In this document: positions 1 through 64,000 of the stretch, one piece after another
Numbering within the stretch: position 1 is the first letter of the stretch
Layout of the letters: each line of letters starts with the position of its first letter
Assembly (NCBI GenBank): GCA_021851405.1
Contig: JAJZDW010000003.1
Span: 1 to 64,000, forward strand
From: Pseudomonadota bacterium
GTDB lineage: Bacteria; Pseudomonadota; Gammaproteobacteria; Steroidobacterales; Steroidobacteraceae
Reading direction: 5' to 3'
Length of the DNA stretch: 64,000 bases
Made by a program: the position numbers and the translations under genes
The notes under the pieces: generated by a model
What the model saw: the letters and a program-made list of their open reading frames with translations, nothing else
Told to the model about the DNA's origin: nothing
The model's database searches: none

Positions 1-438
1 CCGCCTGGACTCGCCTGACCGCCTCGAAGCGCGCCTCTTCGAGCTTCGCGTGACTGACCTTTCGACCATCAACTCGCATCCCAGCATCATATCATAGTCT
101 CTAAGATATGTACTGCTTAGTAAGTGCCACTTTTGCCCCAAGTCTCGGACCTCACCGCGTCACCCAACCGTGCAAAAGCAGGGAAGCACCCTGGTCCGGT
201 CACTCCCGCTCAATTGTCTCCGGCAATTATAAGTACCTGAAATAACGAGACTTCAACTTAGGGTACGCCAAACTTACCGTCACATCGACCGTCAAGAACT
301 TCCGCTTGAGCGCGATAGGCGGCGATAGATGGCGAAAGGTTCAATGGGTTTTGGCAAGCCACCCGAGGCCCGAGGCGAACGTGACTTCGATCAGCTTTGT
401 GTCCGAGACGCCCCTGATGACGGGGCGAATTCGGCGAC
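1..438. other. Region without a supported gene
   Basis: This stretch precedes the pdxI stop codon. The only open frames are short, antisense or without a recognisable domain or ribosome site. Parts are AT-richer than the rest of the window. I see no RNA gene or repeat here. Confidence 0.5.
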
Positions 439-1302
439 TTAGGCGATCGAGTCAAGCTCCGCGAGATCGTTAGCCGCAAGCTGTAGGTCACCAGCGGCTT
501 GATTCTCTCTAAGGTGCTTGAGAGAGGACGTACCTGGGATGAGAAGGATATTCGGCGAACGTTGCAGCAACCAAGCTAGTGCGACCTGCATTGGCGTGGC
601 TTCAAGGCGTTTTGCGACGTCCGACAGCGTGGAGGACTGAAGTGGCGTGAACCCGCCAAGAGGGAAAAACGGTACGAACGCAACGTTCTGTTGCGCGAGT
701 TTATCGATCAGGCTGTCATCGGCCCGATTCACCAAGTTGTAGTGGTTCTGTACGCAGGCTATCTGGCAAATCCGTTGCCCTTCTTCCACTTGTGTCGGCG
801 TGACGTTGCTGAGACCAATATGCCGCACGAGGCCCTTCTGCTGAAACTCAGCCAATACAGTTAGGGGTGCTTCGATCGAACCATCGGCGGGGTGATGGAC
901 GTTGAACATACACCGCAGGTTCACGACCTCGATCGTTTCGCGCCCCAGATTACGCAGATTATCGTGAACCGCCTGAGTCAACTCCTCATGCGCGAATGCC
1001 GGCATCCATGACCCCTCCGGGCCGCGGCGCGCGCCGACCTTGGTCGCGATAACCAGATCATCGCGGTACGGCCACAGCGCGTCGCGGATGATCTGGTTTG
1101 TAATGTGTGGACCGTAGAAATCAGCCGTATCGATGTGATTCACTCCGACCTCGACGGCTTCTCTAAGGACAGCCACGGCGGCGCTGTGATCCTTCGGAGG
1201 TCCGAATACTCCGGGTCCCGCAAGCTGCATGGCGCCGTACCCCAGGCGCTTCACGCTCCGATCGCCAAGCGAATACGAAGCAGAAGTGTTCGTTGCATTC
1301 AT
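439..1302 (-). CDS. pdxI: Aldo/keto reductase, pyridoxal reductase (PdxI/YdbC type)
   Basis: A 287-residue aldo/keto reductase, the usual length of the family, which reduces pyridoxal to pyridoxine with NADPH in the cytoplasm. It closely resembles what I recall of E. coli YdbC/PdxI over its whole length, including RLGYGAMQLAGPGVFGPP near the N-terminus and PFFPLGGFTPLQSSTLSDVA later. Asp58, Tyr63 and Lys88 of the catalytic set are visible. The usual catalytic His is replaced by Arg (VVNLR), as in this subgroup. The open frame runs upstream to 1581, but the ATG at 1302 matches the family start and has GGAG just upstream. It is divergent from a LysR regulator, which probably controls it. Confidence 0.92.
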   Translation of the reverse strand: MNATNTSASYSLGDRSVKRLGYGAMQLAGPGVFGPPKDHSAAVAVLREAVEVGVNHIDTADFYGPHITNQIIRDALWPYRDDLVIATKVGARRGPEGSWMPAFAHEELTQAVHDNLRNLGRETIEVVNLRCMFNVHHPADGSIEAPLTVLAEFQQKGLVRHIGLSNVTPTQVEEGQRICQIACVQNHYNLVNRADDSLIDKLAQQNVAFVPFFPLGGFTPLQSSTLSDVAKRLEATPMQVALAWLLQRSPNILLIPGTSSLKHLRENQAAGDLQLAANDLAELDSIA

Positions 1303-1371
1303 TCGTGCATCTCCATCGAGGTGGTGGTGACAAGAATGTAGGCGCTTTGCATCCGTTCGATAAGCCGCTAC

Positions 1372-1394
1372 TCTCCGCACAGGCTGTGCGGAGA
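1372..1394. promoter_or_regulatory. 10-bp perfect inverted repeat in pdxI/LysR intergenic region
   Basis: TCTCCGCACA and TGTGCGGAGA are perfect inverted arms separated by GGC. The repeat lies 8 bases before the LysR start and covers its likely ribosome site, about 70 bases upstream of pdxI. It fits an autoregulatory LysR operator. It could also form an RNA hairpin that hides the LysR ribosome site. The link to the LysR protein is inferred from position only. Confidence 0.55.
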
Positions 1395-1402
1395 ACCGAA
1401 CA

Positions 1403-2338
1403 ATGGATGTCGATCTGGTCGATCTCAATGCCTTTCTGACGGTCGCGCGCGCCAAGGGCTTTCGCGACGGCGCACGGGCCAGCGGCGCCAGCGCGTCCGG
1501 CTTAAGCGAAGCCGTGCGTCGGCTCGAAACTCGGCTCGGCGTGCGGTTGCTCCATCGAACAACCCGCAGTGTGGCGACCACCGAGGCAGGTCAGCGCTTA
1601 CTTGAACGCCTCGGGCCCGCCCTCAGTGAAGTGCGGTCCGCAGTCGACGTCGTGAATGACTATCGAGGTAGACCGGTCGGTACACTGAGGCTCAATGTGC
1701 CTGTCAGTGCAGCGCGTTTGGTGCTCCCGGCCATCGTTCCGCCGTTTTTGGCCGCGGTTCCCGACGTTCGCCTGGAGGTGCTCGCCGATGATAGTTTCGT
1801 CGACTTACTCGCGGCCGGGTGCGATGCCGGTATTCGCTACGAAGAGCGGCTGGAAAAGGACATGATCGCCGTACCGATCGGCGCGAGGAAGCAACGCTTC
1901 GCGACGGCCGCTTCGAGCGCGTATCTCGATCGCCACGGTCGACCCAAACACCCACGTGATCTACTCAAGCACGCGTGCCTGAGCGGCCGATTCTCTAGCG
2001 GCGCAAAGACCCAATGGGAGTACCAACGGAACGGCAAGACGTTTCGCGTCGACCCGCCAGGACCGCTCTTGGTACAGGTAGGTGCAGCGACGGATCTCTT
2101 GGTCGACGCGGCGATCGGCGGTTGTGGAATCATCAATCTGTTCGAGGATTGGCTGCGGCCGCATTTTGAGAGTGGCGCCCTCGAGCCCATCCTCGAACCA
2201 TGGTGGCAGCGCTTTTCCGGTCCCTTCCTCTATTATCCTGGCCGCCGCCTGCTGCCGGCGCCACTGCGAGCGTTTGTCGATTTCATAAAATCAGAGTCGA
2301 ACCGCGAGGCCATTCAACGTCAGCGTCCCGCTTCATAG
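1403..2338 (+). CDS. LysR-family transcriptional regulator
   Basis: A 311-residue LysR-type regulator. Residues about 1-60 form the winged helix-turn-helix (DLNAFLTVARAKGFRDGARASG, then LSEAVRRLETRLGVRLLHRTTR), and residues about 90-300 form the periplasmic-binding-like effector domain. It is transcribed away from the pyridoxal reductase gene with 100 bases between the two starts, the usual layout for a LysR protein and its target. The ATG at 1403 sits just after a GGAG within the inverted repeat. The effector is unknown; a B6 vitamer or an aldehyde is only a guess. Confidence 0.9.
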   Translation: MDVDLVDLNAFLTVARAKGFRDGARASGASASGLSEAVRRLETRLGVRLLHRTTRSVATTEAGQRLLERLGPALSEVRSAVDVVNDYRGRPVGTLRLNVPVSAARLVLPAIVPPFLAAVPDVRLEVLADDSFVDLLAAGCDAGIRYEERLEKDMIAVPIGARKQRFATAASSAYLDRHGRPKHPRDLLKHACLSGRFSSGAKTQWEYQRNGKTFRVDPPGPLLVQVGAATDLLVDAAIGGCGIINLFEDWLRPHFESGALEPILEPWWQRFSGPFLYYPGRRLLPAPLRAFVDFIKSESNREAIQRQRPAS

Positions 2339-2417
2339 CCGGGTAATTGCCAATATTGCCCAGATACTACGGGTTCACTTTCTCAGCTGACCGTGCCACA
2401 TTAGGGAAGCGCCTTGG

Positions 2418-4022
<1,605 letters not shown>

Positions 4023-4077
4023 GCCGGATGCGGCTCGGCCGCGGTTCTGGTCGGTGGTGGTGTGCAGGGCATCAGGA

Positions 4078-5544
4078 TCAGGACACCCGGTAATTGGGCG
4101 CTTCTTTGGTGATCGAGACGTCGTGAACATGACTCTCGCGCATGCCGGCGGTCGTGACCCGCACGAACACCGGTCGGGTGCGCATCTCGGTGATGTCGCG
4201 GCTGCCGGTGTAGCCCATCGCGGCGCGCAATCCGCCGGCGAGTTGCTGGAGGATGGTGACGACGCTGCCCTTGTACGGCACGCGTCCCTCGACGCCCTCC
4301 GGGACCAGCTTCTCGAGCTCGGTGGCCGCATCCTGGAAGTAGCGGTCGGCCGACCCGTGGCGCTCGCCCATTGCGCCGAGAGAACCCATGCCGCGATAGG
4401 ACTTGTAGGAGGCCCCTTGGTAGAGCTCCACTTCTCCCGGGGATTCCTCGGTGCCGGCGAACAGGCTCCCGATCATGACCGTGTGCGCACCGGCGACGAT
4501 GGCCTTGGCGATGTCACCGGAGAAGCGGATGCCGCCATCGGAGATCACCGGCACGTCGCTGTCGCGCAGCGCCTCGGCCACGTTGGACACCGCGGAGATC
4601 TGCGGGACGCCCACGCCGGCAACGATACGAGTCGTGCAGATCGAACCGGGCCCGATCCCGACCTTGACGGCATCCGCACCGGCCTCCACCAGTGCACGCG
4701 CCGCCTCGGCGGTCGCGATGTTCCCGGCGATGACCTGCTGCTCGGGCCAGCGCTTCTTGATCTGTGCCACGGTGTGGAGGACGCCGCGCGAGTGACCGTG
4801 CGCCGTATCGACGACGACGACATCGACGCCAGCCTCGCGTAGCGCGGCGACCCGGTCCAAGGTATCGACGGTGGTCCCGACGGCCGCGCCGACGCGCAGC
4901 CGGCCCCCCTCGTCCTTGCAGGCGCGGGGGAATTCCTTCGCCTTCTGGATGTCCTTCACGGTGATCATGCCGGCGAGTTCCTGCTCGCCGTTGACCACCA
5001 GCACCTTTTCGATGCGGTGCTTGTGCAGCAGCGCCAGCACTTCTTCTCTGGGCGTCGTCTCGCGTACCGTGATCAGGCGCTCCTTCGGCGTCATCACCGA
5101 GGACACCGGGGCGTCGAGCTTCAGTTCGAAACGCAGGTCGCGGTGGGTGACGATCCCGACGACCTTGCGGCCGAGCACCACGGGCACTCCGGAGATGCCG
5201 CGCGCATGCGTCAGGTCGAGCACTTCGCGGATGGTCATCGTGGGCGGTACGGTGATCGGATCCGTGATCAGGCCGCTTTCGAACTTCTTGACCCGGCCGA
5301 CCTCGCGCGCCTGGGCCTCGATGCTCATGCTCTTGTGTACGATGCCGATGCCGCCTTCCTGGGCGATGGTGATCGCCAGGCGCGCCTCGGTCACGGTGTC
5401 CATCGCCGCCGACAGCAGCGGCAGATTCAGGCGGATGCGCCGCGTGAGCGGGGTGGACAGGTCCACCTCGCGGGGCAGAATTTCCGAGTAGGCGGGGACG
5501 AGTAAGACGTCGTCGAACGTCAGGGCTTGTTCGAGAATTCGCAT
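4078..5544 (-). CDS. guaB: IMP dehydrogenase
   Basis: A 488-residue enzyme, the same length as E. coli GuaB, that oxidises IMP to XMP with NAD+ as the first committed step to GMP. The barrel starts at [12 protein letters not shown], two CBS domains occupy about residues 95-205, and the catalytic loop [11 protein letters not shown] contains Cys303. The flap region with RGMGSLGAM follows. Upstream in-frame codons lack similarity to the family, so the ATG at 5544 is chosen. It is first in the guaBA pair and divergent from xseA with 55 bases between starts. Confidence 0.97.
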
Positions 5545-5599
5545 AGCTAATTCTACGCATCGGCAGCCCGCCGGTAAACCTCGGTGGTATGGTTCGCCC

Positions 5600-6985
5600 A
5601 TGTCCAGCGCCGATGTCACGGGTGAGAGCGCCGCAGCGCCCACCCCCGCAGTCTTTACCGTCGCCCGGCTGAACCGGGAGGTGCGCACCTTGCTCGAGCG
5701 CGGCCTCGGTGTGGTGTGGGTCGAGGGCGAGCTGTCCAATTTCGCTCAGCCCGCCTCGGGGCACTGGTATTTCTCCCTGAAGGACCGCGAGGCGCAGGTG
5801 CGCTGCGCCATGTTTCGCATGCGCGCCTCCGGGGTGGCCTTCACTCCGAAGGCCGGGCAGCAGGTCCTGGCGCGCGGTCGGGTGAGCCTGTACGAGCCGC
5901 GCGGGGACTATCAGCTCATCGTCGAGCACCTCGAGGAGGCGGGTGTCGGGGCCTTGCAGCGCGAATTCGAGCGGCTCAAGGCAAAGCTTGCCGCCGAGGG
6001 GCTGTTCGCGCTCGAGGCGAAGCGCCCGCTGCCACGCTTTCCCCGGCGCATCGGCGTCGTGACCTCACCCACCGGGGCGGCGATCCGCGACGTGCTGCAT
6101 ATCCTGGCGCGGCGCTTCCCGCCGGCGGCGGTGCGCATCTATCCGGTTCCGGTGCAGGGCGCGGCTGCCGCCCCGGCGATCGTCGAGGCGCTCGCGCTCG
6201 CCTCACAGCGTGCCGATTGCGACGTGCTCATCCTGACGCGCGGCGGTGGTTCCCTTGAGGACCTGTGGGCATTCAATGACGAGCGCCTGGCGCGCGCCAT
6301 TCGCGCCTGCGCCGTGCCGGTCGTGAGCGGCGTGGGCCACGAGATCGACTTCACCATCGCGGACTTCGCGGCCGATGCGCGCGCACCGACGCCCTCGGGC
6401 GCCGCGGAGCTGGTCGTGCCGGACCGACAGGCGCTGCTCGAGGCGCTGGAGCGCACGGGCGCGCGCATCGGCGCAACGATGAATCGCGAGCTGCGCGCGG
6501 CCGGGGCGCGGTTCGAAGCGGCGAGAGCGCGCCTGACCCGGGCCGATCCGGGGCTGCGCCTGGCTCACCAGGCGCAACGGCTCGATGACCTGGAGCAGCG
6601 TTTGACGCTGGCCGTGCGCAGTGCGGTACAGGACGCCCGCCATCGTCTGACGCGCTGCGAGGCTCGGCTCCTGCCGCACTCCCCGCAGCGGCGCGCGGGC
6701 GAGCTGTGGGCGCGCATCGAATCGCTTGCGGCGCGGCTCGAGCGGCAGATGAGCACGGAGCTCTCGCGGCTGGACCACCGGGTGACGCTCGCGCACCGCA
6801 CGCTGCAGACGGCCAGCCCTCTGGCGACACTGGCGCGTGGTTTCGCCATCGTGACCCGTGCCGACGGCTCGCTGCTGCGAGACGCTGCGGCCGTGAGCCC
6901 CGGGGAGCAGATCGAGGCGCGCCTCGCGAGCGGACGCCTGCAGGCTCGGGTCGGGCGCGTGCTCGGAGCGGACGAGGAGGGCTGA
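5600..6985 (+). CDS. xseA: Exodeoxyribonuclease VII large subunit
   Basis: A 461-residue subunit of exonuclease VII, which degrades single-stranded DNA from both ends into oligonucleotides. An N-terminal OB-fold (about 20-115) includes VEGELSNF and [10 protein letters not shown]. The catalytic core has [32 protein letters not shown] and [17 protein letters not shown]. The C-terminal half is a long Arg-rich coiled coil. It ends 5 bases before the tadA GTG, so the two are likely co-transcribed. The small subunit gene xseB is not in this window. Confidence 0.95.
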
Positions 6986-6990
6986 ACGTC

Positions 6991-7443
6991 GTGCCGAGCG
7001 ACATCGAGTTCATGCGCCTTGCGATCGAGCAGGCCGAGCGGGCCGGCCGCGAGGGAGAGGTGCCGGTGGGCGCGGTGCTGGTGCGGGACGAGGGAGTGCT
7101 CGCTGCGCGCGCCAATTGTCCGATCGGTGCCCACGATCCGACGGCGCATGCGGAGATCGAAGCGCTGCGCGCCGGCGGACGCGAGCTCGGCAGTTATCGC
7201 CTGACCGACACGACGCTGTACGTCACGCTCGAGCCGTGTGCGATGTGCGCTGCAGCGATCGTGCACGCACGGGTGCGCCGAGTGGTGTTCGGCGCCTGGG
7301 ATCCGAAGGCCGGGGCGGCCGGCAGCCTCCTGAATCTGTTCGCGGTGCCGGCGCTCAATCACCGAGTCGACGTGTTCGGCGGCGTACTGATGCAGGAGTG
7401 CAGCGCGCTGCTGCAGTCGTTTTTCGCTGCGCGTCGCGCCTAG
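6991..7443 (+). CDS. tadA: tRNA-adenosine(34) deaminase
   Basis: A 150-residue zinc deaminase that converts A34 to inosine in tRNA-Arg(ACG). The zinc site is His53 with catalytic Glu55 (TAHAEIEALR) and Cys83/Cys86 (EPCAMC). The tail has the TadA-typical GAWDPKAGAAGSLLNL and NHRVDVFGGVL. I chose the GTG at 6991 because GAGGAGG lies 10 bases upstream, inside the end of xseA; an in-frame ATG at 7012 is the alternative. It is probably translationally linked to xseA. Confidence 0.93.
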   Translation: MPSDIEFMRLAIEQAERAGREGEVPVGAVLVRDEGVLAARANCPIGAHDPTAHAEIEALRAGGRELGSYRLTDTTLYVTLEPCAMCAAAIVHARVRRVVFGAWDPKAGAAGSLLNLFAVPALNHRVDVFGGVLMQECSALLQSFFAARRA

Positions 7444-7452
7444 CCGCGCCGC

Positions 7453-8892
7453 TCAACTGCCGGACAGATCGGCGACCGGCGCGTTCGCATTTGCATCGGC
7501 CGTCTGCACCAGGACGCCGCTTTCGGGGGCCCACTCGAGCAGGCGCAAGAATTCACGCACGCGCGCCACGTACTCGACCGGCTGCCAGCCTTGGGCGTAG
7601 CCATATTTGGCCTGGTCGTACCAACGCGGATCGGTCAGCAGCGGCAGCACCCGCCGCACGGCCGCCCAAGAGTCGGGGTTCTTGCCCATCCGCTGGGCCA
7701 GCACGCGCGCGTCCTCGACGTGGCCGAAGCCCACGTTGTACGAGGCGATCGCGAACCAGGTGCGGTCCGGCTCCGGAATGTGTTTCGGAATCATCTCCAG
7801 GACCTGTTTGAAATAGCGCGCGCCGGCGAAAATGTTCGCCTTCGCGTCGGCCCGGTCCTCGATGCCCATCTCCTGGGCCGTATCGGACGTCAGCATCATC
7901 ACTCCGGCCGCCCCGGTGGTCGAGATGGCTGCCGGGTTCCAGCGCGACTCCTGGAAGCCGATCGCCGCGAGCAGCCGCCACTCGAGGTGGTAGCGCTCGG
8001 CAGCCGCCTCGAACCACTTGCGGTACAGCGGCAGGCGCTGCACCAGATAAATCTGGAACAGGCGCGAACGCTCGTAGGGGAAATTGCCGGTATTCCCCGA
8101 CTCGTGCTGCATCAGCGCAGTCAGCTGCCCGGTGGCGCGCAGCGTGCGAAAATAATGATTGACGGCGTGCAGCAGGTCCGGTGCATCCGGACGTACCACC
8201 CATTGGATCGGTCGCTTCTGCGGCAGCGCGAACGCCACGCGCACGTCCGGATACAAGTGGTGCGCGTACGCATAGGCGCGCCCATCGACCACGGCGTAGC
8301 CGACTTCACCTGAGGCGACGTCTTGCAGCGGCGTGTTGCCGGTCTCGGTCGCCTCCCATTGCAGGAACGGCGCGACCAGCCGCAACTGTTTGAGGACCTC
8401 GACCTGCGGGCTGTGCGCGCGGACCACCAGCTTCGCATACTGCAGCTGCGGCAGATTTTGCGGTGCCGGTTCGCCGCTGCGGTAAATCACCAGCTGCGGG
8501 ACTTCGGCATACGGTGCGGCGGGTTCGCCCACATCGCGCCAGGCGGCATCCGCGGTGATCTGGGCCGCAGCGATGTCGGCCCGCCCCGAGGCGAGTGCCG
8601 CGCGCAGCGCCCCCTCGTCGGGCACCGGGACGATCTTCAATTTCACGCCGAGATCGTGCGCGAAATCCTTCGCCAGGTCGTACTCGAGGCCGGTCGGACC
8701 CTTCGGGCCGATGTAGTAGCAGGTGGGGAGATTCAGCGTCGCGACGCGCAATTCTCCCCGGGCGCGGATCCGTTCGAGCACCGTTTGGCTGCGCGAACCG
8801 TGCGCCAGAAGTGCCAAGGCCGTGACCGCTGCCACTGTGCCCATCCTGAAGGCGGTCCGTCCGAGGCGTGCATGGATGCGTCTTCGCGCCAA
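7453..8892 (-). CDS. mltF: Membrane-bound lytic murein transglycosylase F
   Basis: A peptidoglycan-cleaving enzyme with two domains. The N-terminal part is a solute-binding-like domain (starting near GELRVATLNLPTCYYIG), and the C-terminal part is an SLT lysozyme-like domain with catalytic Glu in GFQESRWNP, followed by GVMMLTSDTAQEMGI and FAIASYNVGFGH. This order matches E. coli MltF. The start is uncertain: TTG at 8892 has GGAG seven bases upstream and gives an Arg-rich signal peptide (ARRRIHARLGR, then a hydrophobic stretch). ATG 8844 would lose the charged region, and TTG 8913 lies very close to the predicted promoters. The gene is divergent from tRNA-Ser. Confidence 0.9.
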   Translation of the reverse strand: MARRRIHARLGRTAFRMGTVAAVTALALLAHGSRSQTVLERIRARGELRVATLNLPTCYYIGPKGPTGLEYDLAKDFAHDLGVKLKIVPVPDEGALRAALASGRADIAAAQITADAAWRDVGEPAAPYAEVPQLVIYRSGEPAPQNLPQLQYAKLVVRAHSPQVEVLKQLRLVAPFLQWEATETGNTPLQDVASGEVGYAVVDGRAYAYAHHLYPDVRVAFALPQKRPIQWVVRPDAPDLLHAVNHYFRTLRATGQLTALMQHESGNTGNFPYERSRLFQIYLVQRLPLYRKWFEAAAERYHLEWRLLAAIGFQESRWNPAAISTTGAAGVMMLTSDTAQEMGIEDRADAKANIFAGARYFKQVLEMIPKHIPEPDRTWFAIASYNVGFGHVEDARVLAQRMGKNPDSWAAVRRVLPLLTDPRWYDQAKYGYAQGWQPVEYVARVREFLRLLEWAPESGVLVQTADANANAPVADLSGS

Positions 8893-8924
8893 AACCGGAC
8901 TCCACAGAGCCAAAAATATACCGC

Positions 8925-8930
8925 TATAAT
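8925..8930 (+). promoter_or_regulatory. Probable -10 element of the tRNA-Ser promoter
   Basis: A perfect TATAAT lies 14 bases before the tRNA 5' end, in an AT-rich patch between mltF and the tRNA. No convincing -35 was found. The minus strand of the same patch offers TATTAT and TATATT, which could serve mltF. Confidence 0.5.
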
Positions 8931-8944
8931 ATCACCGACCCCGG

Positions 8945-9037
8945 GGAGAGGTACCGAAGCGGTCATAACGGCGCCGACTCGAAATCGGATGGTCGGGTAA
9001 AACCGGCACGTGGGTTCGAATCCCACCCTCTCCGCCA
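8945..9037 (+). tRNA. tRNA-Ser (CGA)
   Basis: The acceptor stem GGAGAGG (8945-8951) pairs with CCTCTCC (9027-9033), followed by discriminator G and an encoded CCA (9035-9037). The anticodon loop CTCGAAA gives anticodon CGA, which reads UCG codons. A long variable arm typical of serine tRNA precedes the T arm GTGGG-TTCGAAT-CCCAC. The first pair of the anticodon stem looks mismatched. The 3' end is the attachment site of the downstream island. Confidence 0.95.
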
Positions 9038-9041
9038 GCTC
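9024..9041 (+). repeat. attL: 18-bp direct repeat at tRNA-Ser 3' end
   Basis: CACCCTCTCCGCCAGCTC covers the end of the T arm, the 3' acceptor strand, the CCA and four bases beyond. The identical 18 bases recur at 18439-18456. The integrase gene begins just inside this copy, as usual for tRNA-targeting elements. Confidence 0.88.
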
Positions 9042-9167
9042 TGTCTAGATCTGTCTGGCGGAGATGACAGAGTGTGACAAATCAGCGACTTGAGCTATTG
9101 CCTGTCCCACTGCGTCCGGCCAAGATGCCATTCCCGGCCAAGAAGTCCGCACGAAGTCCGCACGGCA

Positions 9168-10214
9168 ATGGCATCGATTACGCACTACGGCGAGGGCTGG
9201 CGGGTGCACCTGTTCGTCGCCGGCCGGCGCGAATCCCGGCTCTTCAGGCTGCGCCGGGAAGCGGAACGGTGGGCGGCGAAGCGCGAGGCTGAGCTGCGCG
9301 GTGGGGGCACCGCGCTCACCTTCGCCGAAGCCGCCGAGCGATGGCTCACCTGGCGACTACCGGGACTGAGCAACGCGAACAGCCAGCGCACGGTGGAGCA
9401 GTCGATCCGGGATTACGTACTGCCGGTGATCGGCAGCCGGCGGCTCGACGAGCTGTACCGGGCGGATCTGGTCGATGTCGTGCGGCGGGTGGCGGCGACG
9501 GGGAAAGTGGAGACCGCCCACCGGCTCGGCCAGCGCATCCGCGCCATCCTCGATCATTCCGTCGATCACGGCGATATCGAATCGCATCCCGGCGCCGGGC
9601 TCTCCCGAGTATTGCCGGCGGTGGAAAAGACTCCGATGGCGGCGGTGACGTCGGCTGAACTACCGGCGCTGATGAAGTCCATCGACCGCTACCCGGAACC
9701 CGTCACCCGCTTGGGCCTGCTGCTCTTGGCGCACACGTTCCTGCGCACGTCAGAGCTGATCGGGGCGCAATGGGCGGAGATCCGCGACCCCGAGACCTGG
9801 GTGGTCCCCGAGGAGCGCATGAAGCGGCGCATGCCGCACGTGGTGCCGCTCTCCGGGCGGGTTCGCGCGATTCTCGAGGAGCTGCGCGCGATGATGGAGG
9901 AGGAGAGTCCCTACATCCTGGCGTCGCGCCAAAATCCGCAAACCGCAATCTCGAACAACACCCTGCTGTTTGCGCTGTACCGCCTCGGGTACAAGGGTCG
10001 CATGACGGGCCACGGCTTCCGCGCGGTGGCCTCCACGGTGCTGAACGAGAGCCAGCTGTGGGGCCGGGACGCGATCGAGCGTCAGCTCGCGCACCGCGAG
10101 ACGGATCAAGTTCGCGAGGCGTACCACCGCGCCGAATATCTCGATGAGCGGCGACGGATGATGGCGTGGTGGAGCGGCTATCTGGACGAGAGCCGCTCGA
10201 GGACCCAGGCGTAG
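9168..10214 (+). CDS. Tyrosine site-specific integrase
   Basis: A 348-residue tyrosine recombinase that would integrate and excise the element at tRNA-Ser. An N-terminal arm-binding region is followed by a SAM-like core-binding domain (about 50-150). In the catalytic domain I can place Arg193 (FLRTSELIGAQW), His282 and Arg285 (GHGFRAVAST), His309 (QLAHRE) and the nucleophile Tyr319 (EAYHRAEYLDERRRMM), the P4-integrase pattern. The frame extends upstream to a TTG at 9090, but that extension has no domain similarity, so the ATG at 9168 is preferred, although no strong ribosome site is seen. Its 3' end overlaps the convergent HTH gene by 37 bases. Confidence 0.93.
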   Translation: MASITHYGEGWRVHLFVAGRRESRLFRLRREAERWAAKREAELRGGGTALTFAEAAERWLTWRLPGLSNANSQRTVEQSIRDYVLPVIGSRRLDELYRADLVDVVRRVAATGKVETAHRLGQRIRAILDHSVDHGDIESHPGAGLSRVLPAVEKTPMAAVTSAELPALMKSIDRYPEPVTRLGLLLLAHTFLRTSELIGAQWAEIRDPETWVVPEERMKRRMPHVVPLSGRVRAILEELRAMMEEESPYILASRQNPQTAISNNTLLFALYRLGYKGRMTGHGFRAVASTVLNESQLWGRDAIERQLAHRETDQVREAYHRAEYLDERRRMMAWWSGYLDESRSRTQA

Positions 10215-10402
10215 GGGATGCGGTTCGCCGCGACGACCGGCGGCTTCATTCGGCGCACCGTGCGTCCCGAGCAGCCGAGCATCTCACCCGCCTGCTCGTA
10301 GGTTACCGTGCTCGCCACGGGCCGCTGGGCGAGAGCGCGCGCGACAGCACGCTCGAGGAGCGCGGAGAGTTCCGCTTCGCTCAGTGTCACATATCGGTCC
10401 AT
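10178..10402 (-). CDS. Small HTH DNA-binding protein, excisionase-like
   Basis: A 74-residue protein with a helix-turn-helix near its centre (TYEQAGEMLGCSGRTVRRMKP) followed by a wing-like end, resembling AlpA/MerR-type excisionases that bend attachment-site DNA. It is last in a minus-strand cassette: the preceding stop TGA is one base before this ATG, and GAGGG lies seven bases upstream. An alternative ATG at 10417 adds five residues. Its location against the integrase gene supports a role as recombination directionality factor or regulator, but that is inference. Confidence 0.65.
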   Translation of the reverse strand: MDRYVTLSEAELSALLERAVARALAQRPVASTVTYEQAGEMLGCSGRTVRRMKPPVVAANRIPYAWVLERLSSR

Positions 10403-10403
10403 G

Positions 10404-10595
10404 TCAGCGGCCCTCATCGCGGTCCTGCTCGGTTTCGGCCCGGTGTTTCTCGCGAAGGTCGCCCATCAGCGTGTATGCGCTGAGCAGCTCACGGGTGCGT
10501 CCGTCCGCCTCGGCCGCATCCAACCATCGTTCCCGCTCGGTAGCATCGAGCGAGTTCCACCAAGCCGACGCCATCCGCTGATAGAGGCCGCTCAT
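10404..10595 (-). CDS. Small hypothetical protein of the mobile element
   Basis: A 63-residue charged protein (starts MSGLYQRMASAWWNSLDATERERWLDAAEADG) with no family I recognise. It is predicted to be helical and soluble, with no membrane segment. Its ATG overlaps the TGA of the upstream gene (ATGA), and its stop is one base before the next start, so the three genes are translationally coupled. The tight coupling is the main evidence that it is real. A role in excision control or mobilization is possible but unproven. Confidence 0.6.
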   Translation of the reverse strand: MSGLYQRMASAWWNSLDATERERWLDAAEADGRTRELLSAYTLMGDLREKHRAETEQDRDEGR

Positions 10596-10996
10596 GCCGC
10601 GTCCTCCACGCTGCCTTCCAGGGCTGCAATTGCGGTGCGGGCGGACTCGGTGTCCGGGCCTGCCCAGACCTTGCGGTCGCGATCCCATTTCAGTCCTGCC
10701 GCCTTCAGCGGCTCGGTGTCCGCAGGTCTGCCGGGGAATCTGGCGAGGATGCTGCCCGGAGCCGGTGGGGCTGAGGGCTTCGGCGCTGCCGCCTCAATGA
10801 CTGCTCGCACATCCGGTTCCTGATACTTGGCCGAGGTGAACACCGGCACGATCTGCTCGGGGGACAGTCCCCGACGCAGCAGACCGCGGATGTACTCGCG
10901 ATCGGCGCTCGTCAGGATGCGCCGGTCGGGCTCCAGCTCTGCGAATTGGGCGGCCAGCAATTTCTCCGCATCCGACTGCTTTCGTTTCGTTGCCAT
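10592..10996 (-). CDS. Hypothetical accessory mobilization protein
   Basis: A 134-residue protein. The N-terminal half contains LTSADREYIRGLLRRGLSPEQIVPVF, a helical segment that may bind DNA. A Pro/Ala linker follows, and the end has LKAAGLKWDRDRKVWAGP, similar to small DUF5710-like motifs found on mobile elements. It is the first gene of the minus-strand cassette and lies back to back with the relaxase across a palindrome-rich gap, the usual place of a MobC-like accessory factor. Family membership is not certain. Confidence 0.55.
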   Translation of the reverse strand: MATKRKQSDAEKLLAAQFAELEPDRRILTSADREYIRGLLRRGLSPEQIVPVFTSAKYQEPDVRAVIEAAAPKPSAPPAPGSILARFPGRPADTEPLKAAGLKWDRDRKVWAGPDTESARTAIAALEGSVEDAA

Positions 10997-11253
10997 TGCG
11001 GAATCTCCATCGCCCGCACGTTGCGGGACTCTCCCCATTCCTCCGCGGGGTGGGCCCCTTGCAGGGCGCAGCCCCTGCCTGGCTGCGGGTGCCGAGGGGA
11101 CTTGTCCCCCGGCACGCCACCGGGACCGACAGGGCCCAGAGAGGGGAATAGGGATAAGCACGGCATGTTGAAGACATGCGTAGTGCGCACTACGCATCCT
11201 GGCGGATGTGTCTGCGGCAAGGGGCAAGCCCCTGCACCCCAAGGAGATCCTTC
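10997..11253. promoter_or_regulatory. Relaxase-side intergenic region, candidate oriT
   Basis: This 257-base gap between the divergent accessory gene and the relaxase is dense in inverted repeats. One near-perfect hairpin lies at 11089-11115 (GTGCCG...CGGCAC with a GGGGAC/GTCCCC core). A 22-base perfect palindrome lies at 11176-11197. GGGGCAAGCCCC at 11221-11232 is just before the relaxase ribosome site AAGGAG (11241-11246). Origins of transfer usually lie beside the relaxase gene. The nick site cannot be assigned. Confidence 0.5.
11176..11197. repeat. 22-bp perfect palindrome
   Basis: Arms ATGCGTAGTGC and GCACTACGCAT meet with no spacer. It lies 56 bases upstream of the relaxase start. It could be an operator for the HTH protein or part of oriT. 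Confidence 0.75.
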
Positions 11254-12921
11254 ATGGCGACAAGTCGCGGGTCATCAGTGCACTTCAAGCCGTTGCACTC
11301 ACCCATGCTCTGTGAGGCGCACAACCGCCGGGCGGTGAATCCCCAGTACCTGCTGCCCGAGAAGGACCGCGAGCCCAATCTCGTCGTCAGGGACGGCGAT
11401 GTCGCGCAGGCGTACGCGCAGAAGATGGCGTTGGCCTCGGGGCGTGCGCGGGCAACCCCAAAATACAGTCCGCTGAAAGAAGGCATCGCGAACCTAGCCG
11501 ACGAGGCCCCCGAGGTCCTGCACGCGAAGATGGAGCGCTGGTGCCAGGAGTACGAGGCCATCACCGGGGAGCGCGTGGTGGCCTGCGTCATTCACCGGGA
11601 TGAGGGGCGCATCGGCGCGGACGGCACGGTGCATCGCAATGCGCATGCGCACGTCGTGGTGGATCGAACGGACGAACGCGGACGCGTGGTGAACTCGATC
11701 CCGGACGGCAAGGGCGGCACTCGGCGTACGACGATCACGGATCGCAAAGCGCAGGGTCGGCGGGTGCAGGATATGACCGCGCGCATCACGGGCCTCGCTC
11801 GGGGAGAGGACGCGCGCGAGACGAAGCGGCGGCACATCGATCATCACAGCTATCGCGCGCTCGCGCGCCAGGGCCGGTTACGGGATGTGGACCGCGAGCG
11901 AGATCTCGCACATCGCGCTGCGCGGGCGGAACAGGAATGCGATGCAGCAGCGGCTGACGCGAAGCTCAACGGCTCGCTGTACACCCAGGTGCTTCGAGAG
12001 CGCGACCGCGCGTGGACCGAGCGCGATGCCGCTAGGGCGGTTCACGCGGAGGCGCTCGCCGTGCTGCGCGAGATGGGCGCGCAGCACGGGCTGACGATCG
12101 AGCACGGCACCAAGGCTGAATACGCTGGGTTGCGTGAGGCCATGAAGGCGAGCGGGCAAGCCAGCCAGCAGGAGTATCAGCAGATCAAGGCCGCGTTCGA
12201 AGTGCTTCACGCGCGGCAGGAGGTCGAGCGTCGACGCAGAAAGCACAGGCCAGGGATCGAAGGCCCCGCGAGCGATGATGACGGGCAGGAGCACGCCCCA
12301 AAGGCGCGGTTGACACGCGAGCGCGACGAGGTGGCACGGATGACCCTCTGGAAGGACGAGACAGGTCGCGAGGTGCTGCACGTCACACGCTCGCGCGTCG
12401 AGGTTCTGGATCACAGCCGGGACGTTGAGCGCGTTGCGCTACGCATTGCCGCCCAGAAGTTCGGCGACGCCGTGTCGATCACTGGCAGCGCCGAGTTCCG
12501 GGAACGCCTGGCACGGCTCGCCACTCGAGAGGGCATTCGGGTGGTCGATGCCGATCTCGCCAGGATCGTCGAGGACGAGCGATCGCGCAGGGCGAGAGGA
12601 GAGCAGGTTACGACACCGAGCGCGGTTTCTGCTCCGCCCCACAGCGATACGCGCGCCGATCCTGCGATAGCGCAGCTCGCCCGCTGGTGGAATCCCAAGT
12701 CACGGGCCGCGCGAATGCGCGCCCTGGACGTCGCGCAGCGGGTCGGGTACGAGCGCAGCATCATGGGCGCGTGGCACGCCGCGCGGGCCGCGGCAGAACG
12801 CAAACACGCCGGGATCAGTGCCGATCAGACCGAACGCGAACGGTCCGAGGGCGAGGAGGGCCTGACTCGCATCCCGGCCTCCGCGCCCGAGCCGGACGAC
12901 GAGCAGGACTTGGGGCGGTGA
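11254..12921 (+). CDS. MOBV-like relaxase with LPD7 domain
   Basis: A 555-residue mobilization relaxase that would nick oriT and lead DNA transfer. Motif I is AHNRRAVN (residues 22-29). The metal-binding motif is HRNAHAH with His127, His131 and His133, preceded by CVIHRDEG, as in Pre/Mob (MOBV) proteins. A charged coiled-coil stretch spans about 215-340. Residues about 365-455 match the LPD7 domain (DETGREVLHVTRSRVEVLDHS, then ALRIAAQKFGDAVSITGSAEF). ATG 11254 has AAGGAG seven bases upstream. The frame upstream of it is not conserved. Confidence 0.85.
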   Translation: MATSRGSSVHFKPLHSPMLCEAHNRRAVNPQYLLPEKDREPNLVVRDGDVAQAYAQKMALASGRARATPKYSPLKEGIANLADEAPEVLHAKMERWCQEYEAITGERVVACVIHRDEGRIGADGTVHRNAHAHVVVDRTDERGRVVNSIPDGKGGTRRTTITDRKAQGRRVQDMTARITGLARGEDARETKRRHIDHHSYRALARQGRLRDVDRERDLAHRAARAEQECDAAAADAKLNGSLYTQVLRERDRAWTERDAARAVHAEALAVLREMGAQHGLTIEHGTKAEYAGLREAMKASGQASQQEYQQIKAAFEVLHARQEVERRRRKHRPGIEGPASDDDGQEHAPKARLTRERDEVARMTLWKDETGREVLHVTRSRVEVLDHSRDVERVALRIAAQKFGDAVSITGSAEFRERLARLATREGIRVVDADLARIVEDERSRRARGEQVTTPSAVSAPPHSDTRADPAIAQLARWWNPKSRAARMRALDVAQRVGYERSIMGAWHAARAAAERKHAGISADQTERERSEGEEGLTRIPASAPEPDDEQDLGR

Positions 12922-13060
12922 TTGTTCCCCTTCTCTTCAGTTCCGGGCTGACTGCGCGGATCCGAAACAATCATCGGGATTTCCCATTCTCCGTCCGTCA
13001 GAACCGTCCATCATCGACGGAGGGATAACCGCGCTGGCTCTCGCGATGCCGATCTCCGTG

Positions 13061-14005
13061 TCAATTCCCTGAGGGCAATTGCGCTCCGTGTGCGACTAGG
13101 TAGTTTCTAATGGCAAGGCCAGCAGGATCAGAGATTCGATTTTCAATAATCTGTTTCATCGTCAATCCATCTGCGTACTTGAAATTGACCGCGGCATCAA
13201 TATTCGCTCCATGCTCTACCAGTAGTCTCACGGTGGAATAATTTTCTCCACCGATTGCGAGTGCCAGGGCCGTACTACCGTCCCAAGTCTTCTGGTTCAC
13301 GTTTGCGCCCTGATTTAGCAGCATCTGCACGACGTCGTCCTCTCCTAAAGAGGCCGCCGACACCAGCGGTCCCGGTGAATTCCCCGGTTGAAGCGAATTG
13401 TTGGGTTCCGTACTCGCGCCCAGCGCCAGCAGCATCTTGATCACTCCGCGCTGGCCGGCCTGGATGGCGATGTCCAACAGCGTTTCGGAGCCGCCTTGCC
13501 CCGCCCCGGCGAGCTGCACAATGGTATCTACGGGTATTCGCTTTTGGGCGAGGATACTCTCTACTTGGTCCGCTCTTCCGTAGATAATGGCCTTCAGTAA
13601 AGGCGCCATGGTCTTTACATCACGTGCGCTATCGCCGCTCAGCCGCATCATGTTCAATGTTCCTTTGTACACCTCAGCTGGGTTCTTGATCGGTCCGTAG
13701 GCAACGGGTGAAAAACTTCTAAAGTGTTGTACAGGCACGGGGTGCGTCTGGCGCGCCGGAGGGAACGGCGGGGGACTCTTGGTGACGTTCTTGGCCGGAA
13801 GATGCGATTCGGCAGTGCGCGCGCCAGCCGGGGTACGCAACTGTGTCACAGCTCCAGTGGGATGGGGCTGACCCTTGCCGTCACGCCATTCGTGAACGTA
13901 CAGCACGATCACGACCGTCACGATAAGAACGGTCGCGGTTACCACGAAAGCTCGCCATGCCCGACGGCGCGGTTGGGGGCGCTTTGAGGAGGTCATGGTA
14001 TTCAT
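13061..14005 (-). CDS. Membrane-anchored ankyrin-repeat protein
   Basis: A 314-residue protein with a cytoplasmic Arg-rich N-terminus, one membrane helix (about 17-41, AFVVTATVLIVTVVIVLYV), a Pro-rich linker and 4-5 ankyrin repeats from about 145 to the end (SETLLDIAIQAGQRGVIKMLLALGAS, then DGSTALALAIGGENYSTVRLLVEHGANID). The topology puts the repeats in the periplasm. It follows a secreted-protein gene on the same strand with 46 bases between. Ankyrin proteins of this form can act as immunity or inhibitor proteins, so a neutralising role toward the upstream product is plausible but inferred. The block has much lower GC than its neighbours, which suggests separate acquisition. Confidence 0.8.
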   Translation of the reverse strand: MNTMTSSKRPQPRRRAWRAFVVTATVLIVTVVIVLYVHEWRDGKGQPHPTGAVTQLRTPAGARTAESHLPAKNVTKSPPPFPPARQTHPVPVQHFRSFSPVAYGPIKNPAEVYKGTLNMMRLSGDSARDVKTMAPLLKAIIYGRADQVESILAQKRIPVDTIVQLAGAGQGGSETLLDIAIQAGQRGVIKMLLALGASTEPNNSLQPGNSPGPLVSAASLGEDDVVQMLLNQGANVNQKTWDGSTALALAIGGENYSTVRLLVEHGANIDAAVNFKYADGLTMKQIIENRISDPAGLAIRNYLVAHGAQLPSGN

Positions 14006-14051
14006 GATGGGACTCTCGCGTCAGAATAGTCGTGCGTCACGGAGGTAAACA

Positions 14052-15095
14052 TTAGGAGCAGGGATTGCCTTGCGCTGGGATTTCTTTCAAACCGATGGCG
14101 AGTTCTATCGTTATGGCGTTGAATTGAAGTCGTGCGTTTCCGGTAGCAAAAAGATCGTCCGCAAATTTAAGCCAGTCTTGAAAGCTTAGGTCTTGCGTAA
14201 GCTGAGTGTTAAGGCCAATGGCGAATGCGCTATCCATTATTGCCGTCTGAACATCAGAGGGCAGGGTCATGTAGACAAAGTTACTCGCGGCATTCACTCT
14301 GCCATACCAGTAGTTGTATGCACCGCTAAACAGGACTCCGACTTGGCTCGCTGTTAGATTCGGTGGAAAGACTGCCTGTGTAGCTTGTGCTTCGGTACCA
14401 GTCGGACCATATTGGGTGCACCGTGATATCGGAACTTGAGTTCCCGGTGGAACCAGTGACTGCGTATTGTATGGCACCGTTACGGTGGTGGAAAAGCAGG
14501 CATTTAGTCCCGCACCAAGAAATGGCGCGAGCTCATTGAGCAGCTGCGTGTCTCCATTGACAATGTATGTCGCCTGTTGGTATGAAAATTGGCTCGCATC
14601 GAAACCCAGAAAAGTCAATCCAGAATTGACGCAGGGAGTATTGAAGCCACATGGAGGGACGAATCCAGTTTCATTGGTGTAGGTTTTCCCATAGTAATGT
14701 TGTGTTAATGTGGCGACTAACGGATCGGGACCTTCGTTTGTCTGGATGAATCCTTTATTGGCCCCATCCTCGGCGGTGGCGCAATGGGGATTCTTGGGGT
14801 TTGTGCTCCCCGTGCCACCGCCGCCACCACCCGTTGGCGGCGAACCACTGCCTCCACTCGGCAAAGGGCCAGTTGACGGTGGAAACCACACTTGGGGTTG
14901 GCAATACCATGGGTTGATGCCCATGGCCTCGTAGTAAGAGCAATAAGAAGCGGAGATGTTTACCCCGGGTAGCGCTTGAGCAACCGCGACGGACTGACGC
15001 CCCGGCAAGACCACGGTGCCAAGGGCGATCCCCACCGCCAAGATGGCTTGAAGCGGGAACCGCCGCAACAGAGACGCCGAATATCGTGACCGCAT
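14052..15095 (-). CDS. Secreted Cys-rich protein, possible lysozyme-like effector
   Basis: A 347-residue protein with a signal peptide (about 1-41, cleavage near AVAQA-LPG), several cysteines and a Gly/Pro/Ser linker (about 72-98). The C-terminal part from about 115 has GFVPP...NSGLTFLGFDASQ (Thr161, Asp166) and later LPSDVQTAIMDSAFAIG, a weak likeness to pesticin/T4-lysozyme-like hydrolases (SGVTIGxGFDLGQ, then a helix ending in NIG). The putative acidic residue would be Glu121 or Glu142. I cannot confirm this. It is the first gene of the low-GC pair with the ankyrin protein (sampled lines about 43% GC). Confidence 0.7.
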   Translation of the reverse strand: MRSRYSASLLRRFPLQAILAVGIALGTVVLPGRQSVAVAQALPGVNISASYCSYYEAMGINPWYCQPQVWFPPSTGPLPSGGSGSPPTGGGGGGTGSTNPKNPHCATAEDGANKGFIQTNEGPDPLVATLTQHYYGKTYTNETGFVPPCGFNTPCVNSGLTFLGFDASQFSYQQATYIVNGDTQLLNELAPFLGAGLNACFSTTVTVPYNTQSLVPPGTQVPISRCTQYGPTGTEAQATQAVFPPNLTASQVGVLFSGAYNYWYGRVNAASNFVYMTLPSDVQTAIMDSAFAIGLNTQLTQDLSFQDWLKFADDLFATGNARLQFNAITIELAIGLKEIPAQGNPCS

Positions 15096-15575
15096 ACGCC
15101 CCCCCCCTTCGCCCGCATTATTTGTTACCGAACGTCACCCGGATCTGGGCATGGCTCCTCATGACGTTCGAGCCGGCATCATCAGCAGGTCGCGCGCCCT
15201 GGGCAGTGTTACCGGGAAGCACCTTCGCCGAGACTTCCTCCCCACCACATCGCGAGCACAGCTCCCCTACGGGGCCGTTCCCACTCAGCACTCACGCGCC
15301 CGCAACGCGCCTCATGGCCCGCATCCTACCCCCACGCTGGTGCAGAGACAACCGTGCGCACAGTGGCAGTTGATGCACCGGCCCTCGTGACTCTCGCCCG
15401 TAGTCCCGCGAGCGCAGCCGCACGAGTGTTCTATTCCTCTTCCTGCCACGAGATTCTCAAACATCGCGAAAAATGCCGTTCGACCAGGCCCGGCCGCCCG
15501 CTGTTAGGCGGAAATCCGCTTCATGGTACAGGGGAGGGTTGCTGCGCACCTCAGATGGCGCCCGGGGCACTCTCT

Positions 15576-15589
15576 ACGTCAATTGACGT
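15576..15589. repeat. 14-bp perfect palindrome
   Basis: ACGTCAATTGACGT is perfectly self-complementary, standing out against GC-rich flanks. It resembles an operator for a dimeric repressor. No nearby gene start fits, so its partner is unknown. Confidence 0.55.
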
Positions 15590-15613
15590 CGCCGTGGAGG
15601 ATGGCGTTTGACC

Positions 15614-15651
15614 GTGCCACCCTGAATCTGGTCCGTCGACCGGGGTGGCAC
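15614..15651. repeat. Nested hairpin near the Rep gene
   Basis: Outer arms GTGCCACCC and GGGTGGCAC (9 bp) enclose a second small stem GGTC-CGTC-GACC. No T-run follows on either side, so it is not a standard terminator. It lies about 345 bases beyond the 3' end of the rolling-circle Rep gene and could be a replication or nicking structure. Confidence 0.5.
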
Positions 15652-15688
15652 TTGTGTAGGAAACAGCCAAGGTCAGGGCGAACAGCGC

Positions 15689-15871
15689 TCAAGATGGCTC
15701 TGGCGGGCTATCGGGTGTGCCCCGTGTCCCAGGGGACGAGGAGTCGGGGCCGTGCCCCTCGCCGGCTGCCTTGGACATTTGGGGTGCGAGTGTGAACGAT
15801 AGAGGAGCCGGCGGCTTCGCCGCCTCCGCCCGAGCCGCGGCAAGCACCGCCTGGTTCTCCGCGACGATCAT
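15689..15871 (-). CDS. Possible small hypothetical protein
   Basis: A 60-codon frame (MIVAENQAVLAAARAEAAKPPAPL...) with GC-rich third positions like the real genes nearby, downstream of and co-oriented with the Rep gene. No ribosome site and no known domain are seen, so it may be chance. Confidence 0.2.
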   Translation of the reverse strand: MIVAENQAVLAAARAEAAKPPAPLSFTLAPQMSKAAGEGHGPDSSSPGTRGTPDSPPEPS

Positions 15872-15995
15872 GGCGAGGCGAGGTCGACGGGGTAGTGGAT
15901 GTGAAGCGCGTGCGCCTCGATAGCCGCCCGTCCTCGGGGTCCTTCGTCCAGGTCTCGATCCGGGGAGATCGACGCTGAGAACGCCGTTCGTTCGG

Positions 15996-17879
15996 TCAGG
16001 AAGCGGGCGGGGGGCCGTGGGAGGGAGGCGTTTGGCCGCGCCACACCGATTTTGCCACCTCGGTCCCGGTTACAGTTATACCTGATGCAGCCAAGGCCGC
16101 CGCGGACGCGGCGGCGGAGTCTTCGGCCCTGATGAGGACCCACCGGCCGGGCTGACGCGTGGCGACGCAGATGCCGCGCCGTTCAAGCCATATGCCGACC
16201 GTCCGGCGGCGAGTGACAGCCACCACCGCCCGGCGGGTCAGGGCTGTCTCAGCCTCGCGGATCTCACGCACGGTTTCAGCATCATCGCCCGCTCGCACGA
16301 GGAGCGGCTCGATGAGATCCGCTGGCGGCGTGTCGGGGCCGTGCGGCACCCCGTGAGCGGCAGCGAGCCCGCGGAGCCGGCGCGCGGCCTCCGCCTGAGC
16401 GGCATTCACTTCGGTGTGGACTTCGGGGTCGGGGTGCCGAAACTCCCGTTTTTCGGTCACGGTTGCGATCCGCGCGCCCGTCGCCGCGGCGACACGATGG
16501 AATGCCGCGTAGTCGCCGACTCGCGCGTGTTTCGCGATGTCGCGAATCTCGGCGGGAGCGCCATCGGGAAGTTTCCGGCGCATTTCATCCCACAGCCCGA
16601 GCAATCCCTTCGCTCCGCAAATCTGGTAGCCGCGGATGCCCCACGTGCTCCGCCAGGCATCGTTGCCGTCGAGTTCGTCCCCGGTGATGCAGCGACTCAT
16701 TTTGCCGTCCGCGCACGCGGTAGTCTTGGCCGCATAGGCCATGCAATACATGCCGACAGAGGCGACATCCCGCGCGCGCTCGATGCGCACGGCCGGGCCG
16801 GCGGCGCCGAAGCAGTCGGTCAAGATCGCGGTGACCTCAGCGATGCGGCTCTCAGGCACGAACAAGGGCATGTGCCAATGCGTGCAGGCGTCTGCGTGCG
16901 GCTCGGCGTAACGCGGCGCAAGCCAATCAATCCTCGCCTTCGCAAACCTCGCCCGCGCGCGTGCCCAACACCTCACAAGGTGGGCTTGAGATGCGCGCGG
17001 GAGCGAGCCGTCCCATTTCGACTTGCCGAGCTTCGGTGCGGGGTGGAAATTCGGGGGGCAAGTCAGGGTCGTGAAATAGGGGTAAAGACCGCGCTCGGTG
17101 GCGAGTTTCGTCAAGCCGCTCGTTACCGCAAGGTGCTTGGCCCGCCTCTGTTGGGGGGTGCGCACCACCTTGGTGAGCGGGATGGCCTCGCCGGTCTCGA
17201 GGTCTACGATGAGGCTCGTATCCTTCCACTCTGCCTCTTGCTCGAGCTGTTCGCGACGGTCATGTCGCGCTCGGCGCGACGCATACTTGGCCTGTTGACC
17301 CCGCGAGCCAACGCGACCGCGCCACAACGCCTCGGCCTCGCGCGCCTGGCGCACGCACCGCCGCATGTTCCGGCGTTCGGCCCGAATCGCCTCCGTGGAA
17401 TCGACCGTGGTCCGCTCGCTGGGTTCGCGCCCATAGCGCAGTTTGAAACTCTTGGTCCAAGCCTTGCGTTGGCGCAGCCACCATAGCATCCGCCCTTGCG
17501 CGGCGCGAGAAATGTCCTCGCGGTCCCAGTCCCGATGTTTCCATCCCCATGCGGTAACCCCGGTGCGCATGATGCCGGCGAGGCGGCGCAGCGCTGCCCA
17601 CTCGGCCTCGCGGGCGTTGGCGGGCTGCTCGCCCAGGCCGACGGGGATCTCGGCCGACCATTCGGTTTCTGCCCGCCAGTGTCGATCACTGACCGGTCCC
17701 TGACCCTGATCATCAGAGGAGAGCGCCGCGTATTCGTCCCACGCCGAATCTGATAGAGTACGACCGTCGTCGTAGCCCGCGACGGTGGGATCACCTACTA
17801 CGACGCGCGCACGCGGAGGCCGGTTCGGGGTTGCTGCTTCACCCCAGCCGGCCTTACTTTCTTGCGCCCACGGGCGCAC
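15996..17879 (-). CDS. GPA-type rolling-circle replication initiator
   Basis: A 627-residue protein related to the phage P2 gene A endonuclease family. Motif I is YFTTLTCPPNFHP (about 268-280), the metal-binding HUH motif is CTHWHMPLF with His334 and His336, and the active tyrosines are Tyr378 and Tyr382 in MYCMAYAAK, the YxxxY spacing of P2 gpA. It would nick the element's origin and start single-strand displacement replication, either after excision or as a satellite-like cycle. The start is GTG 17879 with only a weak ribosome site, so the true start may be further in. C-terminal residues from about 490 are variable. Confidence 0.82.
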   Translation of the reverse strand: MRPWAQESKAGWGEAATPNRPPRARVVVGDPTVAGYDDGRTLSDSAWDEYAALSSDDQGQGPVSDRHWRAETEWSAEIPVGLGEQPANAREAEWAALRRLAGIMRTGVTAWGWKHRDWDREDISRAAQGRMLWWLRQRKAWTKSFKLRYGREPSERTTVDSTEAIRAERRNMRRCVRQAREAEALWRGRVGSRGQQAKYASRRARHDRREQLEQEAEWKDTSLIVDLETGEAIPLTKVVRTPQQRRAKHLAVTSGLTKLATERGLYPYFTTLTCPPNFHPAPKLGKSKWDGSLPRASQAHLVRCWARARARFAKARIDWLAPRYAEPHADACTHWHMPLFVPESRIAEVTAILTDCFGAAGPAVRIERARDVASVGMYCMAYAAKTTACADGKMSRCITGDELDGNDAWRSTWGIRGYQICGAKGLLGLWDEMRRKLPDGAPAEIRDIAKHARVGDYAAFHRVAAATGARIATVTEKREFRHPDPEVHTEVNAAQAEAARRLRGLAAAHGVPHGPDTPPADLIEPLLVRAGDDAETVREIREAETALTRRAVVAVTRRRTVGIWLERRGICVATRQPGRWVLIRAEDSAAASAAALAASGITVTGTEVAKSVWRGQTPPSHGPPPAS

Positions 17880-18438
17880 GACGCCGCTCGCCTACGTGGC
17901 GAGCCGCATCATCAGCGACAATTCAGATTGCGCGGACATACGGCCCTTCGCCGTGCACGCACGGCGATTTGACCGGTGAAAGTCCGCATTGCAGCAAGTC
18001 CTGACGGGCCGATGCGTTCGGCTTTTTCCGCCCCTTGAGGGGCTGCGCGCCGGGGATTTCTGGGTTCGGTTCAACCCGGCACGGCGATTTCCCTATCGCT
18101 ACTCGGTGTCATTTGCCTCGCTTCACCAGAGGTCCGATCCACGTCACCTTGTACCCGTGGAGTCAGACATGGCTGCGTGCGATCCCCGTCCTCCTGCGGT
18201 ACCTCGATCTCTATGGAAGGTTTCGCACACGACGCACCGGCGGCTGCTTCACTTCTCCGGCGCGCCCCGGAGCATACCGGGGGTTGGGTATATTCCACGT
18301 CGACGGGGCGGGAGTGTCAAGTCTCAACGGCCGTCGTAACGGTCACCGGTTCGATGGTTGGTGGTAGCGATCAGGAATTACGCACGGGCTACGCACAAGA
18401 GCGCATGTAGAACACAAAAACACGCTATTTGTGGCGGT
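17880..18438. other. Island right end, no clear gene
   Basis: This stretch upstream of the Rep gene has only short unrelated frames. It contains a small GCCCC-TTGA-GGGGC stem at 18030-18043 and two TACGCAC repeats near 18380-18400, close to the right attachment site, which might bind the integrase or HTH protein. The Rep promoter should lie here, but I could not define it. Confidence 0.4.
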
Positions 18439-18456
18439 CACCCTCTCCGCCAGCTC
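18439..18456 (+). repeat. attR: second copy of the 18-bp att repeat
   Basis: CACCCTCTCCGCCAGCTC is identical to 9024-9041. Identity stops abruptly on the right (AAAA versus TGTC), and the tRNA body is not repeated on the left. It marks the far end of the integrated element. Confidence 0.88.
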
Positions 18457-19045
18457 AAAAACAACTACAAATCAAGGGGTTGTCCCCGAGCTGTCGCTCC
18501 GATGTAACATAAAAATCCTTAAGAATCTTTTAGGTCTTGGCATGACCTGTCCGCGCGTTTGACGCGGTACCCGTGCCCGGGTGCGCCGTTGGCTCGCCCG
18601 AGGCGCGCGGTTGGCGGTGCTCGCCGCGGCCGGCGGCAGGGTGCGGCGCGGTGTGCCCCCGCGGTGTGATGAGTGGCGGTGGCCGCCGGCCGCGCGCACA
18701 CACGACAACCAACGGCATTTCTCGGAAAGGTGACGATAGAGGCGTTGCGCAAGCGTCAGGCGGTGCGTGCCGCGGTGGCTCCATTCGTCTGCTCGACGCG
18801 GCTGTTGTTCGGCCAAGAGGCGTGCTGAGCCTGCGATCCTGCGGCTGTTTCAGACTGCGCTCCATCCGCCACCGGGTCTCGCCGCAAGGGGCGCGCGCTG
18901 CCCTTCAGCCCGTACAACTCTCACGTGGCGAGCAGACGGCAGAGGTCGGCTCTCCATCACGGCGTGTTGGAGGCGATCGAGCGCTAGGGCCGCATGCGCC
19001 GCTTACGGTCGAGCCGCCTCGGCGGCGGCGCAAGCTCGGTGTCCG
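18457..19045. other. Intergenic region between island and usp gene
   Basis: This is chromosomal sequence just outside attR. It holds very GC-rich frames with no domain, and a short inverted repeat AGGTC...GACCT near 18531-18547. No gene, RNA or mobile remnant can be supported. Confidence 0.4.
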
Positions 19046-19507
19046 TCAGGACGCCGGATTGGGTGTGGCGGCGCGCACCAGCAGCACTGGCACCGAGGCA
19101 TGGCGGACGATGTACTCGGCGCTGCTGCCGAGCAGCAGGCGACTGAGGCCGTGACGGCCGTGGGTGCCGCAGACGATCAGGTCAGCCGGCCATTGCTGGG
19201 CGCGGCGCACGATGCACTCCCCGACCGGGATGCCCAGCTCCTCGAGCAACACGGTGTGAACGGTGATGCCCGCGTCGCGAACCTGTTCTTCGGCCTCCTT
19301 CAGCACTTGCGCGCCCGCCTCGCGCAGCGCCTTCGAGCCCGCATCGAGATTGACCGCTGCGATGTCACCGGCCGCGACCCGCCATTCATCGACGATGTGC
19401 AGCAGCAGGATTTGCGCGCCCTGGTCGCGCGCAAGATTGATCGCCTCGCGCAGACCCTGAGCCGCGATGGAACTGCCGTCGACGGGGACGAGGATCCGTT
19501 GGTACAT
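19046..19507 (-). CDS. Universal stress protein family (UspA fold)
   Basis: A 153-residue single-domain Usp protein beginning MYQRILVPVDGSSIAAQGLREAINLARDQGA. The ATP-binding signature GTHGRHGLSRLLLGSSAEYIVRHASVPVLLVR (G-x2-G-x9-G-S) is intact, so it probably binds ATP. Its stress role is known only by family. The frame is open to 19618, but the ATG at 19507 gives the standard start. It stands alone, divergent from the DedA/PAP2 gene. Confidence 0.9.
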   Translation of the reverse strand: MYQRILVPVDGSSIAAQGLREAINLARDQGAQILLLHIVDEWRVAAGDIAAVNLDAGSKALREAGAQVLKEAEEQVRDAGITVHTVLLEELGIPVGECIVRRAQQWPADLIVCGTHGRHGLSRLLLGSSAEYIVRHASVPVLLVRAATPNPAS

Positions 19508-19647
19508 GCTGTGCCTCTGAGGGGGTTTCGATCCGCATAGCGTACGCGCGAAATGACCGGGCGGCATCAGAGGATGCGCATCGGGACGCGGCGCGTGAAA
19601 TAATCCGGCGCCATGCAACGCGCCGCCTGTTCCTGAGTCGAATCCCC

Positions 19648-21765
19648 ATGCTCGGCGCCATCACCCGTGCCGTCGTGACCCTCGCCGGCGCGCATCAGAA
19701 CATCGCCTACGGACTGGTCCTGCTGGTGTCGCTGTCCGAATCGCTGCCCGTGGTCGGTGCGTTCGTGCCCGGCGATGCGATCATCTTCGCCGTCAGCGCG
19801 CTGGTGCCGACCGGCGCGCTGCGGCTGTGGCCGCTGATCATCGCCGCGTTCATCGGGGCCGTGCTCGGCGATGGCTTCGCGTTCTGGCTCGGCCGGCACT
19901 ACCACGCGGCCATCCTCGGTCGCTGGCCGTTTCGAGGCCGCCCGCGGCTCGTGGCGCGCGGCACGGCGTTCCTGGATCGTCATGGCGGTAAAAGCGTGTT
20001 CACGGCCCGCTTCACCCCCGGGGTGCGGGCGATCGTGCCGGTGCTGAGCGGCGTGATGTGCATGGACGCGGCCCGCTTCTACCTGATGAACCTGCTCTCG
20101 GGGCTGCTGTGGGCGCCGGCGCACATTCTCGCCGGGGCGGCCATCGGGGCCTCGTTCGTGCTGCTCGGCGCCGTGGCCGGGCGGCTCGCGCTGATGGTCA
20201 CCATCGTGCTGGTGCTGTTCGGACTGCTGTACGTGCTGATGCGCTACCTGTTGCGCCGCGTTGCCCCGCACGCGCTCGCCGCCCAGGAGCGGCTGCGGGT
20301 CTGGGCGGCGGCGCGCACCGGCTGGTTCGCTCGACAACTGCTTGCGGTGCTCGATCCGACTCGGCGCGAGATGCCGGGGCTGGCGGTGCTCGGGGCGATC
20401 GTGCTGTCGAGCCTTTGGCTGTTCTTCGGGGTGCTGCAGGACGTGATCGCCGGTGACCCGTTGGTCCGCGCCAACCTGGCGGTGTTTCATTTTCTGCACA
20501 GTCTGCGCACCGAGTGGGTCGACCAGGCCATGGTGGCCGTCACCGAGCTCGGCGACACCGGCGTCTTCGCGGCGGTGGCGCTGGCGGCGATGGGCTGGCT
20601 GGCGTGGCGGCGCAACTGGCGCGCCGCGGCCCACCTGGTGAGCGTGGTGGCGGTCGCCGGGATTGCTACCGTGGTGCTTAAGATCGCGCTGCACATCCAT
20701 CGTCCCGAGCCGATCGGCACCGGATGGGATGCGTTCGCGTTCCCCAGCGGACACTCCGCGGCCAACGCGGCGCTGTACGGCTTCCTCGCGATCATCACGG
20801 CGTGGGAGGTGGAGGGCCGTTGGCGTTTGCCGATGACTGGCGCAATCGCCGTCCTGATCGGCGCAATGGCCTTCTCACGCGTATATCTGGGGGCGCACTG
20901 GCTCTCCGACGTGCTCGCAGGAACGGCCTTCGGCATCGCCACCGCGGCGCTGATTGCCATTGCCTATCTGCGCCACGATCCGCCCCGCGTCGGCGCGACC
21001 GGACTGTGTATGAGCACGGGTCTGGCGCTGCTGCTCGTCGGTGGCATCCACATCGTGCAGTGGCATGCGTCCGACATGCGGCGCTACCAGGTGCGTCAGC
21101 AGGTGCAACGGATGCCGCTCGAGGCGTGGTGGCAGCACGGATGGACCCACCTGCCGGCCCGTCGGATCGATCTGATCGGCGGGGCGGAACAGCCGCTCAC
21201 CCTCCAATGGGCGGGGCGCCGTGCGGTGCTGCGGCGCGAACTCGCGGGGCACGGCTGGCAGCCTCCGCCGCCGTGGACGCTGCGTACGGCCGCTCGCTGG
21301 TTCGAGCCGCACGTCGGGCTTGCCGAGCTGCCGGTATTGCCGCATCTCGAGAGTGGGCACCGTGAGGCGCTCGTACTGGTGCACCGCAGCACCCATCCGC
21401 GTGAACGGTACGTTCTGCGCTTGTGGCACTCGGGTACGGTTCTCACTGCGGCGACGGCGACTGAGCCGTTGTACGTGGGGACGGTCATCGCAGAGCGGCT
21501 GCAACGGGTCGCGCCGGTCATGACCCTGACCCATACGCTTCACGACTATGACGCGCCGCGTAATCTGCTCGCACGGGCGCTGGTGCACCGACGTCTGCGC
21601 GTCCGGCCCGGTATTCGGCCGCAACCTGCCTGGGACGGTTGCGTGCTGCTCGGGGCCGCTCAGCCGCGCGGCGCGCGACGGCGGGTCCACCAGCGGCGAG
21701 CCGCGACGACGGCCCACACCGCCTCGACCATTCCGAACGGCCAAGCGCCCTGCAGAAACCCGTAA
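19648..21765 (+). CDS. DedA - PAP2 phosphatase - LssY fusion membrane protein
   Basis: A 705-residue polytopic inner-membrane protein. Residues about 20-190 form a DedA/SNARE-associated domain (FVPGDAIIF, then FTARFTPGVRAIVPVLSG). Residues about 280-450 form a PAP2 phosphatase with all three motifs: KIALHIHRP, FPSGHSAAN and SRVYLGAHWLSD. Residues from about 510 form an LssY C-terminal domain (LIGGAEQPLTLQWAGRRAVLRRELAGHGWQ). It probably dephosphorylates lipid carriers or phospholipid intermediates and may also move lipids. The last 35 residues look unlike the family and overlap the convergent small gene. Confidence 0.9.
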   Translation: MLGAITRAVVTLAGAHQNIAYGLVLLVSLSESLPVVGAFVPGDAIIFAVSALVPTGALRLWPLIIAAFIGAVLGDGFAFWLGRHYHAAILGRWPFRGRPRLVARGTAFLDRHGGKSVFTARFTPGVRAIVPVLSGVMCMDAARFYLMNLLSGLLWAPAHILAGAAIGASFVLLGAVAGRLALMVTIVLVLFGLLYVLMRYLLRRVAPHALAAQERLRVWAAARTGWFARQLLAVLDPTRREMPGLAVLGAIVLSSLWLFFGVLQDVIAGDPLVRANLAVFHFLHSLRTEWVDQAMVAVTELGDTGVFAAVALAAMGWLAWRRNWRAAAHLVSVVAVAGIATVVLKIALHIHRPEPIGTGWDAFAFPSGHSAANAALYGFLAIITAWEVEGRWRLPMTGAIAVLIGAMAFSRVYLGAHWLSDVLAGTAFGIATAALIAIAYLRHDPPRVGATGLCMSTGLALLLVGGIHIVQWHASDMRRYQVRQQVQRMPLEAWWQHGWTHLPARRIDLIGGAEQPLTLQWAGRRAVLRRELAGHGWQPPPPWTLRTAARWFEPHVGLAELPVLPHLESGHREALVLVHRSTHPRERYVLRLWHSGTVLTAATATEPLYVGTVIAERLQRVAPVMTLTHTLHDYDAPRNLLARALVHRRLRVRPGIRPQPAWDGCVLLGAAQPRGARRRVHQRRAATTAHTASTIPNGQAPCRNP

Positions 21766-21887
21766 ATCGACCCCAGGATGCACGCCCCCCCGAACGCCAG
21801 GCTGTACGCGGGTCGGCGCTCCTCGAGCGCATAACACACCAGCATCGTTGTGACGGCCACGAGGCCGAAGATCGTCAGGGGGCTCAT
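21660..21887 (-). CDS. Small two-helix membrane protein
   Basis: A 75-residue protein with two membrane helices (about 4-21 and 28-60) linked by CYALEERRPAYSLAFG, ending in a basic RRWWTRRRAPRG tail. It resembles small conserved proteobacterial membrane proteins of unknown function (YGFLQGAWPFGMVEAVWAVVA). It overlaps the 3' end of the DedA/PAP2 gene by 106 bases on the other strand. The coherent hydrophobic pattern supports it as the real gene there. Confidence 0.75.
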   Translation of the reverse strand: MSPLTIFGLVAVTTMLVCYALEERRPAYSLAFGGACILGSIYGFLQGAWPFGMVEAVWAVVAARRWWTRRRAPRG

Positions 21888-21938
21888 GCGGCGATTCTAC
21901 GACTGTTGCGCTCGGGCGGCACTGCGCCGCAGCACGAC

Positions 21939-21957
21939 GTAATTCTCATTAAGATCA
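21939..21957. promoter_or_regulatory. Possible Fur box
   Basis: The 19 bases contain AATTCTCATTA, close to the ATTCTCATT core common in iron-regulated TonB receptor promoters. It is 136 bases upstream of the receptor start. The match is partial. Confidence 0.35.
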
Positions 21958-22092
21958 ACCTCTTGAGTCCCATTGCTTAGACATCGACCGCGCAACTGTC
22001 ACAAACACGCAACGGTTCCGCAACACTGACGTCACGTCCGGTCACTACCTTGCCCGCCCATTCTTTCGTCCACATCGAGGAAAGGCGGAATC

Positions 22093-24639
22093 ATGAATCC
22101 AAGAGTGCGGAATGCGGTGCGGGTCGTCCTGGGCGCGGTGCTGATCGGCGGCGGGCTGTCCGCACTGGCAGCACAGGGCGCGGATGCGGCCGCGGTTTTG
22201 CTGACGCCCACGCCAAGCCCTGCGCCGCAGCCCTCGGCGGGCGCGGGTCCGGTCGCCGGTCCGCTGTTCTTGGGTAAAGCCAAGCTGAAAGTGGTCAAAA
22301 TTGAAGGGTACCGCGATTTCACAAGTCAGGTCCTGAACGCGAAGCAGCTGCGCGACTCCTCGCAGCCGGCCGAATCGGTCACCCACTCCATGATCTCCCT
22401 GTTCGGCCCCGATGCCGGTGGCACGCAGGCGTTGACCGCGCTGCCGAACGTATACGTATCGGGCACTGACAACTACAGCGCGACCGGTCGACAGCAGATC
22501 TCGATTCGCGGCATCAAGGTCGGTTACAACAGTATCCCCGGAGACTTAGAGACCAATGCCATCACCGCTGAGCTCGATGGCGTGCCTCTGAATAGCCTCA
22601 GTCAGGGCACCGGCTGGCACTCTGTGGAAATTCCGCTGGGCGTTCTCATGTCTGGAGAGAACGTCATCGTCGGACCTGGAAATCCAAGCGAGCGCTGGTA
22701 CAACAGCATGGGTGGCACGATCGACTTCATTCCCGTGCAGCCTTCCGTTCACGAAGGCGGCAAGGTGATGCTCGCGGGCGGCAGCGCGTCGACGATGGAT
22801 GCGTCCGCCGTATACAATACTGGCGCGATCCATGGCTGGACGACCGTGTTTGGTCTTGCCACGGGACGCAGTCAGGCGATCCGTGACACTCAAGACAGTT
22901 TGCCGGCGGATACCGAGGAGGTGTACGTCAAGACTCGCAAGCAGTTGAGTGATGGCTCTGTGAGTTTCGGTGCCTATTACCAGCGAAACCACGAGTGGCG
23001 GCCAAACATGATTCCGCTGACGGCGCAGCCGTACGTGGACATCGGCGGGCTCGGAATTGGTGCGCCCTATAGTCAGCAGACATCCGGATTTTACGCGACG
23101 CTGCCGCGCTCGGTCTGGCACAAGACGATCCTCATCAATAACTGGATGATGTGGTCGCATCTGCATTTGAAGCTCTCATCGAGCTTGGACATGTCAAATA
23201 TGACGTGGGTGCGCATCGGAAAGGTGCGTCACTATCGCAGCAACAATTATCTGTTGCCGAGCAATCCTCTGTATGCCACGTCGGGTGGAAATCCCACCAA
23301 TCATGAGCATTACATTGAGCGTTCGAAGACGTTTGGCGACCGCATCGCATTTCACGAGCGATTCAATAGCATCGATACGCTCAGCTACGGTGGTTATCTC
23401 GTCATGGCGCGCGCCAAGAGCGACTATCAGGGCTATTCGACGTTTGATGGCAGTTCGTTGTCGCAACCGGAGCAGACGGACTTCAATACCACGACAAGCA
23501 TCTATTGGGCCGGATTCCTACAAGATGATTTTCGCCCGCTGCCGCGCCTGAAGATCGTACCGGGTGTGCGGGTGGTGGACTTCATTACGGATTTCGCCAA
23601 TCTGAGTCCGTCGGTCGCCTGTGCGGAATACCACATCACGGGTTGTAATTATGGGCAGCCCATTCCCACGTTCCCGGTGGTCGGCGGTTCGAGCATCAGC
23701 GTGAATGGCCAGACTTTTCAATTTCAGAGCTACGACACTGCTCCGGATGAATCGACCAATTTCGTCAGGTTGGAGCCGTCTCTCGGGTTGAATTACGAGC
23801 TGGTTCGCAATCTGAATCTATTCGCGAACTACTCGGTGACTCGTCATAATCCGAATTCTGGAAATTTGGATCGATACCCGGTCAATCTCGCAACTCTGAA
23901 GCCGGCTCGCTCCGAGCAGTACGACGTCGGTCTGCGCTACGCGGCGTTGCATCTCGGCTCACTGCGCAATGTCTATGCGTCAGTGGACTTTTTCCACAAC
24001 CTGCTGAGCAATGAGACCTTGACGTATGGTGTGGCCGGTCTGGCCAATAGCCCTAACTTCACGTATTTTGGGTACGGGTCGGCGACCTATAAGGGTGTCG
24101 ACGTTTCGATGCGTGCGAACTTCACACGCCACTGGAGTGGGTTCGGCAATTTCGGCTACCTGAGCAGTCAGTGGAATGAGTATCAGTCGGCGACCAGCCC
24201 GTCCGGGCCGCAGCCGACCGGCTACGGACTGCCGGTGGCGAATTCGCCGAAGGATACGATCAACGCGGGTGTGACGTATCGCTTCAGGCTGCCGATTGCA
24301 AAAGTGAAGGCGACGCTCTGGGATCAGTACATTGGTGCGCGCTACCTGTTTAACAAGAACACCGGATTGCCGTCGACATTGACGAATCCGGCCTACAACC
24401 TGGTGAATCTGTCGCTGACTGCGCGGACTAAATGGTTCAATCGGCTGCCGGGCGTGGAGGGCAGCACGATTTCGCTGCAAATGCTCAATATCACGAATAA
24501 GGAATACAACTCGACGGAGTACGTGAGCTCGGGCGGATATTTCCAGACCTCTGGGCTGGCGACGCCTGTCGCGGGGTACGTGATTGCCAACCCGGGCGCG
24601 CCACGTCTGGTGTACGCGTCGCTGACGATGAACTTCTGA
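22093..24639 (+). CDS. TonB-dependent outer-membrane receptor
   Basis: An 848-residue receptor with a signal peptide (about 1-34), a plug domain (about 80-220, with GRQQISIRGIKVGYNSIPGDLETNAITAELDGVPLN) and a 22-strand beta barrel ending in the aromatic LVYASLTMNF, needed for outer-membrane insertion. ATG 22093 follows a GAGGAAAGG-like ribosome site. A possible Fur box upstream hints at iron or siderophore uptake, but the ligand cannot be read from the sequence. It stands alone, with a strong hairpin after its stop. Its middle is less GC-rich than its neighbours. Confidence 0.9.
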   Translation: MNPRVRNAVRVVLGAVLIGGGLSALAAQGADAAAVLLTPTPSPAPQPSAGAGPVAGPLFLGKAKLKVVKIEGYRDFTSQVLNAKQLRDSSQPAESVTHSMISLFGPDAGGTQALTALPNVYVSGTDNYSATGRQQISIRGIKVGYNSIPGDLETNAITAELDGVPLNSLSQGTGWHSVEIPLGVLMSGENVIVGPGNPSERWYNSMGGTIDFIPVQPSVHEGGKVMLAGGSASTMDASAVYNTGAIHGWTTVFGLATGRSQAIRDTQDSLPADTEEVYVKTRKQLSDGSVSFGAYYQRNHEWRPNMIPLTAQPYVDIGGLGIGAPYSQQTSGFYATLPRSVWHKTILINNWMMWSHLHLKLSSSLDMSNMTWVRIGKVRHYRSNNYLLPSNPLYATSGGNPTNHEHYIERSKTFGDRIAFHERFNSIDTLSYGGYLVMARAKSDYQGYSTFDGSSLSQPEQTDFNTTTSIYWAGFLQDDFRPLPRLKIVPGVRVVDFITDFANLSPSVACAEYHITGCNYGQPIPTFPVVGGSSISVNGQTFQFQSYDTAPDESTNFVRLEPSLGLNYELVRNLNLFANYSVTRHNPNSGNLDRYPVNLATLKPARSEQYDVGLRYAALHLGSLRNVYASVDFFHNLLSNETLTYGVAGLANSPNFTYFGYGSATYKGVDVSMRANFTRHWSGFGNFGYLSSQWNEYQSATSPSGPQPTGYGLPVANSPKDTINAGVTYRFRLPIAKVKATLWDQYIGARYLFNKNTGLPSTLTNPAYNLVNLSLTARTKWFNRLPGVEGSTISLQMLNITNKEYNSTEYVSSGGYFQTSGLATPVAGYVIANPGAPRLVYASLTMNF

Positions 24640-25491
24640 AGGATCACTGACGGCAAAGTCCGCCGCCGCCCGTTGCGGGCGGCGGCGGCGATTGAGGCGC
24701 GCAGGGACGCGTGCCACCCTTGAGAGTACCCCCGTGACCCGAGTTGACCGAGCGCGCATCCGCGGACTGGGGGAGTCAGGTACGTGCACCCCCGCGCTCT
24801 TGTGCTTCCAGCTGCCGCGCGACCGAGTGGAGGGTGCGTCGAGGTGCGGGCGAATCAGTTTTGTCGCTGGGATCGACTCGTAGTCCTCTTCGCGGGGGCT
24901 GTGCCCGGCCCGAGGCAAGAATGAGCGCGGCGCCCTCGCGGGCCAGCTGCGTGCACTCGCGGTCCCTGAGCATTGGATTGTAAGGCGCGTCGGTCAGCGC
25001 AGAGTCCGGTGTCGACGCCTCTTCTCGGCGGTAACCGTTCGGTCCGCTCTTTCACATCAGACCGAATTCCTCCGGCCGCGGACTCTGATGGCCGCGCAGC
25101 ACGCCGTTGCGGCCCATCCGCGTCTCATCATGAGGGCGCCGAAAGGGGGCGAGACCTCTGGGGCTGCGTTCCGCCGCGGACCGAATTCGCCTGCACTGCG
25201 CGGCGCCGTCGGGCGCGAGGTCCGGCACAGCCGGTACCCGGTGGCGCGCACAGAGGTGGCGGACTGAATCGGACCGCATCCGGATATGTAAAACGACGCG
25301 ACAGATCATCTGTTCGATTGCCGGGCTGTGACCTTCGTCTCCGTCTCGTCCGTCGGCGTCGTATATCTAGGGTGCTAGGTAATACAAATGCGTGACGACC
25401 CAGTACCGATTCGAGATGCACCGTGCACTGCAGCCCATGCCGGCCGTGCGGGCGTGCATCGCGGCTCGTTGGCCCGCTGCGGCGGGAGCTC
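24640..25491. other. 850-base region without a clear gene
   Basis: Apart from the hairpin, no convincing gene is seen. One 65-codon minus-strand frame at 24776-24973 starts MLRDRECTQLAREGAALILASGRA, which reads like a real protein start but loses sense after about 25 residues. It may be a decayed gene. Confidence 0.4.
24660..24688. terminator. GC-rich hairpin after the TonB receptor
   Basis: A 13-bp perfect stem (CCGCCGCCGCCCG with its complement) closes on a TTG loop 20 bases after the stop. It lacks a following T-run, so termination strength is uncertain. Confidence 0.6.
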
Positions 25492-28173
25492 ATGATGTTC
25501 GCGGCCGTCGGCGGCGGCGTGGTGGCGTTGGCGTTTGCCGCCTTTACGCTCATCCGGCACGGCCGCCCAGTCCCAGTCGCGGGCCTGCCGTTTAGCGGCC
25601 ATGAACTCTTCGCCTCCACACCGGAGGCGTTGCTGGTGGTTGACCGGCAAGGGCGAATCGTCCAGGCCAATCCGCTCGCCGCAGCGCTGTTCGGCTGGAC
25701 GGAGGCCGCGCTGGTCGGGGAGTCGGCGGAGCGCCTCGTGCCTGGCTTCAGTGAGGAATGCGAGGCCACCCGCCGGGAGGCCCGAGGGCGCACCGGTCCA
25801 TCGGGATGCGGCCGGGTGCTGCTCGGGGCGCGTCGCGACGGCAGCGAGTTCCCGCTCGAGCTCAGCTTGAGTTCGCTGTCCTCCGAGACACTGATTGCCG
25901 CGGTGCGCGATCACACGGAGGTGCGCGCGCAGCTCGAGCAAAACCTGTTCCTGAATCGCATGTACTCGACTCTGGCCGAGACTAACCAGCTGATTGCACG
26001 CTGCGCGAGCGAGGCGGAGCTGTTCGATCGGGTCTGTCAGATCGCGGTGCGTTACGGTGAGCTCCGCTTGGCGTGGATCGGACAGTCCGATCCGGCTTCC
26101 GGGCGCATCCAGCCGCTGGCACGCTGCAGCGCGTCGCGCCAATTCGAGCGCTATCTGAACGAATTGTCCGTGCATGTCAGCGCCAGCCGGCCCGAGGGTC
26201 GCGGCCCGGTCGGCGTCGCATGGCGCGAGGGCCATGCCGTGTTCGTGCAGGACTTTCGGCAGGACCCGCGCATGGCGCCGTGGCGCACCGAAGGCGCTCC
26301 GGTGCTGTGGGGTTCGTGCGCCGCGCTGCCGCTGCGCCGTGGCGGTGCGGTGTATGCGCTGCTCGTGCTCTACGATACGCAGCCGGAGGCGTTCACCGAC
26401 AAGATCCGCGATCTTCTCGAGCGCATGGTCGTTGACATCGAGTACGCGCTCGATCGGATCGAGCTGCGCGCCGAGCGTGAGCGCGCCGCCGAGGAGCTGC
26501 ACATCGCGGCGCTGGCGTTCGAGTCGAGCGGTGCGATGCTGGTGACCGATGCGGCCGGACGGATCATACGGGTCAACGAGGCGCTGCGGCGGATGAGCGG
26601 CTACGGCCTCGAGGAGCTGCTCGGCCAGGAGCTGTCGGTGCTGTGCGTCGCCTCGCGGCCGCCACTTGCGGAGCTGCTCGCGCAGGTCCGCGAGTCCGCC
26701 CGCTGGCAGGGGGAGGTCTGGGGTCGACGCAAGAACGGCGAGGAGTATCCGGTGTGGCTGTCGCTCACCGGGGTGCGCGGCGAGGGCGGACGCTGGACAC
26801 ACTACATCGGTGCGCTGGCCGATCTGTCCGACCAGAAGGACACCGAGCAGCGCATCTCGCGCCTGCTGAACTTCGATGCACTCACCGGGCTGCCGAACCG
26901 GCGCTTCATGCTCGATCGGCTGCGCTCGGCCGTGCAATGGGCCGAGCACGCCGGTGGGTACGGTGCGGCGTTGCTGATCGGGCTGGACAAGTTCCAGGCC
27001 GTCAATGACATGCTCGGGCACCAGGCGGGCGACGCTCTGCTGCAGCAGACCGCCGAGCGGTTGCGCGCGGCAGTTCCGGGGGAAGATCTGGTCGGGCGCG
27101 TTGGCGGGGATGAGTTCCTGATGGTGCTGGAGGATCTCGGCGCCGATGGCGCGAGTGCCGATGCGGCCGCGGGTCGCACCGCGGAGGATCTGCTCGGCAC
27201 GATCCTGCAGCCGCATCTGATCGGCGGGCAGATGGTGTCGTGCTCGGCGAGCATTGGCATCGCGCCTTGGGGCGGGGAGTCTGGGGCCGGATTCAACGAA
27301 CTGCTCAAGCGTGCCGACGTGGCGCTGCATGCGGCCAAGGATGCCGGGCGCAACGCCGTGCGGCTGTTTTCCCCGGGGATGCAGCTCGCGCTCGAGCGGC
27401 GCTCGCGGCTCGAGTCGCGGCTGCGCCACGAGTTCAGTACCGATCAACTCGAGCTGTATTTTCAGCGCCGCGTCGATGTGCACGGCACGACCCTCGGTGC
27501 CGAGGCGCTGCTGCGCTGGAATGATCCGCAGCGCGGTGTCGTCTCGCCGCTCGAACTGGTGCCGCTCGCCGAGGAAATCGGCCTGATTCATGAGATTGGC
27601 CGCTGGGCGCTCGGGCGTGCCTGCCGGCAGTTGCGCGAGTGGTCGCGCCCGGGCCGCCCGGCGCGCCGGCTCAAATTGGCGGTGAACATCAGCCCCAAGC
27701 AGCTGGCCGCCGAGCACTTTGTCGCTGAGGTCAGCGACATCATCGCCCGCACCAGTATCGATCCGAGCCTGCTCGAGCTTGAAATCACCGAGGGGCTGCC
27801 GATCCAGGACATGGATGACGTGATCCCGAAGATGCATGCCTTGCGCCGGCTCGGCGTGAGCTTCGCGATCGATGATTTCGGGATCGGGTACTCCTCGTTG
27901 TCCTACCTGCGCCAGCTGCCGATCAGTATCCTGAAAATCGACCGCAGCTTCGTCACCGGCATGGCCCATCCGGGCGGGGAGACGCTCGTGCACACCATCG
28001 TGCAGATGGCGCGCAGTCTGACTCTGGATGTGATCGCCGAGGGCGTCGAAACGCAGTGGCAGTGGGACACCCTGATCCGCCAGGGTTGCGACCAGTACCA
28101 GGGCTACCTGTTCGGGCGGCCGGTGCCGATCGAGGCGTTCGACCGGGACCTGGTGGCGATCACCGCCGCCTGA
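25492..28173 (+). CDS. PAS-GAF-PAS-GGDEF-EAL cyclic-di-GMP protein
   Basis: About 893 residues: one N-terminal membrane helix (1-22), PAS (about 35-150), GAF (about 175-320), PAS (about 335-460), GGDEF (about 470-635) and EAL (about 645-890). The cyclase motif VGRVGGDEF is intact. The phosphodiesterase motifs are also intact (AEALLRWN, EITEG, AIDDFGIGYSSL, LKIDRSFV, AEGVET). It could make or break c-di-GMP depending on the sensed signal. ATG 25492 or 25495 follows GGGAG; a GTG at 25423 lies further up. The adjacent downstream gene is also a GGDEF/EAL protein, 27 bases away. Confidence 0.92.
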   Translation: MMFAAVGGGVVALAFAAFTLIRHGRPVPVAGLPFSGHELFASTPEALLVVDRQGRIVQANPLAAALFGWTEAALVGESAERLVPGFSEECEATRREARGRTGPSGCGRVLLGARRDGSEFPLELSLSSLSSETLIAAVRDHTEVRAQLEQNLFLNRMYSTLAETNQLIARCASEAELFDRVCQIAVRYGELRLAWIGQSDPASGRIQPLARCSASRQFERYLNELSVHVSASRPEGRGPVGVAWREGHAVFVQDFRQDPRMAPWRTEGAPVLWGSCAALPLRRGGAVYALLVLYDTQPEAFTDKIRDLLERMVVDIEYALDRIELRAERERAAEELHIAALAFESSGAMLVTDAAGRIIRVNEALRRMSGYGLEELLGQELSVLCVASRPPLAELLAQVRESARWQGEVWGRRKNGEEYPVWLSLTGVRGEGGRWTHYIGALADLSDQKDTEQRISRLLNFDALTGLPNRRFMLDRLRSAVQWAEHAGGYGAALLIGLDKFQAVNDMLGHQAGDALLQQTAERLRAAVPGEDLVGRVGGDEFLMVLEDLGADGASADAAAGRTAEDLLGTILQPHLIGGQMVSCSASIGIAPWGGESGAGFNELLKRADVALHAAKDAGRNAVRLFSPGMQLALERRSRLESRLRHEFSTDQLELYFQRRVDVHGTTLGAEALLRWNDPQRGVVSPLELVPLAEEIGLIHEIGRWALGRACRQLREWSRPGRPARRLKLAVNISPKQLAAEHFVAEVSDIIARTSIDPSLLELEITEGLPIQDMDDVIPKMHALRRLGVSFAIDDFGIGYSSLSYLRQLPISILKIDRSFVTGMAHPGGETLVHTIVQMARSLTLDVIAEGVETQWQWDTLIRQGCDQYQGYLFGRPVPIEAFDRDLVAITAA

Positions 28174-28200
28174 CCGGCGCGATGTGACGGCGGTCACGGC

Positions 28201-30483
28201 GTGGCCGCTCCGTGGCACCCCGCCCTGCAGTCTGAACGCGATCTGGTCGATACCTCCCCGGCTGAGAGCTTAGTTAGGCTGCCACCCATGCTGCAGGAGA
28301 TCGCCTCGTCCGCGCCCGAATGCGACCCCGCCGAGGGGGCCTTCTACGCCTATGTCGGCTGGGCTCGCAGCATTCTCGGGGAGCTGCAGGGCATGTGCCT
28401 GCTCGATGGGACCCTCGGTGTGCTGGAGGCCTGGGGTTCGCTGCCGGGCGAGCCCTGCGCCGCACGGATGCGCGAGTTGGGGTGGCTGTCGGGCGGCCCG
28501 CTCGAGCCCCTCCGCGACGTCACCGCCGGAGTGCTCCAGGTGCGGCTGCCGTTGGTTTCGGCCGAGGGCGAGCTGCTGGGCGTGGTGGGGCTGGCGAGCC
28601 CCTGCGCGAGTCTGGAGGAGGCGCCTGATCTGGCCGCCGCGCTGCAGCCGCTGCTGGGGTGCCTATGTCGTCAGCTTAAGGAGGACCGGGCGCGCCACAC
28701 GGCGATGCAGCTGCTCACCGAGCGCACGGCGGATCTGCAGTGGTTGCTCGAGTTGCCCGGCCCGGCACAGCAGGCACCCGGGGGGCGCTCGTGCCTGCAC
28801 GCATTGCTTGCGGCGGCCACCGCCCGCATGCGCTGCGCGCTCGGCGTTCTGTATCTGCCGGAAAACCACTTCTCCCTGCTGCAGCCGGGCGCGGTCGTCC
28901 CCGATGAAGAGTGTGCCGATCTGTGGCAGCGCTCCCGTGTGCAGATGAGCGCCTGGGTCCGACAGAAGCGCCGTCCCCTGGTGCTGAACGGCCGCGGCGG
29001 CAGCGGCGCGCCGCGCTGCAAGATTCTGCTCGCGCCGATCGTCGCGGACGCCGGACCCGTGCTCGGCGCGCTGGCATTCTTCCGTCCGTCCGAGGCGTCC
29101 GACTTTCGCCAGCGCCATCTGCTGCTCGCCGGACACCTGGGCCGTCTGGCCGCAGGCATCGTCGATGCGCAGTTCGACGGCATCACCGGGTTGTACACGC
29201 GCGAGGGACTGGAGCAGGTGTACTCGCGCGTGCTCGGCGCGGGCCACGACGGCTGCCACAGTGTGCTGTACCTCGACGTCGATCAGATGCACGTGGTGAA
29301 CGAGCTGTACGGCTTCGAAATCGGCAACGAATTGCTGGTGCGGGTCGCCGATCTGCTCGCCCCGCCGCAGTTACCGGACAACGCGCTCGCCGCGCGCATC
29401 GCCGCGGACCGCTTCGCGGTGCTGCTGCCCGATACGGACACCCCCGTGGCGATGGTGCTGGCGCAGCAGCTGCAGGAGCGGATCAGCCGCCTCGCCATCG
29501 GACCGGTGGACAATCCCATCGATGTGTCCGTCAGCGGCGGCGTGGCGGCGCTGTTGATGCTGCCGCAAGGCCTCGCGCGTGCGCTCGCGGCGGCGGAGCT
29601 GGCCTGCAAGACTGCGAAGAAGCGGGGCCGCAACCGCATCAAGGTCGATACGTGCGATGACGGGACCATGCTGCGCCGGCACGTCGATGCCGTGATGGTC
29701 GGACAGCTGCGCGCGGCATTGAAGGCCGACCAGCTGGTGCTCTACGCGCAGCGCATCGAGCCGCTGCGCAACCCGGCGCTGCCGGGCGGGTACGAGGTCC
29801 TGCTCCGCCTCAATGATCCGACCGAGGGAATCGTGCTGCCGGGGACTCTGGTCGCCGTCGCAGAGCGCTACCAGATGCTGCCGGCAATCGATCGCTGGGT
29901 GGTCCGCAAGACGCTGCAGACACTCGCGACGCACCGTGCGGTGCTCGAGGCGAGCGGTATGGGCATCTCGATCAATCTCTCCGGGCAGTCGATCGGCGAT
30001 GAGGCCTTCGTGCGTCAGCTCGGGGAGGAGCTGCGCGCGGCACAGTTGCCGGCCGGCATCATCACCTTTGAGATCACCGAGCAGGCCGCGGTGAGCAGCC
30101 TGGCGCGCGCCGAGGAGATGATCCGCAGGCTCGCGCAATCGAATTGCCGATTCGCGCTCGATGATTTCGGCACCGGGGCGAACTCACTGACCTACCTCAA
30201 CGCGCTGCCGATCGGCCGGGTCAAGATCGACGGCTCGTTCGTGCGCGACATCCTGACCAACCCGCGATCCGAGGCGACGGTGCGTGGCATCGTCGAGCTC
30301 GCCCGCGGCTTCTCCATCGACACGGTGGCGGAGTTCGTCGAAAACCGGGCGATCGCCGCGCGGGTCGGGGAATTGGGCGTCGATTACGCGCAGGGTTACG
30401 CCTTCGGTCGGCCCGAGCCGCTCGAAGAGGTGCTCGAGGGATTGAAGCAGGACGACTCGCAGCGCCTGTTGCTCGAGGCCTGA
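28201..30483 (+). CDS. GAF-GGDEF(degenerate)-EAL protein
   Basis: A 760-residue soluble protein. A GAF-like sensor (about 190-320) is followed by a GGDEF-fold domain whose signature is ruined (ARIAADRF instead of GGDEF), so it should not make c-di-GMP. The EAL domain (about 490-745) keeps key acids (YEVLLRLN, EITEQ, ALDDFGTGANSL, VKIDGSFV) and ends AEFVEN, so phosphodiesterase activity is plausible. The start is uncertain: GTG 28201 or ATG 28288. It probably shares a transcript with the upstream cyclic-di-GMP gene. The degenerate GGDEF may bind GTP as a regulator. Confidence 0.88.
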   Translation: MAAPWHPALQSERDLVDTSPAESLVRLPPMLQEIASSAPECDPAEGAFYAYVGWARSILGELQGMCLLDGTLGVLEAWGSLPGEPCAARMRELGWLSGGPLEPLRDVTAGVLQVRLPLVSAEGELLGVVGLASPCASLEEAPDLAAALQPLLGCLCRQLKEDRARHTAMQLLTERTADLQWLLELPGPAQQAPGGRSCLHALLAAATARMRCALGVLYLPENHFSLLQPGAVVPDEECADLWQRSRVQMSAWVRQKRRPLVLNGRGGSGAPRCKILLAPIVADAGPVLGALAFFRPSEASDFRQRHLLLAGHLGRLAAGIVDAQFDGITGLYTREGLEQVYSRVLGAGHDGCHSVLYLDVDQMHVVNELYGFEIGNELLVRVADLLAPPQLPDNALAARIAADRFAVLLPDTDTPVAMVLAQQLQERISRLAIGPVDNPIDVSVSGGVAALLMLPQGLARALAAAELACKTAKKRGRNRIKVDTCDDGTMLRRHVDAVMVGQLRAALKADQLVLYAQRIEPLRNPALPGGYEVLLRLNDPTEGIVLPGTLVAVAERYQMLPAIDRWVVRKTLQTLATHRAVLEASGMGISINLSGQSIGDEAFVRQLGEELRAAQLPAGIITFEITEQAAVSSLARAEEMIRRLAQSNCRFALDDFGTGANSLTYLNALPIGRVKIDGSFVRDILTNPRSEATVRGIVELARGFSIDTVAEFVENRAIAARVGELGVDYAQGYAFGRPEPLEEVLEGLKQDDSQRLLLEA

Positions 30484-30531
30484 ACGGCCGCGCGCTCGAT
30501 TCACCGGTCCGATCGGTTATGCTGCGCACCT

Positions 30532-31569
30532 ATGAAGCAGCGTGCGCGGGAGAGCGGTCGCAGCAAAGCGGCGAAGATGACCGACATCGCGCGCCTGGCG
30601 GGGGTGCACGTGTCGACGGTGTCGCGCGCACTGGCCGGCAGCCCACTGGTCGAGGCCGGCAAGCGCAAGCGCATCGAGCAGCTCGCGCAGGATCACGGCT
30701 ACGTCGTCAATCCCGTGGCGCGCAGCCTGCGACTGAAGCGCACGCAGATGGTCTCGGTGGTGATTCCGCTGCAGCACGAGGCGGGCCAGCCGCTGACCGA
30801 TCCGTTCTTCGTCGCCATGCTCGGCCATCTGGCCGAGGCGGTCACCCAGCGCGGCTACGGTCTGCACCTGCAAAAGGCGCTGCGCCCGACGCATGAGTGG
30901 TTGGGGGAGTTGATCGCCTCGGGCCGCAGCGACGGCATCGTCGTGATCGGGCAGAGCACTGAGCACGAGACGCTGCAGCGGGCTGCGCAAACCTACCGGC
31001 CGCTGGTGGTCTGGGGGGCGCAACTTCCGGGCCAGCACTACTGCTCAGTGGGCTCGGATAACCCCGGTGGTGCTCGCGCGGCGGTGGGCCATCTGTTGCG
31101 CTCGGGACGGCGGCGAATCGTCTTTCTCGGCGATCCGACCGGACCGGAGTTGCGCCAGCGCTATGAGGGTTACGAGCGCGCCCTGCAGGGCGCGCCGCGC
31201 GGCACTGCGCCGGCGCGCCTGGTGCCGGCGCATCTGACGCCGGATGCGGCCTATCTGGCGGTGCGCGATTGCCTGCAGTCCGGGGAATCCTTCGATGCGC
31301 TGTTCGCGGCGACCGACGTCATCGCGATCAGCGCCATGCGTGCGCTGGCAAACGCGGGCCGCGCAGTGCCTCAGGATGTCGCGGTGGTCGGCTTCGATGA
31401 CATTGCCATCGCTGCGCACACGACACCCAGCCTGACCACGGTGCGTCAGGACGTCGAACTCGGAGCACGTACCCTCATCGAGCTGCTGTTCCGGCGTATT
31501 GAGGGGGAGCCGACCGATTCAGTGACTTTGCCGGTCGAGCTGATGATCAGGGAATCGGCTCCGGCGTGA
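30532..31569 (+). CDS. LacI-family sugar repressor
   Basis: A 345-residue regulator with an N-terminal LacI helix-turn-helix (about 14-62, MTDIARLAGVHVSTVSRALAGSPLV) and hinge, then a periplasmic-binding-like effector domain (DGIVVIGQ, VGFDDIAIAAHTTPSLTTVRQ). It opens a sugar locus. Near-identical palindromes TGCAAWCGWTTGTA at 32837-32850 and 35431-35444 are its probable operators. Its 3' end overlaps the convergent MFS gene by 23 bases. The effector is likely sucrose, fructose or a related sugar; this is inferred from the neighbours. Confidence 0.92.
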   Translation: MKQRARESGRSKAAKMTDIARLAGVHVSTVSRALAGSPLVEAGKRKRIEQLAQDHGYVVNPVARSLRLKRTQMVSVVIPLQHEAGQPLTDPFFVAMLGHLAEAVTQRGYGLHLQKALRPTHEWLGELIASGRSDGIVVIGQSTEHETLQRAAQTYRPLVVWGAQLPGQHYCSVGSDNPGGARAAVGHLLRSGRRRIVFLGDPTGPELRQRYEGYERALQGAPRGTAPARLVPAHLTPDAAYLAVRDCLQSGESFDALFAATDVIAISAMRALANAGRAVPQDVAVVGFDDIAIAAHTTPSLTTVRQDVELGARTLIELLFRRIEGEPTDSVTLPVELMIRESAPA

Positions 31570-32815
31570 GCGGCCCCGGCGCGGCGAGTGCGTATTCGCG
31601 CTGTTCCATGTCCTGCAGCCGTCGCCGCGAGGCGCCGCTCAGCGCATTGACCCCGAGTCCGAGCGCGAGCAGCAGCGCGAATCCCGTGGCGAGCACGAAC
31701 CCGTAGCGAGGGCTGTGGTACGCATCGCTCACCGCGCCCATGGCGAAGGGCGCAAGCGCGGCGGCGAGCGCCGTAAATGCCAACAGCAGCCCCGACACCC
31801 GCCCGTGCTCGGCTTTGGGAAAACCGCTGATGCCCTTGGAGTTGACCGTCGGATAGATCACCGACATGAACAGTCCGGAGAGTGGCAGCAGGATCACCCC
31901 GATGCGCGCGCCACCGGCCAGGCTGCCGGCGAAGCAGCCGAAGATGGCGATGCTGAGCAGAGCGAGCGCCGTGGTCCAGGAGCAGCGCGCCAGCAGCCAA
32001 GCGCCGAGCAGTCGGCCGGCGGCACGCAGCACGAAGAATGCCGTGAGTGCGTACGGGACGAACTCGATGAGTGTCCCGCGGTAGAAGCCCAGATACGTCG
32101 GCATCCACACGTAGATGGCCACCTCGACGGCGACGTAGAGCGAGATGAGGCACGAGAAGCTGAGCGCGTACGGGTCGCGCAGCAGCGCGAGGGTCGGCAG
32201 CAGACCTGCCGGCGGCCGCTCGGTGCTGCGCTCCGGGGGATACTCGGCGATCAGGGCAAGCACGATGAGCAGTGCGCACACGGCGGCGGCGATCACGTAC
32301 AGCCACTTCCACGACAGCCGCTCGGTGAGCAGCAGCGCCACGATGGCCGGACCGATGATCGAGCCGATGCCAAAGAAGCCCTCCAGCAGGTTCATCAGGC
32401 CGGTATGCTGCGCCGTCGAGCGCGAGACGTCCCCGACCAATGCGAGCGCACCGGTCTTGAAGATGCTCACCCCGAGTCCCTCGAGCGCCAGCAGCGCGAC
32501 GAACTGCCCGAAGCTGCTGCCGAGGGCGAACAGCGCCGAGGCCGCCGCGTACAGCGCCAGCCCGATGATGATGGTCGGCTTGCGCCCCAGGCGGTCGGCG
32601 AGAAACCCGAGCAGCACCGCCCCGGCGGCCATGGCCGCCATGGGCGCATATTGGAACGCAGACGCGGCCTTCATGCTCAGGTGAAACTCGGCGATGATCT
32701 TCGGGATGACGCTGCCGACGGCATCCGAGGTCATTGCGAACATCAGAAACATCAGGCAGGTGAGTGCGCGAATGACGGTGAGATTGCGTGCGGCGATGGG
32801 CGATTGCGCAGTCAT
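31547..32815 (-). CDS. MFS transporter (sugar locus)
   Basis: A 422-residue, 12-helix major facilitator protein, with the loop motif GFLADRLGRKPTIIIG after helix 2 and SGFPKAEHGRVSG between later helices. It is divergent from sucrose phosphorylase and shares an operator region. It probably imports sucrose or a breakdown sugar across the inner membrane. The ATG at 32815 has a GGGGGA ribosome site, and the frame beyond it to 32854 runs through the promoter. A predicted promoter is TTTACG-17-TATGAT, with the palindrome lying just after the -10. Confidence 0.88.
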   Translation of the reverse strand: MTAQSPIAARNLTVIRALTCLMFLMFAMTSDAVGSVIPKIIAEFHLSMKAASAFQYAPMAAMAAGAVLLGFLADRLGRKPTIIIGLALYAAASALFALGSSFGQFVALLALEGLGVSIFKTGALALVGDVSRSTAQHTGLMNLLEGFFGIGSIIGPAIVALLLTERLSWKWLYVIAAAVCALLIVLALIAEYPPERSTERPPAGLLPTLALLRDPYALSFSCLISLYVAVEVAIYVWMPTYLGFYRGTLIEFVPYALTAFFVLRAAGRLLGAWLLARCSWTTALALLSIAIFGCFAGSLAGGARIGVILLPLSGLFMSVIYPTVNSKGISGFPKAEHGRVSGLLLAFTALAAALAPFAMGAVSDAYHSPRYGFVLATGFALLLALGLGVNALSGASRRRLQDMEQREYALAAPGPLTPEPIP

Positions 32816-32836
32816 GGGTCCCCCTTTACTTTGCGC

Positions 32837-32850
32837 TACAATCGATTGCA
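32837..32850. promoter_or_regulatory. LacI-type operator between MFS and sucrose phosphorylase
   Basis: TACAATCGATTGCA; read on the other strand it is TGCAATCGATTGTA, differing from the 35431 site at two positions. It follows the minus-strand -10 TATGAT (32850-32855) and contains TACAAT, a good -10 for the plus strand. A bound repressor would block both promoters. Confidence 0.75.
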
Positions 32851-32895
32851 TCATAGCCCCGACCGGCTCCGCCGTAAACTGACCACGCCGCTGCC

Positions 32896-34413
32896 ATGAA
32901 GAACCAGGTTCAGCTCATCACCTACGTGGATCGACTCGGCGGCGGCACGCTGCGCGAGCTCGAGGCGCTGCTCACCGGTCCGCTCGAGGGACTGTTCGGC
33001 ACCGTGCACCTGCTGCCGTTCTTCGACCCGATCGACGGTGCCGATGCGGGCTTCGATCCGATCGATCATTCCCAGGTCGATGCACGCCTGGGGACTTGGC
33101 AGGACATTGCGCGCCTCGGGCAGCGCGTCGACCTCATGGCCGACGTGATCGTGAATCACATGTCGAGCCTCTCGCCGCAGTTCAAGGATTTTTCCCGCCA
33201 CGGGCGCGCCTCGACCTACAACGGATTGTTCCTGACTCTCCAGGCCGTGTTCCCCCGCGGGGCGCACGAGCACGACCTGACGGAGATCTACCGGCCGCGG
33301 CCCGGCCTGCCGTTGAGGCCGGTGACCCTCGAGAATGGCGAGAAGCGCATTCTGTGGACGACCTTCACCCCGCAGCAACTGGACATCGATGTGCGCCATC
33401 GCCAGGGGCGGGCCTATCTCGAGAGTATTCTCAGGACTTTCAGCGAGTACGGCATCCATGCCATCCGGCTCGATGCGGTCGGGTACGCGATCAAGCGCGC
33501 CGGGACCAACTGCTTCATGCTCCCGGAGACGTTCGAGTTCATTGGTGAGCTGACTGAGCTCGCGCGTTCGCTCGGCATGGAAGTTCTGGTCGAGGTGCAT
33601 TCGCACTACTTGCGTCAGATCGACATCGCGGCGCGGGTCGACTGGGTGTACGACTTCGCACTGCCGCCCTTGATGCTGCACGCGCTGTTCACGGGCACCG
33701 CGCGTTACCTCAAGCACTGGCTGCAGATCCGGCCGCACAACGCCTTGACCGTCCTCGACACTCACGATGGGATCGGGGTCATCGACGTCGGTGCGGAAGC
33801 CGGCACGGGCCGTGACGGCTTGCTGCCCGCCGCGGACATCGACCGCCTGGTCGAGACCATTCACGAGCGCAGCGGCGGACAGAGCCGGCGCGCCACCGGA
33901 GCGGCGGCCTCGAATCTCGACCTGTATCAGGTCAACTGCACTTTTTACGATGCGCTCGGCCGCGACGACCGACGCTACTTGCTGGCGCGCGCCGTGCAAT
34001 TCTTCATGCCCGGGATTCCGCAGGTCTATTACGTCGGTCTGCTCGGTGGCGGTAACGACATGGCCTTGCTCGAACAGACCGGGGTGGGGCGCGACATCAA
34101 TCGCCGTCGCTACAGCACGCAAGAGGTGCTGAGTGAACTGCAGCGCCCGTTGTGTGCCGATCTGATGCGCCTGATCCGGTTGCGCAATACTCACTCCGCC
34201 TTCAGCGGCGTGCTGCTGGTCGGCCGCTCGCCACACAACGTTCTTGCGTTGCGCTGGCAGGCGGACTCGTCCTATGCCGAACTGATTGCCGATTGTGCCA
34301 CGGGGGACTGGACGGTTCGCCACGGCGGGGATGGAACGTGCGAGTCGCTTCATTTCGCCAGCGGTGGGTCGCCCTGGGCCGAGGCGCCGCGCGACATCGA
34401 GTGGTGTGGCTGA
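32896..34413 (+). CDS. sucP: Sucrose phosphorylase (GH13_18)
   Basis: A 505-residue cytoplasmic enzyme that converts sucrose and phosphate to alpha-glucose 1-phosphate and fructose. It matches the bifidobacterial enzyme through most of its length (MKNQVQLITYVDRLGGG, DGADAGFDPIDHSQVD, AVQFFMPGIPQVYYVGLL). The nucleophile is Asp193 (RLDAVGY), the acid/base is Glu233 (LVEVHSHY) and the third acid is Asp291 (DTHDGIGV). It lacks a signal peptide. It leads a run with fructokinase and is divergent from an MFS gene. The C-terminal domain is a little shorter than in bifidobacteria. Confidence 0.95.
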   Translation: MKNQVQLITYVDRLGGGTLRELEALLTGPLEGLFGTVHLLPFFDPIDGADAGFDPIDHSQVDARLGTWQDIARLGQRVDLMADVIVNHMSSLSPQFKDFSRHGRASTYNGLFLTLQAVFPRGAHEHDLTEIYRPRPGLPLRPVTLENGEKRILWTTFTPQQLDIDVRHRQGRAYLESILRTFSEYGIHAIRLDAVGYAIKRAGTNCFMLPETFEFIGELTELARSLGMEVLVEVHSHYLRQIDIAARVDWVYDFALPPLMLHALFTGTARYLKHWLQIRPHNALTVLDTHDGIGVIDVGAEAGTGRDGLLPAADIDRLVETIHERSGGQSRRATGAAASNLDLYQVNCTFYDALGRDDRRYLLARAVQFFMPGIPQVYYVGLLGGGNDMALLEQTGVGRDINRRRYSTQEVLSELQRPLCADLMRLIRLRNTHSAFSGVLLVGRSPHNVLALRWQADSSYAELIADCATGDWTVRHGGDGTCESLHFASGGSPWAEAPRDIEWCG

Positions 34414-34489
34414 AGCTCAAACACGGCCGCGCTATGCTGTGGCCGCGCACCGTTCAGGCGGGGCACGGTCAACCTCTGGGGGGTGTGAA

Positions 34490-35386
34490 GTGAACACGCG
34501 AACACTGTACGGGGCCATAGAGGCCGGCGGTACCAAATTCGTCTGCGCGGCCGGTTACGGGCCGCGTGAGATTGCGCCCGAGATGCGCCAGGTCATCCCC
34601 ACGACCCACCCGGCCGAGACGCTGGCGGCAGTGGTCGCATTCTTCGAGCGCGTGAGTGCGAGCGCCGGTGCGTTCCGCGCCTTGGGTGTCGGGGCCTTCG
34701 GGCCCGTGGATGTCGAGCCGACTTCCGGCACCTGGGGGTCGATTCTGAACACGCCGAAGCCGGGCTGGTCGGGCACGTCCTTGGTCGCGCCGCTGCAGCG
34801 ATTTGGCTGCCCGGTCGCCCTCGATACCGACGTGAGCGCCGCGGCGCTCGCCGAGGCACGGCTCGGCGCCGGACAGGATGCGCACTCGTTGACCTACGTC
34901 ACGGTCGGAACCGGGATCGGCGGCGGCGTGATCGACCAGGGTCGTTCGATCCGTGGCATGTTGCATCCAGAAATGGGACATATCCGCGTGCGCCGCGATC
35001 CGCGCGATGCGCAATTTCCGGGCGTGTGTCCGTTCCACGGCGACTGCCTGGAGGGCCTGGCGAGCGGCCCGGCGATCGTGGCGCGCTGGGGCGTGCCGAT
35101 GAGCGCACTGCCTGGCGGACACGCTGGACCTGACATCATCGGCGGGTATCTCGGTCAGCTCGCCGCCACGATCGCGTTGATGTACGCGAGCGAGCGGATG
35201 GTATTCGGCGGCGGCGTCATGAGCGGCGCCGATCTGCTGCCGCGCATCCGCGCGGTTGCCGCCGAGCAGCTCGGCGGCTATCTGCCGATCGAGGCGCGCG
35301 CGGGCGGATTCGAACGCCTGATCGTCGCCCCGGCGCTCGCCGATCAGGCCGGGATCACCGGGGCCATGCTGCTCGCCATGGGCTGA
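34490..35386 (+). CDS. ROK-family fructokinase
   Basis: A 298-residue sugar kinase with the ATP motif GAIEAGGTKFVCA at the start, substrate region GVGAFGPVDVEP and DTDVSAAALAEA, and the ROK zinc site HPEMGHIRVRRDP...GVCPFHGDCLEGLASGPAI. It resembles the bacterial GmuE/Frk fructokinases. It would phosphorylate the fructose freed by sucrose phosphorylase and GH32. The chosen start is GTG 34490, preceded by a G-rich ribosome site and matching family starts; the frame is open from 34286 but overlaps the upstream gene there. Confidence 0.92.
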   Translation: MNTRTLYGAIEAGGTKFVCAAGYGPREIAPEMRQVIPTTHPAETLAAVVAFFERVSASAGAFRALGVGAFGPVDVEPTSGTWGSILNTPKPGWSGTSLVAPLQRFGCPVALDTDVSAAALAEARLGAGQDAHSLTYVTVGTGIGGGVIDQGRSIRGMLHPEMGHIRVRRDPRDAQFPGVCPFHGDCLEGLASGPAIVARWGVPMSALPGGHAGPDIIGGYLGQLAATIALMYASERMVFGGGVMSGADLLPRIRAVAAEQLGGYLPIEARAGGFERLIVAPALADQAGITGAMLLAMG

Positions 35387-35408
35387 ATCGGCATTTCAGA
35401 CTGGCAAT

Positions 35409-35444
35409 TGCAATCGTCTGCGCACCGTATTGCAAACGTTTGTA
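35409..35444. promoter_or_regulatory. LacI-type operator pair upstream of TonB receptor
   Basis: The strong site TGCAAACGTTTGTA is at 35431-35444. A weaker TGCAATCGTCTGCG is at 35409-35422, with the left half identical to the 32837 site. The two starts are 22 bases apart, about two helical turns. Both sit 80-115 bases before the receptor start. Confidence 0.7.
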
Positions 35445-35524
35445 GCTTGTGATTTACTTTTATGGCGCCCGCGCGTCACGCCGCGGAGCAGCAGGCGTCA
35501 GAGCGTCAATAGGGGGGGTCTTAC

Positions 35525-38143
35525 GTGAAATATCCGAAGTCGCAACAGCCATTCCATCTCGGCCGCGCACCGGCCGCCACGCCGCGCTCGGTGCGGTTCA
35601 TGAGCGTCGCAGCCGCGGTCTCGTTGGCGCTCGGCACCGCCCCGCTCGCCGCGGCCGCGCCAGCGCCAGTCGATGCATCCTCCACTCAGGCCGCACACGC
35701 TGCGCCGGGCTCTGCTGCCACGCTGATCGCGCCGCCGAGCAACATGCTGCAGCAGATCGTCGTGACTGCCTCGGCCCAGGCGCGCAACAACCTGGAAACC
35801 TCCGAACAGGTCACCACCATTCCGAGCAAGCTGATCGTGGCGATGGCGCCGCGGTCCATCGCGGAGATGCTGCGGCTGATCCCCGGGGTGTCCGTCCAGG
35901 ACCAGGCCGGCAGCGGCGGCAACGCGAATTTCACCGTACGCGGTCTGCCGGTGACCACCGGCGGTGCGCCGTTCGTGCAGATCCAGGAAGACGGACTGCC
36001 GCAGGTCCTCTTCGGCGACATGAATTTCGGCAACAACGACTACTGGACGCGTTTTGACGTCTCGGAGCAGATGCAGGCCACCGTAGGCGGCAGCGCCGCG
36101 ACGCTCGCCGCCGGGGCCCCAGGGGCGGTCATCAACTTCATCAGCGCCACGGGCCGGCACCCGAGCGGCGAGTTCACCCTGTCGCAGGGTCTGGGGTTCG
36201 GGGAGACCCGGGCGACCTTCGCCGTGGGGGGGCCGATCAACAGCACCTGGCGCTACCACATCGACGGGTTCTACGTGCACGGCACCGGACTGCGCGACCA
36301 GGGCTTCATCGGCGAGAACGGCTATCAGCTGAAGGGCAATATCACCCACGATTTGCCCGGGCACAAAGGCTTCATCCGCCTGTATGCGAAGCTGCTCAAT
36401 GACCGTGAGGAGTACAACGCCGGCGGACCCGTGGGTGCAGTGGGCAGCGGTAATACGCTCTCGAGCATCTCGGTCTATCCGGGCTACGACGTGCGTACCG
36501 GCACCACGGTCGGCATCTACAACCAGACGATCACGTATCTGAGCAATGTCTCTGGGCAGTTCGCCCAGACCCGTAATGACGGCATTCATCCGCACGTCGA
36601 TTCTCTGGGCGCAGAGCTGTATTACGTGCCCGCCGGAAATCTCTCCGTGGACGACAAGTTCCGCGTCAGTTGGATCAACGGCACGTTTGCCGCACAGTTC
36701 TTCGGTCTCGGCAACACCGCCTCGATACTCGGCAGTGCCGTCAACGGCCAGACCGTAGGCCAGGTCATCTACGCCGGCGGACCGAATGCCGGTCAGGCGT
36801 ACAACGGCCTGGTGAACAACAGTACGCAGATCTACACCAACATGCACAACATGGGCAATGTGGTCAATGATCTGTCGCTGCAAGACCACTGGCGTACCCC
36901 GTACGGCAAGCTCGCCGCCGGCGGTGGCTTGTTCTACATGTCGCAGACGATCGATCAGAGCTGGCATCCGAACGCCCAACTGCAGGCCGTGAGCGGCACC
37001 AATCCCCAGAGCCTCGATCTGATCAGCACAACCGGGCAGTTGCTCAGCAGCAACGGCGTGACCGGATACAATACGGCCTGGGGCGCGAGCGTCGACCGCC
37101 TCTACAACATGAACGTCACCGATACCGCGCCGTACCTCGATCTGACCTGGAGCGTCGATCGGCTGCAGCTGCAGGGCAGTGTCCGTCAGGACGATTACCG
37201 GGTGACCGGTTGGGCCGAGAGCGCGAGCGCCGCGACGACCCAGATGGGCTACCTGAGCGGCGGGATGCTGAGCGCCACGGGCGGCCTGGGGACTCCGCTG
37301 GTGTCCTACTCGACGATCGACCCGAGCACCTACGAGCCGCTCGATTACGGTATCAGCTACCGCTCGTGGTCGATCGGTGCGCTGTACATGCTCAACCACA
37401 GCACCAGTCTGTACGTTCGCGCCAGCCGCGGCGGCAAGCCGAACACCGACCGCAACATTCTCTCCGGGTACACCAATCCGAACGGTTCGCTGAACGCCTC
37501 AGGCGCCGGTAAGGCGCTCGACATCGTGCTGCAGCAGGAGGCGGGCATCAAGCACGAGGGCGAGTTCCTCGGCGGCAGCTACGGCGTCACGCTCTCGTAC
37601 TTCCACACCAGTTTCAGCGAATCGAGCTTCGATCTGACTCAGCCGGTGGCGACGCGCTACTTCAACGAGAAGTACTCGGCGAACGGTGGGGAATTCGAGG
37701 CCACCTGGGCGGTCGGCGGGTTCTCGCTGTACGCGCAGGCGACCTATCAGAACCCGAAGGTGGACTCCAACGAGGTCGGTCCGAGCCCGAGTCAGCTGAC
37801 CAGTCTCGGTTCGGGCTTCCTGCCGCCGGGCATGTCCAAGTTGATGTGGGTGCTCGCGCCCACGTATCGGTGGCGGGCAGTCACCGGCGGGCTGGTCTGG
37901 CAGGGCCAAAGCCAGCAGAACATCGGCGGCCCGGTGCCGTTCTACTCCCCGGAGCAGGACTTCCTCGATGGATTCGTGTCGTACGATCTGAACCAGAGCA
38001 TCTCCGTCGCACTGCACGTGAACAACATGTTCAACAGTCTCGGAGTCGGCGGTGGCGGCGCGGTCACCACCGGTCCGGGAATCATCGGCGTCAGTGCCGA
38101 GCCCGGTCGCACCGTGCTCGCCAGCGTGACGATGAAGTTCTAA
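35525..38143 (+). CDS. TonB-dependent receptor, sugar-locus type
   Basis: An 872-residue outer-membrane receptor. The signal peptide ends near AAAAPAPVDAS, the plug spans about 75-210 (LQQIVVTASAQARNNLETSEQVTTIPSKLI, then LRLIPGVSVQDQAGSGGNANFTVRGLPV), and the barrel ends with RTVLASVTMKF. The GTG start at 35525 follows AGGGGGGG. Its place between fructokinase and sugar hydrolases and behind a LacI-type operator pair suggests uptake of sucrose or raffinose-type sugars, like the xanthomonad sucrose receptor, though substrate choice is inferred. Confidence 0.93.
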   Translation: MKYPKSQQPFHLGRAPAATPRSVRFMSVAAAVSLALGTAPLAAAAPAPVDASSTQAAHAAPGSAATLIAPPSNMLQQIVVTASAQARNNLETSEQVTTIPSKLIVAMAPRSIAEMLRLIPGVSVQDQAGSGGNANFTVRGLPVTTGGAPFVQIQEDGLPQVLFGDMNFGNNDYWTRFDVSEQMQATVGGSAATLAAGAPGAVINFISATGRHPSGEFTLSQGLGFGETRATFAVGGPINSTWRYHIDGFYVHGTGLRDQGFIGENGYQLKGNITHDLPGHKGFIRLYAKLLNDREEYNAGGPVGAVGSGNTLSSISVYPGYDVRTGTTVGIYNQTITYLSNVSGQFAQTRNDGIHPHVDSLGAELYYVPAGNLSVDDKFRVSWINGTFAAQFFGLGNTASILGSAVNGQTVGQVIYAGGPNAGQAYNGLVNNSTQIYTNMHNMGNVVNDLSLQDHWRTPYGKLAAGGGLFYMSQTIDQSWHPNAQLQAVSGTNPQSLDLISTTGQLLSSNGVTGYNTAWGASVDRLYNMNVTDTAPYLDLTWSVDRLQLQGSVRQDDYRVTGWAESASAATTQMGYLSGGMLSATGGLGTPLVSYSTIDPSTYEPLDYGISYRSWSIGALYMLNHSTSLYVRASRGGKPNTDRNILSGYTNPNGSLNASGAGKALDIVLQQEAGIKHEGEFLGGSYGVTLSYFHTSFSESSFDLTQPVATRYFNEKYSANGGEFEATWAVGGFSLYAQATYQNPKVDSNEVGPSPSQLTSLGSGFLPPGMSKLMWVLAPTYRWRAVTGGLVWQGQSQQNIGGPVPFYSPEQDFLDGFVSYDLNQSISVALHVNNMFNSLGVGGGGAVTTGPGIIGVSAEPGRTVLASVTMKF

Positions 38144-38151
38144 GCTCTCGA

Positions 38152-38186
38152 TTCCCGGCGCGGGCGCACGCAGCCCGCGCCGGGAA
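38152..38186. terminator. Intercistronic 14-bp hairpin
   Basis: Arms TTCCCGGCGCGGGC and GCCCGCGCCGGGAA pair perfectly around a seven-base loop just after the TonB receptor stop. There is no U-tract, so it may stabilise the receptor mRNA or cause partial stops before the halogenase-like gene. Confidence 0.7.
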
Positions 38187-38218
38187 GTCCCGGGACCGCT
38201 CTCAGCGCGAGGCCGAAC

Positions 38219-39718
38219 ATGTCAGGCTCGAGCCGCAGGATTGAGCAGATCGTGATCGTCGGGGGTGGCGCGGCGGGCTGGATGAGCGCCGCGGCGCTCG
38301 CGCGCACGATCGAGCGCGACTGCCGCATCACGCTCATCGAGTCCGAGGAGATCGGTATCCTTGGGGTGGGCGAGGCGACGATCCCGCCGATCAAGCTGTT
38401 CAATGACATGCTCGGTGTGCCGGAGGAGCAGTTCCTGCGGCGTACCCAGGGAACGTTCAAGCTCGGCATCGAGTTCGTCGACTGGGCGCGGCTCGGGCAG
38501 CGGTACTTTCACCCGTTTGGCAGTTACGGGCGGCCGTTCGATCTGGTGCAGATGCAGCATCATTGGCTGCGGGCGCATGCGGCCGGGCGGGCCGGGGGAC
38601 TCGAGGAGTACTGCATGGCCTGGGCGGCGGCGCGCGAGGGCCGCTTCGATCATCCGGCCGCCGATCCGCGCAGCGTGCTCTCGACCTATCTCTACGCGTA
38701 TCACTTCGATGCGCACCTGTACGCGAAATTCCTGCGCGAGTACGCCGAGTCCCGTGGCGTGCGGCGTATCGAGGGCAAGGTGGTGGCGGTCGAGCAGCAC
38801 CCCGAGAGCGGCTTTGTGCAGGCGGTGCGTCTGGAGGATGGCCGCCAAGAGCGCGCGGAGCTGTTCATCGACTGCTCCGGCATGCGCGCGCTGCTCATCG
38901 AGGGGGCGCTCGCGAGTGGCTTCGATGACTGGTCGCACTGGTTGCCGTGCGACCGGGCGCTGACCGTGCCGAGCGCGCGCACCGTGCTGACCCCCTACAC
39001 TCGCTCGCAGGCGCATACGGCCGGCTGGCAGTGGCGCATCCCGCTGCAGCATCGCACCGGCAACGGGCACGTATACGCCTCGTCGTGGATGAGCGATGCG
39101 CAGGCCGCCGAGGTGCTGCTCGCTCACCTGGATGCGCCGACTCTGGCCGAGCCGCGCCTGATCCGCTTCACGCCCGGGCGGCGCCGGGTGCACTGGAATA
39201 AGAATGTCATCGCCATCGGCCTCTCGAGCGGCTTCCTCGAGCCGCTGGAGTCGACCGCGCTGCACCTGATCCAGGCGGGCATCTCCAAACTCATCGCCTA
39301 CTTCCCCGACCGGGATTTCGATCCTCTGGTGATTCGCGAATACAATCGGGTCGCGAGCGCCGAGGTCGAGCGCATCCGGGATTTCATCATTCTGCACTAT
39401 CATCTGAACACGCGCACCGACGGGGCGCTGTGGCGACATTGTGCGCAGATGAAGGTGCCGGAGACTCTGCAGGAGAAGATCGAGCACTTCCGCCGCTTCG
39501 GACGGATCCTGCCGAGCGAGATGGACATCTTCGGCCCGACCAGCTGGCTCGCGGTGCACATCGGCCAGCTGAACTGGCCCGAGCGAGAGGATCCGCTGCT
39601 CGAGTACCGCAGCTTCGAGGGTGCCCCGTATCTCGAGCAGCTGCGCCGTACCCTGAGGTCGGCGGCCCTCGGCCTGCCGACCCATGAAGACTACATCGCG
39701 CGGCACTGCCGCAGTTAA
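38219..39718 (+). CDS. Flavin-dependent tryptophan-halogenase family protein
   Basis: A 499-residue flavoprotein of the tryptophan halogenase family. The FAD motif is VIVGGGAAGWMSAAAL (about 13-28). The catalytic-type Lys59 follows GVGEATIPP. The halogenase signature WQWRIP is at 270-275 and SGFLEPLEST at about 337-346, so the key residues for halide use are present. No tryptophan or natural-product genes are near; it sits between a sugar TonB receptor and GH27. Relatives next to TonB receptors are known in Xanthomonas and Caulobacter-type bacteria. Its substrate here is unknown. Confidence 0.85.
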   Translation: MSGSSRRIEQIVIVGGGAAGWMSAAALARTIERDCRITLIESEEIGILGVGEATIPPIKLFNDMLGVPEEQFLRRTQGTFKLGIEFVDWARLGQRYFHPFGSYGRPFDLVQMQHHWLRAHAAGRAGGLEEYCMAWAAAREGRFDHPAADPRSVLSTYLYAYHFDAHLYAKFLREYAESRGVRRIEGKVVAVEQHPESGFVQAVRLEDGRQERAELFIDCSGMRALLIEGALASGFDDWSHWLPCDRALTVPSARTVLTPYTRSQAHTAGWQWRIPLQHRTGNGHVYASSWMSDAQAAEVLLAHLDAPTLAEPRLIRFTPGRRRVHWNKNVIAIGLSSGFLEPLESTALHLIQAGISKLIAYFPDRDFDPLVIREYNRVASAEVERIRDFIILHYHLNTRTDGALWRHCAQMKVPETLQEKIEHFRRFGRILPSEMDIFGPTSWLAVHIGQLNWPEREDPLLEYRSFEGAPYLEQLRRTLRSAALGLPTHEDYIARHCRS

Positions 39719-39738
39719 CGACTGACTGGGGGGACTCC

Positions 39739-40965
39739 ATGGCGAAATTTCTGCCTCTGACGGCTCTGTGGCTGGTCGCATGGGTGCTCAGTGCGCCGCT
39801 CGGACTGGCGAGTGAGCCGATGCATTTCTACCCGCGGCCGCCGAACGGCCTGGCGTTGACGCCGCCGATGGGCTGGAACAGCTGGAACCACTTCGGCTGC
39901 CACGTGAACGCCGCGCTGATCGAGCGTGAGGCGCGCGCGATGGTGTCCTCGGGCATGAAGGCCGCAGGCTACCGCTACGTGGTCATCGATGACTGCTGGC
40001 AGGGCGCGCGCGGTCCGAACGGCAACATCCATGCCGATCGGAAGCGCTTCCCGCAAGGCATGAAGGCCGTGGTCGATGCCGTGCACGCGCTGGGGCTGAA
40101 GTTCGGGATCTACTCCGACGCCGGTGCGCAAACGTGTCAGGGTCGGCCGGGCAGCCGCGGCCATGAGTATCAGGACGCGCTCACCTATGCCCGCTGGGGT
40201 GTCGATTACCTCAAGTACGATTGGTGCAATACCGGCGGGGAGCGCCCGCGGACCGCGTACGCGACCATGGCCGATGCGTTGCGCGCCACCGGCCGGCCGA
40301 TCGTATTCAGCCTGTGCGACTGGGGTGTCCGCGAGCCCTGGCGGTGGGGCGCGGCGGCCGGCGGGAACCTTTGGCGCACGACGCCGGACATCTGGGATGC
40401 CTGGAGCGGCCACCATGGGTTCGCGATCGGTGTGCTCAACATCCTCGACCGGCAGGTCGGTCTGGCGCACGCCGCCGGGCCCGGTCACTGGAATGACCCG
40501 GACATGCTCGAGATCGGCAACGGCGGCATGACGCAGGCGCAGTACCAGGCGCAGTTCAGCCTCTGGGCCATGCTCGCCGCGCCGCTCATTGCGGGCAACG
40601 ACCTCGCGCACATGGATGCTCAGACCCGCGCGATTCTCACCAACCGCGAAGTGATCGCCGTCGACCAGGATCGCCTCGGCATCGAGGGGCGGCCGGTCTA
40701 TCGCAAGGGGGCGGCCGAGATCTGGGTCCGTCCGCTCACCGGTGGTCGCGAGGCGGTGGTGCTGCTGAACCGCGGCACGCAACCGCTGCGCGTGCGGCTC
40801 ACGTGGTCGGAACTGGGTCTGCCGAACTATCTGCCGGTGCACCTGCGCGACCTGTGGCGCCACCGCGATCTGCCGCTCGCCACAGGCGCTGTTCGTTTTC
40901 GAGTGGCCCCGACCTCAGTGATCATGCTGACCGAGACCCCGGTGCAGCCTGGCCATCGCGGCTGA
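39739..40965 (+). CDS. GH27 alpha-galactosidase, secreted
   Basis: A 408-residue hydrolase with a signal peptide (about 1-25, ending LGLASEP) that removes terminal alpha-galactose from sugars such as raffinose or melibiose. The family start LTPPMGWNSWNHFGC is at 40-54, the nucleophile is Asp161 (YLKYDWCN), and the acid/base Asp lies in GHWNDPDMLEIGNGGM (about 249-264). A short C-terminal beta domain ends the protein. It lies 20 bases after the halogenase-like gene and shortly before an MFS porter, so it is likely part of one long sugar operon. Confidence 0.93.
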   Translation: MAKFLPLTALWLVAWVLSAPLGLASEPMHFYPRPPNGLALTPPMGWNSWNHFGCHVNAALIEREARAMVSSGMKAAGYRYVVIDDCWQGARGPNGNIHADRKRFPQGMKAVVDAVHALGLKFGIYSDAGAQTCQGRPGSRGHEYQDALTYARWGVDYLKYDWCNTGGERPRTAYATMADALRATGRPIVFSLCDWGVREPWRWGAAAGGNLWRTTPDIWDAWSGHHGFAIGVLNILDRQVGLAHAAGPGHWNDPDMLEIGNGGMTQAQYQAQFSLWAMLAAPLIAGNDLAHMDAQTRAILTNREVIAVDQDRLGIEGRPVYRKGAAEIWVRPLTGGREAVVLLNRGTQPLRVRLTWSELGLPNYLPVHLRDLWRHRDLPLATGAVRFRVAPTSVIMLTETPVQPGHRG

Positions 40966-40978
40966 GTCTCGGTACGCA

Positions 40979-42307
40979 ATGGGCAACATGAACGCAGTTC
41001 TGGCCAAGGGCATCTTCGTCGGCGGGCTTACCGGGCTGCTGTTCGGGTTTGATACGGCGGTCATCGCCGGGGCCACGCACGGACTCGCCGCGACGTTCGG
41101 GCTCGGTCCCGCCGGGCTCGGCGCAACGGTCTCGAGCGCGTTGTGGGGAACGTTCACCGGGGCGCTCATCGCCGGGTATCCCGGGGACCGATTCGGCGCA
41201 CGCAACTGCCTGCGCGTCATCGCCGCGATGTACCTGCTCTCGGCGCTCGGCAGTTTCCTTGCACCGACGCTCGCGCTGTTCATCGCCGCGCGGGTGCTCG
41301 GTGGACTGGCGATCGGCGCCTCGACGGTGCTCGCGCCGACGTACCTTGCGGAGATTGCTCCGGCCGACCGGCGCGGCGCGCTGGTCGGGGTATTTCAACT
41401 GAACATCGTGTTCGGCATCCTGGTCGCCTACCTCAGCAACTATCTGATCGGAGTGCATCTGGGCGGTCCTGAGGCCTGGCGCTGGAAATTTCTGGTGGCA
41501 GTGTTCCCGGCGGCGCTGCTCGGCGCGCAGCTGTTTACCATTCCCAACAGTCCGCGCTGGCTCGCAGTGCGCGGGCGCCGTGCCGAGGCGGCGGACGTGC
41601 TCGGGCGCATCGGCGTGCGTGACGTGACGGCGGAACTGAACAGTTACTCGCACGCCGATCGTCCGGCCTCCGGTGCGCTGGCGCGACTCTCGTGGCGGCG
41701 GCACGCGCGGCCGATGCTGCTCGCGATGGGCATTGCCGCCTTCAATCAGCTCTCCGGCATCAACGCCATTCTCTATTACCTCAACGACATCTTCGCCGCG
41801 GCCGGCTTCGGTCGTGTGTCGGCGGCCGGGCAGGCGGTGCTCATCGGTGCCACCAACCTCGTGTTCACCCTGCTCGCGCTCGCGGTGATCGACCGGTTCG
41901 GGCGGCGCACGCTGCTGCGGGTCGGCTCCCTCGGACTGATCGTCTCGCTCGCGGCCACCGCCTATATTGAGCTCTCCGGCGCGCACCAGCAGTGGCTGCT
42001 GTGGATGCTGGTGCTGTTCATCGCCTCGTTCGCGTTCTCCCAGGGGGCGGTCATCTGGGTGTACATCGCGGAGATCTTTCCGACCGAGGTGCGCTCGCGC
42101 GGTCAGGGCCTCGGTGCCTCCACGCACTGGTGCATGGACGCGCTCATCGCCACGTTCTTTCCCATCGCCGCGGCGTATTCGAAAGGCCTGCCGTTCGTCT
42201 TTTTCGCCGGGATGATGGTGGTGCAGCTGGTGGTGGTCACGCGGTACTTCCCCGAAACACGCCGGGTGCGCCTGGAGGATATGGAGAAGGCCCTTGGGCG
42301 GGCTTGA
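40979..42307 (+). CDS. MFS sugar-porter family transporter
   Basis: A 442-residue, 12-helix sugar porter. Family marks are GLLFGFDTAVIAGA in helix 1, PNSPRWLAVRGR after helix 6, FNQLSGINAILYYLNDIF in helix 7 and YFPETRRVRLEDMEKAL at the end. It would carry a hexose or small oligosaccharide by proton symport. It begins 13 bases after the GH27 stop and its end overlaps the GH32 start, so the three genes are probably cotranscribed. ATG 40979 is used; a second in-frame ATG at 40988 is possible. Confidence 0.93.
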   Translation: MGNMNAVLAKGIFVGGLTGLLFGFDTAVIAGATHGLAATFGLGPAGLGATVSSALWGTFTGALIAGYPGDRFGARNCLRVIAAMYLLSALGSFLAPTLALFIAARVLGGLAIGASTVLAPTYLAEIAPADRRGALVGVFQLNIVFGILVAYLSNYLIGVHLGGPEAWRWKFLVAVFPAALLGAQLFTIPNSPRWLAVRGRRAEAADVLGRIGVRDVTAELNSYSHADRPASGALARLSWRRHARPMLLAMGIAAFNQLSGINAILYYLNDIFAAAGFGRVSAAGQAVLIGATNLVFTLLALAVIDRFGRRTLLRVGSLGLIVSLAATAYIELSGAHQQWLLWMLVLFIASFAFSQGAVIWVYIAEIFPTEVRSRGQGLGASTHWCMDALIATFFPIAAAYSKGLPFVFFAGMMVVQLVVVTRYFPETRRVRLEDMEKALGRA

Positions 42308-43934
42308 GCGGCGCGCCGTGCCGGCGGCGCTCGGCGCGCTGCTGCTGGTGTTCGGCGGGGCGACGGTGCGAGCGCACACCGCGCGGGGCGTCTCGGGATA
42401 CAACCAGCAGTATCGTCCGCAGGTGCATTTCTCCCCGGCGCGCCACTGGATGAACGATCCGAACGGGCTGGTGTATTTCCACGGCTGGTACCACCTGTTC
42501 TTTCAGTACAACCCGTACGGCTCGCGCTGGGGCAACATGAGTTGGGGGCATGCCGTCAGCCGCGATCTGCTGCACTGGCAGCAGTGGCCGGTGGCCATCC
42601 CGCAGGGCCGCCGCTCGATGATCTTCTCCGGCAGCGTGGTCGTCGACCGGCACGACAGCAGTCACTTTGGCGTCGGCGCTCGTGCGCCGCTGGTGGCGAT
42701 CTACACCGCCAATCCGCGCCGCGGACCGGGACCGCAGACCGAGAACCTCGCCTACAGTACCGACGGCGGGCACACCTGGCACAAGTACGCCGGCAACCCG
42801 GTGCTCGACATCGGTCTGCGCAATTTCCGCGACCCGAAGGTGTTCTGGTACGCGCCGCGGCGCGAGTGGATCATGGTGGTCTCGCGGGCCGCCGCCCGGG
42901 AGATCTCCTTCTACGCCTCGACGAATCTGAAGACCTGGCGGCACACCGGCGACTTCGGTCCCGCCGGCGATACGAGCGGTGTGTGGGAATGTCCGGATCT
43001 GGTGCGCCTGCCGGTGACCAATCGTCCCGGGCAGTTCCGCTGGGTGCTCAAGGTCGACGTCCAGCAGCACCAGCCGGGGACCGGCGGAGGGGGTCAGGTG
43101 TTCGTCGGGCGCTTCGACGGATCGACGTTCCGGGCCTCGGCTCAGCCCCCGCAGGCGCTCGATCTGGGTGAGGACTATTACGCCAGCGCCTCCTGGTCGA
43201 ACCTGCCGGGCGGCCCAGGGAACGTGATCACGATCGGTTGGATGGACAATTGGCTCTATGCCCAAGACACGCCGACCGCGCCCTGGCGGGGCGCCATGAC
43301 GTTTCCGCGCCGCCTCTCGCTGCGCGCGCAGAACGGCCGCGACTGGCTGCTGCAGCGCCCGATCGCGGCATTGGCGCAGTTGCGTACCGCGCCGCGGTCA
43401 TTCGCCAGCTTCGCCGCTCCGGCCGGCCGGACGCTGCTCACCGTGCCGTCGCGGGGCTCTGCGCATGAGATCCGAGCGCGGGTGCGGGTCGGGCGAGGCG
43501 GCCGATTCGAGTTCACGATCGGTTCGCCGGACGGGCGGGACGTGCGCATCGGGTACGCGGCGGCGAGCGGCCGGTTGACGGTCGTACGCTCCGGCCACTA
43601 CGGATTCTCCCCGCGCTTCGATTCGCGCAACAGTGCGCCGCTGCCGGGCCGCCCGAGCGTCATCGAGCTGAACCTGATCATCGACCGCTCCTCCGTGGAG
43701 GCGTTCGTGGATCACGGCGAGCTCACCGTGGCGGAGCGGATGTTTCCGCGCGGCGGGGCGTACACGGTCCGCGTTCGCTCGAGCGGGGCGCGGGTCGAGC
43801 GGATGGACCTGTGGCGGCTGCGCGGGATCTGGCCGCGCCCCGCCCGGCCGTCACCCTCCGCAGGGCCCTCAGCGGCGCCGGCCCGGCTTGGGCTGAATCG
43901 AGCGCGGCATATCGAGGGTCTGCGGGCGCAGTGA
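42294..43934 (+). CDS. GH32 beta-fructosidase (levanase/invertase type)
   Basis: A 546-residue secreted enzyme that releases fructose from sucrose, raffinose or fructans. The signal peptide is about 1-28. The five-blade propeller carries the nucleophile Asp55 (HWMNDPNGL), Asp180 of FRDPK and the acid/base Glu232 (WECPDL). The beta-sandwich from about 380 ends with VEAFVDHGELTVAERMFP. I chose TTG 42294, which overlaps the MFS stop and has GGAG eight bases before it; GTG 42318 would lose the charged signal region. The 3' end overlaps the convergent FHA gene by 66 bases. Confidence 0.92.
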   Translation: MGGLERRAVPAALGALLLVFGGATVRAHTARGVSGYNQQYRPQVHFSPARHWMNDPNGLVYFHGWYHLFFQYNPYGSRWGNMSWGHAVSRDLLHWQQWPVAIPQGRRSMIFSGSVVVDRHDSSHFGVGARAPLVAIYTANPRRGPGPQTENLAYSTDGGHTWHKYAGNPVLDIGLRNFRDPKVFWYAPRREWIMVVSRAAAREISFYASTNLKTWRHTGDFGPAGDTSGVWECPDLVRLPVTNRPGQFRWVLKVDVQQHQPGTGGGGQVFVGRFDGSTFRASAQPPQALDLGEDYYASASWSNLPGGPGNVITIGWMDNWLYAQDTPTAPWRGAMTFPRRLSLRAQNGRDWLLQRPIAALAQLRTAPRSFASFAAPAGRTLLTVPSRGSAHEIRARVRVGRGGRFEFTIGSPDGRDVRIGYAAASGRLTVVRSGHYGFSPRFDSRNSAPLPGRPSVIELNLIIDRSSVEAFVDHGELTVAERMFPRGGAYTVRVRSSGARVERMDLWRLRGIWPRPARPSPSAGPSAAPARLGLNRARHIEGLRAQ

Positions 43935-45107
43935 CTCCTGGTACGCTGCGGCAAAGGCCTCGACGAAGGTCGGCGGCAGATGATCGTCCGGGCGGTCGAG
44001 CAGACTGCGGTAAAACGCCGTGAACTGGCTCCAGTACTGCGCCGTATCGGCCTTGCCGCGGCCGCCGCGCGCGAACCGGGCCTCCAGCTCGGCCGGATCG
44101 AGACGCCCCAAGAACTCAATGAATGCGGCCCGCAGCGCTTGGGCGAGCGCCTGTTCGTGCGCCTTGATCTCATCGTGGCGCTCGCGCAGCCAGCGCACCG
44201 CATCGATCGCATGCGCCTCGTGCTGACCGAACAGCTCGAGCAGCAGCTCCTCGACGGTCAGCTGCCCGAGCGTCGGGCCTTCGGGCGGCGGGGAGGGCCG
44301 GATGCGGAAGCGCTCGCGGATCTGACCGCGTGAGCGCTCCAGGTCTTTCAGTCCGACCAGCGTCTCGCGCAGCAGCCGGCCGGCCAGATGCATCAGCGCC
44401 GGGGCCTGGGCGCCCAGCGGCTGCGGCTTCAGACCCGCCCCGCGACAGAAGGCCTGCCATTCCGAGCCATCGGTCGGGGTGGGTGTATCGTCTCGGGCCG
44501 CGGCGCGGGCCAGACGGGAGAGTCGGCGGGCCACCGTGTCATCCCCCGCCTCCGGGACTCTGGCGCCCGACGAGGCGGACGCCGAGGGATACGGTCCGGG
44601 TGCGGCCGCGCGGCCCTGCCCGAAGGCATTGCCCGGCTGCATCTCGCCGGTTCCCCCGCGCTCCACGGCGAGCAGATCCTCCAGGTCGAGCTCCGCGCCG
44701 ATGTCCGTCTGGGCGCCGGTGAGCGGGCGGACCGCGAGGATGCGCGAGGGCAGCAGAGCGGCGGAGTCGCTGGTGGGCGAGTCCTCGAGCGATACGCCGA
44801 TCTGGTACTCCCCGATGCGCAGCACGTCCCCGTCGCGCAGCCGATAGCCCTCCGGCCCCTGGCGGCCGAGCGGCTCGGCGGCATCATTCACGTAAATCCC
44901 GTTGGTGCTGATGTCCTCGAGGTAGAAGCGGCCCTCGCGCCAGGAGATCCGGGCGTGGTGAGCCGAGACGTAGCGGCGAGCGTCGGGCAGCACCCAGTCG
45001 TTGTCGGCCGAGCGGCCGATGGTGCCGCCGCCGGGGCCGATTTCGACACTGTCGCGCCCCGCGAGCTGGCGGCGCTGTCCGCTGATGACGCGCAGGCGAA
45101 GCGTCAT
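43869..45107 (-). CDS. tagH: FHA-domain protein, T6SS TagH-like
   Basis: A 412-residue protein with an N-terminal FHA phosphothreonine-binding domain (about 20-100, IGRSADNDWVLPDARRYVSAHHARI...DISTNGIYVND), a disordered middle, and a C-terminal domain typical of T6SS-associated FHA proteins (EWQAFCRGAGLKP, LMHLAGRLLRETLVGLKDLERSR, FLGRLDPAELEARF, YRSLLDRPDDHLPPTFVEAFAAAYQE). TagH proteins help post-translational control of type VI secretion with a kinase and phosphatase. None of those partners lies in this window, so it is an orphan or its system is elsewhere. Confidence 0.82.
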   Translation of the reverse strand: MTLRLRVISGQRRQLAGRDSVEIGPGGGTIGRSADNDWVLPDARRYVSAHHARISWREGRFYLEDISTNGIYVNDAAEPLGRQGPEGYRLRDGDVLRIGEYQIGVSLEDSPTSDSAALLPSRILAVRPLTGAQTDIGAELDLEDLLAVERGGTGEMQPGNAFGQGRAAAPGPYPSASASSGARVPEAGDDTVARRLSRLARAAARDDTPTPTDGSEWQAFCRGAGLKPQPLGAQAPALMHLAGRLLRETLVGLKDLERSRGQIRERFRIRPSPPPEGPTLGQLTVEELLLELFGQHEAHAIDAVRWLRERHDEIKAHEQALAQALRAAFIEFLGRLDPAELEARFARGGRGKADTAQYWSQFTAFYRSLLDRPDDHLPPTFVEAFAAAYQESLRPQTLDMPRSIQPKPGRRR

Positions 45108-45194
45108 GGTGATGAGATCCGAGAGACCGGTGCTGTCACGTGTGCCCGTATCGCCAGGCGGCGGAGGATTCCGCGGCGCCGGGCGGCGATACCC

Positions 45195-45200
45195 TATAAT
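45195..45200 (+). promoter_or_regulatory. Possible -10 element for the DUF1820 gene
   Basis: A perfect TATAAT lies 38 bases before the chosen start codon, between two divergent genes. No good -35 is found at the usual distance. Confidence 0.4.
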
Positions 45201-45238
45201 GTGCGCCCCCCAAACTAGCAGCGTGCGTGCGCCAATCC

Positions 45239-45577
45239 ATGGCAGCCAGTCACATTTTCCGCATCCTGTTCATCAATCAGGGCAAGGTCTATGAAGTCTA
45301 TGCCCGCCAGGTGAACCATGGTGAGCTGTTCGGCTTCATCGAGGTGGAGGACCTGGTCTTCGGAGAACGCTCCTCGGTGGTGCTGGACCCGTCCGAGGAG
45401 CGCATCAAGGGTGAATTCTCCGGGGTGAAGCGCACCTTCCTGCCGCTGCATTCGGTGCTGCGCATCGACGAGGTGAAGAAGCAGGGCGTGAGCAAGATCA
45501 CCGCGCTCGAGGGTGGGGCCAACGTGGCCCAGTTCCCGATGCCGCTGTATTCGCCGCCGTCGGGCGAGAAGAAATAG
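45239..45577 (+). CDS. DUF1820 family protein
   Basis: A 112-residue cytoplasmic protein starting [25 protein letters not shown], the typical DUF1820 start, with [33 protein letters not shown] and [15 protein letters not shown] following. The family has an Sm-like/RNA-binding-like look but no proven role. ATG 45239 is preferred over the GTG at 45227. It lies 7 bases before purL, so the two probably share an operon. Confidence 0.88.
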
Positions 45578-45584
45578 TCCCGCC

Positions 45585-48500
45585 ATGAATGACCCTGTGG
45601 TGCTGAGGCTGCCGGGCGCACCGGCGTTGTCCGGATTTCGCATCGAGAAGCTCCTCGAGCGGGTGCGGGCGCTGGAGCCGGCGGTGACGGGCCTCACGGC
45701 CCGTTTCGTGCATTTCGCGGCGCTCGAGCGCCCCCTGAGTGCGCCGGAGCGTGAGTGTCTGGCGCGGCTGCTCACCTACGGCCCGACCCTGGCGCCGGGG
45801 GAGTCCGGCGGCCAGGCACTGCTCGTGGTACCGCGCGCGGGCACGATTTCACCCTGGTCGAGCAAGGCGAGCGACATCGCCCACAATTGCGGCCTCACGG
45901 CCGTGCAGCGCATCGAGCGCGGCATCGAGTACCGGCTGTCCGCGCCGCAGCCGCTCGCGCCGGAGGCGCTGGCGCGTGTGGCCGCAGCCCTCTTCGACCG
46001 CATGACCGAAATGGCGCTGCTCGAGGCCGCCGAGGCCGGTCGGCTGTTTCATCATGCCCCGCCGCAGCCGCTGCGCCGAGTGGCGCTCGCCGGCGGGCGC
46101 GAGGCGCTCGAGCAGGCCAACCGCCAGATGGGACTCGCCCTCTCGGCCGATGAGATCCAGTACCTCCTGGAGAGCTTCGCGCAGCTCGGGCGCGATCCGA
46201 GCGATGCCGAACTGATGATGTTCGCGCAGGCGAACTCCGAGCACTGCCGCCACAAGATCTTCAACGCGCGCTGGGTGATCAACGGACGCGAGCAGACCGA
46301 GTCGCTGTTCGCCATGATCCGCTACACGCACGAGCGCCACCCCGAGGGCGTGCTCTCGGCCTACCGCGACAATGCCGCGGTGATCGAGGGGGCCGAGGGG
46401 CTGCGCTATTTTGCCGATCCGTCGAGCGGGGCGTACCGCACGAGCCGCGAGCCGATCGACATCCTGATGAAGGTGGAGACGCACAACCACCCGACCGCGA
46501 TCTCGCCGTTTCCGGGCGCCGCAACCGGCTCGGGCGGGGAGATCCGCGACGAGGGCGCCACGGGACGCGGCGCGAAACCGAAGGCGGGACTCGCAGGCTT
46601 CTCGGTCTCGAACCTCAGCCTGCCCGGCTACGAGCGACCCTGGGAGCAGCCGTTCGGCCGGCCCGGGCGCATCGCCTCGGCGCTCGACATCATGCTCGAG
46701 GCGCCGATCGGCGCCGCCTCGTTCAACAATGAGTTCGGCCGGCCGGCCATCTGCGGCTATTTCCGCACCTTCGAGCAGCACAGCGCGGGCGATGCGCCGG
46801 AGCGCGTGCGCGGCTACCACAAGCCCATCATGATCGCCGGCGGACTCGGCAACGTGCGCCGGGCGCACGTCGAGAAGTGCGACATCCCCCCGGGTGCGCA
46901 GCTGCTCGTGCTCGGCGGTCCGGCGATGCTGATCGGTCTGGGCGGCGGGGCGGCCTCCTCGCTCGGCAGCGGCGCCTCCCATGCGCAGCTCGATTTCGCC
47001 TCGGTGCAGCGCGGCAACGCCGAGATCCAACGCCGCGCCCAGGAAGTGATCGACGGCTGCTGGGCGATGGGTGAGGCCAATCCCATTCTGCTGATCCACG
47101 ACGTCGGGGCCGGCGGGCTGTCGAACGCCGTGCCGGAGGCTGTCGCGCACAGTCAGCGCGGTGCGCGCGTCGATCTGCGCGCCATCCCGAGCGCCGAGTC
47201 CGGCCTCTCGCCGCTCGAGCTGTGGTGCAACGAGGCGCAGGAGCGCTACGTGGTGCTCGTGACGGCGGCGGATCTGCCCGCGTTTCGCGCCATCGCCGAG
47301 CGCGAGCGGTGCCCGTTCGCCGTGATCGGCGAGCTCGACGATACCGGTCGGCTCACCGTGTGCGATCCGCTCCTCGGTGAGGATCCGGTGGACATGCCGC
47401 TCGAGGTGCTGCTCGGCAAGCCGCCGCGCATGACTCGGGACGTGAAGAGTGTGGTGCCACCGCGCCGGTCGTTCGACACCGCGGGGCTCGATCTGCGCGA
47501 GGCGCTCTATCGGGTGCTGCGCCTGCCGGCGGTCGCCGACAAGACATTCCTCATCACCATCGGCGATCGCACGGTCGGCGGGCTGATCAGCCGCGATCCG
47601 CTGGTCGGCCCCTGGCAGGTGCCGGTGAGCGACGTGGCGGTCACGATCGCCGATCACGCCGGCGTGCGCGGGGAGGCGATGGCGATCGGCGAGCGAACAC
47701 CGGTGGCGGTGCTGGATGCGCCGGCCTCCGGGCGCCTGGCGGTGGCGGAGGCCATCACGAATATTCTGGCGGCCGACATCGAACGGCTGGGCGAGATCCG
47801 CCTCTCGGCGAACTGGATGGCCGCGTGCGGTGAGCCGGGCGAGGACGCGGCGCTCTACGAGACGGTCCGGGCCGTCGGCCGCGAGCTGTGTCCGGCGCTC
47901 GGCATCGCGATTCCGGTCGGCAAGGACTCCCTCTCGATGCGTACGCGCTGGAGCGAGGGCGGCCTCGAGAAGAGCGTGGTTGCGCCGGTGTCGCTCATCA
48001 TCTCCGCGTTCGCGCCCGTGGGCGATGTGCGCAAGACCCTCACCCCGGCATTGCGGACCGATGCGCCGACGGCGCTGTGGCTGATCGATCTGGGACGGCA
48101 GCGGCTCGGCGGCTCGGCGCTCGCCCAGGTGTACGGCGCGATGGGCAGTGAACCGGCGGATCTCGATGATCCGCAGCCGCTGATCGGCCTCGCCGCCGCG
48201 CTGGCCGAGCTGCGGCGGGCGGGCCTGCCGCTCGCCTATCACGATCGATCCGATGGCGGACTCATCGTGACGCTGCTCGAGATGGCGTTTGCCGGCCACT
48301 GCGGTCTGGAGATCGAACTGCCCGCCGAGCGCGGTGAGCCGCTCGCGCAGCTGTTCGCCGAGGAGCCCGGCGTCGTGCTGCAGATCGATGCCCGCCAGGA
48401 GAGCGCGTTGCGCGCGGTGCTCGCGCGCCACGGCCTGAGCGAATACGCCCGGCGGCTCGGCGCGCCGCAGCGCGCAATGCAGGTGCAGGTCCGGTGTGCT

Positions 48501-49481
48501 GGACGGGTGCTGCTCGATGAGTCCTGGCGGGACCTGCGTGCGGCGTGGTCGGAGACCTCCTGGCAGATGCGCCGGCTGCGCGATGACCCGAGGTGCGCGG
48601 ATGAGGAATACGCCGCCCAGATCGACGAGCGCGATCCCGGCCTGACGGTCGATCTGCGCTTCGATCCTGAGGAGGATATCGCTGCGCCGTACCTCGGCGG
48701 GACGGCCCGCCCGCGGCTCGCGGTGCTGCGCGAGCAGGGCGTGAACAGCCACAACGAAACCGCGGCAATCTTCGAGCGTGCCGGGTTCGCGCCCTATGAC
48801 GTGCACATGACCGACCTGATCGCGGGCCGGCACGCGCTGCGCGATTTTGTCGGTCTGGTGGCCTGCGGCGGGTTCTCCTACGGAGACGTGCTCGGCGCTG
48901 GAGAGGGGTGGGCGAAGTCGATTCTCTTCAACGAGCCGCTGCGCGAGCAGTTCCAGGCGTTCTTCGAGCGCCGTGACACCTTCGCGCTCGGCGTGTGCAA
49001 TGGCTGCCAGATGTTCGCCGCGCTGCAGCGCATCATTCCGGGCACCGCGCACTGGCCGCGCTTCGTCACCAATCGCAGCGAGCAGTACGAGTCGCGCCTG
49101 ACGCTGGTGGAGATCCTCGAGTCCCCTTCGGTCCTGCTCACCGGCATGGCCGGCTCAGTGCTGCCGATCGCCGTGGCGCACGGAGAAGGCAGAGCGGAAT
49201 TTGCGAGCGCGGCGGCCGAGAAGGCCTGCCTCAGCAGCACTCTGGTCGCGGTGCGGTACGTCGATCACCACCGCCAGCCCGCGACGCGCTACCCGTACAA
49301 CCCGAATGGCTCGCCCGCGGGTATCGCCGCCCTCAGCAATGCCGACGGCCGAGTGACGATCACCATGCCTCACCCGGAGCGCTCGGTGCGCTCGGTGCAG
49401 AACTCCTGGCGACCGGACGGGGCGGGAGAATACAGCGGCTGGATGCGCCTGTTCCGAAACGCACGCCGATTCGTGGAATGA
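45585..49481 (+). CDS. purL: Phosphoribosylformylglycinamidine synthase
   Basis: A 1298-residue single-chain FGAM synthase, nearly the same length as in E. coli, which converts FGAR to FGAM with glutamine and ATP in purine synthesis. Order: PurS-like N-terminus, two AIRS-type ATP domains ([59 protein letters not shown]), and a C-terminal glutaminase with Cys in [10 protein letters not shown] and PHPERSVRS near the end. The frame is open upstream, but ATG 45585 is right after the DUF1820 stop. A short hairpin follows the stop. Confidence 0.97.
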
Positions 49482-49497
49482 CGCGGCTCGCGCCGCG
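49482..49497. terminator. Short hairpin after purL
   Basis: CGCGGC-TCGC-GCCGCG starts immediately after the purL stop, facing the convergent flagellar genes. It is short and lacks a T-run, so its strength is uncertain. Confidence 0.4.
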
Positions 49498-49539
49498 ATC
49501 GTGAGGGGGCGCCAGCGTCCCTCGGAACGGATGCTCTGC

Positions 49540-49914
49540 TCAGGCCAGCACATCCGCGAGGATGCTGTGCCCGTGGGCCCACGCCGCCAGCAGGTCCGCG
49601 AGGTGCTGCTGATCCTGACTGGGAACGCGCTGCAGCACTTGACCCGTGAGCGCATTCCGGATCTCGGCAATCGTATTGCCGGTCGCGGGGTCGACCCGCA
49701 GGACCAGTACATGGTCGGTGGCGGCAAGGCGCTCGTTGATCTGCGCCAGAGACTGATTCACTCCCTCCGGTGAACTCGCGGGGCTCTGCGCCGTGGCTGC
49801 CCCGATGCGGTGCGCCCGGGACGGGATCACGCCGGTGCCGCCGCTCGCCGGCGAGCCGAATCCCAAACTTGCCGCAGCGCCGATCGGAGCGGCACCCTGC
49901 TCTTCGTTGCTCAT
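49540..49914 (-). CDS. flaG: FlaG-family flagellar protein
   Basis: A 124-residue protein with a disordered N-terminal half and a FlaG domain at the end (VNQSLAQINERLAATDHVLVLRVDPATGNTIAEIRNALTGQVLQRVPSQD). FlaG proteins influence filament length. It is last in the fliC-fliD-fliS-flaG order typical of polar-flagellate gammaproteobacteria. ATG 49914 has GGAG four bases upstream; ATG 49923 is an alternative. Confidence 0.85.
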   Translation of the reverse strand: MSNEEQGAAPIGAAASLGFGSPASGGTGVIPSRAHRIGAATAQSPASSPEGVNQSLAQINERLAATDHVLVLRVDPATGNTIAEIRNALTGQVLQRVPSQDQQHLADLLAAWAHGHSILADVLA

Positions 49915-49976
49915 GATCTCCATCCTGCGCGAACGCGGAGCCGCAGCGCCGAGCACCGGGTGCGAACGGCGCCCGT

Positions 49977-50402
49977 TCAGCCTGCGGCAGCCCGCACCGG
50001 CTGGCCTCTGACCTCAGGTCCAATGGCGGCCCAGGCCTCGCGGATTTCGCTCAATAGACTCTGCACCTCGCCCAACGCGGTCGCATCGTCATTCGCGCTC
50101 GCTTGCAGGAGCCGGCGCACCATGTAGTCGTACAAATCACTGAGATTCTGCGCGAGCGAGCCGCCGCGCTGCAGATCGAGGCTGCCGCGCAGCTCCCCGA
50201 GCAGCACCACAGAGCTGTGCAGCAGCCCCGCCTTGCGGCTGATCTGGCCCTGTTCGATGCAGGCGCGCGCCGTGATCAGCCGGCCGAGGATCGCATCGAA
50301 CAGAGTCAGCACCAGCGTGTGCGGGTCGGCGCTCGCCACGATGCCGTGGGCATTGACGCTGCGATAGGCAGCGACCTTTGATTGCGAGGAGTACGGACTC
50401 AC
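49977..50402 (-). CDS. fliS: Flagellin export chaperone FliS
   Basis: A 141-residue helical chaperone that holds flagellin in the cytoplasm before export. It begins MSPYSSQSKVAAYRSVNAHG, with the family's Tyr-rich start, and has PHTLVLTLFDAILGRLITAR and a helix with LSDLYDYMVRRLLQASANDD. The start is GTG 50402, since no in-frame ATG fits. It lies 69 bases after fliD. A separate fliT is not seen. Confidence 0.9.
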   Translation of the reverse strand: MSPYSSQSKVAAYRSVNAHGIVASADPHTLVLTLFDAILGRLITARACIEQGQISRKAGLLHSSVVLLGELRGSLDLQRGGSLAQNLSDLYDYMVRRLLQASANDDATALGEVQSLLSEIREAWAAIGPEVRGQPVRAAAG

Positions 50403-50471
50403 GATGTGTCGCTCTCTGTCCTGATGACTACTGTAGCGGCTCGAATGCCCTCAACTTGAGCCGCCGCCTCG

Positions 50472-51896
50472 TTAACCGCTCGAGGTCCCCTTGGGCGCGT
50501 TCGGCAGCGTGGCGAATGCCTGAGTCAGGTACGATGATGTGGTCTGCAGCTGTGAGAGCAGTGCATTGAGCGCCGAATACTGCTGGGTGAGGCTCGCCTG
50601 CAGCATGCTCATCTGCTGCGTAAGCTGCTGGCTCTGCTGGGTGAGCGCATTGTTCTGCTGAACGAGTGATTGGCTGAGAGAGGCGATCGGTCCGTTGCTG
50701 CCGAGCTCGCTGTTGAGCACGGTATTCAGGCCCGAGGCGATGCCGCCCGTGCCGCTGAACAGATTGCTGACCGCGCTGAAATTCGTGTTCAGCGCGACCG
50801 AGAGCTGCGCGGAGTTGAGACTCAGAGAGCCATCGCTGTTGCTGGTGATGCCGATGCTCGCCAGGCTGGTGTACGTCGAGGAGCCCGTGTTGACGAAGCC
50901 GTAGAGCGTGGATTGAATCTGGCTCTGCGCGTCCGTCAGCGCGGCGTTGCCCATGAGAGGGCCGGCCGTGCCGGTGGTCGAATCAAATCCGCCCAGTTGC
51001 GAGAGACTGGTCTGCAATGTGTTATAGGCGGTGACGAACGCTTGAATATTACTCGAGATCGCCGCGGTATTGTCCGCGACCGTCAGGCTCGCCGCTGAAG
51101 AGGTCGTGGTCAGCAAATTCAGCGTCACGCCGCTGAGTGCGTCGGTGACGGTGTTGCTGGCACTGGTGTAGCTGATGCCGGCGATGCTGAAGCCGGCGTC
51201 TTGGGCGGCAGTCTGCTGGGTGTAATTCGTGCCGCCGCTTGCGTAGGTGAGTGCCGAAAGACCTGTGCCGCTGTCGGTCTCACTGATCGACATGGTGTTG
51301 GCCGCACCGGTGAGCGTCGAGGTGAGCACCAGATGTGCACCGCTGGTGCCGGTGACGACACTCGCCTGGATGCCCGGATTGCCGCTCGCGGAATCGATCG
51401 AGGCGGCGAGCCCGGACAACGTGTCATTGCTGCTGCCAACGACGACCGAGAAGCTGCTGCCGCCGAGGGACAGCTGCAGTGTGCCGGTGCCGACGGCGGC
51501 CGAGCCGCTGCTGTAGGCAGTGCTCGAGACGATCTGCTGCGCCTGGGCGAGCTGGCTGATCGACACGCTGTACGATCCGAGCGTGGCGCCGGACCCGACC
51601 GTCGCGGTAAAGGCCGTGGGAGTGCTGCTCGTTGCGCTCAGCGAGCCGAACGCGGCCGGGGTGTCGATCGCCGCCAAAGAGGACTGAAAGGTGGACAGCG
51701 CACTCTTGAGCTGCCCGACCGAGGAGATCTCGGTGGTCAGCGACTGAGTCTGCTGCTTGATGAGGGCTTCCTGGGGCGCTTGCGTGGCGGCGACCAGCTG
51801 CGACACCAGGGAGGAGACATTGATGACCGAGCCGCCGGCCGCCCCAGCGCTGGTGCTGCTGGCGACGGAGACTGGAGAGGTGGACGAGCTCGACAT
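50472..51896 (-). CDS. fliD: Flagellar hook-associated protein 2 (filament cap)
   Basis: A 474-residue cap protein that folds flagellin at the filament tip. The N-terminal coiled region is INVSSLVSQLVAATQAPQEALIKQQTQSL, the middle is Ser/Thr/Gly-rich domain sequence (GSYSVSISQLAQAQQIVS), and the end is a coiled coil (SLVQQNNALTQQSQQLTQQMSMLQASLTQQYSALNALLSQLQ). ATG 51896 has AGGAG eight bases upstream. It lies downstream of fliC past a hairpin. Very low in charged residues, as usual for secreted axial proteins. Confidence 0.93.
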   Translation of the reverse strand: MSSSSTSPVSVASSTSAGAAGGSVINVSSLVSQLVAATQAPQEALIKQQTQSLTTEISSVGQLKSALSTFQSSLAAIDTPAAFGSLSATSSTPTAFTATVGSGATLGSYSVSISQLAQAQQIVSSTAYSSGSAAVGTGTLQLSLGGSSFSVVVGSSNDTLSGLAASIDSASGNPGIQASVVTGTSGAHLVLTSTLTGAANTMSISETDSGTGLSALTYASGGTNYTQQTAAQDAGFSIAGISYTSASNTVTDALSGVTLNLLTTTSSAASLTVADNTAAISSNIQAFVTAYNTLQTSLSQLGGFDSTTGTAGPLMGNAALTDAQSQIQSTLYGFVNTGSSTYTSLASIGITSNSDGSLSLNSAQLSVALNTNFSAVSNLFSGTGGIASGLNTVLNSELGSNGPIASLSQSLVQQNNALTQQSQQLTQQMSMLQASLTQQYSALNALLSQLQTTSSYLTQAFATLPNAPKGTSSG

Positions 51897-51969
51897 GCGG
51901 GGCGCTCCTAATGCGGGTCCGATGAGTCAGCGCCCCGGGTCGTCCTTGCGCCGCGGGCACAAAGCCCAA

Positions 51970-51996
51970 GGGGCGAGGCCTTGCGGCGCTCGCCCC
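51970..51996. terminator. Hairpin after fliC
   Basis: GGGGCGAG and CTCGCCCC enclose a second stem GCC-TTGC-GGC. On the minus strand it follows fliC by about 50 bases and is trailed by TTGGGCTTTG. It probably ends or reduces the very strong fliC transcript before fliD. Confidence 0.65.
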
Positions 51997-52046
51997 CCGG
52001 AGTCCCTGTTCGAGGCGGGTGCCTCATACCGAACCGCTCGGCATCC

Positions 52047-53747
52047 TTACGGCAGCTTCTGCAGCAGCGTCAGGATGTTCTGCGGGATCGTGTTCGCCTG
52101 TGCCACCATCGCCGTGCCCGCCTGCTGCAGGATCTGCGCCTTGGACAGGTTCGAGGTCGCCTGCGCGTAGTTCGTATCCACGATCTGGCTCTTGGCGGCG
52201 GACAGATTCTGCGAGTCCGTCTGCAGGCCCGTGACGGCCGCCTGGAACCGGTTCTGGTACGCACCGAGCGCCGCACCGCTAGTGGCGAGCTGCTGCAGTG
52301 CATTGTCGATCGAGATCAGCGTGAGGTTGGACTGATCCACGGTCGTGACGTTGACGGCGTTCAGATACTGGGTGCCCGAGGACGCTGCGGCCGTGGTTCC
52401 AACCTTGGCCAGGACCGGAGTTGAATTTCCTCCGGCTGTCGTCACGCCCGTGGGAGAGCCCGTACCGGCCGCGAAACTTCCAGCGCCAACAGTGAAATCG
52501 GTGCTGCTCGGCGGGTTCTGCGAAATCGTTAGCGTACCGGCTGTGGCCCTCGCCTGGTAGCCGGCCGCCGTGAACGAGCTGACCTGACTGAGAGCGGTTG
52601 CGATCGCGCCGGCATCGGTTGAAGCGGATCCCGTCGTAGTGACGTTGGCCGTATACGTTGTGCCGCCAACGGCGATCGAAAATGCCCCGGCTCCGGCCGT
52701 CGACGAAGCCCCCTCAGTGACCGCGACGGCATAGCTGTTCGACGGCACGGTGGCGCCGGTCGCGTACGCGCCTATGACATCGGCAGTGTCGACTCCCAGG
52801 GCCCCCAGTGTGCTGGCGCCCGCGGTGACGGCGGTGCCCGAGGCATTGGTGGCACCTGAGACCGAGAACGTGACGAGATGGCCCGTGCCGGCGGCGGAAG
52901 TGCCATTGAGCTGGATTCCAGTGCCTGCCGCGTTGACGGTGGCGACAACTCCACCGACCGAGCTCACCGCCTGGTTGATCGCGGCGGCGATGCTCTTCAG
53001 GTCGGTCGTTTGGTTGCCGGTCAGCGTGACCGCATTCGTATTGTAACTGGTGCCATCGACGTTGACGGACAGCGTGACCGAGCTGCCGTCCACCGCCGTG
53101 CCAAGGCCGGTCGAGCCGGCCAGGGTGCCGGAATTGTACGATCCGGTGACTCCGCCCGTGCTGTTGTACACCGTGGCACCGGAAGCCGTGAGGACGGAGG
53201 AGTTCGTGGCCGCCAGGCCTCCGGTGTAGTAATTGCCGATCGCCGTGGTGCTGGCGCTCGCCACCGCGCCGACGGTGATCGACTGTCCGGCATTGGCACC
53301 GACCTGGAAGGTCGCGCCCTGGAAGGAGCCGTCGAGGAGGTTGACACCGTTGAACGAGGCGGTCTGGGAGACCTGGTTGATGTCCGCGGCGAGCTGCTGA
53401 AACTGCTGATTGAGGTCGGCGCGGTCCTGGCTGCTGTTCGTCGCGTTCAGCGACTGCACCGCGAGGTTGCGCATGGTCTGCAGATCATTGGTGATCTGCT
53501 GTAGCGAGCCCTGCGCGGTCTGGGTGAGTGACACGCCATCATTGGTGTTGTTGGTGGCCGTGTTCAGGCCGTTGATCTGCGAGGTCATGCCCTGCGAGAT
53601 CGCGTAGCCGGCCGCGTTGTCGGCCGCGCTGTTGATCTGCAGGCCGGAGGACAACTGCTGCAGGGCGGTCGTCAGCTGGCTGCCCGAGCTGGTGAGGCTG
53701 TTCTGCGCGATGATCGCGTCGATATTCGTATTAAGGACGAGTGACAT
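52047..53747 (-). CDS. fliC: Flagellin
   Basis: A 566-residue filament subunit. The conserved N-terminal D0/D1 helices are MSLVLNTNIDAIIAQNSLTSSGSQL...LSSGLQINSAADNAAGYAIS, and the C-terminal D0 ends QILQQAGTAMVAQANTIPQNILTLLQKLP. The central 170-470 region is Ala/Ser/Thr/Gly-rich variable surface sequence. AGGAG lies nine bases before the ATG at 53747. A sigma-28 promoter lies upstream at 53843-53869. Only one flagellin gene is present in the window. Confidence 0.96.
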   Translation of the reverse strand: MSLVLNTNIDAIIAQNSLTSSGSQLTTALQQLSSGLQINSAADNAAGYAISQGMTSQINGLNTATNNTNDGVSLTQTAQGSLQQITNDLQTMRNLAVQSLNATNSSQDRADLNQQFQQLAADINQVSQTASFNGVNLLDGSFQGATFQVGANAGQSITVGAVASASTTAIGNYYTGGLAATNSSVLTASGATVYNSTGGVTGSYNSGTLAGSTGLGTAVDGSSVTLSVNVDGTSYNTNAVTLTGNQTTDLKSIAAAINQAVSSVGGVVATVNAAGTGIQLNGTSAAGTGHLVTFSVSGATNASGTAVTAGASTLGALGVDTADVIGAYATGATVPSNSYAVAVTEGASSTAGAGAFSIAVGGTTYTANVTTTGSASTDAGAIATALSQVSSFTAAGYQARATAGTLTISQNPPSSTDFTVGAGSFAAGTGSPTGVTTAGGNSTPVLAKVGTTAAASSGTQYLNAVNVTTVDQSNLTLISIDNALQQLATSGAALGAYQNRFQAAVTGLQTDSQNLSAAKSQIVDTNYAQATSNLSKAQILQQAGTAMVAQANTIPQNILTLLQKLP

Positions 53748-53842
53748 GGTTCAGTGCTCCTGAAGTCTTAAGTCAGGCTCCGGACACCCGTCCGTCGCGC
53801 TGGCGGGAGGCGTGGGTTGTGCGCGTATCCCGTTCAGCACCG

Positions 53843-53869
53843 TTATCGGACAGCTGCACGAGGACTTGA
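53843..53869 (-). promoter_or_regulatory. Sigma-28 (FliA) promoter of fliC
   Basis: Read on the minus strand it is TCAA, then 15 bases, then TCCGATAA. This matches the TAAA-15-GCCGATAA consensus at 10 of 12 positions with exact spacing. It is about 96 bases upstream of the flagellin start. Confidence 0.8.
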
Positions 53870-53948
53870 GTCGTCCGAGGGAAGGGTGATGAAAGTGCGA
53901 GGTCGGTCACAGTCTGCGGATCTGCCGGAAGCGGCGCGCTGATGAGGA

Positions 53949-55145
53949 TCAGAGGTACTTAAAGAGCGTCAATTGCATCATCGAGGCGTAGGACGCCTGT
54001 GCCGCCTGCAGCGCGAGCTCTTCGGTCGACAGCTGGGTGGTCGCGGCAGCGTAATTGGTGTCCGAAATCTGTGAAATCGTCGTCTGCACCGAGGTCTGCT
54101 GGCTCTGTGCTGCGGTTGCGGAGGTCGAGACGGCATTGATGCGCGCCCCGACCGAGGCCGATACCTGGTCAAAGTTGTTGATGGCACCGTCCATCTGTTG
54201 CAGCGCGGTGTTCAGTTTCGTGGTGATCTGTGCGGAGGTGAGCGTCGATGAGTTCAGAGTGCTGATGGCGCTGGCGATGGTCGAGAACGCACTGGCGGTC
54301 CCGGCAGTCGAGACCGTGAATTGATCGTTGACCGCGGGCGCGCCGCTGAAGGGAAGCTGTGCGCCATTGAAGGCGATGGTGAAGTTACCGCCGGCGTCCG
54401 GCGCGTACGTTCCGGAGGAGACCGTCGTGCCCGAAGCGTTGGTGACCTGGTAGGTGTTGCCCGTGCCGAAGCTCACCGTGTAGTTGCCGGGAACCCACGC
54501 GGACGGATTGGTCAAGGTGCCGGGGCTCAGGGATGCGGTGCCCGTATTGCCGGGCGCGGCGGCGACGGTGAACGTGCCATTGCCGGCCGGGATGTTCATG
54601 AAGACCGCACTGCCGGTGTCACCGGCGGAAATGCTCTGGTCGGCGCTCAGCTGAACCTGATTGACCTCGGCGGCGCCTTGATAGGTGACCGAGGTGCCAT
54701 TCTGTGCGAATGGCTGGGTGCCGCTGGCGTAGCCGCTGAAGAGGTAATTGCCCTGTGCGTCCTGCCGATTGCCAATGCCGACCAGCTGCTGCTGCAGCTG
54801 GGTGAGCTGAGTCGCGATGGCCTGGCGCTGGCTCGCGTTCAACGAGCCGTTGTTCGCCTCGACGAGCAGGCTGCGCGCGCTCTGCAGAGTGTTGGTCGCG
54901 TCGCTCAGGGCCTGGGTTTCCAGGCTCAGACTCGTGTTCGCGAGGGTGCCGTTCGTGACATATTGTTGCGAGGCGGACAGCTGCGTATTCAGCTGTATGA
55001 CCTCGGACATGCCGACCGGATTGCCGGCCGCGGACTGGAACTGCTTGCCGGTGGACAGCTGCGTCTGCGTTTTCGCCATCGCAGTCTGCAGCGCTTCCAT
55101 CTGGTTCGCGGCATTCATCTGAAAGGACAATGTCGAGATGGTCAC
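53949..55145 (-). CDS. flgL: Flagellar hook-associated protein 3
   Basis: A 398-residue junction protein between hook and filament, flagellin-like at both ends (MTISTLSFQMNAANQMEALQTAMAKTQTQLSTGKQFQSAAGNPVG, and DTNYAAATTQLSTEELALQAAQASYASMMQLTLFKYL). The middle is variable. Its GTG start at 55145 is four bases after the flgK stop. It ends the flg operon, and the sigma-28 flagellin promoter follows in the next gap. Confidence 0.93.
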   Translation of the reverse strand: MTISTLSFQMNAANQMEALQTAMAKTQTQLSTGKQFQSAAGNPVGMSEVIQLNTQLSASQQYVTNGTLANTSLSLETQALSDATNTLQSARSLLVEANNGSLNASQRQAIATQLTQLQQQLVGIGNRQDAQGNYLFSGYASGTQPFAQNGTSVTYQGAAEVNQVQLSADQSISAGDTGSAVFMNIPAGNGTFTVAAAPGNTGTASLSPGTLTNPSAWVPGNYTVSFGTGNTYQVTNASGTTVSSGTYAPDAGGNFTIAFNGAQLPFSGAPAVNDQFTVSTAGTASAFSTIASAISTLNSSTLTSAQITTKLNTALQQMDGAINNFDQVSASVGARINAVSTSATAAQSQQTSVQTTISQISDTNYAAATTQLSTEELALQAAQASYASMMQLTLFKYL

Positions 55146-55149
55146 GGCG

Positions 55150-57045
55150 TTACCCGACGGCTTGGATGAGGGAGGTAAACATCTGATTCGACATGGAAAT
55201 GACCTGCGCCATGGCCTGGTAGGCCTGCTGGTAGCGCAGCATGTCGGCGGCCTGCTGATCGAGGTTCACCCCCGTGGCGTTGCTGCGGGCGGTGGTCGCT
55301 TCTTGGTTGACGGTCTGCTGCGCCGAGGCGTTGTTTTGCGCCTGCTGGGTGAGGACACCGACCTGGCTGACGAGGTTCGTCGACACGTCGGTCACGGAGG
55401 CCGTGCCGCCAGCGAGCGCCTTGGAGGACAGCCCACCGATCATGGCGAGAATGTTGCTGTTGTCGCCGGTGTTCGCCGTGCTGTTCGGACTGACGGTGAA
55501 CGTATCGTTGGCCGCCGGCGTGCCGGTCAAGGTGACCTGCTGTCCGTTGAAGCTGATCGGGGTACCGCTGGTATAGGTGCCAGAGGTGACCGTGGTGGCG
55601 CCGTTCGTGACCGTGTACTGCGTGGGGCTGCTGAAGGTCACCGTGTACGTGCCCGCGACATAATTCGCCGGGCTGGTCACACCCGCCGAGCCGACCGTGC
55701 CGCTACCCGTGTTCGCCGCGCCGGCGCTCGCCTGCACCAGCGAGGCTGCAGCGACTTGGGACGGGTCGGTGAGCTGCATGGTGAGGCCGGCGGTCGCCCC
55801 GGCGGTCGGTGAAATCTGGTAGCTGTCGTTCGCGGCAGGGGTTCCGCTGATGACGAAGGACATGCCGGCGGCGGTGAAGGGATTCGCGGCGGTCCCGCTG
55901 CCGGTCATGGCGAGGGCTTGTCCGGTGGTCGTGTCCTTCAGTTGCCAGCTGCCGCCGGCGTATTGCAACTGGTAGGTGTCCGTGCTCAGCTGGCTGAGAG
56001 AGGTGCGGCTGGCACTGATCGTCGCACTGCCGGCATTCCCGCTGGCCGGAAGGACCTGGACGCCACCGACGGTGAACATGGGCTGCCCGGCGGTGCCGTT
56101 GAGGGTCATGCCGCTGGTCTGTTGCTGATTGACCAGCGTCGCCACCGCCACACTGATCTGACCGAGCGCACTCTGGGTCGGGTCCAGCACCTGGCTGCGG
56201 GCACTCAGCAGGCCGCCGAGCTCCCCGCCACTCATCTCGGTGGTGAGGTTCGTGACGCCCGTAGAGCTCTGGATGCCGATACCGAGTTCGGTCGGATTGT
56301 AAGTGCCCGGAAGTGTGCTGAGCTGCTGGGCGGTGCCGCTCGAGACGAGTGCCTGCCCGTTGCCGATGTACACGTTCGTCATGCCGTTCGATTGGGGAAC
56401 GGTTTGAACGGAGATGTATTTGCTCAGCTGGTCGATCATCGTGCCGCGCTGATCGAGCAGCTGATTGGGGGTCTGTCCGCTCGCTGATGCGGTGGCAATC
56501 TGCTGGTTCAGGTTTGCGATATTGGTCGAGAGCGTATTGATCTGCGACACATCGTTCGCGATCTGGGACTCGAGTTGCGAGCCGTATTGGTTGATCTGCG
56601 AGTCGTAGCTCTGCAACTGCTGGGCGAGTGCCTGGCCCTGATTGAGCAGCGCCTGGCGCGCGGGTGTCGAGCTCGGGGAGGTTGAAACCGTCTGCAGGGA
56701 ATTGACGAAGTTCTGCAGACTCGTCGAAAGGCCGGTGGTCGAGTCGCTCAGCATGTTGTCGATCTGCTGGGCTTGCGTGGCGAGCGTATTGAAGCTCGAG
56801 TAGCTCGACTGCGAGGAGCGCACCTGCTGGGTCAGCTGAGTGCTGTAGGCGCGCGTGATGCTCTGCACCGCGACGCCGCCACCACTGAAGCCCGAGCCGG
56901 TGAACTGGCCGGGCTGTTCGACAAGGTTGGCCGTCTCGACGCTGTAGCCCGGGGTCGCGGAATTGGAGATATTGTTGCTGGTGACGTCGAGGGCCTGCTG
57001 GAACGCGAGCAGGCCAGAGACGCTGGTGGAAAGCAGGTCAGCCAT
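55150..57045 (-). CDS. flgK: Flagellar hook-associated protein 1
   Basis: A 631-residue hook-filament junction protein. The N-terminal rod/hook motif is MADLLSTSVSGLLAFQQALDVTSNNISNSATPGYSVETANLVE, and the C-terminus is GVNLDQQAADMLRYQQAYQAMAQVISMSNQMFTSLIQAVG. The middle has repeated Gly/Thr-rich segments. The first residues MADLLSTSVSGLLAFQ and the NxxNxxTPGY element are diagnostic. It starts 12 bases after the flgJ stop. Confidence 0.95.
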   Translation of the reverse strand: MADLLSTSVSGLLAFQQALDVTSNNISNSATPGYSVETANLVEQPGQFTGSGFSGGGVAVQSITRAYSTQLTQQVRSSQSSYSSFNTLATQAQQIDNMLSDSTTGLSTSLQNFVNSLQTVSTSPSSTPARQALLNQGQALAQQLQSYDSQINQYGSQLESQIANDVSQINTLSTNIANLNQQIATASASGQTPNQLLDQRGTMIDQLSKYISVQTVPQSNGMTNVYIGNGQALVSSGTAQQLSTLPGTYNPTELGIGIQSSTGVTNLTTEMSGGELGGLLSARSQVLDPTQSALGQISVAVATLVNQQQTSGMTLNGTAGQPMFTVGGVQVLPASGNAGSATISASRTSLSQLSTDTYQLQYAGGSWQLKDTTTGQALAMTGSGTAANPFTAAGMSFVISGTPAANDSYQISPTAGATAGLTMQLTDPSQVAAASLVQASAGAANTGSGTVGSAGVTSPANYVAGTYTVTFSSPTQYTVTNGATTVTSGTYTSGTPISFNGQQVTLTGTPAANDTFTVSPNSTANTGDNSNILAMIGGLSSKALAGGTASVTDVSTNLVSQVGVLTQQAQNNASAQQTVNQEATTARSNATGVNLDQQAADMLRYQQAYQAMAQVISMSNQMFTSLIQAVG

Positions 57046-57057
57046 ACTTCACGGCCC

Positions 57058-58026
57058 TCAGAGCGATCGACTGCTAGTAGTCATCGGCGGAACGGCGGCA
57101 ACCTTGAGGGGGCCTGCGTCCATTGGGGCCGAAAGCGTGTGCGTTAGCGTTGCGGCGACTTCGGTGAGCTTACGGGCATAATTCGGGTCGGTGGCGTAGC
57201 CGCCTTGCTGCAGGGCGGTGGCGAAGGCGCCGACGTTGTCGCCCGTGCCCAGGGCCCCCGCGTAGCGCGGATTGCCGCTGAGCAACGCGGTGTAGTCCTG
57301 GAAGCACTGGCTGCAGCTGCCATAGGCGCGGAACTGCGCCTGGGTCGAGGTATCGATGCCGTTGCGGTACTCATGGGTGCCGCTGGTGACGCTCGAGCCG
57401 CTCCAGGCGCCGCTCGCCTTGATTCCAAAGAGATTATTGCTGGTCGTGCCGGTTGCGGTGCGCGGCAAATTGCGCCCCCAGTCGGTCTCGAGCGCGGCCT
57501 GGGCAATGAGGCTCACCGGGCTCACGCCGAGCTGGCGCGCCGCGCGCTGCGCATCGGGCCAGAGCGAGCGGGCGAAGGCGGTTTGCTGGGCCGCGTTCAC
57601 CGGAGCGAGGTGCTTCTCGCCGGTCGTGGCGGACGGGGAGGGCGTCGCGGCGGGCACTGCAAGGCCCGAGACCGAAGACTTCGCGCCGGCGCCGCCACCG
57701 GCTGCAGGCGTGCCGGCGGCCGACCATTGGCGGCGCAGCTGCTGCACGAGCATTTCGGCCAGGCCGAACGTGTGGGTCTTGCTGAGCTGGACCGAGAGCT
57801 GCTGGTCGTAGAGATCCTGATACATGCGCTGCTGCGAGGAGCCGAACAGCGGATCTTTGAAGTTCGCGTCCTGAGCGCTCTTGAGCATCATGCCGATGAA
57901 CAGACTCTCGAACTGCTGCGCGGCTGCGCGCAGTGCCTTTGGGTTGTGCGCGGCCGCCTCGCTCTTCAGCGTCGCCAGCGACTGAGCATCCGCAAACAGG
58001 CCCGGGTCTGTGATCGGCAGCGTCAT
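57058..58026 (-). CDS. flgJ: Flagellar rod-capping protein / peptidoglycan hydrolase
   Basis: A 322-residue two-domain protein. The N-terminal rod cap (about 25-100) has [50 protein letters not shown] Gly/Ala/Pro linker leads to a C-terminal glucosaminidase (about 145-300) with catalytic Glu in [10 protein letters not shown] and [11 protein letters not shown]. It opens the peptidoglycan for the growing rod. Its ATG overlaps the flgI stop (ATGA), so translation is coupled. Confidence 0.94.
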
Positions 58027-59171
58027 ATCACGATCAGCTGCGCGTGCAGCGCGCCTGCCTGTCGCAGCGCTTCGAGGATGGCGACCAGGTCGCTCGGGGT
58101 CGCGCCGACGGAATTCACCGCACGCACGATCTGGTCCAGGTTCACACCGGCCGGGAATTTGAACATGTGTGCCTTCTGCTGGCGAACCTCGATCGAGCTG
58201 TGCGGCACCACCGTCGTGCTGCCGGCGGCGAACGGATTCGGCTGACTCACCCCGTAGTTCTCGGTAATGGTCACCGACAGTGAGCCGCTCGAGACCGCCG
58301 CGGGCATGACTTTGACCTGGGCACTGATGACCACGGTGCCGGTGCGCGAATTGATGATCACGCGCGCCGGCGGGGTTCCCGGAGCGACGCTGAGATTTTG
58401 CAGTGCCGCGACATAGGCGGTGCGCTGCCCAGGATTCATCGGCGCACGCACCCGGATCGAAACCGAATCGAGAGCCTCGGCAGTCCCGGTCCCAAAGGTC
58501 TTGTTGATGACCTGGGTCAGGCGAGTCGCGGTCGTGAAGCTCGGCGTGTCGAGGTTCAGCGTCACGAACGGTTGTGCGTCGAAGTCGGTCGGAACCGATC
58601 GCTCGACCGTGGCGCCGTTGGGAATCGACCCGCTGCTCGGAATATTGACGGTGATGCTCGAGCCGTCCGCACCCTGGGCCGCGAATCCATTGACCAGCAC
58701 ACTGCCCTGCGCCATGGCATACACCTGGCCGTCGGCGCCATGCAAGGGCGTCATGATCAGGCTCCCGCCGCGCAGGCTGGTCGCGTTGCCGATCGAGGAG
58801 ACCGTGATGTCGATCGTCTGGCCGGGTTGCGCGAACGGCGGCAGCGTGGCGTGGACCGTGACGGCGGCCACGTTCTTCAGCTGCGGATTGGTGTTGGCCG
58901 GGATGCGTACGCCGAACTTCTCCAGCATGTTCTCGATGCTCAGCACCGTGAAGGGCGTCTGGGTGGTCTGATCCCCCGTGCCGTCCAGGCCGACGACCAG
59001 GCCGTAACCGACCAGCTGGTTGCCGCGTACCCCGGCCACCGAAGCCAGATCGCGGACCCGTTCGGCATGAGCGGTGCCGCAGGCGACCAGCAGCGCGATG
59101 AGTGTCAGCGCGAGATACGCTCTGATCAGCGCGGTGTAGCTCGGTTCCCAGGTGCGGTCCGTCTTGGTCAC
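58023..59171 (-). CDS. flgI: Flagellar P-ring protein
   Basis: A 382-residue periplasmic P-ring subunit. The signal peptide is about 1-36 ([17 protein letters not shown]), followed by the diagnostic [39 protein letters not shown] and later [28 protein letters not shown]. The C-terminus ends [20 protein letters not shown]. The start codon is GTG 59171. It lies 12 bases after flgH and overlaps flgJ by four bases. Confidence 0.95.
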
Positions 59172-59183
59172 GTTGGTCGTCTC

Positions 59184-59876
59184 TTAGAAGGGCAGCCAGG
59201 GGCTATTGAAGAAGCGTGACAGCAGGCCGGGCTGATTGGCATCGGCGAGCGCACCGGTCTGCCCGTAGGCGATCTGTGCATCGGCGACCTGCTGCGACGA
59301 GATGGTGTTGTCCGGGGCGATGTCGATCGGGCGGATGATCCCCTGCAGACGCACATACTCCTCGCCCTGGTTGATTTGCACGAGCTTCTGGCCGCGCACG
59401 ACCAGGTTGCCATTCGGCAGGCGTTTCACGACGGTGACCGTGATCGCACCGATCAGGCTGTCGCTTTGCTTGCTATCGCCGGCGCCGCTGAAGGTATTGC
59501 CGTTGTTGATGGTGCCGCTGAGGAACGATGAGCCGTGATAAGTCATCGGAATTCCGAGCAGCGACGGAGCGGAGAGAGAGTCCTTGGTGGTCTTGGAGGT
59601 GTCGGTCTGCGAGCTCTTCTGTGCGCTGGTCGACTCCTGCAGCAAGATGGTGACGATGTCGCCCACGCTGTGGGCCGTGGCATTTTCGAACAATCCGGCG
59701 TCGTAGCCCGGATGGAATATCGCGCCATCGGCCGACGGGGTCGGCATCTGCGGCATGTCGAATGCCTGATCGTAATGCAGCGTCTTCTGCGTGGCGCAGG
59801 CGCAGAGCACACATGCGCCGAGCAGGGCGGGCAACAATTGCAGCGTGGGTCGGAGAACTTTCACGATCTTCCTCAC
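59184..59876 (-). CDS. flgH: Flagellar L-ring lipoprotein
   Basis: A 230-residue outer-membrane L-ring subunit. A lipoprotein signal with a lipobox-like ACVLCAC precedes Cys29 or nearby. Later motifs are [62 protein letters not shown] and the end FFNSPWLPF. The GTG start at 59876 overlaps the flgG stop by four bases, so translation is coupled. Confidence 0.94.
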
Positions 59877-60658
59877 ATGTTCTGGGTCGCGTACTGCAGC
59901 ATCTGCGAAACCGTCGAGATCGCCTTGGAGTTCATCTCGTAGGCGCGCTGCGTCTCGATCATGTTCACCAGGGACTCCACCACGTTCACATTCGATGCTT
60001 CGAGCTCGCCCTGACCGATGGTGCCGAGTCCGCTCGAACCCGGATTGCCGGTCTGCGGGGAGCCGCTCGATGCCGACTGCAGCAGCAAGTTATTGCCGAC
60101 GGGCTGAAGGCCGGTCGGATTGATGAAATTTGCCAGCTGGATCTGGCCGACCTGGGTGGGCGCGCTTTGCCCCGGCAGCAGGACGCTCACGGTCCCGTCC
60201 GTCCCGACGGTGACGCTCTGGGCACCCTGGGGGATCGTGATTCCCGGCTGCACGACGTAGCCGCTGGCGGTGACCAGCTGGCCTTGCGCGTTCACCTGGA
60301 AGCTGCCGTCGCGGGTGTACGCCAAGGTGCCGTCCGGCATCTGGATCTGAAAGAAGCCCTGACCCTGAACGGCCATGTCGAGCGGATTGCCGGTCTGGGT
60401 GAGGCTGCCCTGGCTGTAGTTCTTCTCGGTCGCCACCAGACGTACGCCGGTGCCGATCGACAGTCCCGAGGGCGACTGTGTCGACTGCGTCGTGTTCGCG
60501 CCGACCTGCCCCTTGTTCTGGTAGAGCAGATCCTCAAAGACTGCGCGGTCGCGCTTGAATCCCGTGGTGTTCACGTTCGCCAAGTTATTGGCGATGACCG
60601 ACATTTCGGTGTTCTGCGCATCAAGACCGGTTTTGGCGGCCCACAGTGCTGCGTCCAT
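59873..60658 (-). CDS. flgG: Flagellar distal rod protein
   Basis: A 261-residue rod protein, near the standard 260. It starts [47 protein letters not shown] and ends [39 protein letters not shown], both diagnostic. The central DmsB-like part has [24 protein letters not shown]. It lies 26 bases after flgF and overlaps flgH. Confidence 0.96.
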
Positions 60659-60684
60659 AGAAGTACCCTCGTGCTATCGCGTGA

Positions 60685-61425
60685 TCAACCGGGCTGCAGC
60701 AGCTGGCTCGCTGCGCTCGAGTTGCTCTTGACGCTCTTCATGACCTTGACCTGCAGATCCCAGCTGCGGGCGAGGTCGATCATGTTCACCATCGCGTTGG
60801 CGACGTCGACATTGCTCGACTCAAGCACCCCGGAGGAAAGTTTCACGGTCGCATCGGCCGGTGCCGGCTTGCCGCTCACCGTGACGAACATGCCGTTTCC
60901 GCCGCGCACCAGGCTGGTCGGCGGAGGATTGACCAGCTTGATGCGCCCGAGCGTGACCAGGGTGTCTGGGCTCTGGCCGAGCGGGACGGCAGAAACCGTG
61001 CCGTCGGAGCCGATCTTGATCGAAGCGCTCGGCGGCACACTGATCGGCCCGCTGTCACCGAGGACGAGCTGGCCGGTGCTGGTCACCAGCATGCCGTTCG
61101 CTTCAACACGCAAATCCCCGTTGCGTGTGTAAGCCTCCTGGCCGTTCGGGCCCTGGACGGCGATGAACCCCTGGCCCTGCACGGCCACATCGAGTGGACG
61201 GCCGGTGGTGATCATCGATCCGGAGGCATCGTTCCATCCGCTGGAGTTGCTGGTGGCATAAACGCGCGAAGCATAGCCGCTGCCTTCGACCGCTTGGCTC
61301 TGGAACGCGGACAGCTCGGCCTTGAAGCCGGTGGTGTTGACGTTCGCCAGGTTGAAGTTGTTGACAGCCTGGGCGTTTAGGACCTCCTTCGCCCCGGTCA
61401 TCGCCACATACAGCGCCTTGTTCAC
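60685..61425 (-). CDS. flgF: Flagellar proximal rod protein FlgF
   Basis: A 246-residue rod subunit starting [41 protein letters not shown], with QGQGFIAVQGPNGQEAYTRNGDL in the middle and SSNVDVANAMVNMIDLARSWDLQVKVMKSV at the end. The start codon is GTG 61425. It sits between flgE and flgG in the normal order. Confidence 0.95.
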   Translation of the reverse strand: MNKALYVAMTGAKEVLNAQAVNNFNLANVNTTGFKAELSAFQSQAVEGSGYASRVYATSNSSGWNDASGSMITTGRPLDVAVQGQGFIAVQGPNGQEAYTRNGDLRVEANGMLVTSTGQLVLGDSGPISVPPSASIKIGSDGTVSAVPLGQSPDTLVTLGRIKLVNPPPTSLVRGGNGMFVTVSGKPAPADATVKLSSGVLESSNVDVANAMVNMIDLARSWDLQVKVMKSVKSNSSAASQLLQPG

Positions 61426-61445
61426 GTGCGTCTCTCAGTGCCGGA

Positions 61446-62660
61446 TCAGATGCGCAGAATTGCCTGCGTCACCTGGTTGGCCGTATTGATCATCTGCGCA
61501 TTGGCCTGGAAATCACGTTGCGCCGTGATCATGTTCACCAGCTGCGCGGTCACGTTCACGTTCGATTGCTCGAGCGCACCGGATTGAATGGTGCCGAAGC
61601 CGGATCCGCCGGCGACACCGTGGACCGCAGCTCCAGACGAGAATGTCTCCTGCCACTGCGTGTTGCCGGTCTGCGCCAGTCCCTGCGGATTGGCGAAGTT
61701 GGCCAGCGCGACCTCACCGAGCGTCTTTGACTGACCGTTGGTGAAATTCGCCTCGACGACGCCGGTCTGGCTGATGTTGATGCCGGTGAGACTGCCGGTC
61801 GTATAGCCGTTTTGCGCCACCGCGTTGACGCCAAAGCTGTCGCCATACTGGGTGGAGGTGCCGAAGTTGAACGCGATGTTCATCGCGCTGGCGCCAGTGG
61901 AGGGCGTGTAGGGGCCGAAATTGACCTGGCCGTTCGCCGGCGTCGTCAGCGTTCCGGCCGACGAATACGTCAGGGTCTGTGGCGAGCCGACTGCATTGCC
62001 GTCGACGTAAAGCTGAGCGTTCCAAGTGTTCGCCGCGCTGCCTTTGACGAAGTACACCTGGGCCGTGTGCGCGGCTCCGAGGGAGTCATAGACCGTGAGC
62101 GACGTAGTGTTGTTGTAGCTCGTCGGATCGCTCGGATTGAACGTGGTGGTCGTCGGGACCGTGGCGTTCGAGGGCAAATTGAGCGTGAGGTTTGCGGTGG
62201 TGGTGGCCTGCGGCGCGACCTGCGAGGTCGTGAGCTGCAGGTCGGAGAGGCCGCCGGTATTGAAGCCGCCGGTGCTGAGGGCGGAGAAGCCCTGCACTCG
62301 ATCGCCGGAGGCGGTGACCAGGTAGCCATTGGCGTCGACCTGGAACGCGCCGTTGCGGGTGTAGGAGAGCGCACCGTTATTGCTCACGACGAAGAACCCG
62401 TTGCCGCTCAGGGCTAGATCCAGGTTATTCGACGTGGAATTGATGTTGCCCTGGGTGAACTGCTGGGCGATCTCTGAGGTCGCCACGCCGTTGCCGATGG
62501 CGGTCTGGGAGACTCCCTGCTGGGTCTGGGCAAACAGGCTCGAGAACTCCGCGCGCGATTGCTTGAAGCCGACCGTATCGACGTTGGCGATATTGTTGGC
62601 GGTCGTATTCAGGTCCGAGTTCGCGGCGTTGATGCCGGAAAGGGCAAGTGCAAATGGCAT
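61446..62660 (-). CDS. flgE: Flagellar hook protein
   Basis: A 404-residue hook subunit. The start is MPFALALSGINAANSDLNTTANNIANVDTVGFKQSRAEFSSLFAQ and the end is ALEQSNVNVTAQLVNMITAQRDFQANAQMINTANQVTQAILRI. Central domains are Thr/Ser/Gly-rich (NLTLNLPSNATVPTTTTFNPSDPTSYNNTTSLTVYDSLGAAH). AGGAG lies nine bases before the ATG. It follows flgD by 12 bases. Confidence 0.96.
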   Translation of the reverse strand: MPFALALSGINAANSDLNTTANNIANVDTVGFKQSRAEFSSLFAQTQQGVSQTAIGNGVATSEIAQQFTQGNINSTSNNLDLALSGNGFFVVSNNGALSYTRNGAFQVDANGYLVTASGDRVQGFSALSTGGFNTGGLSDLQLTTSQVAPQATTTANLTLNLPSNATVPTTTTFNPSDPTSYNNTTSLTVYDSLGAAHTAQVYFVKGSAANTWNAQLYVDGNAVGSPQTLTYSSAGTLTTPANGQVNFGPYTPSTGASAMNIAFNFGTSTQYGDSFGVNAVAQNGYTTGSLTGINISQTGVVEANFTNGQSKTLGEVALANFANPQGLAQTGNTQWQETFSSGAAVHGVAGGSGFGTIQSGALEQSNVNVTAQLVNMITAQRDFQANAQMINTANQVTQAILRI

Positions 62661-62672
62661 GGTGGTGGCTCC

Positions 62673-63374
62673 TTACATGACCTGGCTGACGGCGCTCAGG
62701 GGCAGCGATCCGCCGTTGGTGTTCAGTGTCAGACTGTTCGTCGACGGATCGAGCGTTACGCTGTTGACCTGGTAGGCGAGTTCTGGGGTGAGCGAGGACT
62801 GCGTGCCGTTCGTGGTCGCAGCAATACTGAAGTTGTACGTACCGGCGGGGGCGGCACCGCCGGAGTTCGTCGTGCCGTCCCAGGTAAATGGGGTGACGCC
62901 GTTCTGCGGAGCGACCGAAAACGTGCGAACCAGCTGGCCGCTTGCGTCGGTCACCTGCACCGTGAGGGCGGTGGTACCGGCCGGAACGTTGACGGCGCCG
63001 GTGATGCTTCCGCCGGCGGAGAGTCCGGCGGAGCTTCCCGATGCGATGACGGTGTGGCCGATCAGATTGGTGCCGCTCATGATCTGTGCGGAGGACATGG
63101 AATTCGACAACGCACTCATCGAGTTCGACATGCTGCTGATGCCGCTCACTTCGCTCAATGCCGAGAACTCGTTGACGAACTGGCTCGGATTGGTCGGTTG
63201 GGTGGGGTCCTGATTTTGCATCTGGGTCACCAGCAGCTGCAGGAAGTCGTTCTGCGTGAGCGCGAGCGAGCTATTGGCACTGCCGGCTGATGTGCTGTTG
63301 CTGGAGCTGCTCGCCGCCGCAGCCGCGTTCGCGGCTGTTTGGGAGGCGTACGCGCTGATGGAGTTGTATGACAT
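62673..63374 (-). CDS. flgD: Flagellar hook-capping protein
   Basis: A 233-residue hook-assembly scaffold. The N-terminal core is LALTQNDFLQLLVTQMQNQDPTQPTNPSQFVNEFSALSEVSGI, followed by the FlgD Ig-like domain (AVNVPAGTTALTVQVTDASGQLVRTF, then VTPFTWDGTTNSGGAAPAGTYNFSI). It caps the hook while FlgE is added and is not kept in the finished organelle. It lies between flgC and flgE. Confidence 0.95.
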   Translation of the reverse strand: MSYNSISAYASQTAANAAAAASSSSNSTSAGSANSSLALTQNDFLQLLVTQMQNQDPTQPTNPSQFVNEFSALSEVSGISSMSNSMSALSNSMSSAQIMSGTNLIGHTVIASGSSAGLSAGGSITGAVNVPAGTTALTVQVTDASGQLVRTFSVAPQNGVTPFTWDGTTNSGGAAPAGTYNFSIAATTNGTQSSLTPELAYQVNSVTLDPSTNSLTLNTNGGSLPLSAVSQVM

Positions 63375-63403
63375 TGCTGTGGTTCCCGGTGCGGCGTGTG
63401 GGG

Positions 63404-63838
63404 TTAGATCTGGGCGAGTTTCAAGGTGTCGATGGCCAAGGTCTTCGAGGTGTTGAGGACCTGGGCGTCGTTCTGGTACGAGCGGGATGCGGAAATCATG
63501 TCCACCATCTGCTCGACGACGTTGACGTTCGAGGAGTAGACGTAGCCCTTGGCGTCCGCCATGGGGTTGCCGGGCTCATATCGGGCGGTGACTGGGGCGT
63601 TGCTTTGGACGATGCCGTCGACGGCCACGGAGGCGTTGGCGCCCTGAAGGGTCGCCGGCGCGCCCGGGGCGAGCGCGGCTTGTACGGCCTGGAAGACCGG
63701 AAAGCGCGCTTTGTAGGCGGTGCTCGCGCTGCTGCTGACGCTGTCGGCGTTGGCGAGGTTGCTGGCGACGGTATTCAATCGAACCGATTCGGCGGACATG
63801 CCCGAACCGGCGATGTTGAAGATATTGAAGAGTGCCAT
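63404..63838 (-). CDS. flgC: Flagellar proximal rod protein FlgC
   Basis: A 144-residue rod subunit, slightly longer than the E. coli form (134). It begins MALFNIFNIAGSGMSAESVRLNTVASNLANADSVSSSASTAYKARFPVFQAV and ends YVYSSNVNVVEQMVDMISASRSYQNDAQVLNTSKTLAIDTLKLAQI, both diagnostic. It lies 29 bases after flgB. Confidence 0.95.
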   Translation of the reverse strand: MALFNIFNIAGSGMSAESVRLNTVASNLANADSVSSSASTAYKARFPVFQAVQAALAPGAPATLQGANASVAVDGIVQSNAPVTARYEPGNPMADAKGYVYSSNVNVVEQMVDMISASRSYQNDAQVLNTSKTLAIDTLKLAQI

Positions 63839-63867
63839 GACAAGCCTGCGAAGGTCGGTGGTGGGGG

Positions 63868-64000
63868 TTATTGCCCGGTGATCGCGGTTTTCAGCTGAGT
63901 GAAGCGCTGTTCGAGGAACGTGAGTGCCGCTTGGTAGCGCACGGTGTTCTGCGCGAACTTGGCCTCCTCGAGCTGGGAGCTGACCGTATTGCCGTCGAGC
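63868..64000 (-). CDS. flgB: Flagellar basal-body rod protein FlgB (C-terminal part)
   Basis: The window ends inside this gene. The 43 visible codons end with a TAA at 63868-63870 and read LDGNTVSSQLEEAKFAQN, then TVRYQAALTFLEQRFTQLKTAITGQ, the normal FlgB C-terminus. It is the first gene of the flg operon that can be seen; its start and promoter are outside the window. Confidence 0.9.
   Translation of the reverse strand, partial: LDGNTVSSQLEEAKFAQNTVRYQAALTFLEQRFTQLKTAITGQ

What the first reader, a model, noticed from the sequence alone, without database searches (positions are those of the whole stretch)
9024..18456. 9.4-kb integrative element in tRNA-Ser(CGA) with both a relaxase and its own rolling-circle Rep
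The boundaries are exact: an 18-bp repeat from the tRNA 3' end recurs at 18439. Inside are a tyrosine integrase, an HTH protein, a MOBV-like relaxase and a P2 gpA-like HUH Rep, but no secretion or capsid genes. Two different HUH nucleases in so small an element, one for transfer and one for replication, is an unusual mix of mobilizable-element and phage-satellite parts.
Basis: partly seen in the sequence, partly recalled or inferred. Interest (0 to 1): 0.75.

Follow-up and report, generated by a model that had tools for sequence, protein, structure and literature searches.

The report
Small conjugation-hitchhiking element in tRNA-Ser
A 9.4-kb stretch of DNA inserted in a serine tRNA gene looks like a small mobile element that makes its own DNA-nicking enzyme to hitch a ride through another element's conjugation machine, has a second phage-type enzyme to copy itself, and carries a likely bacteria-killing enzyme with its protector; the design resembles one known from streptococci, here with a different copying enzyme.

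Summary
In detail: the 18-bp repeat is exact, the tRNA-Ser(CGA) is intact, relatives show the empty site, and the element has a tyrosine integrase, a relaxase and a P2-gpA-type Rep (PF05840).

Best reading: an integrative mobilizable element (IME). New evidence is a candidate oriT, a perfect 22-bp palindrome at 11176-11197 overlapped by further inverted repeats, as in known MOBV oriTs. Its core TAGTGCG equals the published nick of the MOBV relaxase MobSag. The central 12-mer occurs 15 times in 58 genus genomes, each time just upstream of this relaxase's start. The relaxase is homologous to MOBV by profile comparison but missed by Pfam Mob_Pre. The genome has a T4SS gene cluster (possible helper); the P2 capsid family is in 0 of 41 genus genomes. 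A 98%-identical copy sits at another tRNA-Ser gene.

Cargo not in the finding: a pesticin-like muramidase plus a membrane-anchored ankyrin protein, probably toxin and immunity.

Novelty is moderate. MobV relaxase plus a separate rolling-circle Rep is known in streptococcal IMEs (class 10, IMESag-rpsI), and one PF05840 IME is reported in S. suis. This is a proteobacterial variant with a P2-type Rep and an unrecognised MOBV-like clade. 'Phage-satellite parts' is not supported beyond Rep ancestry.

The parts
8945..9037 (+). tRNA-Ser(CGA), the target gene, kept intact
   Evidence: ARAGORN; Rfam RF00005, 48.6 bits
9024..9041 (+). attL, left copy of the 18-bp repeat (tRNA 3' end plus 4 nt)
18439..18456 (+). 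attR, right copy of the 18-bp repeat; element length 9415 bp (one att copy counted)
   Evidence: preceded by ATTTGTGGCGGT, shared by six other right ends: L054, L055, L060, L062, L078, L086
9168..10214 (+). tyrosine integrase (ATG start; upstream TTG at 9090 also open)
   Evidence: PF00589 E 7e-16, PHROG 1 E 3e-49
10178..10417 (-). 79-aa HTH protein, possible excisionase (inference), overlaps the integrase end
   Evidence: sub-threshold HTH hits, TIGR01764 excise E 0.019; 77-99% identical in relatives
10404..10595 (-). 63-aa ORF of unknown function
   Evidence: 44-95% identical in relatives; no family hit for the longer frame 10404-10688
10592..10996 (-). 134-aa ORF divergent from the relaxase across the candidate oriT; possible relaxosome accessory protein (inference)
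   Evidence: 81-97% identical in most relatives, 31% in L084, no match in L055 and L137; no family hit
11176..11197 (+). candidate oriT core: perfect palindrome ATGCGTAGTGCGCACTACGCAT; predicted nick after TAGTGCG; overlapped on the left by the repeat GCATGT-5-ACATGC and on the right by a weaker one
   Evidence: MobSag nick TAGTGCG/TTA and MobM nick TAGTGTG/TTA from PMC5090054 (passages)
11254..12921 (+). MOBV-like relaxase (HNRR at 23, HRDE at 114, HAH at 131) with C-terminal LPD7 domain
   Evidence: the two best Foldseek hits are relaxases but weak
13061..14005 (-). ankyrin-repeat protein with one N-terminal hydrophobic segment, likely membrane-anchored immunity protein (inference)
   Evidence: PF00023 E 3e-15; hydropathy peak at 19-37
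14052..15095 (-). pesticin-like (T4-lysozyme-fold) muramidase, probably exported; E121, T161 and D166 match pesticin E178, T201 and D207
   Evidence: profile A5 to pesticin structures E 2.6e-6; relative L080 PF16754 E 2.6e-8, over cut-off; positions and N-terminal hydrophobic stretch (no signal-peptide program was run); pesticin residues from PMC9927483 (passages)
15996..17879 (-). P2 gpA-type rolling-circle replication initiator (HxH 334-336, YxxxY 378-382; GTG start)
   Evidence: PF05840 E 2e-31, PHROG 91 E 2.5e-39, motifs invariant in 5 family members, 312 phage records matched
18251..18456 (.). conserved right-end region of the element family next to attR
   Evidence: 77-83% identity to L054, L055 and L062; also within the L060 match

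Best explanation
It is an integrative mobilizable element. The integrase, probably with the 79-aa HTH protein, excises it as a circle and integrates it at the 3' end of serine tRNA genes (shown for three isoacceptors by occupied sites; excision itself inferred). The MOBV-like relaxase, probably with the 134-aa protein, nicks the palindrome at 11176-11197 after TAGTGCG and is carried with the strand through a helper T4SS, such as the one encoded in the same genome (inferred). The P2-type Rep replicates the excised circle by rolling circle so that it is not lost before transfer or re-integration (inferred from family). The middle segment carries swappable, fast-diverging cargo, here a pesticin-like muramidase and an ankyrin protein that probably protects the carrier (inferred).
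For: Exact att repeats and empty sites. Occupied tRNA-Ser genes of three isoacceptors, CGA, GGA and TGA. 97.9% identity over 7387 bp with a copy at a tRNA-Ser(TGA) gene. Candidate oriT: 15 of 15 places of TAGTGCGCACTA in 58 genus genomes lie 62-103 bp upstream of a relaxase start, against 7 places for the reversed control pattern; palindrome arms change in step in L084 and in L087-L091; an overlapping left inverted repeat in 13 of 13 copies and a right one in 12 of 13, like the three overlapping repeats of MOBV oriTs (PMC5090054, PMC5863519, passages); core identical to the mapped MobSag nick. Relaxase profile against 9 MobV/Mob_Pre proteins: probability 93.1, E 3e-7, or 97.3, E 2e-11 with three plasmid relatives added; controls 0.0-3.7. 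Of 6 right ends with neighbouring sequence, 5 have an open Rep and 1 a remnant. T4SS genes in own genome. P2 capsid in 0 of 41 genomes. Cargo: muramidase and ankyrin genes together in 6 of 6.
Against: No circle, nick, transfer or replication was observed. Pfam Mob_Pre does not recognise the relaxase; one profile-to-single-sequence comparison was weak (probability 7.8); Foldseek gave no hit at E <= 0.001. The oriT region does not fold unusually well as single-stranded DNA (z -1.26), and the right-hand repeat of the window copy (5-bp arms) is no better than chance (195 of 500 shuffles reach it). The genus genomes used are draft assemblies, and the 19 records of the genome-contig scan are all titled MAG, so binning errors are possible; bin G069 holds two copies at tRNA-Ser(TGA) genes with different upstream sequence. 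That this T4SS is the helper is untested. Several relaxase-bearing contigs show no Rep in the stretch examined (for example G006:C35 and G069:C112).
Confidence: 0.78

Rival explanations
1. Phage satellite: the P2-type Rep makes concatemers or circles that a helper phage packages; the relaxase is passenger or remnant.
For: Rep belongs to the P2/HP1 initiator family; size and tRNA target resemble satellites (recalled).
Against: No capsid, terminase or packaging gene among the 8 ORFs scanned; P2 capsid family 0 of 41 genus genomes, the only helper type tested; relaxase motifs and the oriT palindrome are conserved together across the family, which suggests selection on the relaxase; no confirmed relative of the relaxase in viral contigs (pattern-based scan).
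Confidence: 0.06
2. The Rep is the working relaxase (as a PF05840 'relaxase' is proposed for an S. suis IME) and the MOBV-like protein is accessory or idle.
For: PMC12479173 calls a PF05840 protein an IME relaxase (passages); rolling-circle initiator relatives serve as relaxases in some ICEs (PMC5704250 passages).
Against: The MOBV-like protein keeps all catalytic motifs and a MOBV-type nick palindrome directly upstream; in two complete elements the Rep is less conserved (47% and 51%) than the relaxase (81% and 79%), though in L059 and L060 the Rep is 88-89% identical.
Confidence: 0.08
3. A dead island: once mobile, now fixed in this genome.
For: A second copy in the same genome (C30) has lost most of its Rep, and other copies are broken, for example L061 and L066.
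Against: In the window copy all main reading frames are open and the att repeats are exact; a copy 97.9% identical over 7.4 kb sits at another tRNA gene, so movement was recent.
Confidence: 0.08

Closest known systems
Streptococcal IME class 10 / IMESag-rpsI (MobV relaxase plus Rep_trans; PMC5357655, PMC5704250, PMC5090054, passages)
   Same: Small element with a tyrosine integrase, MobV relaxase with oriT just upstream, a separate rolling-circle Rep, and no T4SS or coupling protein; oriT with overlapping inverted repeats; nick core TAGTGCG identical to MobSag's
   Different: Rep is P2 gpA type (PF05840), not Rep_trans; relaxase is a distant MOBV-like clade with an LPD7 tail; target is tRNA-Ser; host is a proteobacterium, by record titles probably a gammaproteobacterium; the base after the predicted nick is C, not T
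S. suis IME with a PF05840 'relaxase' in guaA (PMC12479173, two passages seen)
   Same: PF05840 protein inside an IME
   Different: There the PF05840 protein is named as the relaxase; here a separate MOBV-like relaxase is present
SGI1 family (abstract starts in listings, and passages of PMC5704250)
   Same: Mobilizable island with its own replication initiator
   Different: Larger (42.4 kb), different integration target (trmE), theta-type Rep, mobilization proteins MpsA/MpsB
P2-like phages (Rep relatives in HP1, F108, PSP3)
   Same: gpA-type initiator with HxH and YxxxY motifs (motifs recalled for P2)
   Different: No structural or packaging genes found here
Pesticin and VgrG3cp (PMC9927483, passages)
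   Same: Pesticin-type muramidase domain with the E/T/D catalytic set; an immunity gene lies beside it in VgrG3cp
   Different: An N-terminal hydrophobic stretch in place of a VgrG part; the partner is an ankyrin-repeat protein

Membership tests
Integrative mobilizable element | Own integrase and exact att repeats at a specific site, with empty sites in relatives | tested here: met
Integrative mobilizable element | Own relaxase and/or oriT | tested here: met
   by sequence only:
Integrative mobilizable element | No mating-pore genes or coupling protein of its own (canonical kind) | tested here: met
   8 ORFs scanned, none found
Integrative mobilizable element | Excision and transfer by a helper | not testable with these tools
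   T4SS genes exist in the genome, but function is untested
MOBV relaxases | HNxR motif and HxDE...HxH motif (motif names recalled; seen in the 9 MobV/Mob_Pre proteins with variations) | tested here: met
   H23, R26, H114, D116, E117, H131, H133 invariant in 15 sequences and in an 8-sequence set that includes a Mob_Pre protein
MOBV relaxases | Profile homology to MobV proteins | tested here: met
   hhalign probability 93.1 and 97.3, controls 0.0, 0.1 and 3.7; single-sequence comparison weak
MOBV relaxases | Recognised by Pfam Mob_Pre PF01076 | tested here: not met
   no hit; it is therefore called MOBV-like, a distant clade
MOBV relaxases | TAGTG[TC]G nick within overlapping inverted repeats upstream of the gene | tested here: met
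   sequence only:
P2 gpA-type Rep (PF05840) | Family score over cut-off, HxH and YxxxY | tested here: met
   109.6 bits against cut-off 31.4; motifs
Phage satellite | Packaging, capsid-remodelling or terminase genes, or a helper phage | tested here: not met
   none in the 8 ORFs scanned; P2 capsid 0 of 41 genomes. Only one helper type was tested
Pesticin-type muramidase | Pesticin domain and catalytic E/T/D | tested here: met
   profile E 2.6e-6; E121, T161, D166. The window protein alone gives no Pfam hit; of three relatives scanned one is over the PF16754 cut-off, one under it (20.7 bits) and one has no hit

The most novel reading that the evidence does not exclude
A dual-mode hitcher: the same element uses its MOBV-like relaxase to leave by conjugation and its P2-type Rep to make packageable DNA for a phage, so it could switch between two unrelated kinds of helper.
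Probability: 0.06. Interest if true: 0.8.

Novelty: new variant of a known kind. Interest (0 to 1): 0.47.

Why it matters
The PMC5704250 review (2017, passages) states that no IME then described in Proteobacteria was of the canonical kind (own canonical relaxase, no coupling protein or T4SS). This is a clear candidate, with a defined insertion site, a candidate oriT and a candidate helper in the same cell. The relaxase clade escapes Pfam Mob_Pre, and 24 of 29 plasmids with distant relatives are typed non-mobilizable by MOB-suite (five of the 29 hits are to the C-terminal LPD7 part only), so mobile elements and plasmids with it may be under-counted. Two separate HUH-type enzymes allow a direct test of whether replication and transfer of an IME can be uncoupled. 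The cargo adds a candidate ankyrin immunity protein for a pesticin-type muramidase.

Tried and rejected
Phage satellite: looked for the P2 capsid family in 41 genomes (0 hits) and relaxase relatives in viral contigs (none confirmed); rejected as the main reading. Rep as the only relaxase: kept as a rival. MOBV by Pfam: no hit, then tested by profile comparison. Relaxase structure: pLDDT 70, pTM 0.36; Foldseek best hits TraI of pKM101 (E 0.015) and 4ht4 (E 0.025, which I recall as a Staphylococcus plasmid relaxase), none at E <= 0.001, so only weakly supportive. Rep structure: pLDDT 52, not used. Single-strand folding of the oriT region: z -1.26, uninformative. Promoter and terminator scan: no excess over shuffles. 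Rfam: only the tRNA. Muramidase homologues in viral contigs, plasmids and phages: none. PADLOC, 6 of the 8 ORFs given: matches only to the ankyrin protein. Relaxase beyond the genus: 1 of 369 class genomes, own only (the first look scored at most 3 candidates per genome, so a soft negative); among 60 relatives 16 genomes matched, one of them outside the genus and weak (E 9e-4). G023:C83 (L067) was dropped as a clean empty site because it has a run of N and a second att-like copy; G008:C169 and G028:C104 were dropped because the contigs end at the tRNA. L086 was left out of the right-end count because its contig begins about 115 bases before that end.

Literature searches. PMC5863519, PMC5090054, PMC5704250, PMC11389934, PMC3218068, PMC5357655, PMC12479173 and PMC9927483 were read as passages only; the others were seen in listings only. 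None of these listings or passages was seen to describe a MOBV-like relaxase together with a PF05840 Rep; the library lacks most subscription papers.
Full report
OBSERVATION. The 18-bp repeat is real and exact (9024-9041 and 18439-18456) and occurs only twice in the 3.52-Mb own genome as held. The left copy lies at the 3' end of an intact tRNA-Ser(CGA), 8945-9037. The element is 9415 bp long, counting one att copy. Six same-genus loci beside the same flanking gene were fetched to look for an empty site. G024:C163 and G006:C33 show a continuous empty site whose right flank begins like the window's right flank. G036:C29 has the tRNA and left flank but a right flank that does not align well. G023:C83 has a run of N and a second att-like copy and is not counted as clean. 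G008:C169 and G028:C104 end at the tRNA.

CONTENT. Integrase (9168-10214), a 79-aa HTH protein, 63-aa and 134-aa ORFs, relaxase (11254-12921), ankyrin protein (13061-14005), muramidase-like protein (14052-15095), Rep (15996-17879). Family results: integrase PF00589/PF22022; Rep PF05840 at 109.6 bits and PHROG 91; relaxase only LPD7 over its cut-off; ankyrin repeats; the other four without a family over its cut-off.

A FAMILY OF ELEMENTS. The left module (integrase to relaxase) recurs in other genomes of the same genus, mostly at 77-98% protein identity, the 63-aa ORF lower, and several copies broken or cut by contig ends. Occupied tRNAs called by ARAGORN are CGA (window, L053, L077/L135), GGA (L056, L057, L061, L066) and TGA (L073, L078, L137). 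Three complete elements have both ends, relaxase and Rep on one contig: the window, G003:C71 (23.2 kb, enlarged at least partly by transposase genes) and L078 (11.1 kb). Six right ends have neighbouring sequence (window, L054, L055, L060, L062, L078); five have an open Rep beside them and one, the second copy in the own genome (C30), has only Rep remnants. Against this, G006:C35 and G069:C112 show a relaxase without a Rep or right end in the sequence examined, and several other contigs end too soon to tell. In 369 class genomes only the own genome matched the relaxase profile (soft negative).

RECENT MOVEMENT. L073 is 97.9% identical to the window over 7387 bp: 99.2-100% in all nine 500-bp steps from 11945 to 16444, but 88-97% over the first 2 kb and 95-99% in the next 1 kb, so the integrase end has recombined or diverged. 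It sits at a tRNA-Ser(TGA) with unrelated upstream sequence. The protein of the gene beside the window's tRNA is 68% identical in genome G069 (that copy holds one stop), the genome whose contig C35 has the same length and hits as L073. Caveat: bin G069 has a second copy at another tRNA-Ser(TGA) context, so L073 might be mis-binned; the change of tRNA gene stands regardless.

RELAXASE. H23-N-x-R26, H114-x-D116-E117 and H131-x-H133 are conserved in 15 family sequences (L084 has D in place of N24). Twenty-nine plasmid records hold distant relatives. Three that I looked at share the motifs: two annotated 'mobilization protein' (L127, L128) and one ORF without annotation (L129, Helicobacter). Profile comparison with nine MobV/Mob_Pre proteins gives probability 93.1 (E 3e-7) for 13 genus sequences alone and 97.3 (E 2e-11) with the three plasmid relatives added; controls were MOBQ 3.7 and reversed sequences 0.0 and 0.1. 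These E-values are for single comparisons. Results against: no Pfam Mob_Pre hit, a weak comparison with one Mob_Pre protein, and weak Foldseek hits. I call it MOBV-like.

CANDIDATE oriT. Between the divergent 134-aa ORF and the relaxase lies the perfect palindrome ATGCGTAGTGCGCACTACGCAT (11176-11197). It is identical in 12 of 13 aligned family copies, and L085 differs by one base. The central 12-mer was searched in 58 genus genomes: 15 places in 9 genomes, against 7 places for the reversed pattern. All 15 lie upstream of a relaxase start, 14 at 62-65 bp and one at 103 bp (L085 stands for G020:C133; some of these relaxase genes are broken or cut by a contig end). Other subfamilies keep a palindrome with changed arms: L084 ATGCTTAGTGCGCACTAAGCAT; L087 and L088 CATGTCCTTAGTGCGCATTAAGGACATG; L089-L091 with TTAATGCGCATTAA; L086 has none of this kind. 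A second inverted repeat (arms of 6-7 bp, GCATGT.../...ACATGC) overlaps the left arm by 3-4 nt in 13 of 13 copies, and a third overlaps the right arm in 12 of 13 (arms of 5-7 bp). Shuffled flanks reach the left arm in 4, 0 and 3 of 500 trials for the three copies tested and the right arm in 195, 15 and 15 of 500, so the right repeat of the window copy by itself is not beyond chance. MOBV oriTs of pMV158 and IMESag-rpsI have three overlapping inverted repeats that, for pMV158, can form mutually exclusive hairpins (PMC5863519, PMC5090054, passages). PMC5090054 gives the nick sites TAGTGTG/TTA for MobM and TAGTGCG/TTA for MobSag; the seven bases before the MobSag nick are identical here, and the base after it differs (C, not T).

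HELPERS. The own genome has on contig C67 a VirB-type gene cluster: VirB4 (PF03135 E 3e-40), a VirB11-like ATPase (PF00437 E 1e-26), two VirD4-like proteins (PF10412 E 2e-89 and 8e-91) and a MobA/MobL relaxase (PF03389 E 9e-53); the other VirB genes are named by order and reading only. VirB4 family: 27 of 41 genus genomes; VirD4 family: 31 of 41. P2 capsid family: 0 of 41, with E. coli ringing as control. That this T4SS moves the element is inference.

REP. The best relatives are replication proteins of P2/HP1-like phages (312 phage records) and, on 57 plasmid records, proteins that in all 30 listed rows are annotated 'replication endonuclease'. In the 60 rows listed identity is 25-31% over 35-52% of the protein. 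HxH (334-336) and YxxxY (378-382) are invariant in five family members. Rolling-circle maintenance of the excised circle follows from the family and was not shown.

CARGO. The protein at 14052-15095 is pesticin-like: a profile of four relatives matches pesticin structures at E 2.6e-6. Of three relatives scanned, L080 passes the PF16754 cut-off, L081 is under it and L059 has no hit; the window protein alone does not hit. E121, T161 and D166 fit the catalytic set given for pesticin in PMC9927483 (passages; positions). In 58 genomes six copies were found, in contigs that carry genes of this element family, each with an ankyrin-protein gene on the same strand; in G006:C35 a resolvase gene lies between them. 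Apart from L073, cargo identity is 28-38% while the backbone is mostly 77-98%, as expected of a diversifying toxin-immunity pair. The immunity role is inferred from pairing, hydrophobic anchor and precedent.

COMPARISON AND NOVELTY. PMC5357655 (passages) describes 10 of 144 streptococcal IMEs with both a MobV and a Rep_trans protein and proposes one for transfer and one for replication. PMC5704250 (passages) says that known canonical IMEs did not include proteobacterial ones in 2017. PMC12479173 (passages) reports one S. suis IME with a PF05840 'relaxase'. The logic is thus known; the proteobacterial setting, the P2-type Rep beside a MOBV-like relaxase and the unrecognised relaxase clade are new as far as these searches show.

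Noticed in passing
L086, L088, L091 (also L087, L089, L090): A second element family: integrase 36-39% identical where seen, related LPD7 relaxase; L086 carries HlyD and C39-peptidase ABC exporter genes, L087 and L088 similar ones by eye. L088 and L091 lie at tRNA-Ser genes; the family's left-end sequence directly follows a right end of the window's family in L060, L062 and L086 (tandem accretion).
   Followed up: partly
G000:C30 (L055) 1-8930: Second, degraded copy of the element family in the own genome; Rep reduced to fragments; another att-like site follows at 9961.
   Followed up: partly
G000:C67 (L124) 6500-20000: T4SS cluster with two VirD4-like proteins near each other and a MobA/MobL relaxase; paired VirD4 matches on one contig recur in many genus genomes.
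   Followed up: partly
L078 15463-16491: LPD7-domain protein whose N-terminus resembles a transposase helper protein (by eye): an apparent fusion of a relaxase tail with an insertion-sequence gene.
   Followed up: no
L056/L081 (G006:C35): Resolvase/recombinase genes inserted in the cargo; the muramidase frame now begins with a recombinase-like N-terminus (by eye).
   Followed up: no
G069 (L073/L136 and L137): Two family copies at tRNA-Ser(TGA) genes with different upstream sequence in one bin: two tRNA genes or a binning error.
   Followed up: no
window 49540-63999: Flagellar structural gene cluster by reading of the predicted proteins; looks ordinary.
   Followed up: no
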